42,051 nucleotides of DNA, from positions 1-42,051 of the forward strand of contig NZ_VSFC01000029.1 of NCBI RefSeq assembly GCF_008084905.1, in the 5' to 3' direction. The notes below the pieces were generated by a model. The model did no database searches. It saw only the letters and a program-made list of their open reading frames with translations, and was not told where the DNA came from. Positions 1-42,051 of the stretch are shown in pieces. The first letter of the stretch is position 1, and the number at the start of each line of letters is the position of its first letter. The DNA comes from Xanthomarina maritima (GTDB lineage: Bacteria > Bacteroidota > Bacteroidia > Flavobacteriales > Flavobacteriaceae). The position numbers and the translations under genes were made by a program.

Positions 1-1214
1 CTCCAGCTACCAATTACACCATTATTGGAAGTGGTTGGTAAAGCCGTTAAAGTATCACCTTCACAAATAGGAGTTACTTGTGTAAATATTGGTGTTATAT
101 TTGGATTTACAGTAACGGTAGTAGATTCATTTAAGGGTTGTGAGCAGACTATAGCATTAGAACTATTTAATACTTGTGCATCAATTAAATCAATGGTTGT
201 ATTTGTTGTTGGGTTTAGAGTGATAGTTGCAGTTCCTGTGGCATCTAAAATAATATCTAGAATAGTTGTTCCACCATCTAAGGTATAATGTACTCTCGCA
301 TCTGGAGTTCCAGTAATTGTATAAGTTACTGTTTCTCCCTCGCAAATTGTTGCAGGAGAAACGGTAACTATGGCATCAGGAATTGGAGAAACTACTAAAT
401 TAAAGTCTATTAAACTATAACAATCTGTTATGCCAGAAAACACTTTTGCATAAATCTGTTGTGGATTTGTAGTATTTGAATAAAGCCAAGGTAATGGATT
501 TATTCCATCGGTAGCATCGGCTAAAGTGGCGTAATACTGAACCGTTTCATTAGCTAAATCATTACTAATGCTACTATCTAAACTCGTTAAATCAAAAAGG
601 CCTATAGGGAAATTTGAACTACATTGTACCACATCGTTAATAGCATTAGCTGTTGGAGGGGTGGGGAACGCACCTGTACCATTCATGGCAGATCCAGTCC
701 ATTCTAATTCAAAACCACCATCACCATGAGGTCTATCTATAACAAGATAATAGGTTTCACCAGGATTTACTGTTAACCAATATACATAGCCATTTCCGTT
801 AGGTCCAGGACCAGTTTGTGTTAATGTAGTACTTCCATCAATCCCAGTGTGATTATTTGAAAGACCTGCGGCATCTGGATTTGTTGTGGCACAACGAATA
901 GGGCTTCCTAAATTTGAGCATAGACGATTTGGACCATATACCCAAAAATCGTAATCTACCAAAATATCAGGATCATCAGGAATTAAATTAAAACCTAGGG
1001 TTCCTGCTTGAACTATATTTATTTCTAACCATAAAGAATTATGTTCAAAACCACCACAACCAGCGACTTCTTGTGTATTTCCATAACCAGTAGCATTTGA
1101 AGAAAAATTGCCGTTCCCACAAACAGTTATAGCATTCACACAATCATTTGGTTCTTGGGCTTGAACTTGATAAAAAAATACTATAAAAAAACCTAAAATT
1201 AAATATTTGTTCAT
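1..1214 (-). CDS. T9SS-type surface protein, N-terminal part (runs off the left edge)
   Basis: The frame is open from an ATG at 1214 to the window edge, giving 404 residues of a longer protein. It starts with a signal peptide ending near residue 20 (FFYQVQAQ). The mature N-terminus (NDCVNAITVCGNGNFSSNA, then paired Cys and aromatic residues) resembles the N-terminal domain of many flavobacterial T9SS type B sorting-domain proteins. From about residue 270 come Ig-like/PKD-like beta repeats with the recurring pattern ICEG(E/D)T. The sorting domain itself would lie outside the window, so type B is inferred only. It lies 142 bp downstream of the OmpA-family gene on the same strand and could be read with it or from its own promoter. 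Function is probably adhesin-like; no enzyme motif is visible. Confidence 0.85.
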   Translation of the reverse strand, partial: MNKYLILGFFIVFFYQVQAQEPNDCVNAITVCGNGNFSSNATGYGNTQEVAGCGGFEHNSLWLEINIVQAGTLGFNLIPDDPDILVDYDFWVYGPNRLCSNLGSPIRCATTNPDAAGLSNNHTGIDGSTTLTQTGPGPNGNGYVYWLTVNPGETYYLVIDRPHGDGGFELEWTGSAMNGTGAFPTPPTANAINDVVQCSSNFPIGLFDLTSLDSSISNDLANETVQYYATLADATDGINPLPWLYSNTTNPQQIYAKVFSGITDCYSLIDFNLVVSPIPDAIVTVSPATICEGETVTYTITGTPDARVHYTLDGGTTILDIILDATGTATITLNPTTNTTIDLIDAQVLNSSNAIVCSQPLNESTTVTVNPNITPIFTQVTPICEGDTLTALPTTSNNGVIGSW

Positions 1215-1273
1215 TTTGAACGCTTTCAGTTTTAAAATCTTAATAGCCAAGCTGCTTTTTATTTCAGATTGAC

Positions 1274-1311
1274 TATTAGATGTTTATTGTAATATTAGAT
1301 GTTTATTGTAA
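1274..1311. repeat. Perfect 19-bp tandem duplication upstream of the partial surface-protein gene
   Basis: The unit TATTAGATGTTTATTGTAA occurs twice head to tail (1274-1292 and 1293-1311), 60 bp upstream of the ATG at 1214, in the 142-bp gap after the OmpA-family gene. No terminator hairpin was seen in the gap. The duplication alters spacing in a likely 5' untranslated or promoter region. Confidence 0.9.
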
Positions 1312-1356
1312 TTATTTTAATTACCAGTAAAGATAAATAAAATATTATCTAAATTT

Positions 1357-3237
1357 TTATTCCTTGATTATTAAGAACTCTGAACGTCTGTTTTGAGCAT
1401 CTTCTTCTTCAGTACAATTAGATTGACAATCTATTTTAGGATTTGAGCTACCAACACCTTCAGCAGAAAGTCTGTCTTTATTTATTCCTTTAGAAATAAG
1501 ATATTGAACAGTAGATTGTGCACGTCTTTCCGATAATTTTAAATTGTATTCTAAATTCCCTTTAGTGTCTGTATGTGAACGTACCAATATCTTCATATCT
1601 GGGTAATCATTCATTATTGTCACTAATTTATCTAATTCAAAAGCACCTTGTTGTGTAATATTACTTTTATTAAACTCGAAGAAAATGTTATTTAATTTCA
1701 CTTCGGTTTCAGTAATAATTTCATTTATAGGATTTAATGATGCATTTACCTTTAGTTCATTTCTCTTAGAACCCGTAACAGGAATAGAAAGACTATCATA
1801 GCCATCTTTTGAGATTTTGATAATATAATCAGGGTTGCATGATACATTAAAAGATGCGTTCCCTTTTGTATCACTAATCTGTTCAGTAATCACCTTATTT
1901 TGCGAATCTGTAAGAACTACTTTTGCACCAGGAATAAGGGCTTCTGTTTTTGCATCTGTAACAGAAGCAATAATCTCAACTTGGCAAATAGGAATAGCAA
2001 TATAAATATTATCTACACCAGAACGATTAGATGAAAAATATCCGATTTCCTTTAGAGTATTAATACTAAAAGCGAAATCATCTCTATTAGTATTTACTGC
2101 GTTTCCCAGATTATTGGCGTTTTCGTTTTTGCTTAAATCTATTTTAAAAATATCTAATCCACCAAAACCTTGTTTCCCATTTGAAGCAAAATATAAGATG
2201 TTGTTTTCACTAATAAAAGGAAACCCTTCTTTTCCAGATGTGTTTACATTAGGTCCTAAATTTTCTGGTTTACCGTATGAATTACCATTAACAGAAACTT
2301 TCCAAATATCTGTATCACCTAAACCACCAGGCATGTTTGAAGCAAAATAAAGAGTTTTTCCATCATTGCTTAAGCTTGGATGACTCACAGAATAAGCTGT
2401 ACTATTGAATGGTAATGCTTGAATATCAACCCATTTGCCATCGACTAAAGTTGCTTTGTATAACCCTTGTTGAGCTATTTTTACTTTTTTGTCTTTATCT
2501 TTTTTAGAAGATCCTTCGCTGTGTCCATCACGTGAAAAAATCATGGTATTACCATCGGCACTTAAAGTTATTGGACCATCGTGATAGGGTGTATTTAAAC
2601 TTTTTACAGCTTCTGGTTCAGAAAGTGAACCATCTTCGTGCCTCACCGACTTAAAGATATCTAAATAAGGTTGATTTGTCCAGTAATCTTCTTTTTTACC
2701 AGTATTTCTTGTACTAACAAAATACAGAATATCATCGTTAGATAAAATAGCGCCAAAGTCACTATTTTCATTATTATTTATTGTTGTTTCTTCAATAGTA
2801 AATAGTGTCGATTTATCTGTTAGTTGAGGTATGTAATTAGGATTATTTAAATGACTTTTAGCACGAGAATCTTCAGGCATTTTTTTTGCAAACATATCCA
2901 TTTGTATATTAGCCTCCTTATATTTTCCTTGAGATTTTAGAGCTTGGGCAAATCTAAAATAGGTTTCAGCATCTTGATCTGACGCTACTGCTTTGTCATA
3001 CCATTTAGCAGCTTCTTCCATGTTAAAAACATGGTAATAACAATCAGCTAGTTGTTTATAAACATGTGCGTTTGCTTGATTATTTTTCGCTAGTTTTAAA
3101 TATTCATTAATAGCATCAACATACTGATAACTTTCAAAAAGATTATCAGCTTTTTCTGATTGTTTGTTTTGTCCAAAGCTAGCAGTAACTATTAAAGCAA
3201 TACTTAAGAGACTATATATTTTTTTCATATTAAACAT
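1357..3237 (-). CDS. OmpA-family outer-membrane protein with TPR and PD40 repeats (T9SS-associated)
   Basis: A 626-residue protein with a signal peptide ending near residue 23 (IVTASFGQ). Domains in order are TPR helices (about 25-125), a WD40-like PD40 beta-propeller (about 150-420, with repeats such as YFASNMPGGLGDTDIWKVS and YFASNGKQGFGGLDIFKID), a carboxypeptidase-regulatory-like Ig fold (about 427-505) and a C-terminal OmpA peptidoglycan-binding domain (about 510-626). The OmpA domain keeps the SHTDTKGN and LSERRAQ stretches that bind peptidoglycan in this family. The ATG at 3237 or the in-frame ATG at 3228 (MKKIYSLL) could be the start. It lies 7 bp downstream of the PorP/SprF-family gene, completing the common flavobacterial trio of giant type B cargo, PorP/SprF and OmpA protein. 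It probably tethers the surface complex to the cell wall. Family is secure; exact role is inferred. Confidence 0.93.
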   Translation of the reverse strand: MFNMKKIYSLLSIALIVTASFGQNKQSEKADNLFESYQYVDAINEYLKLAKNNQANAHVYKQLADCYYHVFNMEEAAKWYDKAVASDQDAETYFRFAQALKSQGKYKEANIQMDMFAKKMPEDSRAKSHLNNPNYIPQLTDKSTLFTIEETTINNNENSDFGAILSNDDILYFVSTRNTGKKEDYWTNQPYLDIFKSVRHEDGSLSEPEAVKSLNTPYHDGPITLSADGNTMIFSRDGHSEGSSKKDKDKKVKIAQQGLYKATLVDGKWVDIQALPFNSTAYSVSHPSLSNDGKTLYFASNMPGGLGDTDIWKVSVNGNSYGKPENLGPNVNTSGKEGFPFISENNILYFASNGKQGFGGLDIFKIDLSKNENANNLGNAVNTNRDDFAFSINTLKEIGYFSSNRSGVDNIYIAIPICQVEIIASVTDAKTEALIPGAKVVLTDSQNKVITEQISDTKGNASFNVSCNPDYIIKISKDGYDSLSIPVTGSKRNELKVNASLNPINEIITETEVKLNNIFFEFNKSNITQQGAFELDKLVTIMNDYPDMKILVRSHTDTKGNLEYNLKLSERRAQSTVQYLISKGINKDRLSAEGVGSSNPKIDCQSNCTEEEDAQNRRSEFLIIKE

Positions 3238-3244
3238 TTTTATG

Positions 3245-4180
3245 TTAGAAAAATCTAGGTGAAACAGATACTTTTTTAGGGAAATTTAAATCGAATAATA
3301 ACATGATTTCATGAGAACCAGATGTTGTTACATTTAGTTCGGATGTGGTATAATCATAAGCATATCCAATTCGAATTTCAGGTGTTATAGCAAAATTAGC
3401 CATGGCTCCAACAGAATCGTCTAAACGATAGGTTGCACCTAATTCAAATTTATCGAAGAATAAGAAGTTAGCTGATACATCTAAGGATGTAGGCGCATCG
3501 AAAGCAGATTTTAATAAGAAGGAAGGCTTAAATTTAGTTTTATCTGATAGGTTAAATACATACCCAGCTGATAAGAAGTAATGCATGACATCTGATCCAT
3601 ATTTATATTCTTGTCCATTATTTGTAACATCTAAATAGGTGCTTTTCAACATATTTGGAATAGAGAAAGATACATAGTAATTATCTGTATAATAAAAGAA
3701 ACCAGCGCCAACATTTAAATAGGTGTTATTCGTGTTTTCACTAAATGCTTCATCGTTTGGGTCTGGTACATAACCATTACCAATATCACTATATAAACCA
3801 ATTTTTTGAAACGTTGCACCTGCTTTTATACCAAATGCTAATCGGTGTTCTCCACCTAAATTAAGGGTATAAGAAACATCTGCATAGGTATTAGTTTCAT
3901 CTACTGGCCCTATTTTATCTGAAATGATAGAGAGTCCTACACCTACATTCTTACCAACTGGGCTGCTAGCAGAAAATGTTGCTGTTTTAGGTGCATCATT
4001 TATGCCTACCCATTGAGAACGATATAATAATCCAATAGCTAAATCTCCACGAGAGCCAGCATATGCAGGGTTTATAACATTCATGGTATACATGTATTGT
4101 GTGTACTGAGGGTCTTGTTGCGCTTGGGCACTACCTAAAATCATAAGTGCTAATGCGATTGTAAAATATATTTTTTTCAT
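3245..4180 (-). CDS. PorP/SprF-family type IX secretion membrane protein
   Basis: This predicted outer-membrane beta-barrel of 311 residues begins at the ATG at 4180 (MKKIYFTIALALMILGSAQAQ, a clean signal peptide). The frame extends upstream to a TTG at 4204, but that would put eight polar residues before the signal peptide. The mature start QDPQYTQYMYTMNVINPAYAGSRG is diagnostic of the PorP/SprF family, and the rest alternates short amphipathic strands and ends in Phe, as barrels do. In Flavobacterium gliding systems SprF is needed for secretion and attachment of the co-encoded type B adhesin SprB. Position directly behind a giant type B protein implies the same job here. It is a paralogue dedicated to that cargo, not necessarily the core PorP. 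Confidence 0.93.
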   Translation of the reverse strand: MKKIYFTIALALMILGSAQAQQDPQYTQYMYTMNVINPAYAGSRGDLAIGLLYRSQWVGINDAPKTATFSASSPVGKNVGVGLSIISDKIGPVDETNTYADVSYTLNLGGEHRLAFGIKAGATFQKIGLYSDIGNGYVPDPNDEAFSENTNNTYLNVGAGFFYYTDNYYVSFSIPNMLKSTYLDVTNNGQEYKYGSDVMHYFLSAGYVFNLSDKTKFKPSFLLKSAFDAPTSLDVSANFLFFDKFELGATYRLDDSVGAMANFAITPEIRIGYAYDYTTSELNVTTSGSHEIMLLFDLNFPKKVSVSPRFF

Positions 4181-4210
4181 CTTTATTTTATATTGCTTTT
4201 TCAATTATGA

Positions 4211-7200
4211 TTATTTTGGTCCGTTTATAAATACCCACCCTGTTACAGAGCTACCATCTTCTTTCTTAATGCTATAATAATAGGTGCCGTCTGGAAGTGT
4301 TTTTCCTTTGTCGGATTGACCATGCCATTGGTTGGTATAGTTGCCATTATACTTAAAGACTGTTTTACCATATCGGTTAAAAATTTCTATATGAGTTACA
4401 CCAAAACCTGTAAGATCAAACGTGTCATTTTTACCATTTCCATCAGGAGAAATACCTCTAGGAATGTTTCCACAAGATAATATGTCTGTTGTAAATGATG
4501 CTGTTACTGAGCAGCTTCCAAATGTTATGGTTACTGTAAATTGAGCAGGTACTGTAACGTTTTGATTTTGATTTGCATAGCCTGTCACATTAAATACTTC
4601 AGAATCGTTACCTACTACATTTCCATTGGCATCCATCCAAGTATAGGTTACATCATTTGGGTCAAATGAATTTCCTACAGGAGAGGCGGTTAAAAGATAG
4701 TCACTTTGGTTACATTCACCATCAATTGAAACTTCAATAGTATCTAAAATAGTCATATCAAATGTACTCATGCTACCTTCAACACAGTTAGTTAAATCTT
4801 CAGTAATTTCATATACAATCGTGTAGTTTCCAATATTACTTGACGAAATATTAATTTCTCCAGTAGAGGCATTGATAGACAATCCAGATTCAGCACTAAA
4901 AGTACCTCCGGTTGTAAAGCCAGGAGCTAAATTTGGTAGAATGTTAGGGCTGTCTTCACAGTAAAGATCTTCAGTATAGCTGAATTCAGAAATGGTACTT
5001 GTAACTTGAATAATTTCAATAGAAGCTGTATAAGTTCCGGATTCAATACAATTACTGGCATCTGCATCATAAGTGTAAATCACGTCATGTGTTCCAGCAG
5101 TTGCTGAAGTTAAATCAACTTCTCCAGTTGTTGCAGCTACTGTAAGTGTTGTCGAACTAAAAGTACCACCAGTTGTAAATCCAGTAGCTAAATTAGGTAA
5201 TACGGAATCTCCTGATAATAAACAGAATGGAGTAGTACCGTAATCGAACATGGTAACAGGAGTCACAGATGCTGCTATATTCATTATAAAAGTACTAACA
5301 CTAGCCTCTAAGCACGTTGTTAAATCTTCTGTAATTGTATAACTAATAGTATAACTACCAGCAGTACTTGTAGAAAAGTTTATCTCACCAGTAGTAGCAT
5401 TAATGGTTAAACCTGATTCAGCACTAAAGACACCACCAGATGTAAAGTTAGTGGCTAAGTCAGGGAATACATTTCCTGAACTTGTACAATAGAAATCTTC
5501 TGCATAACTAAACATTGTTACAGGAACTATAGTCTCTAGAACTTCTATTGAAGTGGTATAGGTACTAGCTTCCATACAGATTGTTGAATCTGCGTCAATG
5601 GTGTATATAACATCATGCATACCTGTTGTTGCAGAAGTTAAATCGATTTCACCAGAACTAGCATCAACTGTCAGAGTTGTAGAACTAAATATTCCTCCAG
5701 TTGTAAATCCTGTAGCTAAATTAGGAAGCACAGTAGTACTTGTTATTAAGCAGAATGGTTCTGTACCATAATCAAAGGTTGTAACAGGTGTACTAGCAGC
5801 AGTAAATTCTATGGTTGCTGTATAAGTTTCTGCAATTAAACATGTTTCTGAATCTCCATCAAAAGTATATAAAACATCGTGTATACCTACAGTTGCCGAA
5901 CTTAAATCTATCTCTCCCGTAGTTGAATCAACAGTTAGTGTTGCTGAACTAAAGATTCCACCAGTTTCAAAACCTGTGCTTAAAGTTGGTATTGGATTAT
6001 CAGAAACAACAATACAAGTAGTCTCATAACTAAATGATAATTCTGGAATTATAGCATCATTAACCGTTACTATAATTTCAGCACGTGGACTTTCGCAACC
6101 ATTAGTATCTGCATTAGCAACATAGTAGGACGTGTCTCCAACTACAGAGGTGTCTGGGGTTGGGGCAGTAGTACTACCAGTTCCTCCAACAGGCTGTGTA
6201 TACCAAATTAAGCTATAGCTACCCGTAGGGGTTGCCGATAAGGGTTGTGCTGTAGCATTTAAACAATATGCAACTGGAGTTTCAACAGTTGGCATGTCTG
6301 AGATGCCATTATAGGTAAATTCAACAGTATTTTCACAATAGCGTGTTTGCCAGGTAAATGTGTAAACACCAGATTGTAAGAATCCTGAAATACTTGTGTT
6401 ATTACTTGTTACATCATCAATTATCACTTCTCCAGGATTATTAGGATCCGGAATCCAGGTTCCTGTACCATTTGCTTCAACAATGATAGTTGGGTCTGTA
6501 CAATCAACTTCAGAAGATGATGTTATTATATCATTGTTAGAATTGAAACTCACAGCGTCAATAACATTTCCTATAACATCACTACCTGAAGCTCTAAAAA
6601 TAAAGCGAGTCAAGTCTTGGTTATTAGGAACTTGATATTGACCAGAAACTACAATCCATTCAAATGTATTAGCTATTTGTTCTCGAACCAATGTGTATGG
6701 GCCTCCAGGAGGGCCTGCAAATAATTGTAATGCATTTCCATCGAATCTTCCTAAATAGGCAAAATTATAATCCATTACCGTAGATTCTGAAGTGTCAAAT
6801 TCACGAAATATTCCATATACTTCAGGATCATTAGGGTCTATTATCATTTCTTCATCTTCTAGAATTTGAGCACATTGGCTACCTTCAAAAGAAGAAATTC
6901 CTGGAGCGTTTAATGATTCCCAAACTAGGATTTGATTTCTGTTATCAAAATTTTGTCTCCAACCAGGAACCACTCTAGATGTTATCATGGAGTTAAGCCC
7001 GCTTAAACCAGGAACAACAGGTTGCTCAAAACCTCCATTTTCAGTTTCAACATTACAGAAATTTTCAGGTGTTGTAATACATAATTCTAATGTGTATTCT
7101 GTTGTTGCTGGTTCAGTTTTTGTAAAGCGAATAAAGTATGTGTCACCTACTATTAATTCAGAAGAGTACATTGCAGTAATAATATTATCATAACTACAAA

Positions 7201-10200
7201 TAACTTCTTCAATATTTCCATCACTAATTTCTCTATATAAAGTCATTATAGTATTTGGATATTCAGGATATCCAATATCAGTATCTCGTAAGGTTCCAGA
7301 ATAATTAATAGCTTTAATAATATGAATTCTCGATTCAGCTACAAATTTAAACCATACATCACCATCGTTTATTCCATCACAACTCATTGTTTCTGGCGAT
7401 GGAGTTGCTCCAATAAATGAGACATTTGATATTAATTGATCACATGTTTCACTTGAGTTTATAGGTGCAACTATAGCATTCGAAATATCATTATTTCGTA
7501 TAAACTCAAATGGACCTGACCAATAGCTTTGATTGTCAGTGCCACAAATGGCTCTAACAAAATACTCATACGAGGCTGCATTTGGATTACTGAAATCCAC
7601 ATCTGTTAGAGTGTAAAAATTGTTAGAAACAACAGTTCCAGATTGAGGTATGGTACCATTTTCAAAAGGTTGTATTGCTACTTCCCATTGAGTTTCAGTT
7701 CCTCCTGGTGTCCATGAAATGGTATTTGTATCATTTATAGTTAAGTCTGTAGGTTGTGGACAAGCTATTGCTCCACAAACTGCGGTGCCTGTATAGTAAG
7801 TTGTTCTAGGAATTAAACCAATAGGACTTGTGAAAACAGAAACACCTTGATCATTTAGAATTTCAAACTGGAAATTTTCATATTGTGATGCAGCCCAACC
7901 TGAAGTATGGAAATAAACTGAAAATTGAACTCCTGAACATAAGAAAATTGGGAATTGAGCACCACTTACGTTGCCGTTAAATCCAATAGACTGTGCTACT
8001 TGATTGTTTTGTGTTATTTCTAATGAACCTAGAGCAGCATCACTAGTTAAAACAAAAGTATATTGGCATAAATTTTCAAAGCTACATGGTGTTAAAACTT
8101 CAACTGGACCTGTCCAAGTGCTTTCTCCATTACAAACAGCTCTAACATAGATGTCGTACATAGTAGAGGAGGTGAGTCCAGTTATTAAAAATGGGTTTGT
8201 AGAAGCATTATATAAATAATTAGGGTCTGTATCTCCTACAGGAGCAGGTGTTCCTGAAGGTTGTACAGAAATTTCCCAAGCTGTTTCTGCACCATTGATA
8301 TCCCAACCAACTTGAACTTGAGTATCTGTAAGTCCTGTTAATGATATGTTTGTTGGAGGAGGACAATTAGGGATATCTTCAATATTTACATTGTCTATTG
8401 CTAAAGTCTGTCCTCTATATGGACCTGTACTAGGGAAGAATGGTACTCTAAAAGCAATATTAATATCGCCAGTTAGACCATCTGGGAAATTAATTATTTT
8501 AACCAAATACTCATCATTATTAAGTACTACAGGATCATCATCAGAGTCGTATAAAACAGTTGTAAATTGATCTAAACTAGTGCCATTAGTTGAGAGTAAT
8601 ACTTCTAAATCTTCTGTAAAAAAGCTATCGTTTACTCTATAGTAATATCTTAAACGTTGATTTTCTGTAATGGTTATAGTTGGCGAGATTAGCCAATCTT
8701 CGTTTTGTCCATTTGTCCCTGTAAACATAGCTGCAGTTTGATCTCCTTCATACGGATAAAATGCGCTATCTAATTCCCAGAAACGTAAATCATGATTATT
8801 ATTTACAACCATCCAACAATCTTGAGTGCTAGAGTCTGAGTTAAACGTTTCTACAAAAGGTGTCGAGTAAGGAGTACATGGTGTTCTAAATGTAACAGGA
8901 CCTACCCATTCACTTTCTTCTGTACCACAATTAGCCATAACATAAAACTCATATTCGGTGTCTGGAGATAATCCTGTCGCTGAGTAATTGCTGGCTGTAA
9001 CAGCTTCACCATTACCAGTTGGTACTCCAGATCCAGCTGTTTGTACTACGATATCCCAATCTGTTTCTTGGTAACCTAGAGTCCATGATAGTTCTGCACT
9101 ATTAACAGTAACAGAATTAACCGTTAAATCTGAAGGGTTAGGGCAAGCTGGTGCATCTGTGATACTAAAATCATCGATACTTAACAATGAATACCCTTCA
9201 GCCACATTAAATTCAGGAGGAATTCTAAGTGCAATATAGACGGTTCCTGTACCATTAATAATGATGCTTCTTTCTTGATATTCTGGATTATTAAATATTT
9301 CCAGAGGGCTGATTACTGAAAAACTTCCTAAACTTGTATTTGTTGTAGACATCAACACTTCTAAACCAAATCTAGGAAAAGCAGTAAAGAATGTAAAATC
9401 TGCTCTGTATTTAAATTTAATTTCTTTTGTATTGCCATCAAGGTTTATTGCTGGAGATATTAAATAATCATTATAACTAGTAGCTGGTTGAAAAGCTGAA
9501 GTTTGCATAAATGCATGTTCATCATCAATCATCCATTTAGTACCATCTCCATTTCCATCTGTGATTTTCCAGCAAAACTTTTGAGTATTTGGATCAGCTT
9601 CATTAAAGCTTTCATAAAAAGGGGTATCATAAGATTCACAAAGGGTAGTAAAAGCAACTGGACCAATCCAATCGCTTTGATCATCAGTATCGCAATAAGC
9701 ACGAACATAATACTCATATCTGTGTCCAGATTCTAAACCTGTTGCTATATGAGGAAAATTGCTAGTTGTTAAAATTCCACTTCCTGTTGGAACACCAGAA
9801 TTTAAATCTTGAATAGCTACTTCCCATTGTGTTTCTATATCTCCTGCTGTCCAAAGAAACCAAGCTGAATTGGTAGTTATTTGTAAAGCTAAAGGGTTTA
9901 ATGGGTCAGGACATGTCGGTTTGTCTTCTATAAAAACATCATCTATAGAGAATCTAGAAGCCGTTTCGGTTGAGTTAGGTTCAACTATCCAAGCAATATT
10001 TACATCGCCAGTTATATTTTCTGGAATATCAACTATAATTTCTGTAAAACTAGTACTGTTAGTTTGTGTTTGTGGTAATAAAACAGTTGTAAAATCATCT
10101 AGTCCAATACCTGTTGTTGATAATTTTAAGGAATAGGTTGATACCCCTTGAGTAGCTCTTTGTTTATAACGTACACGTTTAGGTGTGCCATCAAAGTTTA

Positions 10201-12076
10201 TTCTAGGGGATACATAATAATCATTATTAACATTACGACTATCTGCAGTCCAAAGTGTAGCATATCCAGCTAAAAATCCCCAAGTAACATTATCTCTATT
10301 AACATCAATAGTCGTCCAGCAAGGTTCAGGATTTTCATTTGTTGCCGTATTAAAATCTGTTGAATAAGGTACTCCAAAAGTAGAACATTGTGTAGTGAAT
10401 GTACTTGGTAGACTCCAAATACCAGGTGCTCCGTTACATACAGATCTTACATAAGCATCGTAAGTTGTAGAGGTTGTTAAACCCGTAACTACATTTCCAG
10501 AATTGGAATTAGTAGGGGTGCCTAAACCTGTAGGTTCACCTGCACCTGTTGGAACAACTGCATATTCCCATGAATCTGCAAAACCACCATTATTATCCCA
10601 TGAAAGACTTACACTAGAATCTGTTAAACTATTATAAACAATTTCTCCAGGAGGTGCACATGTTGGACTAGAAATTACAAGTTCAAAACAAATACCAGCT
10701 CCAGAATTGTGTTCAGAAGATAATACAATAACATATGTTTGACCAGCTTGAACTACAAGGTTGGAGATTGTGCGAGGTGCAAATTCTTCAACGGTATTAA
10801 CACCTGCAATACAGTTAACACCTACATCATCACAGCTTTCGTAAACTAAAAGAGATGTTTGGTTATTGTAACAATTATTGGTTCCACCACCAGTTACAAC
10901 GGCAGTTGTTGTTGTTAAAGTAAGAAGACCATCTTCGGTAGGTGTATAAGTTAAAAAGACTTTATCTCCATTTAAATAGTTTCTTCCAGGAAAACCTCCA
11001 CTAATACAATTAGTACCTTCTGTAGTATATGTCTCATTTGGATTGGCCCAGTTTTGTAGATTATCAACTAAAACATATGGGTTAGTTGATATATCTGGAA
11101 TTACTATAGGTTCATCACAAGAAAGTCCGTATTTTAATGTTTCAAAGGTGTAAGGACCAGTGAAGTCACTTTGTGTGTCGTTATCACAAATAGCAGCTAT
11201 ATAGATGTCAAACTCTGTTTGTTCATCAAGGTTTACTAATGTATAGCTTGTTCCTACAACAGGAATTCCACTATCTGCTGGTGTACCACCAGAAGGTAAT
11301 ATTTGGATTTCAAAATTAGTTGCTGTAGGGTGTGTCCAAGTTACCTCGGCTGAATCTACTGTTATATTATCTATTATTACAGAGTCACTATCAATTTCTG
11401 TACAACCTTCTAATACGGCAACTTCATCTACAAACCATTCGTCTCCTGAAGGAGAGGCTCCATTTTGTGTATTAACTGCAACAAAAGCTAGATAGATATT
11501 AAAACCAACTGGGATTGATGATGGAATTTCTACAACTTTTTTTTCGTATTCTGTTTGTAATCCTAAATTTAAATTTGTCTCTGTATAAGACTGCAAAACA
11601 ATATTAAAACCATTAATGTCTGGTTGTGCTGCAGTTGAAATACGAATCTGGTATTGAGCACCATTATCAATGGCACTTGCTTGTTTTGTGTAGAAGTGGA
11701 TTTCACCGTTTTCTGGAACAGAAATTTGTGGTGTTACTAAAAAGTATTGTGCAGTGTTTCCACTACCAATATTATCTGCACTTGGGTTAATGGATGTTCC
11801 CTGTGTTCCTAAATAACCATCTGGTGTAGAACTCCATTCAGAGGTTCCTATGCCATTTCCAAATAATGTCCAAGAACTTGGAATTCCTGTGTCGAATGTT
11901 TCGTTTATTTGGGCATACCCCTTGTTAGAAATCATTAAAATTATAGCTAAAGAAGCTACAAAATAAAATATTCTTTTTTTGATGCTTTTTTTTGGAGCAG
12001 TTGAATTAAACTCATTTAAATTTCTTGTAGAAACTAGATAAGTTTTAGCTACATTATTTTGTAACGTATTTCTCAT
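4211..12076 (-). CDS. Giant multidomain T9SS type B sorting-domain surface protein (adhesin-like)
   Basis: A 2,621-residue secreted protein. The frame extends to a TTG at 12082, but the ATG at 12076 (MRNTLQNN) is the better start; the signal peptide has a long charged n-region and ends near residue 56 (NKGYAQ). Visible modules are four MAM/choice-of-anchor-J-like domains (first right after the signal peptide, others near 565, 810 and 1065), six fibronectin III domains (near 225, 475, 718, 975, 1238 and 1437), PPC-like segments (about 320-470 and 1530-1675), an Ig-like domain (about 1925-2005), five 88-residue repeats (about 2012-2447) and a C-terminal gliding_CHU_C-type sorting domain (last 87 residues: RGISPDGNGKNDTFDL ... 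GTYYYSI). Type B domains direct T9SS export with a PorP/SprF partner, encoded 30 bp downstream. Likely an adhesin or matrix protein; no catalytic site recognised. A conserved motif lies 71 bp upstream. Confidence 0.95.
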   Translation of the reverse strand: MRNTLQNNVAKTYLVSTRNLNEFNSTAPKKSIKKRIFYFVASLAIILMISNKGYAQINETFDTGIPSSWTLFGNGIGTSEWSSTPDGYLGTQGTSINPSADNIGSGNTAQYFLVTPQISVPENGEIHFYTKQASAIDNGAQYQIRISTAAQPDINGFNIVLQSYTETNLNLGLQTEYEKKVVEIPSSIPVGFNIYLAFVAVNTQNGASPSGDEWFVDEVAVLEGCTEIDSDSVIIDNITVDSAEVTWTHPTATNFEIQILPSGGTPADSGIPVVGTSYTLVNLDEQTEFDIYIAAICDNDTQSDFTGPYTFETLKYGLSCDEPIVIPDISTNPYVLVDNLQNWANPNETYTTEGTNCISGGFPGRNYLNGDKVFLTYTPTEDGLLTLTTTTAVVTGGGTNNCYNNQTSLLVYESCDDVGVNCIAGVNTVEEFAPRTISNLVVQAGQTYVIVLSSEHNSGAGICFELVISSPTCAPPGEIVYNSLTDSSVSLSWDNNGGFADSWEYAVVPTGAGEPTGLGTPTNSNSGNVVTGLTTSTTYDAYVRSVCNGAPGIWSLPSTFTTQCSTFGVPYSTDFNTATNENPEPCWTTIDVNRDNVTWGFLAGYATLWTADSRNVNNDYYVSPRINFDGTPKRVRYKQRATQGVSTYSLKLSTTGIGLDDFTTVLLPQTQTNSTSFTEIIVDIPENITGDVNIAWIVEPNSTETASRFSIDDVFIEDKPTCPDPLNPLALQITTNSAWFLWTAGDIETQWEVAIQDLNSGVPTGSGILTTSNFPHIATGLESGHRYEYYVRAYCDTDDQSDWIGPVAFTTLCESYDTPFYESFNEADPNTQKFCWKITDGNGDGTKWMIDDEHAFMQTSAFQPATSYNDYLISPAINLDGNTKEIKFKYRADFTFFTAFPRFGLEVLMSTTNTSLGSFSVISPLEIFNNPEYQERSIIINGTGTVYIALRIPPEFNVAEGYSLLSIDDFSITDAPACPNPSDLTVNSVTVNSAELSWTLGYQETDWDIVVQTAGSGVPTGNGEAVTASNYSATGLSPDTEYEFYVMANCGTEESEWVGPVTFRTPCTPYSTPFVETFNSDSSTQDCWMVVNNNHDLRFWELDSAFYPYEGDQTAAMFTGTNGQNEDWLISPTITITENQRLRYYYRVNDSFFTEDLEVLLSTNGTSLDQFTTVLYDSDDDPVVLNNDEYLVKIINFPDGLTGDINIAFRVPFFPSTGPYRGQTLAIDNVNIEDIPNCPPPTNISLTGLTDTQVQVGWDINGAETAWEISVQPSGTPAPVGDTDPNYLYNASTNPFLITGLTSSTMYDIYVRAVCNGESTWTGPVEVLTPCSFENLCQYTFVLTSDAALGSLEITQNNQVAQSIGFNGNVSGAQFPIFLCSGVQFSVYFHTSGWAASQYENFQFEILNDQGVSVFTSPIGLIPRTTYYTGTAVCGAIACPQPTDLTINDTNTISWTPGGTETQWEVAIQPFENGTIPQSGTVVSNNFYTLTDVDFSNPNAASYEYFVRAICGTDNQSYWSGPFEFIRNNDISNAIVAPINSSETCDQLISNVSFIGATPSPETMSCDGINDGDVWFKFVAESRIHIIKAINYSGTLRDTDIGYPEYPNTIMTLYREISDGNIEEVICSYDNIITAMYSSELIVGDTYFIRFTKTEPATTEYTLELCITTPENFCNVETENGGFEQPVVPGLSGLNSMITSRVVPGWRQNFDNRNQILVWESLNAPGISSFEGSQCAQILEDEEMIIDPNDPEVYGIFREFDTSESTVMDYNFAYLGRFDGNALQLFAGPPGGPYTLVREQIANTFEWIVVSGQYQVPNNQDLTRFIFRASGSDVIGNVIDAVSFNSNNDIITSSSEVDCTDPTIIVEANGTGTWIPDPNNPGEVIIDDVTSNNTSISGFLQSGVYTFTWQTRYCENTVEFTYNGISDMPTVETPVAYCLNATAQPLSATPTGSYSLIWYTQPVGGTGSTTAPTPDTSVVGDTSYYVANADTNGCESPRAEIIVTVNDAIIPELSFSYETTCIVVSDNPIPTLSTGFETGGIFSSATLTVDSTTGEIDLSSATVGIHDVLYTFDGDSETCLIAETYTATIEFTAASTPVTTFDYGTEPFCLITSTTVLPNLATGFTTGGIFSSTTLTVDASSGEIDLTSATTGMHDVIYTIDADSTICMEASTYTTSIEVLETIVPVTMFSYAEDFYCTSSGNVFPDLATNFTSGGVFSAESGLTINATTGEINFSTSTAGSYTISYTITEDLTTCLEASVSTFIMNIAASVTPVTMFDYGTTPFCLLSGDSVLPNLATGFTTGGTFSSTTLTVAATTGEVDLTSATAGTHDVIYTYDADASNCIESGTYTASIEIIQVTSTISEFSYTEDLYCEDSPNILPNLAPGFTTGGTFSAESGLSINASTGEINISSSNIGNYTIVYEITEDLTNCVEGSMSTFDMTILDTIEVSIDGECNQSDYLLTASPVGNSFDPNDVTYTWMDANGNVVGNDSEVFNVTGYANQNQNVTVPAQFTVTITFGSCSVTASFTTDILSCGNIPRGISPDGNGKNDTFDLTGFGVTHIEIFNRYGKTVFKYNGNYTNQWHGQSDKGKTLPDGTYYYSIKKEDGSSVTGWVFINGPK
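4735..6040 (-). repeat. Five coding repeats of about 264 bp, arranged A-A-B-A-B
   Basis: Inside the giant surface-protein gene, five units of about 88 codons begin near 6035, 5780, 5512, 5248 and 4985. Each has the frame LxTGFxTGGxFSS...TLTV...GEIDL...YT...C. Type A units begin FDYGT(E/T)PFCL (the first is a divergent A), and type B units begin FSYxEDxYC with an extra residue in FSAESGL. The last four alternate A-B-A-B with a period of about 527 bp, so a two-domain block appears to have been duplicated. The boundaries are approximate. Confidence 0.85.
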
Positions 12077-12146
12077 TGTCAAACAATTTCAGTTAGTAAT
12101 TTTAATGGATAAATATATAGAGAATAATTCTATATATATAAATTTA

Positions 12147-12165
12147 GTCTTTGGTATTTCCCGAA
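12147..12165 (-). promoter_or_regulatory. Candidate regulatory motif shared by two T9SS cargo genes (copy 1)
   Basis: On the plus strand this reads GTCTTTGGTATTTCCCGAA. It matches 18 of 19 bases with 18494-18512, in the same orientation relative to the downstream cargo gene. It lies 71 bp upstream of the ATG at 12076 and downstream of the TPR gene that ends at 12230. The CCCG core stands out in an AT-rich spacer. Regulatory function is inferred from position and conservation only. Confidence 0.5.
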
Positions 12166-12229
12166 TTTTAAAAGGTTAAAATGCTTATTAACTATTTAAT
12201 TATAAATAGTTTAAAATATTTATGCGATG

Positions 12230-13384
12230 TTATTCTTTTGAGAGAGGTGTTCTGTCTTGTAGGGTATTAATTTTATGTTGAAGTGCTTTTATGGTTTTTT
12301 TATTTTTTGTTTCTTTAATTAAAATGATGGCTATAAAAGTTAAAACTGTTATGCCAATCCAATCAAATTTATTTTTAAATTCAGACTGTATTAAAGTTAA
12401 TTCTTCATTGATTATTTTTGAATTTTCAGCAACTGAATCACTAATAGAATTACGTTCAGAAATTTTAACTTCTAATTGAGTTTTTAAATATAATTCGTAA
12501 TAATTCTGGTATTCTTTCAATTGATTTAAAGCTAAATAATTTTCAAAAAGACCTTTGTAAATTCCTAAATTTAAAACCAAGTCTCCTACATTTTTAGATT
12601 TTTCTAAAGCAGATTGTAATAATAAAATGGCTTCATTATATTTACCTTCTAAGGTATTTACTTCAGCCAATCCTTTTTGGGCAAAAGAAATTAAACTACT
12701 AGCTTTTTCAATTTGAGCTAATTCAATAGCTTTGTTAAAGCTTTCTTTAGCATTAGTATATTCGGAAAGTAAAATATAGCAATTTCCTTTGTTGTAATAA
12801 CCTATACTTCTATTATGATAATTAATTCCAAGTCTTTCATATTCTTTAAGAGCTTTATTAAAATACTCTAAAGCGATGTCGCAATTTAAATTATCTTTAT
12901 ATATAAATCCTTTTACTAAATAACTAGTAGCCAGGTAACCTCCAACAGAATCTCTTTCAGGATGTAGAAGTGATCTTTTTTCTATTTCTTCCATATATTC
13001 AATGGATTTATCGAAAATTTTTAATTGCTGATATTGAATACCAGTCATAAATAAAATTTTAATTTGGAGTTTTTTATCGTCTATATCACTTGATAAATCT
13101 TTTGCTATATTAATATATTCCAAAGATTTTTTATAGTCTCTCTTTGATGTATACCCAGAAGAAACGACAATTAAAGCTTGTATTCTAGAATTTAATGAAA
13201 GGGATGTGTTATCAAATATTGATAAAGCAAGAGTAATTGCTTTGTTTGGGTTTTCATACACATTTTGTGTTGCAACTTTTAAAATACTATCTACCTGTTT
13301 GTTTTGTATATCTGATGCAGAAAGTAAAATGGTTTGTAAAAAAAACAAACAGAAAAGAAACTGATATTTAGTTTTATTATTCAT
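12230..13384 (-). CDS. TPR-repeat membrane protein without a DNA-binding domain
   Basis: A 384-residue protein with a signal peptide ending near residue 24 (LLSASD), about seven TPR-like helical pairs between residues 30 and 300 (for example IALEYFNKALKEYERLG and NAKESFNKAIELAQIEKAS), a single transmembrane helix near 340-360 (WIGITVLTFIAIILI) and a short Lys-rich, coiled-coil tail. The ATG overlaps the end of the upstream AraC/TPR regulator gene by 8 bp, so translation is probably coupled. The architecture is that of the flavobacterial TPR-transmembrane-HTH sensors but with the HTH part missing; it may be a partner or decoy for the upstream regulator. I recognise the fold but not a specific function. 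Confidence 0.85.
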   Translation of the reverse strand: MNNKTKYQFLFCLFFLQTILLSASDIQNKQVDSILKVATQNVYENPNKAITLALSIFDNTSLSLNSRIQALIVVSSGYTSKRDYKKSLEYINIAKDLSSDIDDKKLQIKILFMTGIQYQQLKIFDKSIEYMEEIEKRSLLHPERDSVGGYLATSYLVKGFIYKDNLNCDIALEYFNKALKEYERLGINYHNRSIGYYNKGNCYILLSEYTNAKESFNKAIELAQIEKASSLISFAQKGLAEVNTLEGKYNEAILLLQSALEKSKNVGDLVLNLGIYKGLFENYLALNQLKEYQNYYELYLKTQLEVKISERNSISDSVAENSKIINEELTLIQSEFKNKFDWIGITVLTFIAIILIKETKNKKTIKALQHKINTLQDRTPLSKE

Positions 13385-14966
13385 TAGTATTCTTATTCTT
13401 TTTAGTTTCTTCTTTTAATAAACTTATAAAGGTAGCTGGAGACATGCCGATTATTGTTTTAAAGACTGTAGCAAAACTACTGTGGGTTGCAAAACCAGAA
13501 TCCTCCGCTAAATAACTAATTTTATAATTTATGTAGTTTGAGTCATTTTTTAATTTTTTAATTATATAATTAATACGAAGTTTATTTATATAAGTATTGA
13601 AATTGTCATTATAATGATTATTAATAATCTCTGAGAGGTATTTAGTATTAGTTTCAAATTGACCAGCTAAAACAGCTAATGACATATCTTTGTTTAAAAA
13701 TTTTTTAGATTTTTCAAAGTGACTAAGCTTTAATAAGATACTTTGTTCAGTTTTTTTAGGAATTATTAATCTTTTTGATTTTTGTTTTGGTTTTGGAGAT
13801 ACTTTTATAAAGTTATTTTTGCTTATCTCTAAATAATTAATAATTTCTTTGATACGTTTTTTTTTGTATTCGCTTTTTAATAAAATAAACATGCCAACAA
13901 CTATAAAAAAGAGAGAAACTCCCAAAGATAAATATAAGTAGTTGTTATATTTTAGATTTTCTGTTCGCAATTGTTTCTCTTGTTGTCCACTAATAATATT
14001 ATAAAATGTACTTACCGATTCTTGCTCAATCTGTTCGATTGTATTATTTAAAACTAAGAAGACGTCGTTATAAGTTTTATGTTTATTTCTTTGATTAGAT
14101 GCTAGATAGCTAATGGCTAAATCTCGATTTATTTGTTCTAATAGAAATGGATTGTCTAATATTTCAGCAAAACGTAAGGCTATAAAAAGTGTTTCTTCAC
14201 TTTTTTTATATTCTTTTTTTTGTAAGTAAAGGTGACCTAATTCTTTGTAGATTATGGCTTTTTCAAAAAGATTGTTTTCTTGTGAAACATTTAATAAGTT
14301 AAGAGTTTTATCAATATAAACAAAAGCAGAATCGTATTTAGAAAGGGTATTATATGCACGGACTTTAGTTAGAATAAAAGCCCTGTTTTCTGTAGAATTT
14401 TTTTTAAAAAAGTGTTTAAATATAACTTCAGCTTCTGTAATAGCTGTCATAGCTTCATTTGTATGTAGTCTGTCAAGAAGCATGTTAATCTGTTCTAGAT
14501 AAATATAACTTTCAAAGAGTTCTTTTTCAGAAGTTAACTTAGAGGTAAGTAGGCTCGCTTTTTTAAGATACTCTTCAGATTGTCTATCTAGATATAACTC
14601 TCTTAAAAGGGTGGCTTTAATTATATTGTTTTCTATTCGTGTATGTATATCAATCTCTTCTAGTTGGTAAATATCATCAAAAGCATGAATAGTCGCATTA
14701 TTATAATCTCCTTTTACTAAATAGCTTTTAGATAAAAGTAAATTAACGAAGGCTCTATCCTGAAGTTTTGGACTTGTAGTTAAAATATGATTGGCTATTT
14801 TAATAGCTTCATCAGGATTTGAATAAATAAGCTCTTTTGATTTTAAGACAAGATCATTCTCCTGTGAATAAAAACTTATTGATAGCAAAAAACTAATAAT
14901 TGTAATAAATAAGGTCTTAGTTAACAGAAATTCTTTAAAATATGGATGTGTGTTTTTATTTGTCAA
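13377..14966 (-). CDS. Membrane-anchored TPR sensor with AraC-type DNA-binding domain
   Basis: About 529 residues. No ATG lies near the N-terminus. The frame extends to a TTG at 14996, but that TTG sits inside a TATATTTG -7 box, so the TTG at 14966 (MTNKNTHPYFKEFLLTK) is preferred; both give the same hydrophobic signal segment ending SISFYSQ. Counted from 14996, TPR-like helices fill about 50-320, one transmembrane helix lies near 350-372 (YLSLGVSLFFIVVGMFILL), and the C-terminal 105 residues form an AraC/XylS helix-turn-helix pair (KYLSEIINNHYNDNFNTYIN ... ISYLAEDSGFATHSSFATVF). The family senses something in the periplasm and binds DNA in the cytoplasm. It lies between two T9SS cargo genes that share an upstream motif, which makes them its plausible targets (inference). 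Confidence 0.9.
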   Translation of the reverse strand: MTNKNTHPYFKEFLLTKTLFITIISFLLSISFYSQENDLVLKSKELIYSNPDEAIKIANHILTTSPKLQDRAFVNLLLSKSYLVKGDYNNATIHAFDDIYQLEEIDIHTRIENNIIKATLLRELYLDRQSEEYLKKASLLTSKLTSEKELFESYIYLEQINMLLDRLHTNEAMTAITEAEVIFKHFFKKNSTENRAFILTKVRAYNTLSKYDSAFVYIDKTLNLLNVSQENNLFEKAIIYKELGHLYLQKKEYKKSEETLFIALRFAEILDNPFLLEQINRDLAISYLASNQRNKHKTYNDVFLVLNNTIEQIEQESVSTFYNIISGQQEKQLRTENLKYNNYLYLSLGVSLFFIVVGMFILLKSEYKKKRIKEIINYLEISKNNFIKVSPKPKQKSKRLIIPKKTEQSILLKLSHFEKSKKFLNKDMSLAVLAGQFETNTKYLSEIINNHYNDNFNTYINKLRINYIIKKLKNDSNYINYKISYLAEDSGFATHSSFATVFKTIIGMSPATFISLLKEETKKNKNTNE

Positions 14967-14993
14967 ACAGCATATTGTATTATAGTTTAAATG

Positions 14994-15001
14994 CAAATAT
15001 A
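14994..15001 (-). promoter_or_regulatory. Bacteroidota -7 box (TATATTTG) for the TPR/AraC operon
   Basis: The minus strand reads TATATTTG, a perfect match to the TAnnTTTG -7 consensus. No clear TTG -33 box is found at the usual 17-23 bp spacing. Transcription would start near 14985-14988, downstream of the TTG at 14996, which argues for translation from the TTG at 14966. Confidence 0.5.
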
Positions 15002-15155
15002 GTTTTCAAACTCTTAATCTAAATCTTTTTTAAGAAAACTATAGAAAAGTAAATATACTAAACTTATTTAAAATGTATTTTTTTTTTGTACTGTTTGATT
15101 GTAATTAAATGGTATAATAAAAAGTGTTAAGGATTGCTTTATTATTTTAATGCAT

Positions 15156-15185
15156 AAAAAAAGCAGCCATTACAGCTGCTTTTTT
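15156..15185 (-). terminator. Intrinsic terminator of the 1,001-residue T9SS protein gene
   Basis: The stem GCAGC/GCTGC is flanked by A and T runs (AAAAAAAGCAGC at 15156-15167, GCTGCTTTTTT at 15175-15185) and closes a 7-nt loop. On the minus strand the hairpin is followed by TTTTTTTATGCA. It lies 167 bp past the stop at 15353 and is symmetric enough to work in both directions. Apart from this, a second hairpin and the promoter box, the 14967-15352 spacer shows nothing recognisable. Confidence 0.8.
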
Positions 15186-15282
15186 CTGAAAAAAACTACT
15201 CATTTTTGAGTATGTAATAAATATCCAAAACTAATATGTTAATCACTCATATTAATTATTATTAAGATATCTATTTTTTATA

Positions 15283-15315
15283 ATCCATGGGCTGTTTTAA
15301 TATAAGCCCATGGAT
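15283..15315. repeat. Perfect 11-bp inverted repeat, 3'-UTR hairpin
   Basis: ATCCATGGGCT (15283-15293) pairs perfectly with AGCCCATGGAT (15305-15315) around an 11-nt AT-rich loop. It begins 37 bp past the stop of the minus-strand T9SS gene. No T run follows it on the minus strand, so it is more likely a transcript-end stabiliser or protein-binding site than a terminator; the true terminator lies about 100 bp further on. Confidence 0.75.
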
Positions 15316-15352
15316 ATTAAATTGCTATTAATATATTCAAAGCTTTTATAGC

Positions 15353-18300
15353 TTATCTTTTAACCACTTTAATAGTTTTTTGAGCACCATCAATAGTTAC
15401 TGTAACAAAGTACACACCATCTTTTAATCCATCCATGTCAATTGTAGATTTTATGCTATTTGGATTAACCATTAGCACTTGTTGTCCAACAATATTGTAA
15501 ACACTTACCTTGGAAATGGTATTCTTAGCCTCAACTGTTAATGTATTAACAACTGGGTTTGGATAATATTTAAAAGTTTCGAAAATAGTAGACTCGATAC
15601 TTAATGATGGGTCTGGATACACCATTAAATCGAATGCACTAGCTTGAGTTCTAGATCCATGTATTGCAATTAAATAAGTTGTACCAGCAACTACTTCTGC
15701 AGTTTTAAGACCAGAATTGTAGCAGTAAAATCCACTAACATAATTACCAGAAGTTAACAAACAGTCGTCTGTATTATAAACTGTAAAGCTAGGATAACCA
15801 GTAGTTTGTGTTAAATTGAAATTATATAATCCTGTATAAGTAGGCGTAAAACTATACCAGATGGTTCTATTGTTAGATGAACAAGATTCAGATGAAGGGT
15901 ATGAATTATCTAGAGTGCCAGAAATAGCATTGTTACCATTAGAGTCTATAGATTCTAACAAAATAGTTGGATTAGAACATTCGTCATTACTTACAGCAGG
16001 AGGTAATTGCCAAACACATAAATTAAATTCAAAACCTGGACTTGTACTATTAGAACGAACCATAACATAATAGCTTTCCCCACTATTTAATTGGTGAGTT
16101 TGTACACCTGTTGAACAATATGAACTAACTGCTGTTAGAGCACCACAAGTTCCACTGTATATAGAAAAACTAGGGCTTGCAGGAGCAGATGTTGTTACCG
16201 AAAATGAATAGTAAGCCATTTCAGTAGGTGTAAATATATACCATACATCCTTATATTGGTTAGTTGGAGTGTTACACGTATTTTCGGCAGATGGGGTAGC
16301 GCCTAAAGTTGTACCTGTCGCTTGATTGTCACACTGGTCATCTGTAGATAAAGTTAATATGGTTGCATTACTACACTCATCATTTGAAGGAGCTGCTGGA
16401 GGTGTTTTTAAACAAACATCAAAGTTTTGTGCGTATTCACCAGTAATGTTAGTTTTGTTTCTTAAATAATAAGTATTACCATCCGTTAAATTAACTAATT
16501 CAGCATATTGTCCAGTAAAACAAGCCAAACTAGTTAAAGTACCACAAGATCCTTCATATAATTCAGTAGATTGAAATATTCCACCTGTACCTATAGCTTC
16601 AGTTACATTCAAGTATTCTAAAATCATTGAAGATCCATCAGCTACAAAACTAAACCATACATCATTAGTATTTCCATTACATGAAGCAGGATCTGACATA
16701 GATTCTGTGGCTCCTGCATTAGTTGCAGATGTAACTAGCGTACAAGTATCATCTGTATTAACAGAAAGTGAAATGGCATTAGCACACTCATCATTTGAAG
16801 GAGGGCAATAGAAATATATTGATTCAGTATACGAGCAAGAGTTATCTTGATCGTTAGTTATTGAAACGGTAATAGTTTCACCACTTTGATATGGACCAAT
16901 ATTAACAAGACCTAAAGCATTAATAGCTGTAGAACTTGTACCATCTGTTAATGTTAAAGTTGTTGCAGAACCTAAAGAAGTTACATCAACATCAATTGAG
17001 AACATACCTGTGCCACAATCTGGAACATTTGTTAATGTAAAAGTTGGGTTGATACACGAATTTTGAGTTATAATTAAATCATACGTATAAGTGGTAGATG
17101 TACCTCCAGCACTTAAAACTAAAAAATAAGTATTACCAGCATATAATACGGCATCGTATATTCCTAAACCAGCAGAAGTATTCCATTCTCCATCAAAGCC
17201 AATACACTCTTTATCTGTGTCTGTAGGACAACCTTTCATTAGGTGCATACCTACGTTATTATTATTAATATTTACCAAATCTATATTTATAGACATGTCT
17301 GCGGCAGGAGTTATTTCATAAAAGACATCGTTTGATGTGATATAAGATGTGTTATTGGCACCACAACTTCCAGTATTAACATTGTTTTCGTAATTTGCAG
17401 TGTTGCCTCCAGCTACAAGATAAGGAAATGAACTTACTACATGAGGTCTACTACAAGCAGCACCTTCTATTGGTTCTACACGAGTTGTAAAACTTTTTTC
17501 AATGCAACCCATGGCATCACCATAACTATTATAAGGCACAATATTTACAAAATATTCAGTTTCATATAATAATCCTAATCCATTTAAGGAATAAGTGGTA
17601 CCAGTTGTAGTATCTTCATTTACAATATCTGTACCTCCCGAAGTTGTACCTACAGATACTTTATATCCAGTTGGTATTCCTGTTGCTGGTTGCCATGTTA
17701 ATTCAACATTTGTATCTGCAGTAGATGAACCATCAGTAGGGTTCAATAATACAAGATCACAATTAGGAACCGTAGTTGCTACCTGAGTAATAGAAATATT
17801 ATCTACTTTTACCATAAGTGCAAAACCGTTAACATTTACAGAAGTTGCAACAAAACGAGCCTGGAAATCGCTTCCAGCTACTAGAGCACCAGCATTTACT
17901 GTAGGAACTGTCATACATGTTGTAGTGCCAACATAGGTAAAATTAGAATCGTCTATTGTAACAGCGTTAGTCCATGTTGTACCTCCATCTGTAGTATATT
18001 CTACTACTAAACTCCCCCAGTTTGATGCAGGAGGACTATAAGTTCTAGGAGGAAACTGACTGTCTTGTTCAAAGACATTTATACTAAAGCTAATAGATAA
18101 GTCTGTTGCATTTGTAACAGCTGTGTAGTTTGGTGTCGTTAAAGTTGAGGTTCCTGTTCCTGCAATAACAGCCGTAGTACTTAACCCTGTATTGCCACAA
18201 GCAAATTCTGACGATGCAGTAAAGGCATAAAGCGCACTTTCTGTCCAACCATTAGGTAATTGATATTGTGATCCGGAGTCGAAGTTTTCAACAATCTCTA

Positions 18301-18358
18301 CTTGGGAGAAGGCCGTAATGCTTAAGAGCATCATTAATAAAAAGGTAATTTTTCTCAT
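15353..18358 (-). CDS. T9SS type A sorting-domain secreted protein with FnIII and PPC-like domains
   Basis: A 1,001-residue protein with a signal peptide MRKITFLLMMLLSITAFSQ. It is followed by a choice-of-anchor-J-like beta-sandwich (about 20-195), a fibronectin III domain (about 200-292), a PPC-like domain (about 296-432), an Ig-like segment (about 433-518) and three more PPC-like units beginning NDEC(A/S)N near 520, 659 and 791. The last 80 residues are a type A T9SS sorting domain (YYPNPVVNTLTVEAKN, VYNIVGQQVL, GLKDGVYFVTV, KTIKVVKR). No protease or glycosidase signature is visible, so binding or adhesion is the likely role. Type A cargo is normally cleaved by PorU and attached to lipopolysaccharide. 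The gene stands alone, with its own upstream motif and downstream terminator. Confidence 0.93.
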   Translation of the reverse strand: MRKITFLLMMLLSITAFSQVEIVENFDSGSQYQLPNGWTESALYAFTASSEFACGNTGLSTTAVIAGTGTSTLTTPNYTAVTNATDLSISFSINVFEQDSQFPPRTYSPPASNWGSLVVEYTTDGGTTWTNAVTIDDSNFTYVGTTTCMTVPTVNAGALVAGSDFQARFVATSVNVNGFALMVKVDNISITQVATTVPNCDLVLLNPTDGSSTADTNVELTWQPATGIPTGYKVSVGTTSGGTDIVNEDTTTGTTYSLNGLGLLYETEYFVNIVPYNSYGDAMGCIEKSFTTRVEPIEGAACSRPHVVSSFPYLVAGGNTANYENNVNTGSCGANNTSYITSNDVFYEITPAADMSINIDLVNINNNNVGMHLMKGCPTDTDKECIGFDGEWNTSAGLGIYDAVLYAGNTYFLVLSAGGTSTTYTYDLIITQNSCINPTFTLTNVPDCGTGMFSIDVDVTSLGSATTLTLTDGTSSTAINALGLVNIGPYQSGETITVSITNDQDNSCSYTESIYFYCPPSNDECANAISLSVNTDDTCTLVTSATNAGATESMSDPASCNGNTNDVWFSFVADGSSMILEYLNVTEAIGTGGIFQSTELYEGSCGTLTSLACFTGQYAELVNLTDGNTYYLRNKTNITGEYAQNFDVCLKTPPAAPSNDECSNATILTLSTDDQCDNQATGTTLGATPSAENTCNTPTNQYKDVWYIFTPTEMAYYSFSVTTSAPASPSFSIYSGTCGALTAVSSYCSTGVQTHQLNSGESYYVMVRSNSTSPGFEFNLCVWQLPPAVSNDECSNPTILLESIDSNGNNAISGTLDNSYPSSESCSSNNRTIWYSFTPTYTGLYNFNLTQTTGYPSFTVYNTDDCLLTSGNYVSGFYCYNSGLKTAEVVAGTTYLIAIHGSRTQASAFDLMVYPDPSLSIESTIFETFKYYPNPVVNTLTVEAKNTISKVSVYNIVGQQVLMVNPNSIKSTIDMDGLKDGVYFVTVTIDGAQKTIKVVKR

Positions 18359-18835
18359 TGTTTTAGTTTTAAAATAATTATTTGTTAAGTTTTAAAGAAT
18401 GATTTTTAGAGATGCAAAACATGAATGGAAGCATTTTTGAAATATCATTCAAAGTTGAAATGTATGAATAGAAATACTATAAATAAAGAGGATGTCTTTT
18501 GTATTTCCCGAAATTTGAAAGTAAAAAATGATAAATAATCAACTGTAAAACAGGTGTTTGTAAATTTATGTGATTATTTTTTAGAATAGTTAAATACAAA
18601 GTTTAAAAAGGGTGTAATTTGAAAGAATTTGATATTTAACCTTAATCTTTAGTAAAAAAAAGAAGTTAGAAAAACAAGAAATTTCAACTAATATCATTTA
18701 TAAAAGTGCTAGTATTTTTATTTATTTTTTAAGAGATACTAGTCTGGATAATTTATAGGATATCAAGAAAAAATGATGACATATTATAGTGATAAAAATG
18801 TCATTAAGTTCAGAATTTTAACGTTTGTAAGTTTC
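18359..18835. other. 477-bp AT-rich intergenic region
   Basis: The spacer lies between the start of the 1,001-residue T9SS gene and the end of meaB, both on the minus strand. It holds the shared motif at 18494-18512. Near meaB there is a weak 7-bp inverted repeat (ATGACAT 18776-18782, ATGTCAT 18798-18804), a possible 3'-end structure. I saw no convincing small gene and no full TAnnTTTG box upstream of the T9SS gene. Confidence 0.6.
18494..18512 (-). promoter_or_regulatory. Candidate regulatory motif shared by two T9SS cargo genes (copy 2)
   Basis: The plus strand reads GTCTTTTGTATTTCCCGAA, differing at one base from 12147-12165. It lies 136 bp upstream of the ATG at 18358, in the same orientation relative to its gene as copy 1. 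A shorter related string, TTTCCCGAAAATTTAGG, occurs upstream of secA near 32277. Function is not known. Confidence 0.5.
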
Positions 18836-19906
18836 TTACATACGCAACAAATAATCTGCAGCTGCAAAAGGTGTAGTTTTATTGTCTTCAATAAGTTGCA
18901 ACTGTTTATCTAAAGCCAGTTTCATCTCTTTATTATTAAAGAAATTAGATTTTAAATGATCTTCAATTGTTTGGATTAGCCAAAACTTGTTCTGCTCATT
19001 ACGTTTTTTTTGAAAATAAGTATTATTTGAAGTCCTTTGGATATAGTCTTGAATTTGTTCCCAAATAGCTTCGATCCCTTCATTTTTTATAGCACTACAC
19101 AATAAAACTTTTGGTTGCCATTCAGAAGATTTTTTAGGATATAAATGTAAGGCTCTGTTAAATTCTACTTTAGCTATTTTGGCAGCTTTTAAATTATTTC
19201 CATCGGCTTTATTAATGGCAATCAGGTCTGCCATTTCTACAATCCCTCGTTTTATTCCTTGTAATTCATCTCCAGCTCCAGCAAGTTTAAGTAACAAAAA
19301 GAAATCAACCATACTATGAACAGCCGTTTCACTTTGTCCTACACCAACCGTTTCAATAATAATGCTATCAAAACCAGCAGCTTCACATAAAATAATAGTT
19401 TCTCTAGTCTTTCTGGCTACACCACCAAGAGAGTCTCCAGAAGCCGAAGGTCTTATAAACGCATTGGTGTCTTTAACGAGGTCTTCCATTCTTGTTTTAT
19501 CCCCTAAAATACTGCCTTTGGTTAAGGAACTACTAGGATCGACAGCTAGTACTGCTACTTTTTTGCCTATACTAGTTAAATGGGTTCCAAAAGCTTCTAT
19601 AAAGGTGCTTTTACCAACTCCTGGAACTCCAGTAATACCAATTCGAATGGATTTATTAGCATGAGGCAAGCAACCCATAATAATAGCATGAGCTTTTTCA
19701 AAATGTTGAGGGTTTTTACTTTCTATAATGGTAATGGCTCGACTTAAAGCCGTCATATCGCCTTTCAATATATCAGAAATTAAATCTTTAGCAGAAGGCT
19801 GTTGATGACGTATAGATTTTAATTTTTTAATAGACGAAGTGTTGACACTATCAGGTTCAGGAATACCGTCTTTTTCATTTAATGCTGTTGTTTTATCTTT
19901 TGCCAC
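18836..19906 (-). CDS. meaB: Methylmalonyl-CoA mutase-associated GTPase MeaB (ArgK family)
   Basis: A 356-residue G3E-family GTPase that protects methylmalonyl-CoA mutase and gates loading of adenosylcobalamin. The P-loop GVPGVGKST lies near residue 90, followed by the family-specific VLAVDPSSSLTKGSILGDKTRM block, the IIETVGVGQSE switch region and the NKAD base-recognition motif. Length is slightly above typical because of an N-terminal extension of about 40 residues. The start codon is GTG (19906). It lies 10 bp downstream of the DUF2911 gene, so the two are probably cotranscribed. The mutase itself is not in the window, but a cobalamin adenosyltransferase gene is (32720-33292), consistent with a B12-dependent propionate/methylmalonyl-CoA route. 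Confidence 0.95.
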   Translation of the reverse strand: MAKDKTTALNEKDGIPEPDSVNTSSIKKLKSIRHQQPSAKDLISDILKGDMTALSRAITIIESKNPQHFEKAHAIIMGCLPHANKSIRIGITGVPGVGKSTFIEAFGTHLTSIGKKVAVLAVDPSSSLTKGSILGDKTRMEDLVKDTNAFIRPSASGDSLGGVARKTRETIILCEAAGFDSIIIETVGVGQSETAVHSMVDFFLLLKLAGAGDELQGIKRGIVEMADLIAINKADGNNLKAAKIAKVEFNRALHLYPKKSSEWQPKVLLCSAIKNEGIEAIWEQIQDYIQRTSNNTYFQKKRNEQNKFWLIQTIEDHLKSNFFNNKEMKLALDKQLQLIEDNKTTPFAAADYLLRM

Positions 19907-19916
19907 GAAGTTATTT

Positions 19917-20471
19917 TTATTTTAAAGGAACAACTACTTTTGTATCATCCCAAGCCATGGTTAAAGATAAGTTATCTGTTGAATTATCAAAACCAATTGT
20001 AAATTGCTCAACTGTTGTATCTAATTTTTGAACAGGAACTTCAATATCTATAACGTCAAATTCTGGTTCTCTCATAGGTTTCATTTCCATGTCAACTCCC
20101 CAAGAATATTGTTTTTGGTTGAACATAACGTGCCATGTAGAATCGTTTGGAATCGTCCATAAGGTGTATTTTCCAGCTGGAAGTGAATCATTCCCAACCT
20201 TTAAAGCAATATTGGTTTCAAAAGTTGTGGCTTCATTAGCTCCTGTTCTCCAAACTTCATTGTATGGAACTAAAGCACCAAATATCTCACGATTGCGTTT
20301 AAATGGTCTGTTATAAAACACTTTCAATTCAACATCGTCAACAACAAAACTGACATTTTTTTTAGGACTTAAGGGTTTTTTAAATAAGCCATCATTTAAA
20401 ATAGAGTACACAAAAACACCAATAGCTACAAGTACTAAAAGTCCAATAATCCATTTTAAAAATCTATTCAT
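19917..20471 (-). CDS. DUF2911 domain protein, membrane-anchored
   Basis: A 184-residue protein with an N-terminal transmembrane helix or uncleaved signal (residues 6-26, WIIGLLVLVAIGVFVYSIL) and a DUF2911 domain over most of the rest. The hallmark is the block VFYNRPFKRNREIFGALVPY followed by VWRTGANEATTFET and LPAGKYTLWTIPN. The function of DUF2911 is unknown; these proteins are common in Bacteroidota and predicted to act in the envelope. It is the first gene of a likely two-gene operon with meaB (10-bp gap). The start is an ATG at 20471. Confidence 0.92.
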   Translation of the reverse strand: MNRFLKWIIGLLVLVAIGVFVYSILNDGLFKKPLSPKKNVSFVVDDVELKVFYNRPFKRNREIFGALVPYNEVWRTGANEATTFETNIALKVGNDSLPAGKYTLWTIPNDSTWHVMFNQKQYSWGVDMEMKPMREPEFDVIDIEVPVQKLDTTVEQFTIGFDNSTDNLSLTMAWDDTKVVVPLK

Positions 20472-20644
20472 AGGTACTAATTTTTAAGAGATAAAGATAC
20501 TTTAAAAGATATATCATGTAAAAGTGAAACGCAAATTTCTTTTCAAATATTTTCGATATCTTCAAAAATATTTTTCATTTTTTGCAACAACCCATTTTTT
20601 TGTTCGTCTTTAAAGTGAACTAATCCAAAAACCAAAAGAAAAGC

Positions 20645-21196
20645 ATGTTTCAGAGTGATATCATTGAAAAATGCAAACAAAACAATCGTCAGGCACAAAT
20701 GCAGTTATACAACCAGTACTGCCATGGAATGTATATTGTGGCAAAACGATTTGTGAAACACGATGCAGAAGCAGAAGATATAGTACAGGATGCTTTTATT
20801 AAAGCATTTTCTAAACTGCATCAATTTCAAGCTGAAGTAACTTTTGGAGCTTGGTTAAAACGTATTGTAATCAACACCAGTTTAGATGCTTTAAAATCTA
20901 AGAGCCAACCTATGGTTGAGTTAGAAGATGTGCACTTAAAAGTAGTCGACACAAGGGATGAGGACAAATGGTTAGTAGACGATAAGGTAACAATAGACGA
21001 CGTTAAAGAAGCTATTAGCAGCCTGTCAGAAAAATATAGATATGTCCTCATGCTTTATTTAATGGAAGGCTACGACCATCAGGAAATTTCAGACATTCTA
21101 AATATTTCTGAAGTAGCTTCTAGAACACAACTTTACAGAGGTAAATTACAATTGCAGGAACTATTAAAACTTAGAAAAAATGGCACAAGATATTAG
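20645..21196 (+). CDS. ECF-type RNA polymerase sigma factor
   Basis: A 183-residue sigma-70 family protein of the extracytoplasmic-function class. Region 2 (about 10-80) contains the AEDIVQDAFIKAFSKLHQF core helix and the FGAWLKRIVINTSLD segment. Region 4 (about 125-178) contains LSEKYRYVLMLYLMEGYDHQEISDILNISEVASRTQLYRGK, with the HTH near its end. The gene overlaps the next one by 17 bp. The neighbour is a short single-pass membrane protein typical of anti-sigma factors, so this sigma is probably held at the membrane until an envelope signal arrives. The 173-bp divergent spacer with the DUF2911 gene shows no clear housekeeping -7 box, so autoregulation is possible. Confidence 0.95.
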   Translation: MFQSDIIEKCKQNNRQAQMQLYNQYCHGMYIVAKRFVKHDAEAEDIVQDAFIKAFSKLHQFQAEVTFGAWLKRIVINTSLDALKSKSQPMVELEDVHLKVVDTRDEDKWLVDDKVTIDDVKEAISSLSEKYRYVLMLYLMEGYDHQEISDILNISEVASRTQLYRGKLQLQELLKLRKNGTRY

Positions 21197-21758
21197 AGAT
21201 TTATTTAAAAAAGACAATGAAAACTTTAGAGAAAAAATGTCTGAAGGACATGATTTACGTTTTCTAAATAAATTAGATAAAAAACTACCAGAGCATGGCA
21301 AACCTTCTTGGTCTTGGTTGCAAATAGCAGCTAGTTTGGTGTTGCTGTTGGGCTTTAGTTTTGGGGTATATAAATATTTTGAAAAGCCTATGGAAGTCCA
21401 AGTAGCAGATACTCCAATAGAATTTGAAGAGATACCAACAAAATCCTTAAGAGACATATCGCCAGATTTAAAAAAGGTAGAAGATTACTATTTGGCAAAC
21501 ATCAATTTAGAATTGTCTAAAGTAAAATTAACTCCAGATAATAAAGAACTTATCAATGGGTATATGAGTCAGTTAGAGGCTTTAAATAAAGAATACAAAC
21601 GTATCTCTTTAGAACTAACTAATTCAGGACCAAACGAGTTAACAGTTAATGCATTAATTACCAATTTAAAGTTTCGTTTAAACCTAATGTATCGCTTAAA
21701 AGAACAATTGCAAACCTTGCAAACAACAGATTCAATCAATAAACGAACAAACGTATAA
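21180..21758 (+). CDS. Probable single-pass anti-sigma factor
   Basis: A 192-residue protein whose start overlaps the sigma gene by 17 bp in another frame. The N-terminal 40 residues are charged and cytoplasmic (DIRDLFKKDNENFREKMSEG), followed by one transmembrane helix (about 46-66, LQIAASLVLLLGFSFGVYKYF) and a periplasmic helical part rich in Leu and Lys. No zinc-binding HxxxCxxC motif is present, so it is not a classical ZAS anti-sigma. Assignment rests on gene order and topology rather than a named domain. Confidence 0.85.
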   Translation: MAQDIRDLFKKDNENFREKMSEGHDLRFLNKLDKKLPEHGKPSWSWLQIAASLVLLLGFSFGVYKYFEKPMEVQVADTPIEFEEIPTKSLRDISPDLKKVEDYYLANINLELSKVKLTPDNKELINGYMSQLEALNKEYKRISLELTNSGPNELTVNALITNLKFRLNLMYRLKEQLQTLQTTDSINKRTNV

Positions 21759-21770
21759 AACAATCATAAA

Positions 21771-23213
21771 ATGAAACACATAATAATTACAGGATTATTT
21801 TTTCTTAGTACTTTAAGTCTTTGGGCTCAAGAAAAATTAGATAAAATCTCACAATCCATAAGGGTTACAGATCAAGTAACTTTGAACTTAAATACCAATT
21901 ATACCAATATTGAAATAGATACTTGGAATAAAGACATTATAGAGATAGAAGCCTATGTAGAAAGCAGGTCTTTAAGTAAAGAAGAGCTTAAGAAATATTT
22001 GGATGCCTGGAAAATTCAAGTGGAAGGATCAAATAACTTGGTGTCTATCACTTCAGGAACAGACAATCAATCTTGGGCAAATAACAACAATTTGTTCGAT
22101 GAACAATCTTTTAATGCTTTACAAGATTTAGAATTTGAATTGGCAAATATGCCTATAGTGGATAATCTTTTAGAGTCTTTACATTTGGAAGACATGCCAA
22201 AAATGCCAAAAATGCCAAAATTACCTGAATTACCGGAAGGCATGCATAATTCAGATTTTGATTTTGAAAAATTCAAAAAAGAAGGTGATGCCTATATGGA
22301 AAGGTGGAGTAGAGAGTATAGTGAAACCTATGGGGAAGTCTATGCAAAGCAAATGGAAGCTTGGGCAAAAGAAGTTGAATCTAGTGAAGAAATGAAAGAA
22401 TTTCAAAAGCGTATAGAAGTTTGGGGAGAAAAATTCGGAAAGGAATTTGGCGAAAAATTTGGTAAAGACATGGAAGCTTGGGGTGAACAATTTGGAAAGC
22501 AGATGGAATCCTGGGGTGATAATTTTGGAAAGCAAATGGAAGAGCAAGCCAAATTAATAGAAGAGCAACATAAAGTAAAAGAAGAAATGCAACGAGGATT
22601 ATTTGAATCTCCTTCTGAATTAAAGAATCAAAAAGTAAATAAAACCATAAAGATTAAAATGCCAAAAGGTGCCAAACTAAAAGTGAATGTGCGTTATGGC
22701 GAATTGAAAATGGCTTCTTTAATACAGAATTTAAAAGCAAATGTATCACATACCACTTTAATAGCAAACAGCATTGATGGAAGCCAGACTTCCATCAATG
22801 CATCATATTCACCTGTAACTATTTCTAATTGGTTGATGGGAGAATTAAAATTAAACTATGTAGAAAAAGCACATATAAGTACTGTAAATAGATTGGTTTT
22901 AAATGCCAATTCATCCAATGTAAATATTGGAACCTTGCAAGGGAATGCTATTATAGATGGTAGTTTTGGAGACTTAATTATAGAAAATATTACTAACTCC
23001 TTTAATAATTTAAATATCGTACTTGAAAATAGTAAAGCTCGATTAAGCCTTCCAAATGTTGATTATAATTTACAGTATAAAGGGAAGTACTCTAATTTGA
23101 AGCATCCTACCAAAACATCTAATGAGGTCAATACATCCTTCTCATCAGGTAATTTATCAAGCAACAAAACCATTGTTGTAAATGCTAAGTACAGTCAGGT
23201 AGAATTACATTAA
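21771..23213 (+). CDS. Exported DUF4097-like protein with an 11-residue helical repeat insert
   Basis: A 480-residue protein with signal peptide MKHIIITGLFFLSTLSLWAQ. Beta-rich segments at about 25-100 and 290-480 (repeated LNANSSNVNIG, DGSFGDLIIENI patterns) resemble the DUF4097 putative-adhesin beta-roll that often accompanies ECF/anti-sigma genes. Between them lies a long charged insert: a KMPKMPKMPKLPELPEG stretch (about 143-158) and then amphipathic helix with near 11-residue repeats (EVWGEKFGKEF, EAWGEQFGKQM, ESWGDNFGKQM; about 213-256). It starts 12 bp after the anti-sigma gene and is the third gene of that operon, so it is probably a periplasmic or outer-membrane effector or sensor of the regulon. 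It has no T9SS sorting domain. Specific function unknown. Confidence 0.85.
   Translation: MKHIIITGLFFLSTLSLWAQEKLDKISQSIRVTDQVTLNLNTNYTNIEIDTWNKDIIEIEAYVESRSLSKEELKKYLDAWKIQVEGSNNLVSITSGTDNQSWANNNNLFDEQSFNALQDLEFELANMPIVDNLLESLHLEDMPKMPKMPKLPELPEGMHNSDFDFEKFKKEGDAYMERWSREYSETYGEVYAKQMEAWAKEVESSEEMKEFQKRIEVWGEKFGKEFGEKFGKDMEAWGEQFGKQMESWGDNFGKQMEEQAKLIEEQHKVKEEMQRGLFESPSELKNQKVNKTIKIKMPKGAKLKVNVRYGELKMASLIQNLKANVSHTTLIANSIDGSQTSINASYSPVTISNWLMGELKLNYVEKAHISTVNRLVLNANSSNVNIGTLQGNAIIDGSFGDLIIENITNSFNNLNIVLENSKARLSLPNVDYNLQYKGKYSNLKHPTKTSNEVNTSFSSGNLSSNKTIVVNAKYSQVELH
22771..22801. repeat. Perfect 13-bp inverted repeat inside a coding region
   Basis: GCATTGATGGAAG (22771-22783) and CTTCCATCAATGC (22789-22801) form a perfect 13-bp stem with a 5-nt loop, within codons reading SIDGSQTSINA in the DUF4097-like gene. 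No T run follows on the plus strand. Confidence 0.85.
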
Positions 23214-23251
23214 TATTACCATTTGATGTAGTAGTAAAATCTAATACCTTA

Positions 23252-24028
23252 TTATTTATTTACTATAATCTTGTAAGTTGCCTGCTCACCTAAGGTTGAA
23301 GTTAGGGTCATTAAATACAAGCCATTTATTAATTTATTTGAAACATCTAGACTTAAGCCATTGTCAGATAATATAACCTCTTTATCTTCAAACACTAATT
23401 TTCCTTCAAGAGTATAAAAACTAATTCCACTTAACTCTGTCATAATCGAGGTTTTTATGTGTAAAACACCTTTTACTGGATTTGGATAGATGCTAAATAT
23501 ATCACTAAAAGACCTATATTCAACAGCTAATGTTTCTAATAGGATATTATTAGCAGTTCCTAAAATATTTTGTCCTAATGTATTTGTAACTCCTGTTCCA
23601 TTTGGATTTCCATTTTCAAATAAATCATGTGTAATCATAACTCCTTCACTAACACTTATTACTTCAAAAGAAACTGTAAACACAGTGGTTGTTCCAGTAA
23701 TATCAGAAAAAGCTCCAGCTGCATATCTAATAATTCCCGGAGTGGAGGTATCATTTGCTAATGGAACATTTAGTACGCTGTTATTAGGTGTCAAACTATT
23801 AATTTGAATAATGGCCGGATTATAATTTAGATATATTTGAACACCTCTATAAGCTGTTGTACCAGCTACAGCTTCAATGGTATAATTGAAAGTTTGGCCA
23901 ATAGATAAAGGAGGGGTTTCATCTACTGAAGCTACTAAATTGATATTTTGAGCCATTCCAAGTGTACTTCCTAAAACAAAGGTTGAAAGTATAAGTACTT
24001 TTGAAATGTGTGTGAGTATATGTTTCAT
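23252..24028 (-). CDS. Cohesin-domain protein with T9SS type A sorting domain (predicted surface scaffold)
   Basis: About 258 residues. Three ATGs stand in a row (24034, 24031, 24028); the last gives the most usual signal peptide, ending near STLGMAQ. The next roughly 145 residues read as a type I-like cohesin beta-sandwich: GQTFNYTIEA, then YRGVQIYLNYNPAIIQINSL (the conserved G-x-Q-x-x-x-x-Y-x-P strand pair), then ITGTTTVFTVSFEVIS. A hydrophilic link leads to a type A T9SS sorting domain of about 75 residues (FSIYPNPVKGVLHIKTS, GISFYTLEGKLVF, LINGLYLMTL, YKIIVNK). It would therefore be exported by the T9SS and fixed to the cell surface with its cohesin exposed. It lies 12 bp downstream (6 bp from the first ATG) of a dockerin-bearing gene, the natural binding partner. 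Cohesin assignment is by pattern and context, with no alignment run. Confidence 0.85.
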   Translation of the reverse strand: MKHILTHISKVLILSTFVLGSTLGMAQNINLVASVDETPPLSIGQTFNYTIEAVAGTTAYRGVQIYLNYNPAIIQINSLTPNNSVLNVPLANDTSTPGIIRYAAGAFSDITGTTTVFTVSFEVISVSEGVMITHDLFENGNPNGTGVTNTLGQNILGTANNILLETLAVEYRSFSDIFSIYPNPVKGVLHIKTSIMTELSGISFYTLEGKLVFEDKEVILSDNGLSLDVSNKLINGLYLMTLTSTLGEQATYKIIVNK

Positions 24029-24040
24029 CATCATTATTAT

Positions 24041-27000
24041 TTAATCGTTTTGTGTTTCTCCATTTAAACTAAAATTCCCAGATAATAGACCAAAATCAAA
24101 AATATTTATGTTTTGATTATGGTCAAAGTCTGCTGAAGGATCAAATCCTATATCACCAGAATTTAGTCCAAAAGTACCCGATAAGATACCAAAATCGAAT
24201 ATATTAATTGTATTGTCGTTATTAACATCTCCAGCTAAAAGCTCTGTGATAGTTTCAGAAGCATTTGAAGTTAAATTAACTGTTAAAACGCGTTGTAAAT
24301 ACATAGGATGTTTGACTAGAATTTTATACTGACTTTGACTAACTGTCGTACTTAAAGTTATTTGACCAGCATTATTACTGGTTTCGGTTAAGCTATATGC
24401 AGGCGTAAGTAAATCATTTACATCGTATAAAATCACGGAGTAAGCTCCACTATAATCTGAACGTCCTTGCAAACTAACTTGCAAATCTATTGTGAATTCT
24501 GGTATGATAACACTTACTGTTTGCATGCAAGATAAAGAGGTGTTTTCAGAAACATCAGTAACAGTCCATGTAATGGTTGTATCTCCTAAAGGATAGGGGT
24601 CATTTAGTTCTAAAGCGTCAGATCGAACAGCATTATAAGTTAAAGTAGTTGCGCAATTATCTGTTGCTGTAGGATTTAAAATAGATACAATGGTTTCGGT
24701 TGTTCCAACAGAAACATGTTCGATGATATCTATAGGGCAGGTTAAAATTGGAGCTTCATTATCGTTTAAAACGGTCCATTGAAAGCTTGTTTCAACATCT
24801 AAACTCCCTGGTTTTGATAAGGTAACGGTTACTTGGTAAACACCATCATTATTTGGCCCACCAGAAATAGCAGTTTCATCAATACTACCAAAAATTAATC
24901 CATTGGTTGGTTCAATATCTATGCCAAGAGGTTGCCCACTTATGGCATAAACTAAATTGTCATTTGGGTTACCACCAGAGCCTACTGCAGAAAAATCAGA
25001 TATTTCAAATTCACAATCTGTTCTATTTGCAATGGGTTCAATTATTAATTCTGGATATTGAAGACCTAATATTTCAATGGCATTTACCATTGGGTTTTGT
25101 ATAAATTGAAAAAATTCTATTTCTAAATTTCCATCTGTAACGGTGACATTATTTTGAATCATTCCAGCAATGCGATGTCCAAATTCTGCTGAAGCATCTA
25201 GTTTTTCAATGCGTCTTTCGTTTTCAATATTAACACTAAAAATGCGTTGACCAGGTAATCTAGTTCCATTATATAGGTTAGCAAAATACATATTAACAAT
25301 ATAATCGCCATTTGGTACAGGGATGGTATATATCATTGGATATTCAAAATTATTACTATTACCGTTTTGACTACGCATTACTTCATAATATTCTAATGGT
25401 GTTAGGTAGTCTGGAATAGACTCGTCTTCCAAGGCTGAAAGTCCTACAATAACATAAGGCGAACCTGCAGACACACTGTAGAAAGAGCCGCTAGCCGTTG
25501 TGTTGTCTTCCCAGTCTGGACCACCATCAGAGGCCGTGATTGTTGGTCCACCTGCATTAATTCTTACTATAGGTTTATAAATATCCGTTAGCTGTCCAGT
25601 TAAACTTATTAGGTTTAAGGGTGAATTATTTCCTGAATGAATGATTTCTAAATTAGCTTCTTTAATTCCTATCTGGTTGTCAGAATCAAAATCTATAGCT
25701 AAATCATAGCTATCTCCTGGTCCTATGCTTATTGGAAAAATAGCTTCGGTCGAGAAAAGAGAGGCATTAATTCCTGTAAAATTAGCTGCAGTTACTTCTA
25801 TTGAACTATCTGTAGGGCCACCTTCATTAGATAATCTAATATATTTTCTACGAATATTATTTTGTACTGGAGTTAATCCAAAATCTAAATGTGTACTTTG
25901 TGTATTTAGGATGCCATCTTGATTTTCAGTTACTTCTATAAAATCCCAGGTTGCTGAAAATGTATCAGTTCCACTAGCTGTTCTTCCAGTAGAAATAAGT
26001 GAAATAGCTAGCCCTTTATTATCAGAATCATCTAAAAAACTAAGAGGTAAAATAATAGGAGCCCCTAATAAGTTTAATGTCATCCCATCATCTATAGAAT
26101 AAAATGGCTGTGCTGTATTGGTTGCTGGATCTATGGATGCATATAGGTCTAACGAACTCGAGTTTAAAATATTTGGTATATCATATTTAGTATCACTAAT
26201 AACAACACCATCTTGTTCGAGTAACACTTGTAAGCCATAAATAGCATCTTGATTACTAATCCCATTCATGATTACTATTTTTAAATAATTATCCTGATCT
26301 CCATTTCCAAAGCTAATGCCATAAGACTGGAAATCTACTGGTGTTTGCTGAGCACCACTAGATCCAAAATAAGGAGATTCTATTTTCGAATGTATGGTAA
26401 AGGGATTAGAATTGCTATCAACTTGAACGCCAAATTGAAATCCGTAATCCTGAGTATTTAAATTCCCTAATGCATCACCACCAGAGACTTCATCGACGGT
26501 TGCTTTTCCGGCAGCACCGCCAAAAGACATATTATCTATGTCAAATTGAGTTAAATAATCTGTAGATCCATTTGGATCAATCATTAATCCCGTAAACCCT
26601 AAACCAAACATACCAGTACCTGGATTATTATTCCAAAACGGATAATCAATTGGTAGGTTGGTAGTTGTCCCATTATCAGAATCTAATGCAAAGGCGTCAA
26701 AAACATCTAAAATACCATCATTATCATCATCTGTATCATTTAAATCGGAAATATTATCTTGATCATTATCGGTTGGCTTGCTGCTTTGCGAACAAATATT
26801 AGTGCCATTATCAATTTCATCTTGATTGCTATACCCATCCCCATCATTATCAGCATTGGCATCATATCCAATGTCTCCAGGAAGTAAACAATTGATATCA
26901 GTAGGCTCAAAAATGGTTATATTATTAGACCCATAGGTAGCAGCCCAAACGGTTCCAGGAAATATATCTAAATCTCCTTGAGCAGTGACATCTAATGGAA

Positions 27001-28615
27001 TACTTCCAAAGCCATTAAAAGTTGTTTCGCTGGATACAACAGCATCGCCAGAAGTATTTAGAATATATCTATTTATATCTCCACTAAATGAAGCGGTTAA
27101 AATATTGCCTTGCATGACACCATTAAAATTAGAAGCTGTATATTCTGTTATTCCATTTGTAGAAGAGTTTACAACAGCTAAAATATTATTTTTTGTACTT
27201 GCAATTGGTTCATCTAATAAGTATTCACCTAGCCTTGGTTGCTCTGGGAAATCATCCATAGAAAAAGAGGCATGAAAATAACCTGAAACTCCAATTAAAA
27301 GGTCTTCTAGATCATGAGATTCTATAAGAGACCAAGTAGAACCTGTATCTTCATAAACTTTTACTTGTGCTTTTGAAGGAAAGGCTAAGATGGGATTTGG
27401 ATGTCCTCCATAATAGGTTCCGTTTGTATCAGTAGTAAGGCCTATATAGTGTAATGGGTCTCCATGTAAGTTACTTCCATTTTCATTAAATTCATTTGTT
27501 ATGTAATGGTTTGCAGGATCGTAAGTTATGGTACTTTCATCTCCTAAGAAGAGATCTGTAGCTTTGTCATAAATCTTAGGGAAACCACCCCAAAGCCCAT
27601 TAGGGCCATTATCTGAGCTATAAATTTTCCCTCCTTCTGTAACTACAACATCATAAGCATTTCTATATCCTGGAGAAAATATTTGAATTGGTCCACCTGT
27701 TTCTGGAAAAGCTTGGTTTAAACTATTATTCCCTCCAAAAGGGTCTCCTATATCAATAGTGGCATGATACAAAGGGTGTGATGCCTCATAAGGGAATTCT
27801 GGATGTGTATTGTCAATATCTGCTCTTGAAGGGTCATTCAATGTTGGTAAATCATATACAAATGTTGTACCAGATCTTAAATCTGTATGGACAGGCATGC
27901 TTTCTAATTGTGTTAAATTTACAATTAGTATGGATGCTGAAAGAAAATATTCAGGTGTTCCTGCAAAGTTATTACTAGGAGCACCTTTATTTGTTTGTCC
28001 TCCTTGTGCTACTAGAAGGTAAGTTATACCATCTCTTTCAAACATATCTAAACCATTAATGGCATGATTTTCTTCACATCTAGGTAATCCACGAATTAAA
28101 TCTAGTTTATCCCAACTGCTTCCATTCCAAGTAAGTTTAGAAAGCATACTAGAATTTGTATCTAAATTAGAGTCACTTCCAGAGCCTCCACCACCAATCA
28201 AATAATCTGAAGAGGTTACATAAAGAATAGGGAATTCAGCCGTGCCTGCTGTCATAATTCCTGTAATTAGACGTTGTTGACTCATATTTAGAGAGCCATC
28301 GTCAAAATGATTTGGGATACCTTGTCTTATGGCTGTTATTTGTTCGGATGCGATTACTGTGTAAACACCATCACCCATTGGTGAAAGATCACGCTCTATG
28401 GTGTATGCCCAGATAACACCATTTTGTTGAGAAACATATAAGCGTCCGTCGGGACCAAATTCTAATGAGGTAGGATTTGCTACAGTTTCATTTATTAAAC
28501 CTGAAGAACCAAAACTAATAGTTTGAGAATGTAGTGTAATAGGTAGGGTTAATAAACAAAAAAGTGCAAAATAGACCCATGCATTTTTAATTTTTATTAT
28601 AGACGATAAAGGCAT
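24041..28615 (-). CDS. Secreted sugar-dehydrogenase-like/malectin protein with C-terminal dockerin
   Basis: 1,524 residues from the ATG at 28615 (MPLSSIIKIKNAW...LHSQ signal peptide); an in-frame ATG at 28660 would only add a charged tail. Numbered from 28660, domains are a glucose/sorbosone-dehydrogenase-like beta-propeller (about 45-590; TSLEFGPDGRLYVSQQNG, FSPGYRNAYDVVV, GGKIYSSDNG), an Asp-rich TSP3-like segment (about 605-665), a LamG-like region (about 670-920), an ASH-like beta domain (about 930-1030), a malectin domain (about 1037-1205; IVRINAGG, ASDGGPDWE), an Ig/HYR pair (about 1206-1395), a beta linker, and a type I dockerin (last 63 residues). The dockerin has two calcium loops, DVNNDNTINIFD and DFDHNQNINIFD. 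No T9SS sorting domain is present. PQQ-dependent sugar oxidation is possible but the catalytic residues were not verified; malectin and LamG-like parts suggest glycan binding. First gene of a two-gene unit with the cohesin protein. Confidence 0.9.
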   Translation of the reverse strand: MPLSSIIKIKNAWVYFALFCLLTLPITLHSQTISFGSSGLINETVANPTSLEFGPDGRLYVSQQNGVIWAYTIERDLSPMGDGVYTVIASEQITAIRQGIPNHFDDGSLNMSQQRLITGIMTAGTAEFPILYVTSSDYLIGGGGSGSDSNLDTNSSMLSKLTWNGSSWDKLDLIRGLPRCEENHAINGLDMFERDGITYLLVAQGGQTNKGAPSNNFAGTPEYFLSASILIVNLTQLESMPVHTDLRSGTTFVYDLPTLNDPSRADIDNTHPEFPYEASHPLYHATIDIGDPFGGNNSLNQAFPETGGPIQIFSPGYRNAYDVVVTEGGKIYSSDNGPNGLWGGFPKIYDKATDLFLGDESTITYDPANHYITNEFNENGSNLHGDPLHYIGLTTDTNGTYYGGHPNPILAFPSKAQVKVYEDTGSTWSLIESHDLEDLLIGVSGYFHASFSMDDFPEQPRLGEYLLDEPIASTKNNILAVVNSSTNGITEYTASNFNGVMQGNILTASFSGDINRYILNTSGDAVVSSETTFNGFGSIPLDVTAQGDLDIFPGTVWAATYGSNNITIFEPTDINCLLPGDIGYDANADNDGDGYSNQDEIDNGTNICSQSSKPTDNDQDNISDLNDTDDDNDGILDVFDAFALDSDNGTTTNLPIDYPFWNNNPGTGMFGLGFTGLMIDPNGSTDYLTQFDIDNMSFGGAAGKATVDEVSGGDALGNLNTQDYGFQFGVQVDSNSNPFTIHSKIESPYFGSSGAQQTPVDFQSYGISFGNGDQDNYLKIVIMNGISNQDAIYGLQVLLEQDGVVISDTKYDIPNILNSSSLDLYASIDPATNTAQPFYSIDDGMTLNLLGAPIILPLSFLDDSDNKGLAISLISTGRTASGTDTFSATWDFIEVTENQDGILNTQSTHLDFGLTPVQNNIRRKYIRLSNEGGPTDSSIEVTAANFTGINASLFSTEAIFPISIGPGDSYDLAIDFDSDNQIGIKEANLEIIHSGNNSPLNLISLTGQLTDIYKPIVRINAGGPTITASDGGPDWEDNTTASGSFYSVSAGSPYVIVGLSALEDESIPDYLTPLEYYEVMRSQNGNSNNFEYPMIYTIPVPNGDYIVNMYFANLYNGTRLPGQRIFSVNIENERRIEKLDASAEFGHRIAGMIQNNVTVTDGNLEIEFFQFIQNPMVNAIEILGLQYPELIIEPIANRTDCEFEISDFSAVGSGGNPNDNLVYAISGQPLGIDIEPTNGLIFGSIDETAISGGPNNDGVYQVTVTLSKPGSLDVETSFQWTVLNDNEAPILTCPIDIIEHVSVGTTETIVSILNPTATDNCATTLTYNAVRSDALELNDPYPLGDTTITWTVTDVSENTSLSCMQTVSVIIPEFTIDLQVSLQGRSDYSGAYSVILYDVNDLLTPAYSLTETSNNAGQITLSTTVSQSQYKILVKHPMYLQRVLTVNLTSNASETITELLAGDVNNDNTINIFDFGILSGTFGLNSGDIGFDPSADFDHNQNINIFDFGLLSGNFSLNGETQND

Positions 28616-28773
28616 AATTTTAAATTTTCGGTGTTTTGCTATTAATCGAAAAATTAACATTCAATTTAGGAGGAAGAATCTATGGTGAAATTAATAATTT
28701 TTTCTAAAAAGAATGACTTTTAAAATGACTTTTCGTTAAAATGAAAATATATCGGTTATGGAGGTGAATGCAT

Positions 28774-28807
28774 AAAAAAAAGCCAAGCAAAGCTTGACTT
28801 TTTTTAT
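28774..28807 (-). terminator. Intrinsic terminator of secA
   Basis: On the minus strand the stem GTCAAGC/GCTTGGC (one G-U pair, 3-nt loop) is followed by a run of eight T. It begins 16 bp past the secA stop. On the plus strand the stem has one mismatch and would be weaker. Confidence 0.8.
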
Positions 28808-28822
28808 ATTTTTAAACAAGAT

Positions 28823-31800
28823 TTAATCTTCAATCAACACCCAATCTCCTTTAGAAATTAGAGGCTCTGCTTGTTTGTATTTAAGGGTTTTATTTTCACC
28901 ACTCATGACATGTTTGATGGTAACCTTATCGTTTCTACCAATTTTCGGTTTGTCTCGAACAATGGTTTCAACAACCTCTTGATGACGTTGCGTATTTCCA
29001 GCAGCTCTATTTTGAGCAGAACGCTCGTCAAGATTCGGAATTTCGTCTTTTTGTGTTTTTAATTTTTCCTTTTTTCTAGTTTGTCTGGCTTCTTGAATAG
29101 CACCTGTTTCTTGGGTAGGAAGTTCTCCTTTAAATAAAAAGGATATCACGTCTTTATTCACATGGTCAATCATGTTTTTAAACAACTCGAAAGCTTCAAA
29201 CTTATAGATTAACAACGGGTCTTTTTGTTCGTGAACAGCCAACTGAACCGATTGTTTTAACTCATCCATTTTACGTAAATGAGTTTTCCATGCATCATCT
29301 ATAATGGCTAATGCAATATTCTTTTCAAAATCAGTAATTAACTGTTTTCCTTCAGTTTCATAAGCTTTTTCAAGATCTGTTACTACCTGAATGGTTTTAA
29401 CACCATCTGTAAAGGGAACAACAATACGTTTAAATTTATCACGCTGATTTTCATAAACATTTTTTATAACTGGAAAAGCTATTTCAGCATTTCTAGTCAT
29501 TTTATCTCTATAATGTTTAAAAGCTTCTTTATATACTTTTGATGCAATATCTTGAACAGATAATTTACCAAACTCATCAGCTGTAATAGGAGAACTCATA
29601 GAGAAATAACGAATTAATTCAAATTCAAAATTCTTATAATCGTTTGCTGCTTTGTTTGTTTCTGATATCCCTTCAGAGGTATCGTAAATCATATTCGCTA
29701 AATCCACACGTAAACGTTCACCAAATAAGGCATGGTGACGACGTTTGTATACCACTTCTCGTTGCGAATTCATCACATCATCATACTCTAACAATCTTTT
29801 ACGAATCCCAAAGTTATTTTCTTCAACCTTTTTCTGTGCACGTTCAATAGATTTTGAAATCATGGAATGCTGAATCACTTCCCCTTCTTTCAAGCCCATT
29901 CTGTCCATCATTTTGGCAATTCGTTCGCTACCAAATAAACGCATTAAATTGTCTTCAAGAGACACATAGAATTGAGAGCTTCCTGGATCTCCTTGACGTC
30001 CAGCACGACCACGTAACTGTCTGTCTACACGTCTGGAATCGTGACGTTCTGTCCCAACAATAGCAAGTCCTCCAGCAGCTTTTACCGCGTCACTTAATTT
30101 AATATCTGTTCCACGACCAGCCATATTGGTAGCAATGGTAACCTGTCCAGAATTTCCAGCCTCTGCAACTATCTCTGCTTCTTTTTTGTGTTGTTTCGCA
30201 TTTAATACATTGTGAGATATTTTTCTAATACTAAGCATTTTACCAAGTAACTCAGAAATCTCAACAGAAGTTGTACCAATTAAAACAGGTCTTCCTGCTT
30301 GCGATAAATTTGTTACTTCATCAATAACCGCATTGTATTTTTCACGTTTAGTTTTATAAACCAAATCGTCTCTATCATCACGTGCAATAGGTCTGTTGGT
30401 TGGAATTTCAACCACATCTAATTTGTAGATTTCCCAGAACTCTCCAGCCTCCGTTACAGCAGTACCTGTCATACCAGACAGTTTACGGTACATTCTAAAG
30501 TAATTTTGAAGGGTTACGGTTGCAAAGGTTTGGGTGGCATCTTCAATTTTTACATTTTCTTTGGCTTCAATGGCTTGGTGTAGTCCATCGCTATAACGAC
30601 GCCCATCCATAATACGACCTGTTTGCTCATCCACAATCATAACCTTGTTTTCCATCACCACATACTGAATGTCTTTTTCGAATAAGGCGTAGGCTTTCAG
30701 CAATTGATTTAAAGTATGAATACGTTCAGACTTCACGCCAAAATCTCTGAATAAATCTTCTTTTAAGTTGGCTTCTTCTTCAGAAGATAAATTTTGTGCT
30801 TCAATTTTAGCAATTTCCACACCAATTTCTGGCATCACAAAGAAATCTGGATGGTCTTTCCCAGATAAATAATCAATTCCTTTATCTGAAAGTTCTATCT
30901 GATTGTTTTTCTCTTCAATCACATAGTACAACTCGGCATCTACCTTAGGCATCTCTCTGTTGTTATCTGCCATGTATTGATTCTCGGTTTTCTGAAGTAG
31001 TTGTTTGATACCTTCTTCACTTAAAAACTTAATAAGTGCCTTGTTTTTAGGCATTCCTCTATAAACACGAAGCAATTGAAAACCACCTTCTTTCGTGTCG
31101 CCTTCGGTAATTAATTTTTTAGCTTCGGCTAACACGCCAGTTAAATATTTACGTTGTACAGCAACAATATCTTCAACCTTTGGTTTTAATTCGTTAAACT
31201 CATGTCTGTCTCCTTGTGGGATGGGTCCAGAGATAATTAATGGCGTACGTGCATCATCCACCAATACAGAATCGACCTCATCGACTATGGCATAATGGTG
31301 TGGACGCTGTACCAAATCGTCTGGCGAATGTGCCATATTATCACGTAAATAATCAAAACCAAATTCGTTATTGGTTCCATAGGTAATGTCTGCTAAATAG
31401 GCTTTTTTACGAGCAGCAGAATTTGGTTGATGGTAATCGATACAATCGATACTCAATCCATGGAATTGAAAAATAGGGGCCATCCAAGCGCTATCACGTT
31501 TGGCAAGGTAGTCGTTTACGGTTACTAGGTGAACACCTTTGCCTGCTAAAGCATTTAGATATACCGGCAAGGTTGCTACTAAAGTTTTTCCTTCCCCAGT
31601 TTGCATTTCTGCTATTTTACCTTGATGCATGGCTATACCACCAATAAGTTGTACATCGTAATGTACCATATCCCAAGTAATGGCTTTCCCAGCAGCATCC
31701 CAAGAGTTAGACCAAATGGCTTGATCGTTATCTAAAGTGATATAATCTTTTTCGCCAGAAAGTTCTCTGTCGTAAGTACTCGCAGTAACTGTTATTTCGG

Positions 31801-32179
31801 AGTTGTTTACAAATCGTTTAGCAGTTTCTTTAACCACAGCAAAAGCTTCAGGTAGAATATCATTTAAAACCCCTTCTGTCACTTCGTAAATGCTGTCTTT
31901 TATGCTGTCTATTTCCTGATAAATTTCTTCACGCTGATCGATGTCTTCCGTAGCTTCAGCTTTTATAAGTAGGGCATCAATTTGTTCGTTATGAGGTTTT
32001 CTTGCTGCTTCAATCTGAGCTTTGAAGATATCTGTTTTAGCTCTTAATTCATCGTGAGAAAGTGCTTCTAAGGCAGCTTCAAACGTTTTAATTTTATCTA
32101 CTATAGGCATGATAGCCTTAACGTCTTGTTTGGATTTATCGCCAACAAATATTTTTAGTACAGAATCTAAAAAAGTCAT
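28823..32179 (-). CDS. secA: Preprotein translocase ATPase SecA
   Basis: A 1,118-residue motor ATPase of the Sec translocase, longer than the roughly 900 residues of E. coli SecA, as usual in Bacteroidota. The Walker A motif MQTGEGKTLVATLP is near residue 190, the DEVDSVLVDDARTPLIISG Walker B region follows at about 300, and ATNMAGRGTDIKL and QLRGRAGRQGDPGSSQFYVSLED lie in the second helicase domain. The C-terminus is a charged linker ending in a short beta segment (KVTIKHVMSGENKTLKYKQ); the Cys-rich zinc finger of E. coli SecA is absent. All T9SS cargo here must first cross the inner membrane through this machine. It has its own terminator and a candidate -7 box. Confidence 0.98.
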   Translation of the reverse strand: MTFLDSVLKIFVGDKSKQDVKAIMPIVDKIKTFEAALEALSHDELRAKTDIFKAQIEAARKPHNEQIDALLIKAEATEDIDQREEIYQEIDSIKDSIYEVTEGVLNDILPEAFAVVKETAKRFVNNSEITVTASTYDRELSGEKDYITLDNDQAIWSNSWDAAGKAITWDMVHYDVQLIGGIAMHQGKIAEMQTGEGKTLVATLPVYLNALAGKGVHLVTVNDYLAKRDSAWMAPIFQFHGLSIDCIDYHQPNSAARKKAYLADITYGTNNEFGFDYLRDNMAHSPDDLVQRPHHYAIVDEVDSVLVDDARTPLIISGPIPQGDRHEFNELKPKVEDIVAVQRKYLTGVLAEAKKLITEGDTKEGGFQLLRVYRGMPKNKALIKFLSEEGIKQLLQKTENQYMADNNREMPKVDAELYYVIEEKNNQIELSDKGIDYLSGKDHPDFFVMPEIGVEIAKIEAQNLSSEEEANLKEDLFRDFGVKSERIHTLNQLLKAYALFEKDIQYVVMENKVMIVDEQTGRIMDGRRYSDGLHQAIEAKENVKIEDATQTFATVTLQNYFRMYRKLSGMTGTAVTEAGEFWEIYKLDVVEIPTNRPIARDDRDDLVYKTKREKYNAVIDEVTNLSQAGRPVLIGTTSVEISELLGKMLSIRKISHNVLNAKQHKKEAEIVAEAGNSGQVTIATNMAGRGTDIKLSDAVKAAGGLAIVGTERHDSRRVDRQLRGRAGRQGDPGSSQFYVSLEDNLMRLFGSERIAKMMDRMGLKEGEVIQHSMISKSIERAQKKVEENNFGIRKRLLEYDDVMNSQREVVYKRRHHALFGERLRVDLANMIYDTSEGISETNKAANDYKNFEFELIRYFSMSSPITADEFGKLSVQDIASKVYKEAFKHYRDKMTRNAEIAFPVIKNVYENQRDKFKRIVVPFTDGVKTIQVVTDLEKAYETEGKQLITDFEKNIALAIIDDAWKTHLRKMDELKQSVQLAVHEQKDPLLIYKFEAFELFKNMIDHVNKDVISFLFKGELPTQETGAIQEARQTRKKEKLKTQKDEIPNLDERSAQNRAAGNTQRHQEVVETIVRDKPKIGRNDKVTIKHVMSGENKTLKYKQAEPLISKGDWVLIED

Positions 32180-32253
32180 GTGTTATTAGTTTAAGTGGTA
32201 TCAGCTGCATGCTGATAAATATATCTAGTGTATCTTTTAAGTTTTGCAACTCA

Positions 32254-32261
32254 CAAAGTTA
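32254..32261 (-). promoter_or_regulatory. Candidate -7 box for secA (TAACTTTG)
   Basis: The minus strand reads TAACTTTG, matching TAnnTTTG, 75 bp upstream of the secA ATG. No TTG is found at the expected -33 spacing; that place holds the string TTTCCCGAAAATTT instead. Confidence 0.45.
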
Positions 32262-32294
32262 CGGTTTGTTATTAAGTTTCCCGAAAATTTAGGC

Positions 32295-32325
32295 ATAAAA
32301 AAAGCCTCTAAACGAGACTTTTTAT
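32295..32325 (-). terminator. Intrinsic terminator of the DUF2795 gene
   Basis: On the minus strand the stem GTCTC/GAGGC (one G-U pair) with a 5-nt loop is followed by TTTTTT. It begins 13 bp past the DUF2795 stop and separates that gene from secA. Confidence 0.75.
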
Positions 32326-32337
32326 GTTTTTTACTTA

Positions 32338-32559
32338 TTAGTATTCATCCTCATTCCAGAGGTAATCTTCGTCTGTTGGATAATCAGGCCAAATTTCTTG
32401 GATTGATTCATATTGGTCTCCCTCGTCCTCAATAGACTGAAGATTTTCAACTACTTCCAATGGTGCTCCAGTTCTAATTGAATAATCAATTAATTCATCT
32501 TTAGTTGCTGGCCAAGGTGCATCACTTAAATAAGATGCTAATTCTAATGTCCAATACAT
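32338..32559 (-). CDS. Small DUF2795 protein
   Basis: A 73-residue acidic protein recognisable as DUF2795: the N-terminal MYWTLELASYLSDAPWPATKDELIDYSIRTGAP fold is followed by EVVENLQSIED and an Asp/Glu/Tyr-rich tail. DUF2795 proteins in Bacteroidota are conserved and single-domain; their role is unknown. It has its own promoter (32583-32612) and terminator, so it is an independent short transcript, which fits a highly expressed small housekeeping protein (inference). Confidence 0.92.
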   Translation of the reverse strand: MYWTLELASYLSDAPWPATKDELIDYSIRTGAPLEVVENLQSIEDEGDQYESIQEIWPDYPTDEDYLWNEDEY

Positions 32560-32582
32560 TTTTAATTGTTTTTAATTTTCTG

Positions 32583-32612
32583 CAAAAATAAATTTTTAGT
32601 TTATATATACAA
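32583..32612 (-). promoter_or_regulatory. Bacteroidota-type promoter of the DUF2795 gene
   Basis: On the minus strand TTG (32612-32610) and TATTTTTG (32590-32583) are 19 bp apart, a good fit to TTG-N17-23-TAnnTTTG. The -7 box ends 23 bp upstream of the ATG at 32559. Confidence 0.7.
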
Positions 32613-32719
32613 GAAAAAAAGCAATTAATTGTTCATCAATAAAAAGAACGTATTTTCTCACTGTTTTTAAAGGTTTAAAAAACCTATTTCTTTTCAGTGA
32701 TTTAAATTTAACAAACGCA

Positions 32720-33292
32720 TTAATGTTTTTCGGGAATCCATTTAATCTCGTCTGCTTCTAAGTCTGAAGACAACTTTCGTGCCAAGACAAAAAGGTAGTC
32801 AGATAGACGGTTTAAATACATCAGGGTATTTGGGTCTATGGGTTCTAAGTCGTTTAAAGCAGCTGCTAAACGTTCGGCTCTACGGCAAACACAACGTGCT
32901 ATGTGACAGAATGACACCGTTTGGTGCCCACCAGGAAGAATAAAGTTTGTCATAGGAGGGAGGCTATCATTCATAAGGTCCATTTCTTGTTCCAGACGCT
33001 CAATATTTTCATTTGATATTTTAGGGATGTTTAAGCGTTCTTTTCCACTTTTTAAAAGGGCTTTGTCTGGATCGGTAGCCAAAATGGCTCCAACCGTAAA
33101 AAGTCGATCTTGAATATGTATTAACACATTTTTATAATGTGGGTCTATGTTTTGATCTTTTACAAGACCTATATGTGCATTCAATTCATCGACAGTGCCA
33201 TAACTTTCAATGCGAATATGGTGCTTAGGAACTCGAGTACCTCCAAATAAGGCTGTGGTTCCTTTGTCTCCCGTTTTGGTGTAGATTTTCAT
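32720..33292 (-). CDS. Cob(I)alamin adenosyltransferase (PduO type)
   Basis: A 190-residue enzyme that transfers the adenosyl group of ATP to cob(I)alamin, making the cofactor for methylmalonyl-CoA mutase. The N-terminal ATP-binding block MKIYTKTGDKGTTALFGGTR and YGTVDELNAHIG, and the C-terminal FILPGGHQTVSFCHIARCVCRRAERLA helix with the conserved Arg residues, are hallmarks of the PduO-type trimeric family. Length is normal. The ATG at 33292 is followed at once by the conserved start. It stands as a single gene; its link with meaB 13 kb away is functional, not operonic. Confidence 0.95.
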   Translation of the reverse strand: MKIYTKTGDKGTTALFGGTRVPKHHIRIESYGTVDELNAHIGLVKDQNIDPHYKNVLIHIQDRLFTVGAILATDPDKALLKSGKERLNIPKISNENIERLEQEMDLMNDSLPPMTNFILPGGHQTVSFCHIARCVCRRAERLAAALNDLEPIDPNTLMYLNRLSDYLFVLARKLSSDLEADEIKWIPEKH

Positions 33293-33453
33293 GTGATAAA
33301 GTTAAAAGTAAAAAGTGAAAAGGCAAAAGGTTATAAGTTAAAAGTGTCAAGTTTGGTAGTAATAGATGTTTCATAAAAGATTCTTGGTAATTGGCTCTTG
33401 GTTCATTATTTAAAGTAAATTAACAAACACCAAACACCAAACACCAACTTGCC
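33293..33453. other. Low-complexity, decayed repeat-like spacer
   Basis: The spacer between the adenosyltransferase start and palindromic repeat copy a is made of short reiterated words: AAAAGT(A/G)-type strings near 33300-33350 and CAAACACCAAACACCAA near 33424-33446. A similar TTGTGAGTTGTG-type string lies at 39740-39780. No gene, hairpin or -7 box is evident. Confidence 0.6.
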
Positions 33454-33537
33454 GTCATTGCGAGGACAGCGGACGAAGCAATCTCATGAATGGGAAGCCG
33501 TATTAAACAGATTGCCACGCTTCGCTCGCAATGACAT
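33454..33537. repeat. Palindromic interspersed repeat, copy a
   Basis: Bounded by GTCATTGCGAG (33454-33464) and its exact complement CTCGCAATGAC (33525-33535). The right arm, AGATTGCCACGC...GACAT (33509-33537), is 29 bp identical to copy b. It lies 24 bp past the stop of the methyltransferase gene and could act as a 3'-end hairpin. Confidence 0.9.
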
Positions 33538-33560
33538 TGTGTAGTTTGTTGATCGAGGTA

Positions 33561-34328
33561 TTACAATCTAATCACAAAATCCTCCTTTACCTGTTCTTTC
33601 CTAAAAAACACAAAGCCCCAAAAAAATGTATCAATAGTTACAGAAACTTTAGGATGTTTCTTGATTGTTTCCCAGGCCTCTGTCATGCCTTTAGACCAGT
33701 AAATATCATCAAAAATAAAAAGGGTGTTGTTATGAGTTTTAGGCAACAACTTATCAAAATAGGTTAAGGTTGCTTCTTTGTTGTGATTGCCATCAAAGAA
33801 AACCAAATCGAATGACTCCTGTTCAAGTGTATCAATATGCAGATCAAAATCTCCTACAAGTAGATTTAAATTCTGGGTATTTTCTAAATGTAACTTGGCT
33901 GTATTTGAAATATTTGGGCAACCTTCAATGGAAGTGATTGTTGCAGTCGGATTTCCTAACTGTAAGGCATGAGTTGCAATACCTAAGGATGTTCCTAATT
34001 CAAGAACCTGTTGAAATTGAAAATAGCTTGCAAGTCTATATAATAGTTTTGCTCTTTTTAAGGTAGTCCCAGAATGTTTTGCGATAGATTTAATGGTTCT
34101 TAAATTGGTGGAAGCAACTTTAGAACCTGAACCTAAGTCTGTTATTTGAAGGGTTTGATGGTTTTTAAGCAAGCTGTTTCTGTAGGTTTTTAAATGGGTG
34201 TAATCTAAATGTTTTGTTCTATCGTAAAAGCAATTAGTCACCAAATCATACACAAAAGGCGAGTGAACACCATGTTGGTTGGTGGACTTTAATAGGAATT
34301 GTATGTATTGTTTTTGTTGGTAAATCAT
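33561..34328 (-). CDS. Class I SAM-dependent methyltransferase (O-methyltransferase-like)
   Basis: A 255-residue Rossmann-fold methyltransferase. Motif I is VLELGTSLGIATHALQLG (about 105-122), the acidic ribose-binding end of strand 2 is TSIEGCP, and the later strand reads SFDLVFFDGNHNKEATLTYF followed by FIFDDIYWSKGM. The DxxHxxxx pattern and the DDIYW metal-site-like block resemble O-methyltransferases of the catechol/caffeoyl-CoA type, but the substrate cannot be told. The gene is bracketed by two copies of a palindromic repeat in direct orientation, so it could be lost by recombination. The ATG at 34328 begins MIYQQKQYIQFLLKS. Confidence 0.92.
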   Translation of the reverse strand: MIYQQKQYIQFLLKSTNQHGVHSPFVYDLVTNCFYDRTKHLDYTHLKTYRNSLLKNHQTLQITDLGSGSKVASTNLRTIKSIAKHSGTTLKRAKLLYRLASYFQFQQVLELGTSLGIATHALQLGNPTATITSIEGCPNISNTAKLHLENTQNLNLLVGDFDLHIDTLEQESFDLVFFDGNHNKEATLTYFDKLLPKTHNNTLFIFDDIYWSKGMTEAWETIKKHPKVSVTIDTFFWGFVFFRKEQVKEDFVIRL

Positions 34329-34363
34329 ATTTAAACTAGTAACTTCATAGTATAAAATTTGAT

Positions 34364-34457
34364 GTCATTGCGAGGAGTGACGATAGGAATGACGTGGCAA
34401 TCTGTTACTTGTTTGCGAAAGCATCAAGAGATTGCCACGCTTCGCTCGCAATGACAT
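34364..34457. repeat. Palindromic interspersed repeat, copy b
   Basis: Bounded by GTCATTGCGAG (34364-34374) and CTCGCAATGAC (34445-34455). The left arm contains GACGTGGCAATCTG and the right arm AGATTGCCACGC, which also pair. It lies 37 bp past the stop of the ABC-F gene. Confidence 0.9.
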
Positions 34458-34494
34458 CTTTTTTTCATACTACCACTAACTCCTGCAAACTATG

Positions 34495-36357
34495 TCACTC
34501 CTCCAGCTTCGCACTCAATTCAAACCAACGCATTTCTTTGTCGTCTATCTCATCCAAAATGCTTTGGAGTTTATTAGATAAGTCTTGTATTTGTTCAGGA
34601 CTAAGGTTTTCGTCATGAAATTTTTCTTCCAAGGCTTTTTTGTCGAATTCTAAAGCGCTTAACTTACTTTCAATATTCTTATATTCTTTTTGTTCATTAT
34701 AAGATAGCTTGTTATTACTATCTTTTTTCCATTCCTTTTTATCTTTTTTAGAATCGCTATTCGAAGCTTCTTGTGGCAGACTGTTTTCATAGGTTCTAAA
34801 ATCGCTGTAATTTCCTGGAAAATCTTCTATAACTCCTTGACCGCGAAATACAAATAAATGATCTACCACCTTATCCATAAAATATCGGTCGTGAGACACC
34901 ACAATCAGGCAGCCAGGAAAGTCTAGTAAAAAACTTTCCAAGACATTTAGAGTCACAATATCTAAATCGTTGGTAGGCTCATCCAGAATTAAAAAGTTAG
35001 GATTTTGTATTAAAACGGTGCATAAATAGAGGCGTTTGCGTTCGCCACCACTTAGTTTTTCAACAAAATCGTATTGTTTTTTCCTATCAAATAAAAAGCG
35101 TTCTAGTAATTGTTGCGCACTTATTTGTCTGCCTTTTTTTAATGGAATATAATCGCCAAACTCCTTAATAACATCAATTACTTTTTGATCTTCTTTTACC
35201 TGAATCCCTGTTTGTGTATAATACCCAAACTTAACCGTCTCCCCTAGAATCACTTTTCCAGAATCTGGTGGTTGGGTATGTGTTAATAGATTTAAAAAGG
35301 TCGATTTTCCAGTCCCATTTTTCCCAATTATACCTAAGCGTTCGCCTTTTTTAAAGGTGTACTCAAAGTTGTCTAATATGGTTTTGTCTTTATAAGCTTT
35401 AGATACTTTATGGAGTTCCAAGATTTTACTCCCTAAGCGTTCCATATTAAGTTCTAACTGAATCTCATGGTCGTTTCTTCGTTGTTGCGCTTTGTGCTTG
35501 ATGTCGTGAAAATCGTCAATTCTTGATTTCGATTTGGTGGTTCTGGCTTTAGGTTGCTTGCGCATCCAGTCCAGTTCTTTTTTAAAGAGTTGTTTGGTTT
35601 TTCCAAGTTCTATGGCTTCATTTTCTATTCTGGCTTCTCTTTTTTCTAGGTAATAAGAATAGTTGCCTTTATAACTATATAATTGACCTTGGTCCAGTTC
35701 AATAATTTCATTGCACACACGTTCCAGAAAATACCTATCGTGTGTCACCATAAACAAGGTCATTTGCTCTTTAGCAAAAAAGTCTTCCAGCCATTCAATC
35801 ATTTCTAAGTCTAAATGGTTGGTAGGTTCGTCTAAAACTAAGAGGTCTGGTTTTTGAAGTAGTGCTATGGCTAAAGCCAGTCTTTTTTTTTGTCCTCCGG
35901 AAAGTGTGCTAACTTTCTGACTTAAGTTGTCTAGTTTTAACTGAAACAGAATTTGTTTGTATTGGGTTTCAAAATCCCAAGCTTGGTGACTATCCATTTG
36001 CTCAAAAGCTTTCTGGTACGCTTCTGTATCCTCAGGGCGTTCTAAGGCTTTTTCATAGGCTTTTATAACATCCAAAATGGGGTTCTTGGTATCGAAAATG
36101 GCGTCTTCTACACTCAAGGTATTATTCAATTGTGGGTCTTGAGATAAAAAAGCAACCTGAATGTCTTTTCTGTATATAATGTTCCCGGAATCTGGGCTGT
36201 CTTTCCCAGAAAGCATGTTTAAAATAGAAGTTTTTCCAGTGCCATTTTTAGCCACAAAGGCTATTTTTTGATCTTTATGGATACTAAATGACAGGTCTTT
36301 AAAAAGAGTTAATTCTCCATAAGACTTGGATATATTTTCAACGGTTAGAAAGTTCAA
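34495..36357 (-). CDS. ABC-F family ATPase (Uup-like)
   Basis: A 620-residue soluble protein with two ABC ATPase domains and no transmembrane segment. NBD1 has AKNGTGKTS (about 34), signature LSGGQKKRLALA and LLVLDEPTNHLD; NBD2 has GIIGKNGTGKSTF (about 342), LSGGERKRLYLC and FLILDEPTNDLD. The linker is rich in Lys/Arg (RKQPKARTTKSKSRIDDFH), and the C-terminal 70 residues form a coiled coil, as in Uup. Such proteins act on ribosomes or on DNA intermediates. The start codon is TTG (36357). The first Gly of the NBD1 P-loop is Ala, a minor departure. A TAATTTTG -7 box lies at 36402-36395 on the minus strand. Confidence 0.95.
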   Translation of the reverse strand: MNFLTVENISKSYGELTLFKDLSFSIHKDQKIAFVAKNGTGKTSILNMLSGKDSPDSGNIIYRKDIQVAFLSQDPQLNNTLSVEDAIFDTKNPILDVIKAYEKALERPEDTEAYQKAFEQMDSHQAWDFETQYKQILFQLKLDNLSQKVSTLSGGQKKRLALAIALLQKPDLLVLDEPTNHLDLEMIEWLEDFFAKEQMTLFMVTHDRYFLERVCNEIIELDQGQLYSYKGNYSYYLEKREARIENEAIELGKTKQLFKKELDWMRKQPKARTTKSKSRIDDFHDIKHKAQQRRNDHEIQLELNMERLGSKILELHKVSKAYKDKTILDNFEYTFKKGERLGIIGKNGTGKSTFLNLLTHTQPPDSGKVILGETVKFGYYTQTGIQVKEDQKVIDVIKEFGDYIPLKKGRQISAQQLLERFLFDRKKQYDFVEKLSGGERKRLYLCTVLIQNPNFLILDEPTNDLDIVTLNVLESFLLDFPGCLIVVSHDRYFMDKVVDHLFVFRGQGVIEDFPGNYSDFRTYENSLPQEASNSDSKKDKKEWKKDSNNKLSYNEQKEYKNIESKLSALEFDKKALEEKFHDENLSPEQIQDLSNKLQSILDEIDDKEMRWFELSAKLEE

Positions 36358-36394
36358 GAGGACTGTATTTTTTTACAAATAAACGACTAAAAAC

Positions 36395-36402
36395 CAAAAT
36401 TA
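36395..36402 (-). promoter_or_regulatory. Candidate -7 box for the ABC-F gene (TAATTTTG)
   Basis: Matches TAnnTTTG on the minus strand, 38 bp upstream of the TTG start. No -33 TTG at the expected spacing. It lies just upstream of the divergent capsule promoter. Confidence 0.4.
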
Positions 36403-36414
36403 ACTACATTAGTT

Positions 36415-36443
36415 TTGATATTCCTATTGAAAAGGTATATTTG
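36415..36443 (+). promoter_or_regulatory. Promoter of the polysaccharide export operon
   Basis: TTG (36415-36417) and TATATTTG (36436-36443) are 18 bp apart, an excellent fit to the Bacteroidota TTG-N17-23-TAnnTTTG promoter. The -7 box ends 22 bp before the ATG at 36466, giving a very short leader. Confidence 0.75.
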
Positions 36444-36465
36444 TGTTTAAACTATAACTGTCCTC

Positions 36466-37260
36466 ATGAAGAAGCCCTTCGTTTTTATATATCTACTAAT
36501 AAGTATAGGTTTTATGTCCTGCATTCCAAACAAGGAACTGGTCTATTTGCAAAACATGGAAACGGCTATGGATACCACGCAAGTGATTACAGAAAGCCAA
36601 AAGCCCTATCGCATCCAGATTAACGATATTCTAAATATTCGTGTCAAGGCATTAGATCAGGAAAATGTACAGATCTTTAACCCGGTTGGAGAAGAAAATT
36701 TTGGAGCCGATGGGGAAGAGCGCGCGTATTTCGATGGCTTTACAGTCGATTTACATGGGAATATTCGTATTCCCGTTTTAGGGGAAATCAATGTTTTAGG
36801 CTATACCACAGAAGAGATTGAGCAACTCCTGGAAAAAAAATTATTAGAAGAAGAGTTTAAAGAAACCGCTAATATTTTTGTCTCCGTAAAGCTAACAGGG
36901 ATCCGTTATACGGTTAATGGAGAAGTTGGAAGTACTGGAACGCAAACCCTATACCAAGCAAGAGTCAATGTGTTTGAGGCTCTGGCCAATGCTGGTGATA
37001 TTTCAATGACTGGAAATAGAAAAGATGTGCTTATTATTAGGCAATACCCTCAAGGGCAGCAAATTCACCATGTCAATTTGCTGGATGCTAAGGTTATGCA
37101 ATCCCCATATTACTACATCCAGCCCAATGATATTATTTACGTAAAACCTTTAAAGCAGAAATCCTGGGGAACTGGTGAAACAGGGATGCAAACAATTGCA
37201 ACCATTATTACCGCCTTGTCTTTAGTGACTACCACGCTTTTATTAATTGATAGAATATAG
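36466..37260 (+). CDS. Wza-like polysaccharide export lipoprotein
   Basis: A 264-residue outer-membrane polysaccharide exporter. The lipoprotein signal MKKPFVFIYLLISIGFMSC has its lipobox Cys at position 19. A poly_export domain follows (about 45-140; PYRIQINDILNIRVKALD, GNIRIPVLGEINVLGYT), then an SLBB domain (about 145-220; VNGEVGSTGTQTLYQARVNV, YYYIQPNDIIYVKPL) and a hydrophobic C-terminal helix (about 240-263). It ends 3 bp before the tyrosine-kinase gene, forming the standard Wza/Wzc pair for capsule or exopolysaccharide export. Confidence 0.95.
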   Translation: MKKPFVFIYLLISIGFMSCIPNKELVYLQNMETAMDTTQVITESQKPYRIQINDILNIRVKALDQENVQIFNPVGEENFGADGEERAYFDGFTVDLHGNIRIPVLGEINVLGYTTEEIEQLLEKKLLEEEFKETANIFVSVKLTGIRYTVNGEVGSTGTQTLYQARVNVFEALANAGDISMTGNRKDVLIIRQYPQGQQIHHVNLLDAKVMQSPYYYIQPNDIIYVKPLKQKSWGTGETGMQTIATIITALSLVTTTLLLIDRI

Positions 37261-37263
37261 ACC

Positions 37264-39738
37264 ATGTCCACGCAGGAAAATTTTGATATAGATTCTAGTG
37301 AATCAAAACATGTGAGTTTCGATTTCAGAGGCTTTTTGTTTAAAGCCTTGAATTTATGGAAACTGGTATTGTTATGTATTGGTTCAGCTTTAATCATTGC
37401 CTATTTAATTAATGTTAGAAAACCAAACATTTATAAATTAAATTCATTAATCTCTGTAGAGAACGACCAGAATCCGTTTTTTACAGCCAATACCAGTATT
37501 TCTTTTAACTGGGGTGGGGTTTCTGGCAAAATGGGAAAGACCATCACGACACTTCAAACTAGGACGCATAATGAAAAGGTAGTGGATTCTTTGCAGTACT
37601 ACATGGAATATTTGGTTGAAGGTAAATATCAAAAAGTGGATATCTACAAACAAGCACCCTTTGAAGTCAAACTTGATTTTACTAAACCACAGGTGCTTGG
37701 TCAATTCATAGGGATTCGTTTTCTTACAGAAACTAGTTTTGAGCTATTTACACAATTTGAAAGTGAAAAGGGAACAGGACAGCGCTATGATACCAAAGAA
37801 AAACTTCCAGTTATGTTGCCTTTGGGATCTGTTAAAAACACCTTTCAAATAGGTGAACAAATAAACTTACCTTTTTTTAATGGGACCATAGAACTAAGGT
37901 CTGAAAGACTTGTTAATCCCAATTCAGAGTTTTATATTTTATTTAAAAATTTTGACAGTGTTGTTTATACCTACCAAAAAGGTATTGCAGTAGCACCTTT
38001 TAATAGAAATTCAGCGTCTGTACTTGTGTTAGCGCTTACAGGAAACAATAAACAAAAAATAGTAGATTTTTTAAATACTACAGCTGTTATTTTAAGTCGT
38101 ACAGAGTTGGAACGTAAAAATCAATATGCCTCTAATACCATTAAATTCATCGATAGCAGTTTGGCAGCAGTAAATGTCAGCTTAAAAGACGTGGCTCAAG
38201 AAATGAATGATTTCCGAAAAAAAAACAAAGTATTTGATGTAGGAGCAGAGATGTCTGATGTGTCATCCAAATTAAAAGAATTTGAGCTTCAAAAAGAAAC
38301 CGAAGAGGCCAAACTAAATTATTTAAATTCTTTAGAAACATATTTAAGAACGAAGACGGATTATACCAAAATTGCAGCCCCTACTTCAGTAGGGATAAGT
38401 GAAGGAAACATTTTGACTAGCGTGGGTAAAATAACAGGCTTGGCCATTGAGCGTCAAAGTTTGGAATATACAACCCGTGAAGGGTCAGATATTTTTAAAG
38501 ATATTGACAGACGCATCGATGCTGAAAAAAATGTGCTTTTAGAAACCATTCAGGCGACTAAAAGTACCATTAACATTCAGTTAAATACGTTAAATAGAAA
38601 TATAGCCCTATTAGAAAGCAAATTAAGTGGCTTGCCTGAAGATCAGCAGGAGTATTTAAAAATCCAGCGAAAACTGGATATCAGTCAGGAAGCCTATAAT
38701 GTCTATATGGATAAAAGGAGTGAGGCAGCCATTGTGAAAGCAGCCAATATTTCAGATATTTCTATTATTGATGAGGCCAAAGATATAGGAGGAGGCCTGA
38801 TAGGTCCTAACAAGTCCTTAAATTACATGATGGCATTGATGATAGGTTTTTTTACTCCCATGTTTTTAATCTTTGTAATCTTTTTATTAGACAATACCAT
38901 TCATGGCTCCGATGAAATTGAACGCTTATCAAGCATCCCTATCATTGGTTTGATTGGTAAATACCGGTATCATAACAATTTGGTGGTATTTGAAAAACCG
39001 AAGTCAGCAGTAGCAGAATCTTTTCGTTCCATTCGTTCTAGTTTACAATTTATTTTAAACAAACAACCCAAAGAAGGGGGTAGAACCATCATGATTACTT
39101 CTTCAGTTTCAGGAGAAGGGAAAACCTTTTGCTCTATTAACATTGCTACAGTTTATGCTTTAAGCGGGAAGAAAACCATTCTATTAGGGCTAGATTTACG
39201 GAAGCCAAAAATCTTTGACGATTTTGGCTTAAAAAATGATAACGGCATTGTCAATTATTTTATTGGAGAGAAGTCTTTTGAAGAAGTTAATAATCAGACC
39301 CATATTGAAAATTTAGATGTGGTTCCTGCAGGGCCTATCCCTCCAAATCCATCCGAATTATTAATGGGGGACAAGCTAAAATCGCTTATTGATAAGCTGC
39401 GATTAGAATACGACATCATTATTTTAGACACCCCACCATTGGGATTGGTAACCGATGCTTTAGAATTAGTAAAGTATGCCGATACATCTATTTTTATGGT
39501 ACGATTAGATTTTACTAAAAAAGGCATGTTGCAATTAATTAATGCCAAGTTTAAAGCAGGAGAGATTAAGAACATTCATATTGTACTTAATTTTTATAAG
39601 CATAAAACCAATCATAATTATGGCTATGGCTATGGCTATGGTTATGGTTATGGCTATGGCGTTTATGGAAATGCCTATCATGAGTCTGATAATAAAGGCA
39701 TATTTAAGAAAGTGAAAGCGTTTTTAAAGCGGATATAG
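37264..39738 (+). CDS. Wzc-like polysaccharide copolymerase / tyrosine autokinase
   Basis: An 824-residue inner-membrane protein that sets polysaccharide chain export through cycles of tyrosine phosphorylation. Transmembrane helix 1 is near 32-50 and helix 2 near 520-542, enclosing a Wzz-type periplasmic domain with long coiled coils (about 290-480). The cytoplasmic BY-kinase has Walker A SSVSGEGKT (about 613), Walker A' LLGLDLRKPK (about 643) and Walker B IIILDTPP (about 718). The C-terminus has the expected Tyr cluster, here a perfect run of seven Tyr-Gly pairs (about 786-799) encoded by hexanucleotide repeats, plus two further Tyr residues. It is the second gene of the export operon. Confidence 0.95.
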   Translation: MSTQENFDIDSSESKHVSFDFRGFLFKALNLWKLVLLCIGSALIIAYLINVRKPNIYKLNSLISVENDQNPFFTANTSISFNWGGVSGKMGKTITTLQTRTHNEKVVDSLQYYMEYLVEGKYQKVDIYKQAPFEVKLDFTKPQVLGQFIGIRFLTETSFELFTQFESEKGTGQRYDTKEKLPVMLPLGSVKNTFQIGEQINLPFFNGTIELRSERLVNPNSEFYILFKNFDSVVYTYQKGIAVAPFNRNSASVLVLALTGNNKQKIVDFLNTTAVILSRTELERKNQYASNTIKFIDSSLAAVNVSLKDVAQEMNDFRKKNKVFDVGAEMSDVSSKLKEFELQKETEEAKLNYLNSLETYLRTKTDYTKIAAPTSVGISEGNILTSVGKITGLAIERQSLEYTTREGSDIFKDIDRRIDAEKNVLLETIQATKSTINIQLNTLNRNIALLESKLSGLPEDQQEYLKIQRKLDISQEAYNVYMDKRSEAAIVKAANISDISIIDEAKDIGGGLIGPNKSLNYMMALMIGFFTPMFLIFVIFLLDNTIHGSDEIERLSSIPIIGLIGKYRYHNNLVVFEKPKSAVAESFRSIRSSLQFILNKQPKEGGRTIMITSSVSGEGKTFCSINIATVYALSGKKTILLGLDLRKPKIFDDFGLKNDNGIVNYFIGEKSFEEVNNQTHIENLDVVPAGPIPPNPSELLMGDKLKSLIDKLRLEYDIIILDTPPLGLVTDALELVKYADTSIFMVRLDFTKKGMLQLINAKFKAGEIKNIHIVLNFYKHKTNHNYGYGYGYGYGYGYGVYGNAYHESDNKGIFKKVKAFLKRI
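39619..39660 (+). repeat. (TATGGY)7 hexanucleotide tandem repeat in the tyrosine-kinase tail
   Basis: Seven in-frame units: TATGGC three times, TATGGT twice, TATGGC twice. Each encodes Tyr-Gly. A change in copy number would keep the frame and change the number of phosphorylatable tyrosines. Confidence 0.95.
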
Positions 39739-39878
39739 GTTTTCAGTTGTGTGTTGTCAGTTGTGAGTTGTGTGATGAGCGTGTTTGATATTTCGAGAAT
39801 ATGGATCCGAATTTCCTAAACTCTTAAAATCATTGCCAATAATACAAGAAGCTATTAATTAATTATATTTAAGTAAGA

Positions 39879-41168
39879 ATGAATTCAAATAAAATTACCA
39901 TTGTTGGTTTAGGCTATGTAGGATTGCCCTTAGCAGTTGAATTTGCCAAAAAATACCCAGTGGTTGGTTTTGATATCAATACCAAACGTATCACGGAACT
40001 CCATTCAGGAAAAGACCGTACCTTAGAAGTAGAAGATGCCCATTTAAAAAAGGTGCTTGTTACTGAAAACAGTTCTAAAAATGGGCTGTATGTTACCAAT
40101 CAACTGGAAGCTTTAAAAGATTCTAACATCTATATCATTACGGTTCCAACACCTACCGACGACTTAAATAAACCCATTTTCACTCCTTTAATCAAAGCCA
40201 GTGAGTGTATTGGCTCTGTGTTAAAAAAAGGAGATATTGTTATCTACGAATCTACAGTCTATCCTGGAGTGACCGAAGATATTTGTGTGCCTATTCTGGA
40301 ATCAGTTTCTGGGCTCACTTTTAATACAGATTTCTTTGCAGGCTATTCCCCTGAACGTATCAATCCGGGAGATAAAAAACATACGGTTACTAAAATTTTA
40401 AAAGTTACTTCTGGATCTACCCCTGAAATAGCAACGGTTGTCGACGAATTATATAAATCAATAATTACTGCAGGAACTCATAAAGCCCCTTCTATTAAAG
40501 TAGCAGAAGCAGCCAAAGTTATTGAAAATTCACAGCGTGATATCAATATTGCTTTTGTTAACGAGCTTTCTAAAATCTTCAGATTGTTAGACATCGATAC
40601 CAAAGCCGTATTGGAAGCTGCTGGAACCAAATGGAATTTCATCAATTTTACACCTGGCTTAGTTGGAGGACATTGTATAGGTGTTGACCCTTATTATTTA
40701 GCACAAAAAGCCATAGAATCTGGTTACAATCCAGAGATTATTTTGGCAGGAAGAAAGATGAATGATAGTATGGGATCTTATGTGGCTACAGAAACGGTAA
40801 AAATGATGATTAAAAAAGGAGCGACTATCAAAGGCGCTAAGGTATTGGTCTTAGGCATCACCTTTAAAGAAAACTGTCCGGACATTCGTAACTCTAGAGT
40901 CATAGATATCATTAAGGAATTTGAAAGCTATGATGTGGAGGTAGATGTGTTTGATCCCTGGGCGTCTTCTGAAGAGGTGAAGGAAGAATATGGTTTTGAT
41001 TTGCTTTGTAATAAAACCGAAATAAGTTCTAATTATGATGCCGTTGTTTTGGCTGTGAGCCATAAAGAGTTTCTTAAAATAAATTTACAGAAGTTAAAAT
41101 CTCCCATTGGAGTTATTTTCGATGTCAAGTCTTTATTACCGAAGCATACGGTGGACGGGAGGTTGTAA
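39879..41168 (+). CDS. Nucleotide-sugar 6-dehydrogenase (UDP-HexNAc type, WbpA/TviB-like)
   Basis: A 429-residue enzyme of the UDP-glucose/GDP-mannose dehydrogenase family, oxidising C6 of a UDP-sugar to the uronic acid with two NAD+. The N-terminal NAD site is IVGLGYVGLPLAVEFAKK (residues 8-25), the strand-end VPTPTDD and YESTVYPGVTED segments follow, the catalytic Cys is in GGHCIGVDPYY (Cys266), and the C-terminal UDP-binding domain contains LGITFKENCPDIRNSR. The FKENCPDIRNSR form is typical of the Vi-antigen TviB/WbpA subgroup acting on UDP-N-acetylhexosamine. It lies 140 bp after the kinase gene and is followed, past a nuclease gene, by a probable WbpP-like epimerase start, the usual partner. 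Confidence 0.93.
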   Translation: MNSNKITIVGLGYVGLPLAVEFAKKYPVVGFDINTKRITELHSGKDRTLEVEDAHLKKVLVTENSSKNGLYVTNQLEALKDSNIYIITVPTPTDDLNKPIFTPLIKASECIGSVLKKGDIVIYESTVYPGVTEDICVPILESVSGLTFNTDFFAGYSPERINPGDKKHTVTKILKVTSGSTPEIATVVDELYKSIITAGTHKAPSIKVAEAAKVIENSQRDINIAFVNELSKIFRLLDIDTKAVLEAAGTKWNFINFTPGLVGGHCIGVDPYYLAQKAIESGYNPEIILAGRKMNDSMGSYVATETVKMMIKKGATIKGAKVLVLGITFKENCPDIRNSRVIDIIKEFESYDVEVDVFDPWASSEEVKEEYGFDLLCNKTEISSNYDAVVLAVSHKEFLKINLQKLKSPIGVIFDVKSLLPKHTVDGRL

Positions 41169-41174
41169 TTTACT

Positions 41175-41269
41175 GTCATTGCGAGGAGTGACATAGGAAC
41201 GACGCGGCAATCTGTTTAATAAAACCTCGAACACCTTTAAAGAGAATACCACGCTATGCTCGCTATGAC
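41175..41269. repeat. Palindromic interspersed repeat, copy c
   Basis: The left end GTCATTGCGAG (41175-41185) and right end CTCGCTATGAC (41259-41269, one mismatch) bound a 95-bp element with the inner CGCGGCAATCTG. It begins 6 bp past the dehydrogenase stop and ends 10 bp before the ATG of the GIY-YIG gene. Confidence 0.85.
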
Positions 41270-41279
41270 AACAAGCGTT

Positions 41280-41609
41280 ATGAAACCAGGGTTTGTTTAC
41301 ATACTCACGAATAAGAATAACACCACTTTATATGTGGGTGTTACTTCTAATATTGTGTTACGTGTGAGACAACATAAAGAAAAACATATGCTTAAAGCGT
41401 TTACTGCAAAGTACAATTTAGAAAAGCTAGTATATTATGAAGCTTTTCAAATGATAGGAGATGCTATTGGAAGAGAAAAGCAATTAAAAGCTGGGAGTAG
41501 ATCAAAAAAAGTAGCCTTAATAAATAGCAACAATCCGGAATGGCTTGACTTGTATGAAGAGGTAAAGAGGGCGTTTGGAGGATTCGATTATGGTGATGAG
41601 GAAGAGTGA
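41280..41609 (+). CDS. Small GIY-YIG family nuclease (UvrC/URI-like domain)
   Basis: 109 residues from the ATG at 41280 (MKPGFVYILTNKNNTTLYVG). The frame runs back to 41256, but that part lies in repeat copy c. The GIY-like strand is FVYILTN and the YIG-like strand LYVGVTSN, followed by the Arg of LRVRQHK and the metal-binding Glu of AIGREKQLKAGSRSKK. This is the stand-alone short GIY-YIG type common in Bacteroidota; its natural target is unknown. It is inserted between two capsule-sugar genes and flanked on both sides by the palindromic repeat family, which suggests it moved with or is associated with those repeats (inference). Confidence 0.93.
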   Translation: MKPGFVYILTNKNNTTLYVGVTSNIVLRVRQHKEKHMLKAFTAKYNLEKLVYYEAFQMIGDAIGREKQLKAGSRSKKVALINSNNPEWLDLYEEVKRAFGGFDYGDEEE

Positions 41610-41654
41610 GTAAAAAATAAAACATAAACGCGTCATTACGTACCTTCACTTATC

Positions 41655-41932
41655 GTCATTGCGAGGTTACACGAAAGGAAGCACTGCTTTCTTGAGGGTA
41701 CGTAGCGAAGCTAGCGGACGTGGCAAATGTAGAACATTCAAGAACACTTTGTTATAAAAATAATAACGCGTGAGTAATCTCATGAAGGCTTAGAGGGTTT
41801 TTCTTAAGGATACTCTTATTAGTACTCGCAGTATTGGCTGACTCGAAGTAACGGACTATATAATATACAGATTACCACGTCGTTCCTTCGTCTCTCCTCG
41901 CAATGACGTTAAAAAAAAGTGCTCGCAATGAC
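41655..41932. repeat. Palindromic interspersed repeat, copy d (long, degenerate)
   Basis: Begins GTCATTGCGAG (41655-41665), 45 bp past the GIY-YIG stop. The right end CTCGCAATGAC appears twice (41897-41907 and 41922-41932), as though an extra end was added. The inner part contains GGACGTGGCAA and AGATTACCACGTCGTTCC, matching the arms of the other copies, with about 130 bp of unrelated sequence between. The 352-bp gap 41610-41961 holds this element and no gene that I can support. Confidence 0.75.
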
Positions 41933-41961
41933 AATAATAAATAATATATAAGTATATAATC

Positions 41962-42051
41962 ATGTACCAAAACCCATATCACAATCAAGAATTATCGAAA
42001 CTAAATTTTCTAGTAACAGGAGGAGCTGGGTTCAACCCATGAAATGATGAC
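41962..42051 (+). CDS. Start of a probable nucleotide-sugar epimerase (SDR, WbpP-like); frame breaks
   Basis: From the ATG at 41962 the protein begins MYQNPYHNQELSKLNFLVTG, then GAGF, the first half of the extended-SDR Rossmann motif TGGAGFIGS. The next codons read Asn-Pro-stop (TGA at 42040) instead of Ile-Gly-Ser. The final bases, read in other frames, could be the continuation SN..CEMM, so a short deletion or end-of-contig sequencing error would explain it. UDP-N-acetylhexosamine 4-epimerases with this N-terminus usually accompany the dehydrogenase upstream. Gene identity is moderately sure; whether it is truly broken is not. Confidence 0.6.

Follow-up and report, generated by a model that had tools for sequence, protein, structure and literature searches.

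A small protein of Xanthomarina maritima that joins a cohesin to a T9SS sorting domain (CTD) is probably a dedicated one-site adaptor, supplying T9SS export and anchorage in trans to a large passenger that has no such tag. The two genes lie side by side in the 42,051-nucleotide stretch of contig NZ_VSFC01000029.1 that we analyzed (the window). Because the tagless passenger ends in a dockerin and its neighbor combines a cohesin with the tag, the small protein probably carries the passenger and holds it at the cell surface. Without an export tag of its own, the passenger probably gets through the outer membrane solely as cargo of its cohesin partner, the strongest consequence and one that the first-pass annotation had left out. 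That annotation had described a one-site cohesin anchor with a dockerin-tailed passenger as a cellulosome-like system built on T9SS. Strong support for the anchor and its passenger comes from the conserved adjacency, from dockerin and cohesin counts close to one-to-one, from the presence of either a dockerin or a CTD on passenger homologues, and from the replacement of both modules together by a second pair; the label ‘cellulosome-like’ fits poorly.

In the mechanism that we propose, both proteins would reach the periplasm by Sec, given the signal peptides recognized by eye. The passenger's dockerin would then bind the small protein's cohesin, probably with calcium and most likely while both are still in the periplasm; T9SS would recognize the CTD of the small protein and take the two partners, folded and bound, through the outer membrane, to be left on the cell surface or released there. 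T9SS cargo is said, in the section cited, to need a CTD and to be exported folded (PMC9251779), and signal-peptide-mCherry without a CTD appears as the control in an excerpt on F. johnsoniae (PMC10994853). With T9SS cargo assumed to require a CTD of its own (PMC9251779), the surface proteins of this system are naturally inventoried by searching genomes for that domain. Should docking pairs give the tag in trans, such inventories would miss a group of large surface proteins, and it would follow that T9SS carries protein complexes. A likeness lies in Tat hitchhiker and peroxisomal piggyback transport (same section of PMC9251779), in which a protein without a tag is taken across a membrane by one that has it and to which it is bound, although the membranes and machines differ from T9SS. 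No description of hitchhiker-type export by T9SS was found in the literature searched. The PorP-like partner of T9SS type B cargo is an outer-membrane protein. Cargo and partner make, in the excerpt cited, a two-component surface attachment tied to T9SS that resembles the present pair, but type B cargo has its own CTD, unlike our passenger (PMC9143113).

Both genes were found on the minus strand. The passenger gene (24041-28660) encodes 1539 aa, and the cohesin-CTD gene (23252-24034, 260 aa; identified from the reading frame, Pfam and NCBIfam) follows downstream on the same strand and in frame, with 6 nt (24035-24040) separating its ATG from the TAA stop of the passenger (24043-24041). The earlier claim that dockerin and cohesin genes lie a few bases apart was thus borne out, as were both reading frames, except that the start given at 28615 proved to be an ATG inside the frame, immediately ahead of the signal peptide; the frame opens at 28660. 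Chance adjacency of a dockerin and a cohesin is not a sensible explanation. A promoter/terminator scan of the locus found promoter-like sites at chance level and five terminator-like sites, compared with 2.7 on average.

The small protein has an N-terminal signal peptide (23945-24034, minus strand, by eye), a Cohesin domain (23519-23944, minus strand; Pfam PF00963) and a type A T9SS sorting domain (23261-23491, minus strand; Por_Secre_tail and TIGR04183); a cohesin followed by a type A sorting domain is what had been read from the sequence at first. Por_Secre_tail matched at 42 bits (Pfam cut-off 27) and TIGR04183 at 31.9 bits. The Cohesin profile search that the first-pass annotation had suggested gave a match over the curated cut-off by a narrow margin (25.6 vs 24.1 bits); among 10 relatives scanned as single domains, five were over the PF00963 cut-off, four were below it and one (L021) had no match. 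The cohesin fold is a nine-strand jelly-roll sandwich. All seven matches of the cohesin-family profile to solved structures carried a scaffoldin or cohesin label (best E over the whole sequence 5.6e-5; aligned stretches short, none significant alone), and the small protein alone had no match in the PDB by phmmer. Single-sequence folding of the natural in-frame dockerin-cohesin stretch was uninformative (mean pLDDT 39.4), and a contig scan for relatives of the small protein returned three loci that matched only within query residues 155-260, the cohesin end and CTD. The genome encodes SprA (T9SS translocon gene) and has 56 CTD matches at E <= 0.001, so that the small protein, with its signal peptide and CTD, has the features of T9SS type A cargo. 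The passenger lacks a CTD of its own, unlike 28 of its homologues.

The passenger consists of a signal peptide (by eye), a propeller-like region, malectin, He_PIG/HYR and a C-terminal dockerin. The first-pass name of propeller/malectin protein held for malectin (aa 1031-1188, 25097-25570, minus strand; Pfam 66.5 bits); the propeller label comes from that annotation and from matches that were all sub-threshold (GSDH, SSL_N; ScyD/ScyE), the region itself (aa 47-615, 26816-28522, minus strand) being defined by our own profile and common to the homologues compared. The HYR domain spans aa 1300-1384 (24509-24763, minus strand; Pfam 34.3 bits). The dockerin (aa 1473-1539, 24044-24244, minus strand) is made of two calcium-loop/helix repeats and a conserved tail, GETQND, and contains both calcium loops noted earlier, DVNNDNTINIFD and DFDHNQNINIFD. 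At positions 1, 3, 5, 9 and 12, which we take to be the oxygen ligands of a dockerin calcium loop, these read DNDND and DDNND, as in a type I dockerin; in the other eight dockerin rows these positions are D, N or S, bar one F at position 9. The suggested Dockerin_1 (PF00404) search gave 23.2 bits for the 68-aa domain scanned alone, over the cut-off of 22.9, and 16.1 bits, below it, in the whole passenger. All nine aligned dockerin rows, that of the window included, matched Dockerin_1 at E <= 0.1. The dockerin-family profile had 16 matches to solved structures (best 2y3n_B, E 6e-8), mainly cellulosomal dockerins or dockerin-bearing proteins; two of the 16 are labelled serine protease. Searches with Pfam, NCBIfam and our own profiles found no T9SS CTD in the passenger.

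In whole-genome profile scans, the only cohesin lay next to the only credible dockerin, and no multi-site cohesin scaffold was found. A second PF00404 match (G000:C8, E 0.192) was treated as chance, as it covered less than half of the profile in an 828-aa frame that also matches a CTD. Neither protein has a glycoside hydrolase catalytic domain detectable with Pfam or NCBIfam; the sole glycosidase-named NCBIfam match covered the malectin part alone and fell far below cut-off. A cellulosome proper was rejected on this census. That the pair is a minimal cellulosome, whose cohesin scaffold recruits several dockerin-bearing enzymes, is scarcely credible given the single cohesin, the single credible dockerin and the missing catalytic domain, despite the cellulosomal families indicated by the structure matches, a double cohesin in G255 and multi-cohesin clusters in G749 and G711. 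Clostridial cellulosomes (type I/II cohesin-dockerin) have Gram-positive anchoring, multi-cohesin scaffolds and enzymes, none of which was seen here; the module families and the two-loop dockerin with similar repeats are alike. The nearest published case that we found is the predicted cohesin-CTD scaffoldin of Candidatus Stygibacter (Cloacimonadota), which in the passage cited also puts cohesins on a protein whose C-terminal domain is interpreted as a CTD for surface attachment, with predicted dockerin-tailed partners (PMC8542988). That system has, according to the same passage, a single scaffoldin of 3,755 aa in which CBMs accompany tandem cohesins and which serves several enzymes (PMC8542988), unlike the one cohesin here with one dedicated, non-enzymatic passenger adjoining, the pair probably standing in for the CTD of the passenger. 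A rumen paper reports, in the part cited, no cohesin or dockerin modules in Bacteroidetes (PMC5831590), and another, likewise in part, dockerins and no cohesin in Bacteroidota cells (PMC10266427). An adaptor role, if true, would be a non-cellulosomal job for both modules in Bacteroidetes, and the pair could serve as a ready-made modular display tool.

In a family sample of 397 genomes, which are related so that counts are not independent, the propeller had 61 matches in 41 genomes, and 60 reading frames were compared after one short fragment was dropped. Their tails comprised 28 CTDs, four CTD-like ends, 11 dockerins, two DOC2 modules and 15 that were cut or interrupted, and none carried both a CTD and a docking module by our own profiles. 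The suggested survey of relatives found the adjacency conserved: a cohesin-CTD gene directly follows nine dockerin tails in eight genomes (eight with the propeller in the same frame, one from a frame cut by the contig start), including all eight passengers of the main dockerin clade. No cohesin or REC2 gene follows any of the 28 clearly CTD-tailed homologues, at loci where mostly the downstream side was read. L024 has two dockerin/cohesin pairs and one paralogue of the passenger ending in a CTD. This interchange of CTD and docking module is simplest if both do the same job, export included, and argues against separate export, in which the passenger would leave by vesicles or another path and then dock on a surface cohesin, the small protein being an anchor and no carrier. 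Clostridial cellulosomes do assemble outside the cell. Outer-membrane vesicles have also been proposed, in the excerpt cited, as the way out for an extracellular Bacteroidetes protein that has no CTD (PMC6247017), but the passenger start showed, by eye, neither a second export signal nor a lipobox cysteine, and we regard separate export as rather unlikely.

Dockerin and cohesin numbers were 1:1 in six genomes (G230 after removal of a match at E 0.0875 with four internal stops) and 2:2 in a seventh. They were not always equal; in G255 a single dockerin is matched by three cohesins, and G231 has a second dockerin protein without a partner within the short flank read. Three divergent dockerin passengers adjoin giant CTD proteins with cohesin-like N-termini; the cohesin call was weak for those in G231 and G191 (E 0.67 in G191), and neither was retrieved when the genomes were searched with the cohesin profile. 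Distance correlation gave r 0.64 for dockerin-cohesin vs 0.62 for cohesin-CTD within one protein, and as the former is essentially no higher, it lends weak support.

The dockerin-like tail might instead be a calcium-stabilized cap, next to an independent cohesin-CTD surface protein kept by operon inheritance. Many non-cellulosomal dockerin-like modules have, to our knowledge, no known partner, and G711, outside the family, has two proteins with both a dockerin match and a CTD, so that the either/or rule is not universal. Among propeller frames, however, the two never occur together, and each of the 10 genomes in which a cohesin was matched also belongs to the 41 that have the propeller, an overlap in which the window's own cohesin as query favors syntenic relatives. 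Moreover, dockerin and cohesin are jointly replaced at one locus: G107 and G306, which fall within the dockerin clade and share its downstream neighbors, have DOC2, another calcium-loop-like repeat, with REC2, a receptor with a CTD. We therefore consider the cap improbable. Homology between REC2 and cohesin was not found (hhalign probability 0.5 and 0.04), and DOC2 vs dockerin gave only a weak 18-column match (probability 46). Returning to the adaptor, we are somewhat inclined to see a general in-trans T9SS tagging in Bacteroidota, by which CTD-less passengers with a C-terminal calcium docking module would be exported pre-complexed by a small neighboring CTD adaptor, in at least two forms (cohesin-dockerin and the uncatalogued REC2-DOC2, receptors without detectable homology), either of which can take the place of the other, or of a direct CTD, on one and the same passenger. 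DOC2 adjoins REC2 in all 17 loci read, one of them in this genome.

Re-reading of the window sequence bore out the coordinates and motifs of the first-pass annotation, which had described a dockerin gene beside a cohesin gene. By ORF and domain scans, a small gene (23252-24034, minus strand, 260 aa) lies 6 nt downstream of the passenger gene on the same strand (24041-28660, 1,539 aa). Pfam scans found Malectin and HYR in the passenger, with He_PIG and Dockerin_1 below threshold, and Cohesin and Por_Secre_tail in the small protein. No type IX secretion system (T9SS) sorting domain (CTD) was found on the passenger by Pfam, NCBIfam or a CTD profile built in this analysis. The label ‘propeller’ previously given to the passenger N-terminus has sub-threshold matches in its favor, but no match over the cut-off in Pfam or NCBIfam. 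The pair is flanked by genes for an ECF sigma factor, two proteins without a Pfam match and, by eye, a secA-like protein (window 20645-23213 and 28823-32179); the same genes surround the pair in several other genera, and the locus is therefore syntenic. An extra gene of ~230 aa, M23-peptidase-like by eye, adjoins the small gene in several relatives.

The window dockerin consists of two loop-helix repeats; in both loops, positions 1, 3, 5, 9 and 12 are D or N. The repeats are identical at positions 10-11 (IF/IF) and 17-18 (SG/SG), the residues that govern recognition in type I dockerins, and less so in some relatives. The profile searches proposed earlier detected Cohesin in the small protein, while the Dockerin_1 cut-off of Pfam was narrowly passed by the isolated domain and not by the whole passenger. 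Among solved structures, profiles of the relatives' cohesins and dockerins matched cellulosomal cohesins and mainly cellulosomal dockerins, respectively. The mirror-tree signal for the pair was not specific.

The cohesin part matched 10 of 397 family genomes, all of them among the 41 in which the propeller part of the passenger had 61 matches. The C-termini of 60 propeller ORFs (a short fragment, L111, was left out) were classed with profiles built in this analysis as CTD (28), CTD-like tail (4; Pfam scores of 31.6, 15.6 and 14.0 bits, and no match), dockerin (11) or DOC2, a second calcium-loop-like repeat (2); the others were cut by contig or stretch ends (12), interrupted by N (2) or frame-shifted (1). 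By these profiles, none of the 60 ORFs combined a dockerin with a CTD. Adjacency, for which a survey of Flavobacteriaceae had been suggested, was conserved: a cohesin-CTD gene directly followed eight dockerin-tailed ORFs and a ninth dockerin tail whose ORF was cut at the contig start (L024). Neither a cohesin gene nor one for REC2, the putative CTD-bearing receptor found beside DOC2 genes, came next after any of the 28 CTD-tailed ORFs, and only one was followed by any CTD-bearing ORF; the flanks of these loci were covered mostly downstream, and the whole-genome cohesin search covers the rest for close relatives. Fisher's exact test of 8/8 versus 0/28 gave 3e-8, a guide only since the genomes are related. 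For the same reason the independent events are few: the dockerin/cohesin pair, its single swap for DOC2/REC2, and a CTD-tailed paralogue that shares an array with such pairs.

That array (L024, genome G098) holds a tandem of two dockerin/cohesin pairs plus a third propeller paralogue (1,277 aa). This paralogue is CTD-tailed, and immediately upstream of it lies the cohesin gene of the pair before it. The swap was seen in G107 and G306, whose passengers lie at the same locus as the pair, judged by the same three genes beyond the small gene on that side. In a midpoint-rooted propeller tree both are nested in the dockerin clade, next to G385 (support 0.83) and G230 (0.99). Their passengers end in a pair of DOC2 repeats and the next gene encodes REC2 with a CTD, so the two partners were exchanged jointly.

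On the simplest reading, the docking pair substitutes for the passenger's own CTD. Because the passenger has, by eye, a signal peptide and no lipobox cysteine, and also lacks a CTD, the dockerin-cohesin complex would probably form in the periplasm, probably with calcium, and the assembled complex would probably leave through the T9SS. The T9SS is reported, in excerpts of PMC9251779, to move folded cargo and to require a CTD, and figure legends of work on F. johnsoniae (PMC10994853) describe a signal-peptide-mCherry fusion without a CTD as a control. The passenger may instead be exported separately, for example by vesicles, a route proposed for a CTD-less extracellular protein of Bacteroidetes (PMC6247017), and then dock.

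The T9SS translocon gene SprA is present in the window's genome, along with 56 CTD matches (E <= 0.001), one cohesin and one credible dockerin; a second dockerin match (E 0.192) covered less than half of the profile and was treated as chance. Elsewhere in the window, a 2,623-aa fn3/Cleaved_Adhesin protein (4211-12082) carries a CHU_C type IX secretion signal domain. Dockerins and cohesins were counted in 14 genomes chosen for a cohesin, a docking tail or genus membership. The dockerin:cohesin ratio was 1:1 in the window's genome, G261, G345, G168, G385 and G230 (leaving out a further G230 cohesin match, E 0.0875, with four internal stops) and also in the divergent G289. It was 2:2 in G098, 1:3 in G255, 2:0 in G231, 1:0 in G191 and 0:0 in G107, G306 and G038. 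G255 encodes an orphan protein that joins two cohesins to a CTD (L026:8076-9287); no dockerin gene was found in the 18 kb examined there, and the whole genome has one dockerin.

The other three dockerin ORFs (G289, G231 and G191) are divergent and lie downstream of large CTD proteins of 2,673, 3,071 and 2,998 aa with cohesin-like N-termini. These scored 29.4, 20.7 and 18.1 bits against Pfam Cohesin (cut-off 24.1), and together they aligned to the window's cohesin group with an hhalign probability of 96. Taken singly, G231 and G191 are weak cohesin calls: the whole-genome search with the cohesin profile missed both N-termini, and in a separate comparison that of G191 scored E 0.67. G231 has a second dockerin-tailed protein (L125, G231:C22:86045), for which the short flanking stretch examined contains no docking partner.

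REC2 had 23 matches in 14 of the 397 family genomes. Its neighborhood was analyzed at 16 loci (14 new regions plus L059 and L060), leaving out seven fragmentary or weak matches. At all 16, DOC2 ends the gene directly upstream of REC2 (cut by the contig start in L173 and L174), and REC2 bears a CTD at 15; in L178 the frame ends at the point where a CTD would be expected to start. The window's own genome holds a 17th pair (L193:1969-7877 = G000:C17:68468-74376), in which an open frame of 1,692 aa, containing LRR and Ig domains and ending in DOC2, precedes a 278-aa REC2-CTD frame. DOC2 passengers are diverse, including LRR/fn3, M43 peptidase, laminin-G and short unknown proteins, and the DOC2/REC2 neighbor pair is general. 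DOC2 and REC2 are inferred to be binding partners. Among the members scanned, REC2 outside its CTD matched nothing in Pfam, NCBIfam or PDB, and DOC2 had no Pfam or NCBIfam match over the cut-off; its matches were all sub-threshold (FimA, E 0.017 and 0.08 in two proteins; one PDB match, E 0.79). DOC2 resembles the dockerin faintly, and homology between REC2 and the cohesin was not detectable.

In open-licence papers we found no flavobacterial T9SS dockerin-cohesin pair or REC2/DOC2 scheme. The nearest case found there is a predicted cohesin scaffoldin with a CTD in Candidatus Stygibacter (PMC8542988). A rumen paper (PMC5831590) reports neither cohesins nor dockerins, in line with what it states for other genomes of Bacteroidetes. 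A cockroach-gut paper (PMC10266427) reports dockerins in some cells of Bacteroidota and a single cohesin, which belonged to a Firmicute. An isopod metagenome paper (PMC7071664) counts 835 dockerin and 65 cohesin modules.

Across the class, the cohesin profile matched 5 of 380 genomes, including the window's, and REC2 matched two (the window's and G763), which makes both of them uncommon. A seemingly larger assembly is encoded in two genomes of another family (G749 and G711). In G749, three consecutive genes (L195:3-16226) encode a dockerin-tailed kelch/malectin protein (at least 1,361 aa), a protein of 2,172 aa with cohesin and dockerin matches at opposite ends by our own profiles (in Pfam, Dockerin_1 at 17.3 bits and no cohesin), and one of 1,856 aa that combines two cohesins with a CTD. 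This row looks like a T9SS-anchored scaffold chain. In G711, one protein of 1,460 aa combines cohesins with a dockerin match and a CTD, and a neighboring ORF shares the latter two features (both ORFs within L194:12834-19499); a dockerin and a CTD can therefore coexist there, an exception to the either/or rule of the window's family. From their layout, the proteins of the two genomes read like passenger, adaptor and anchor.
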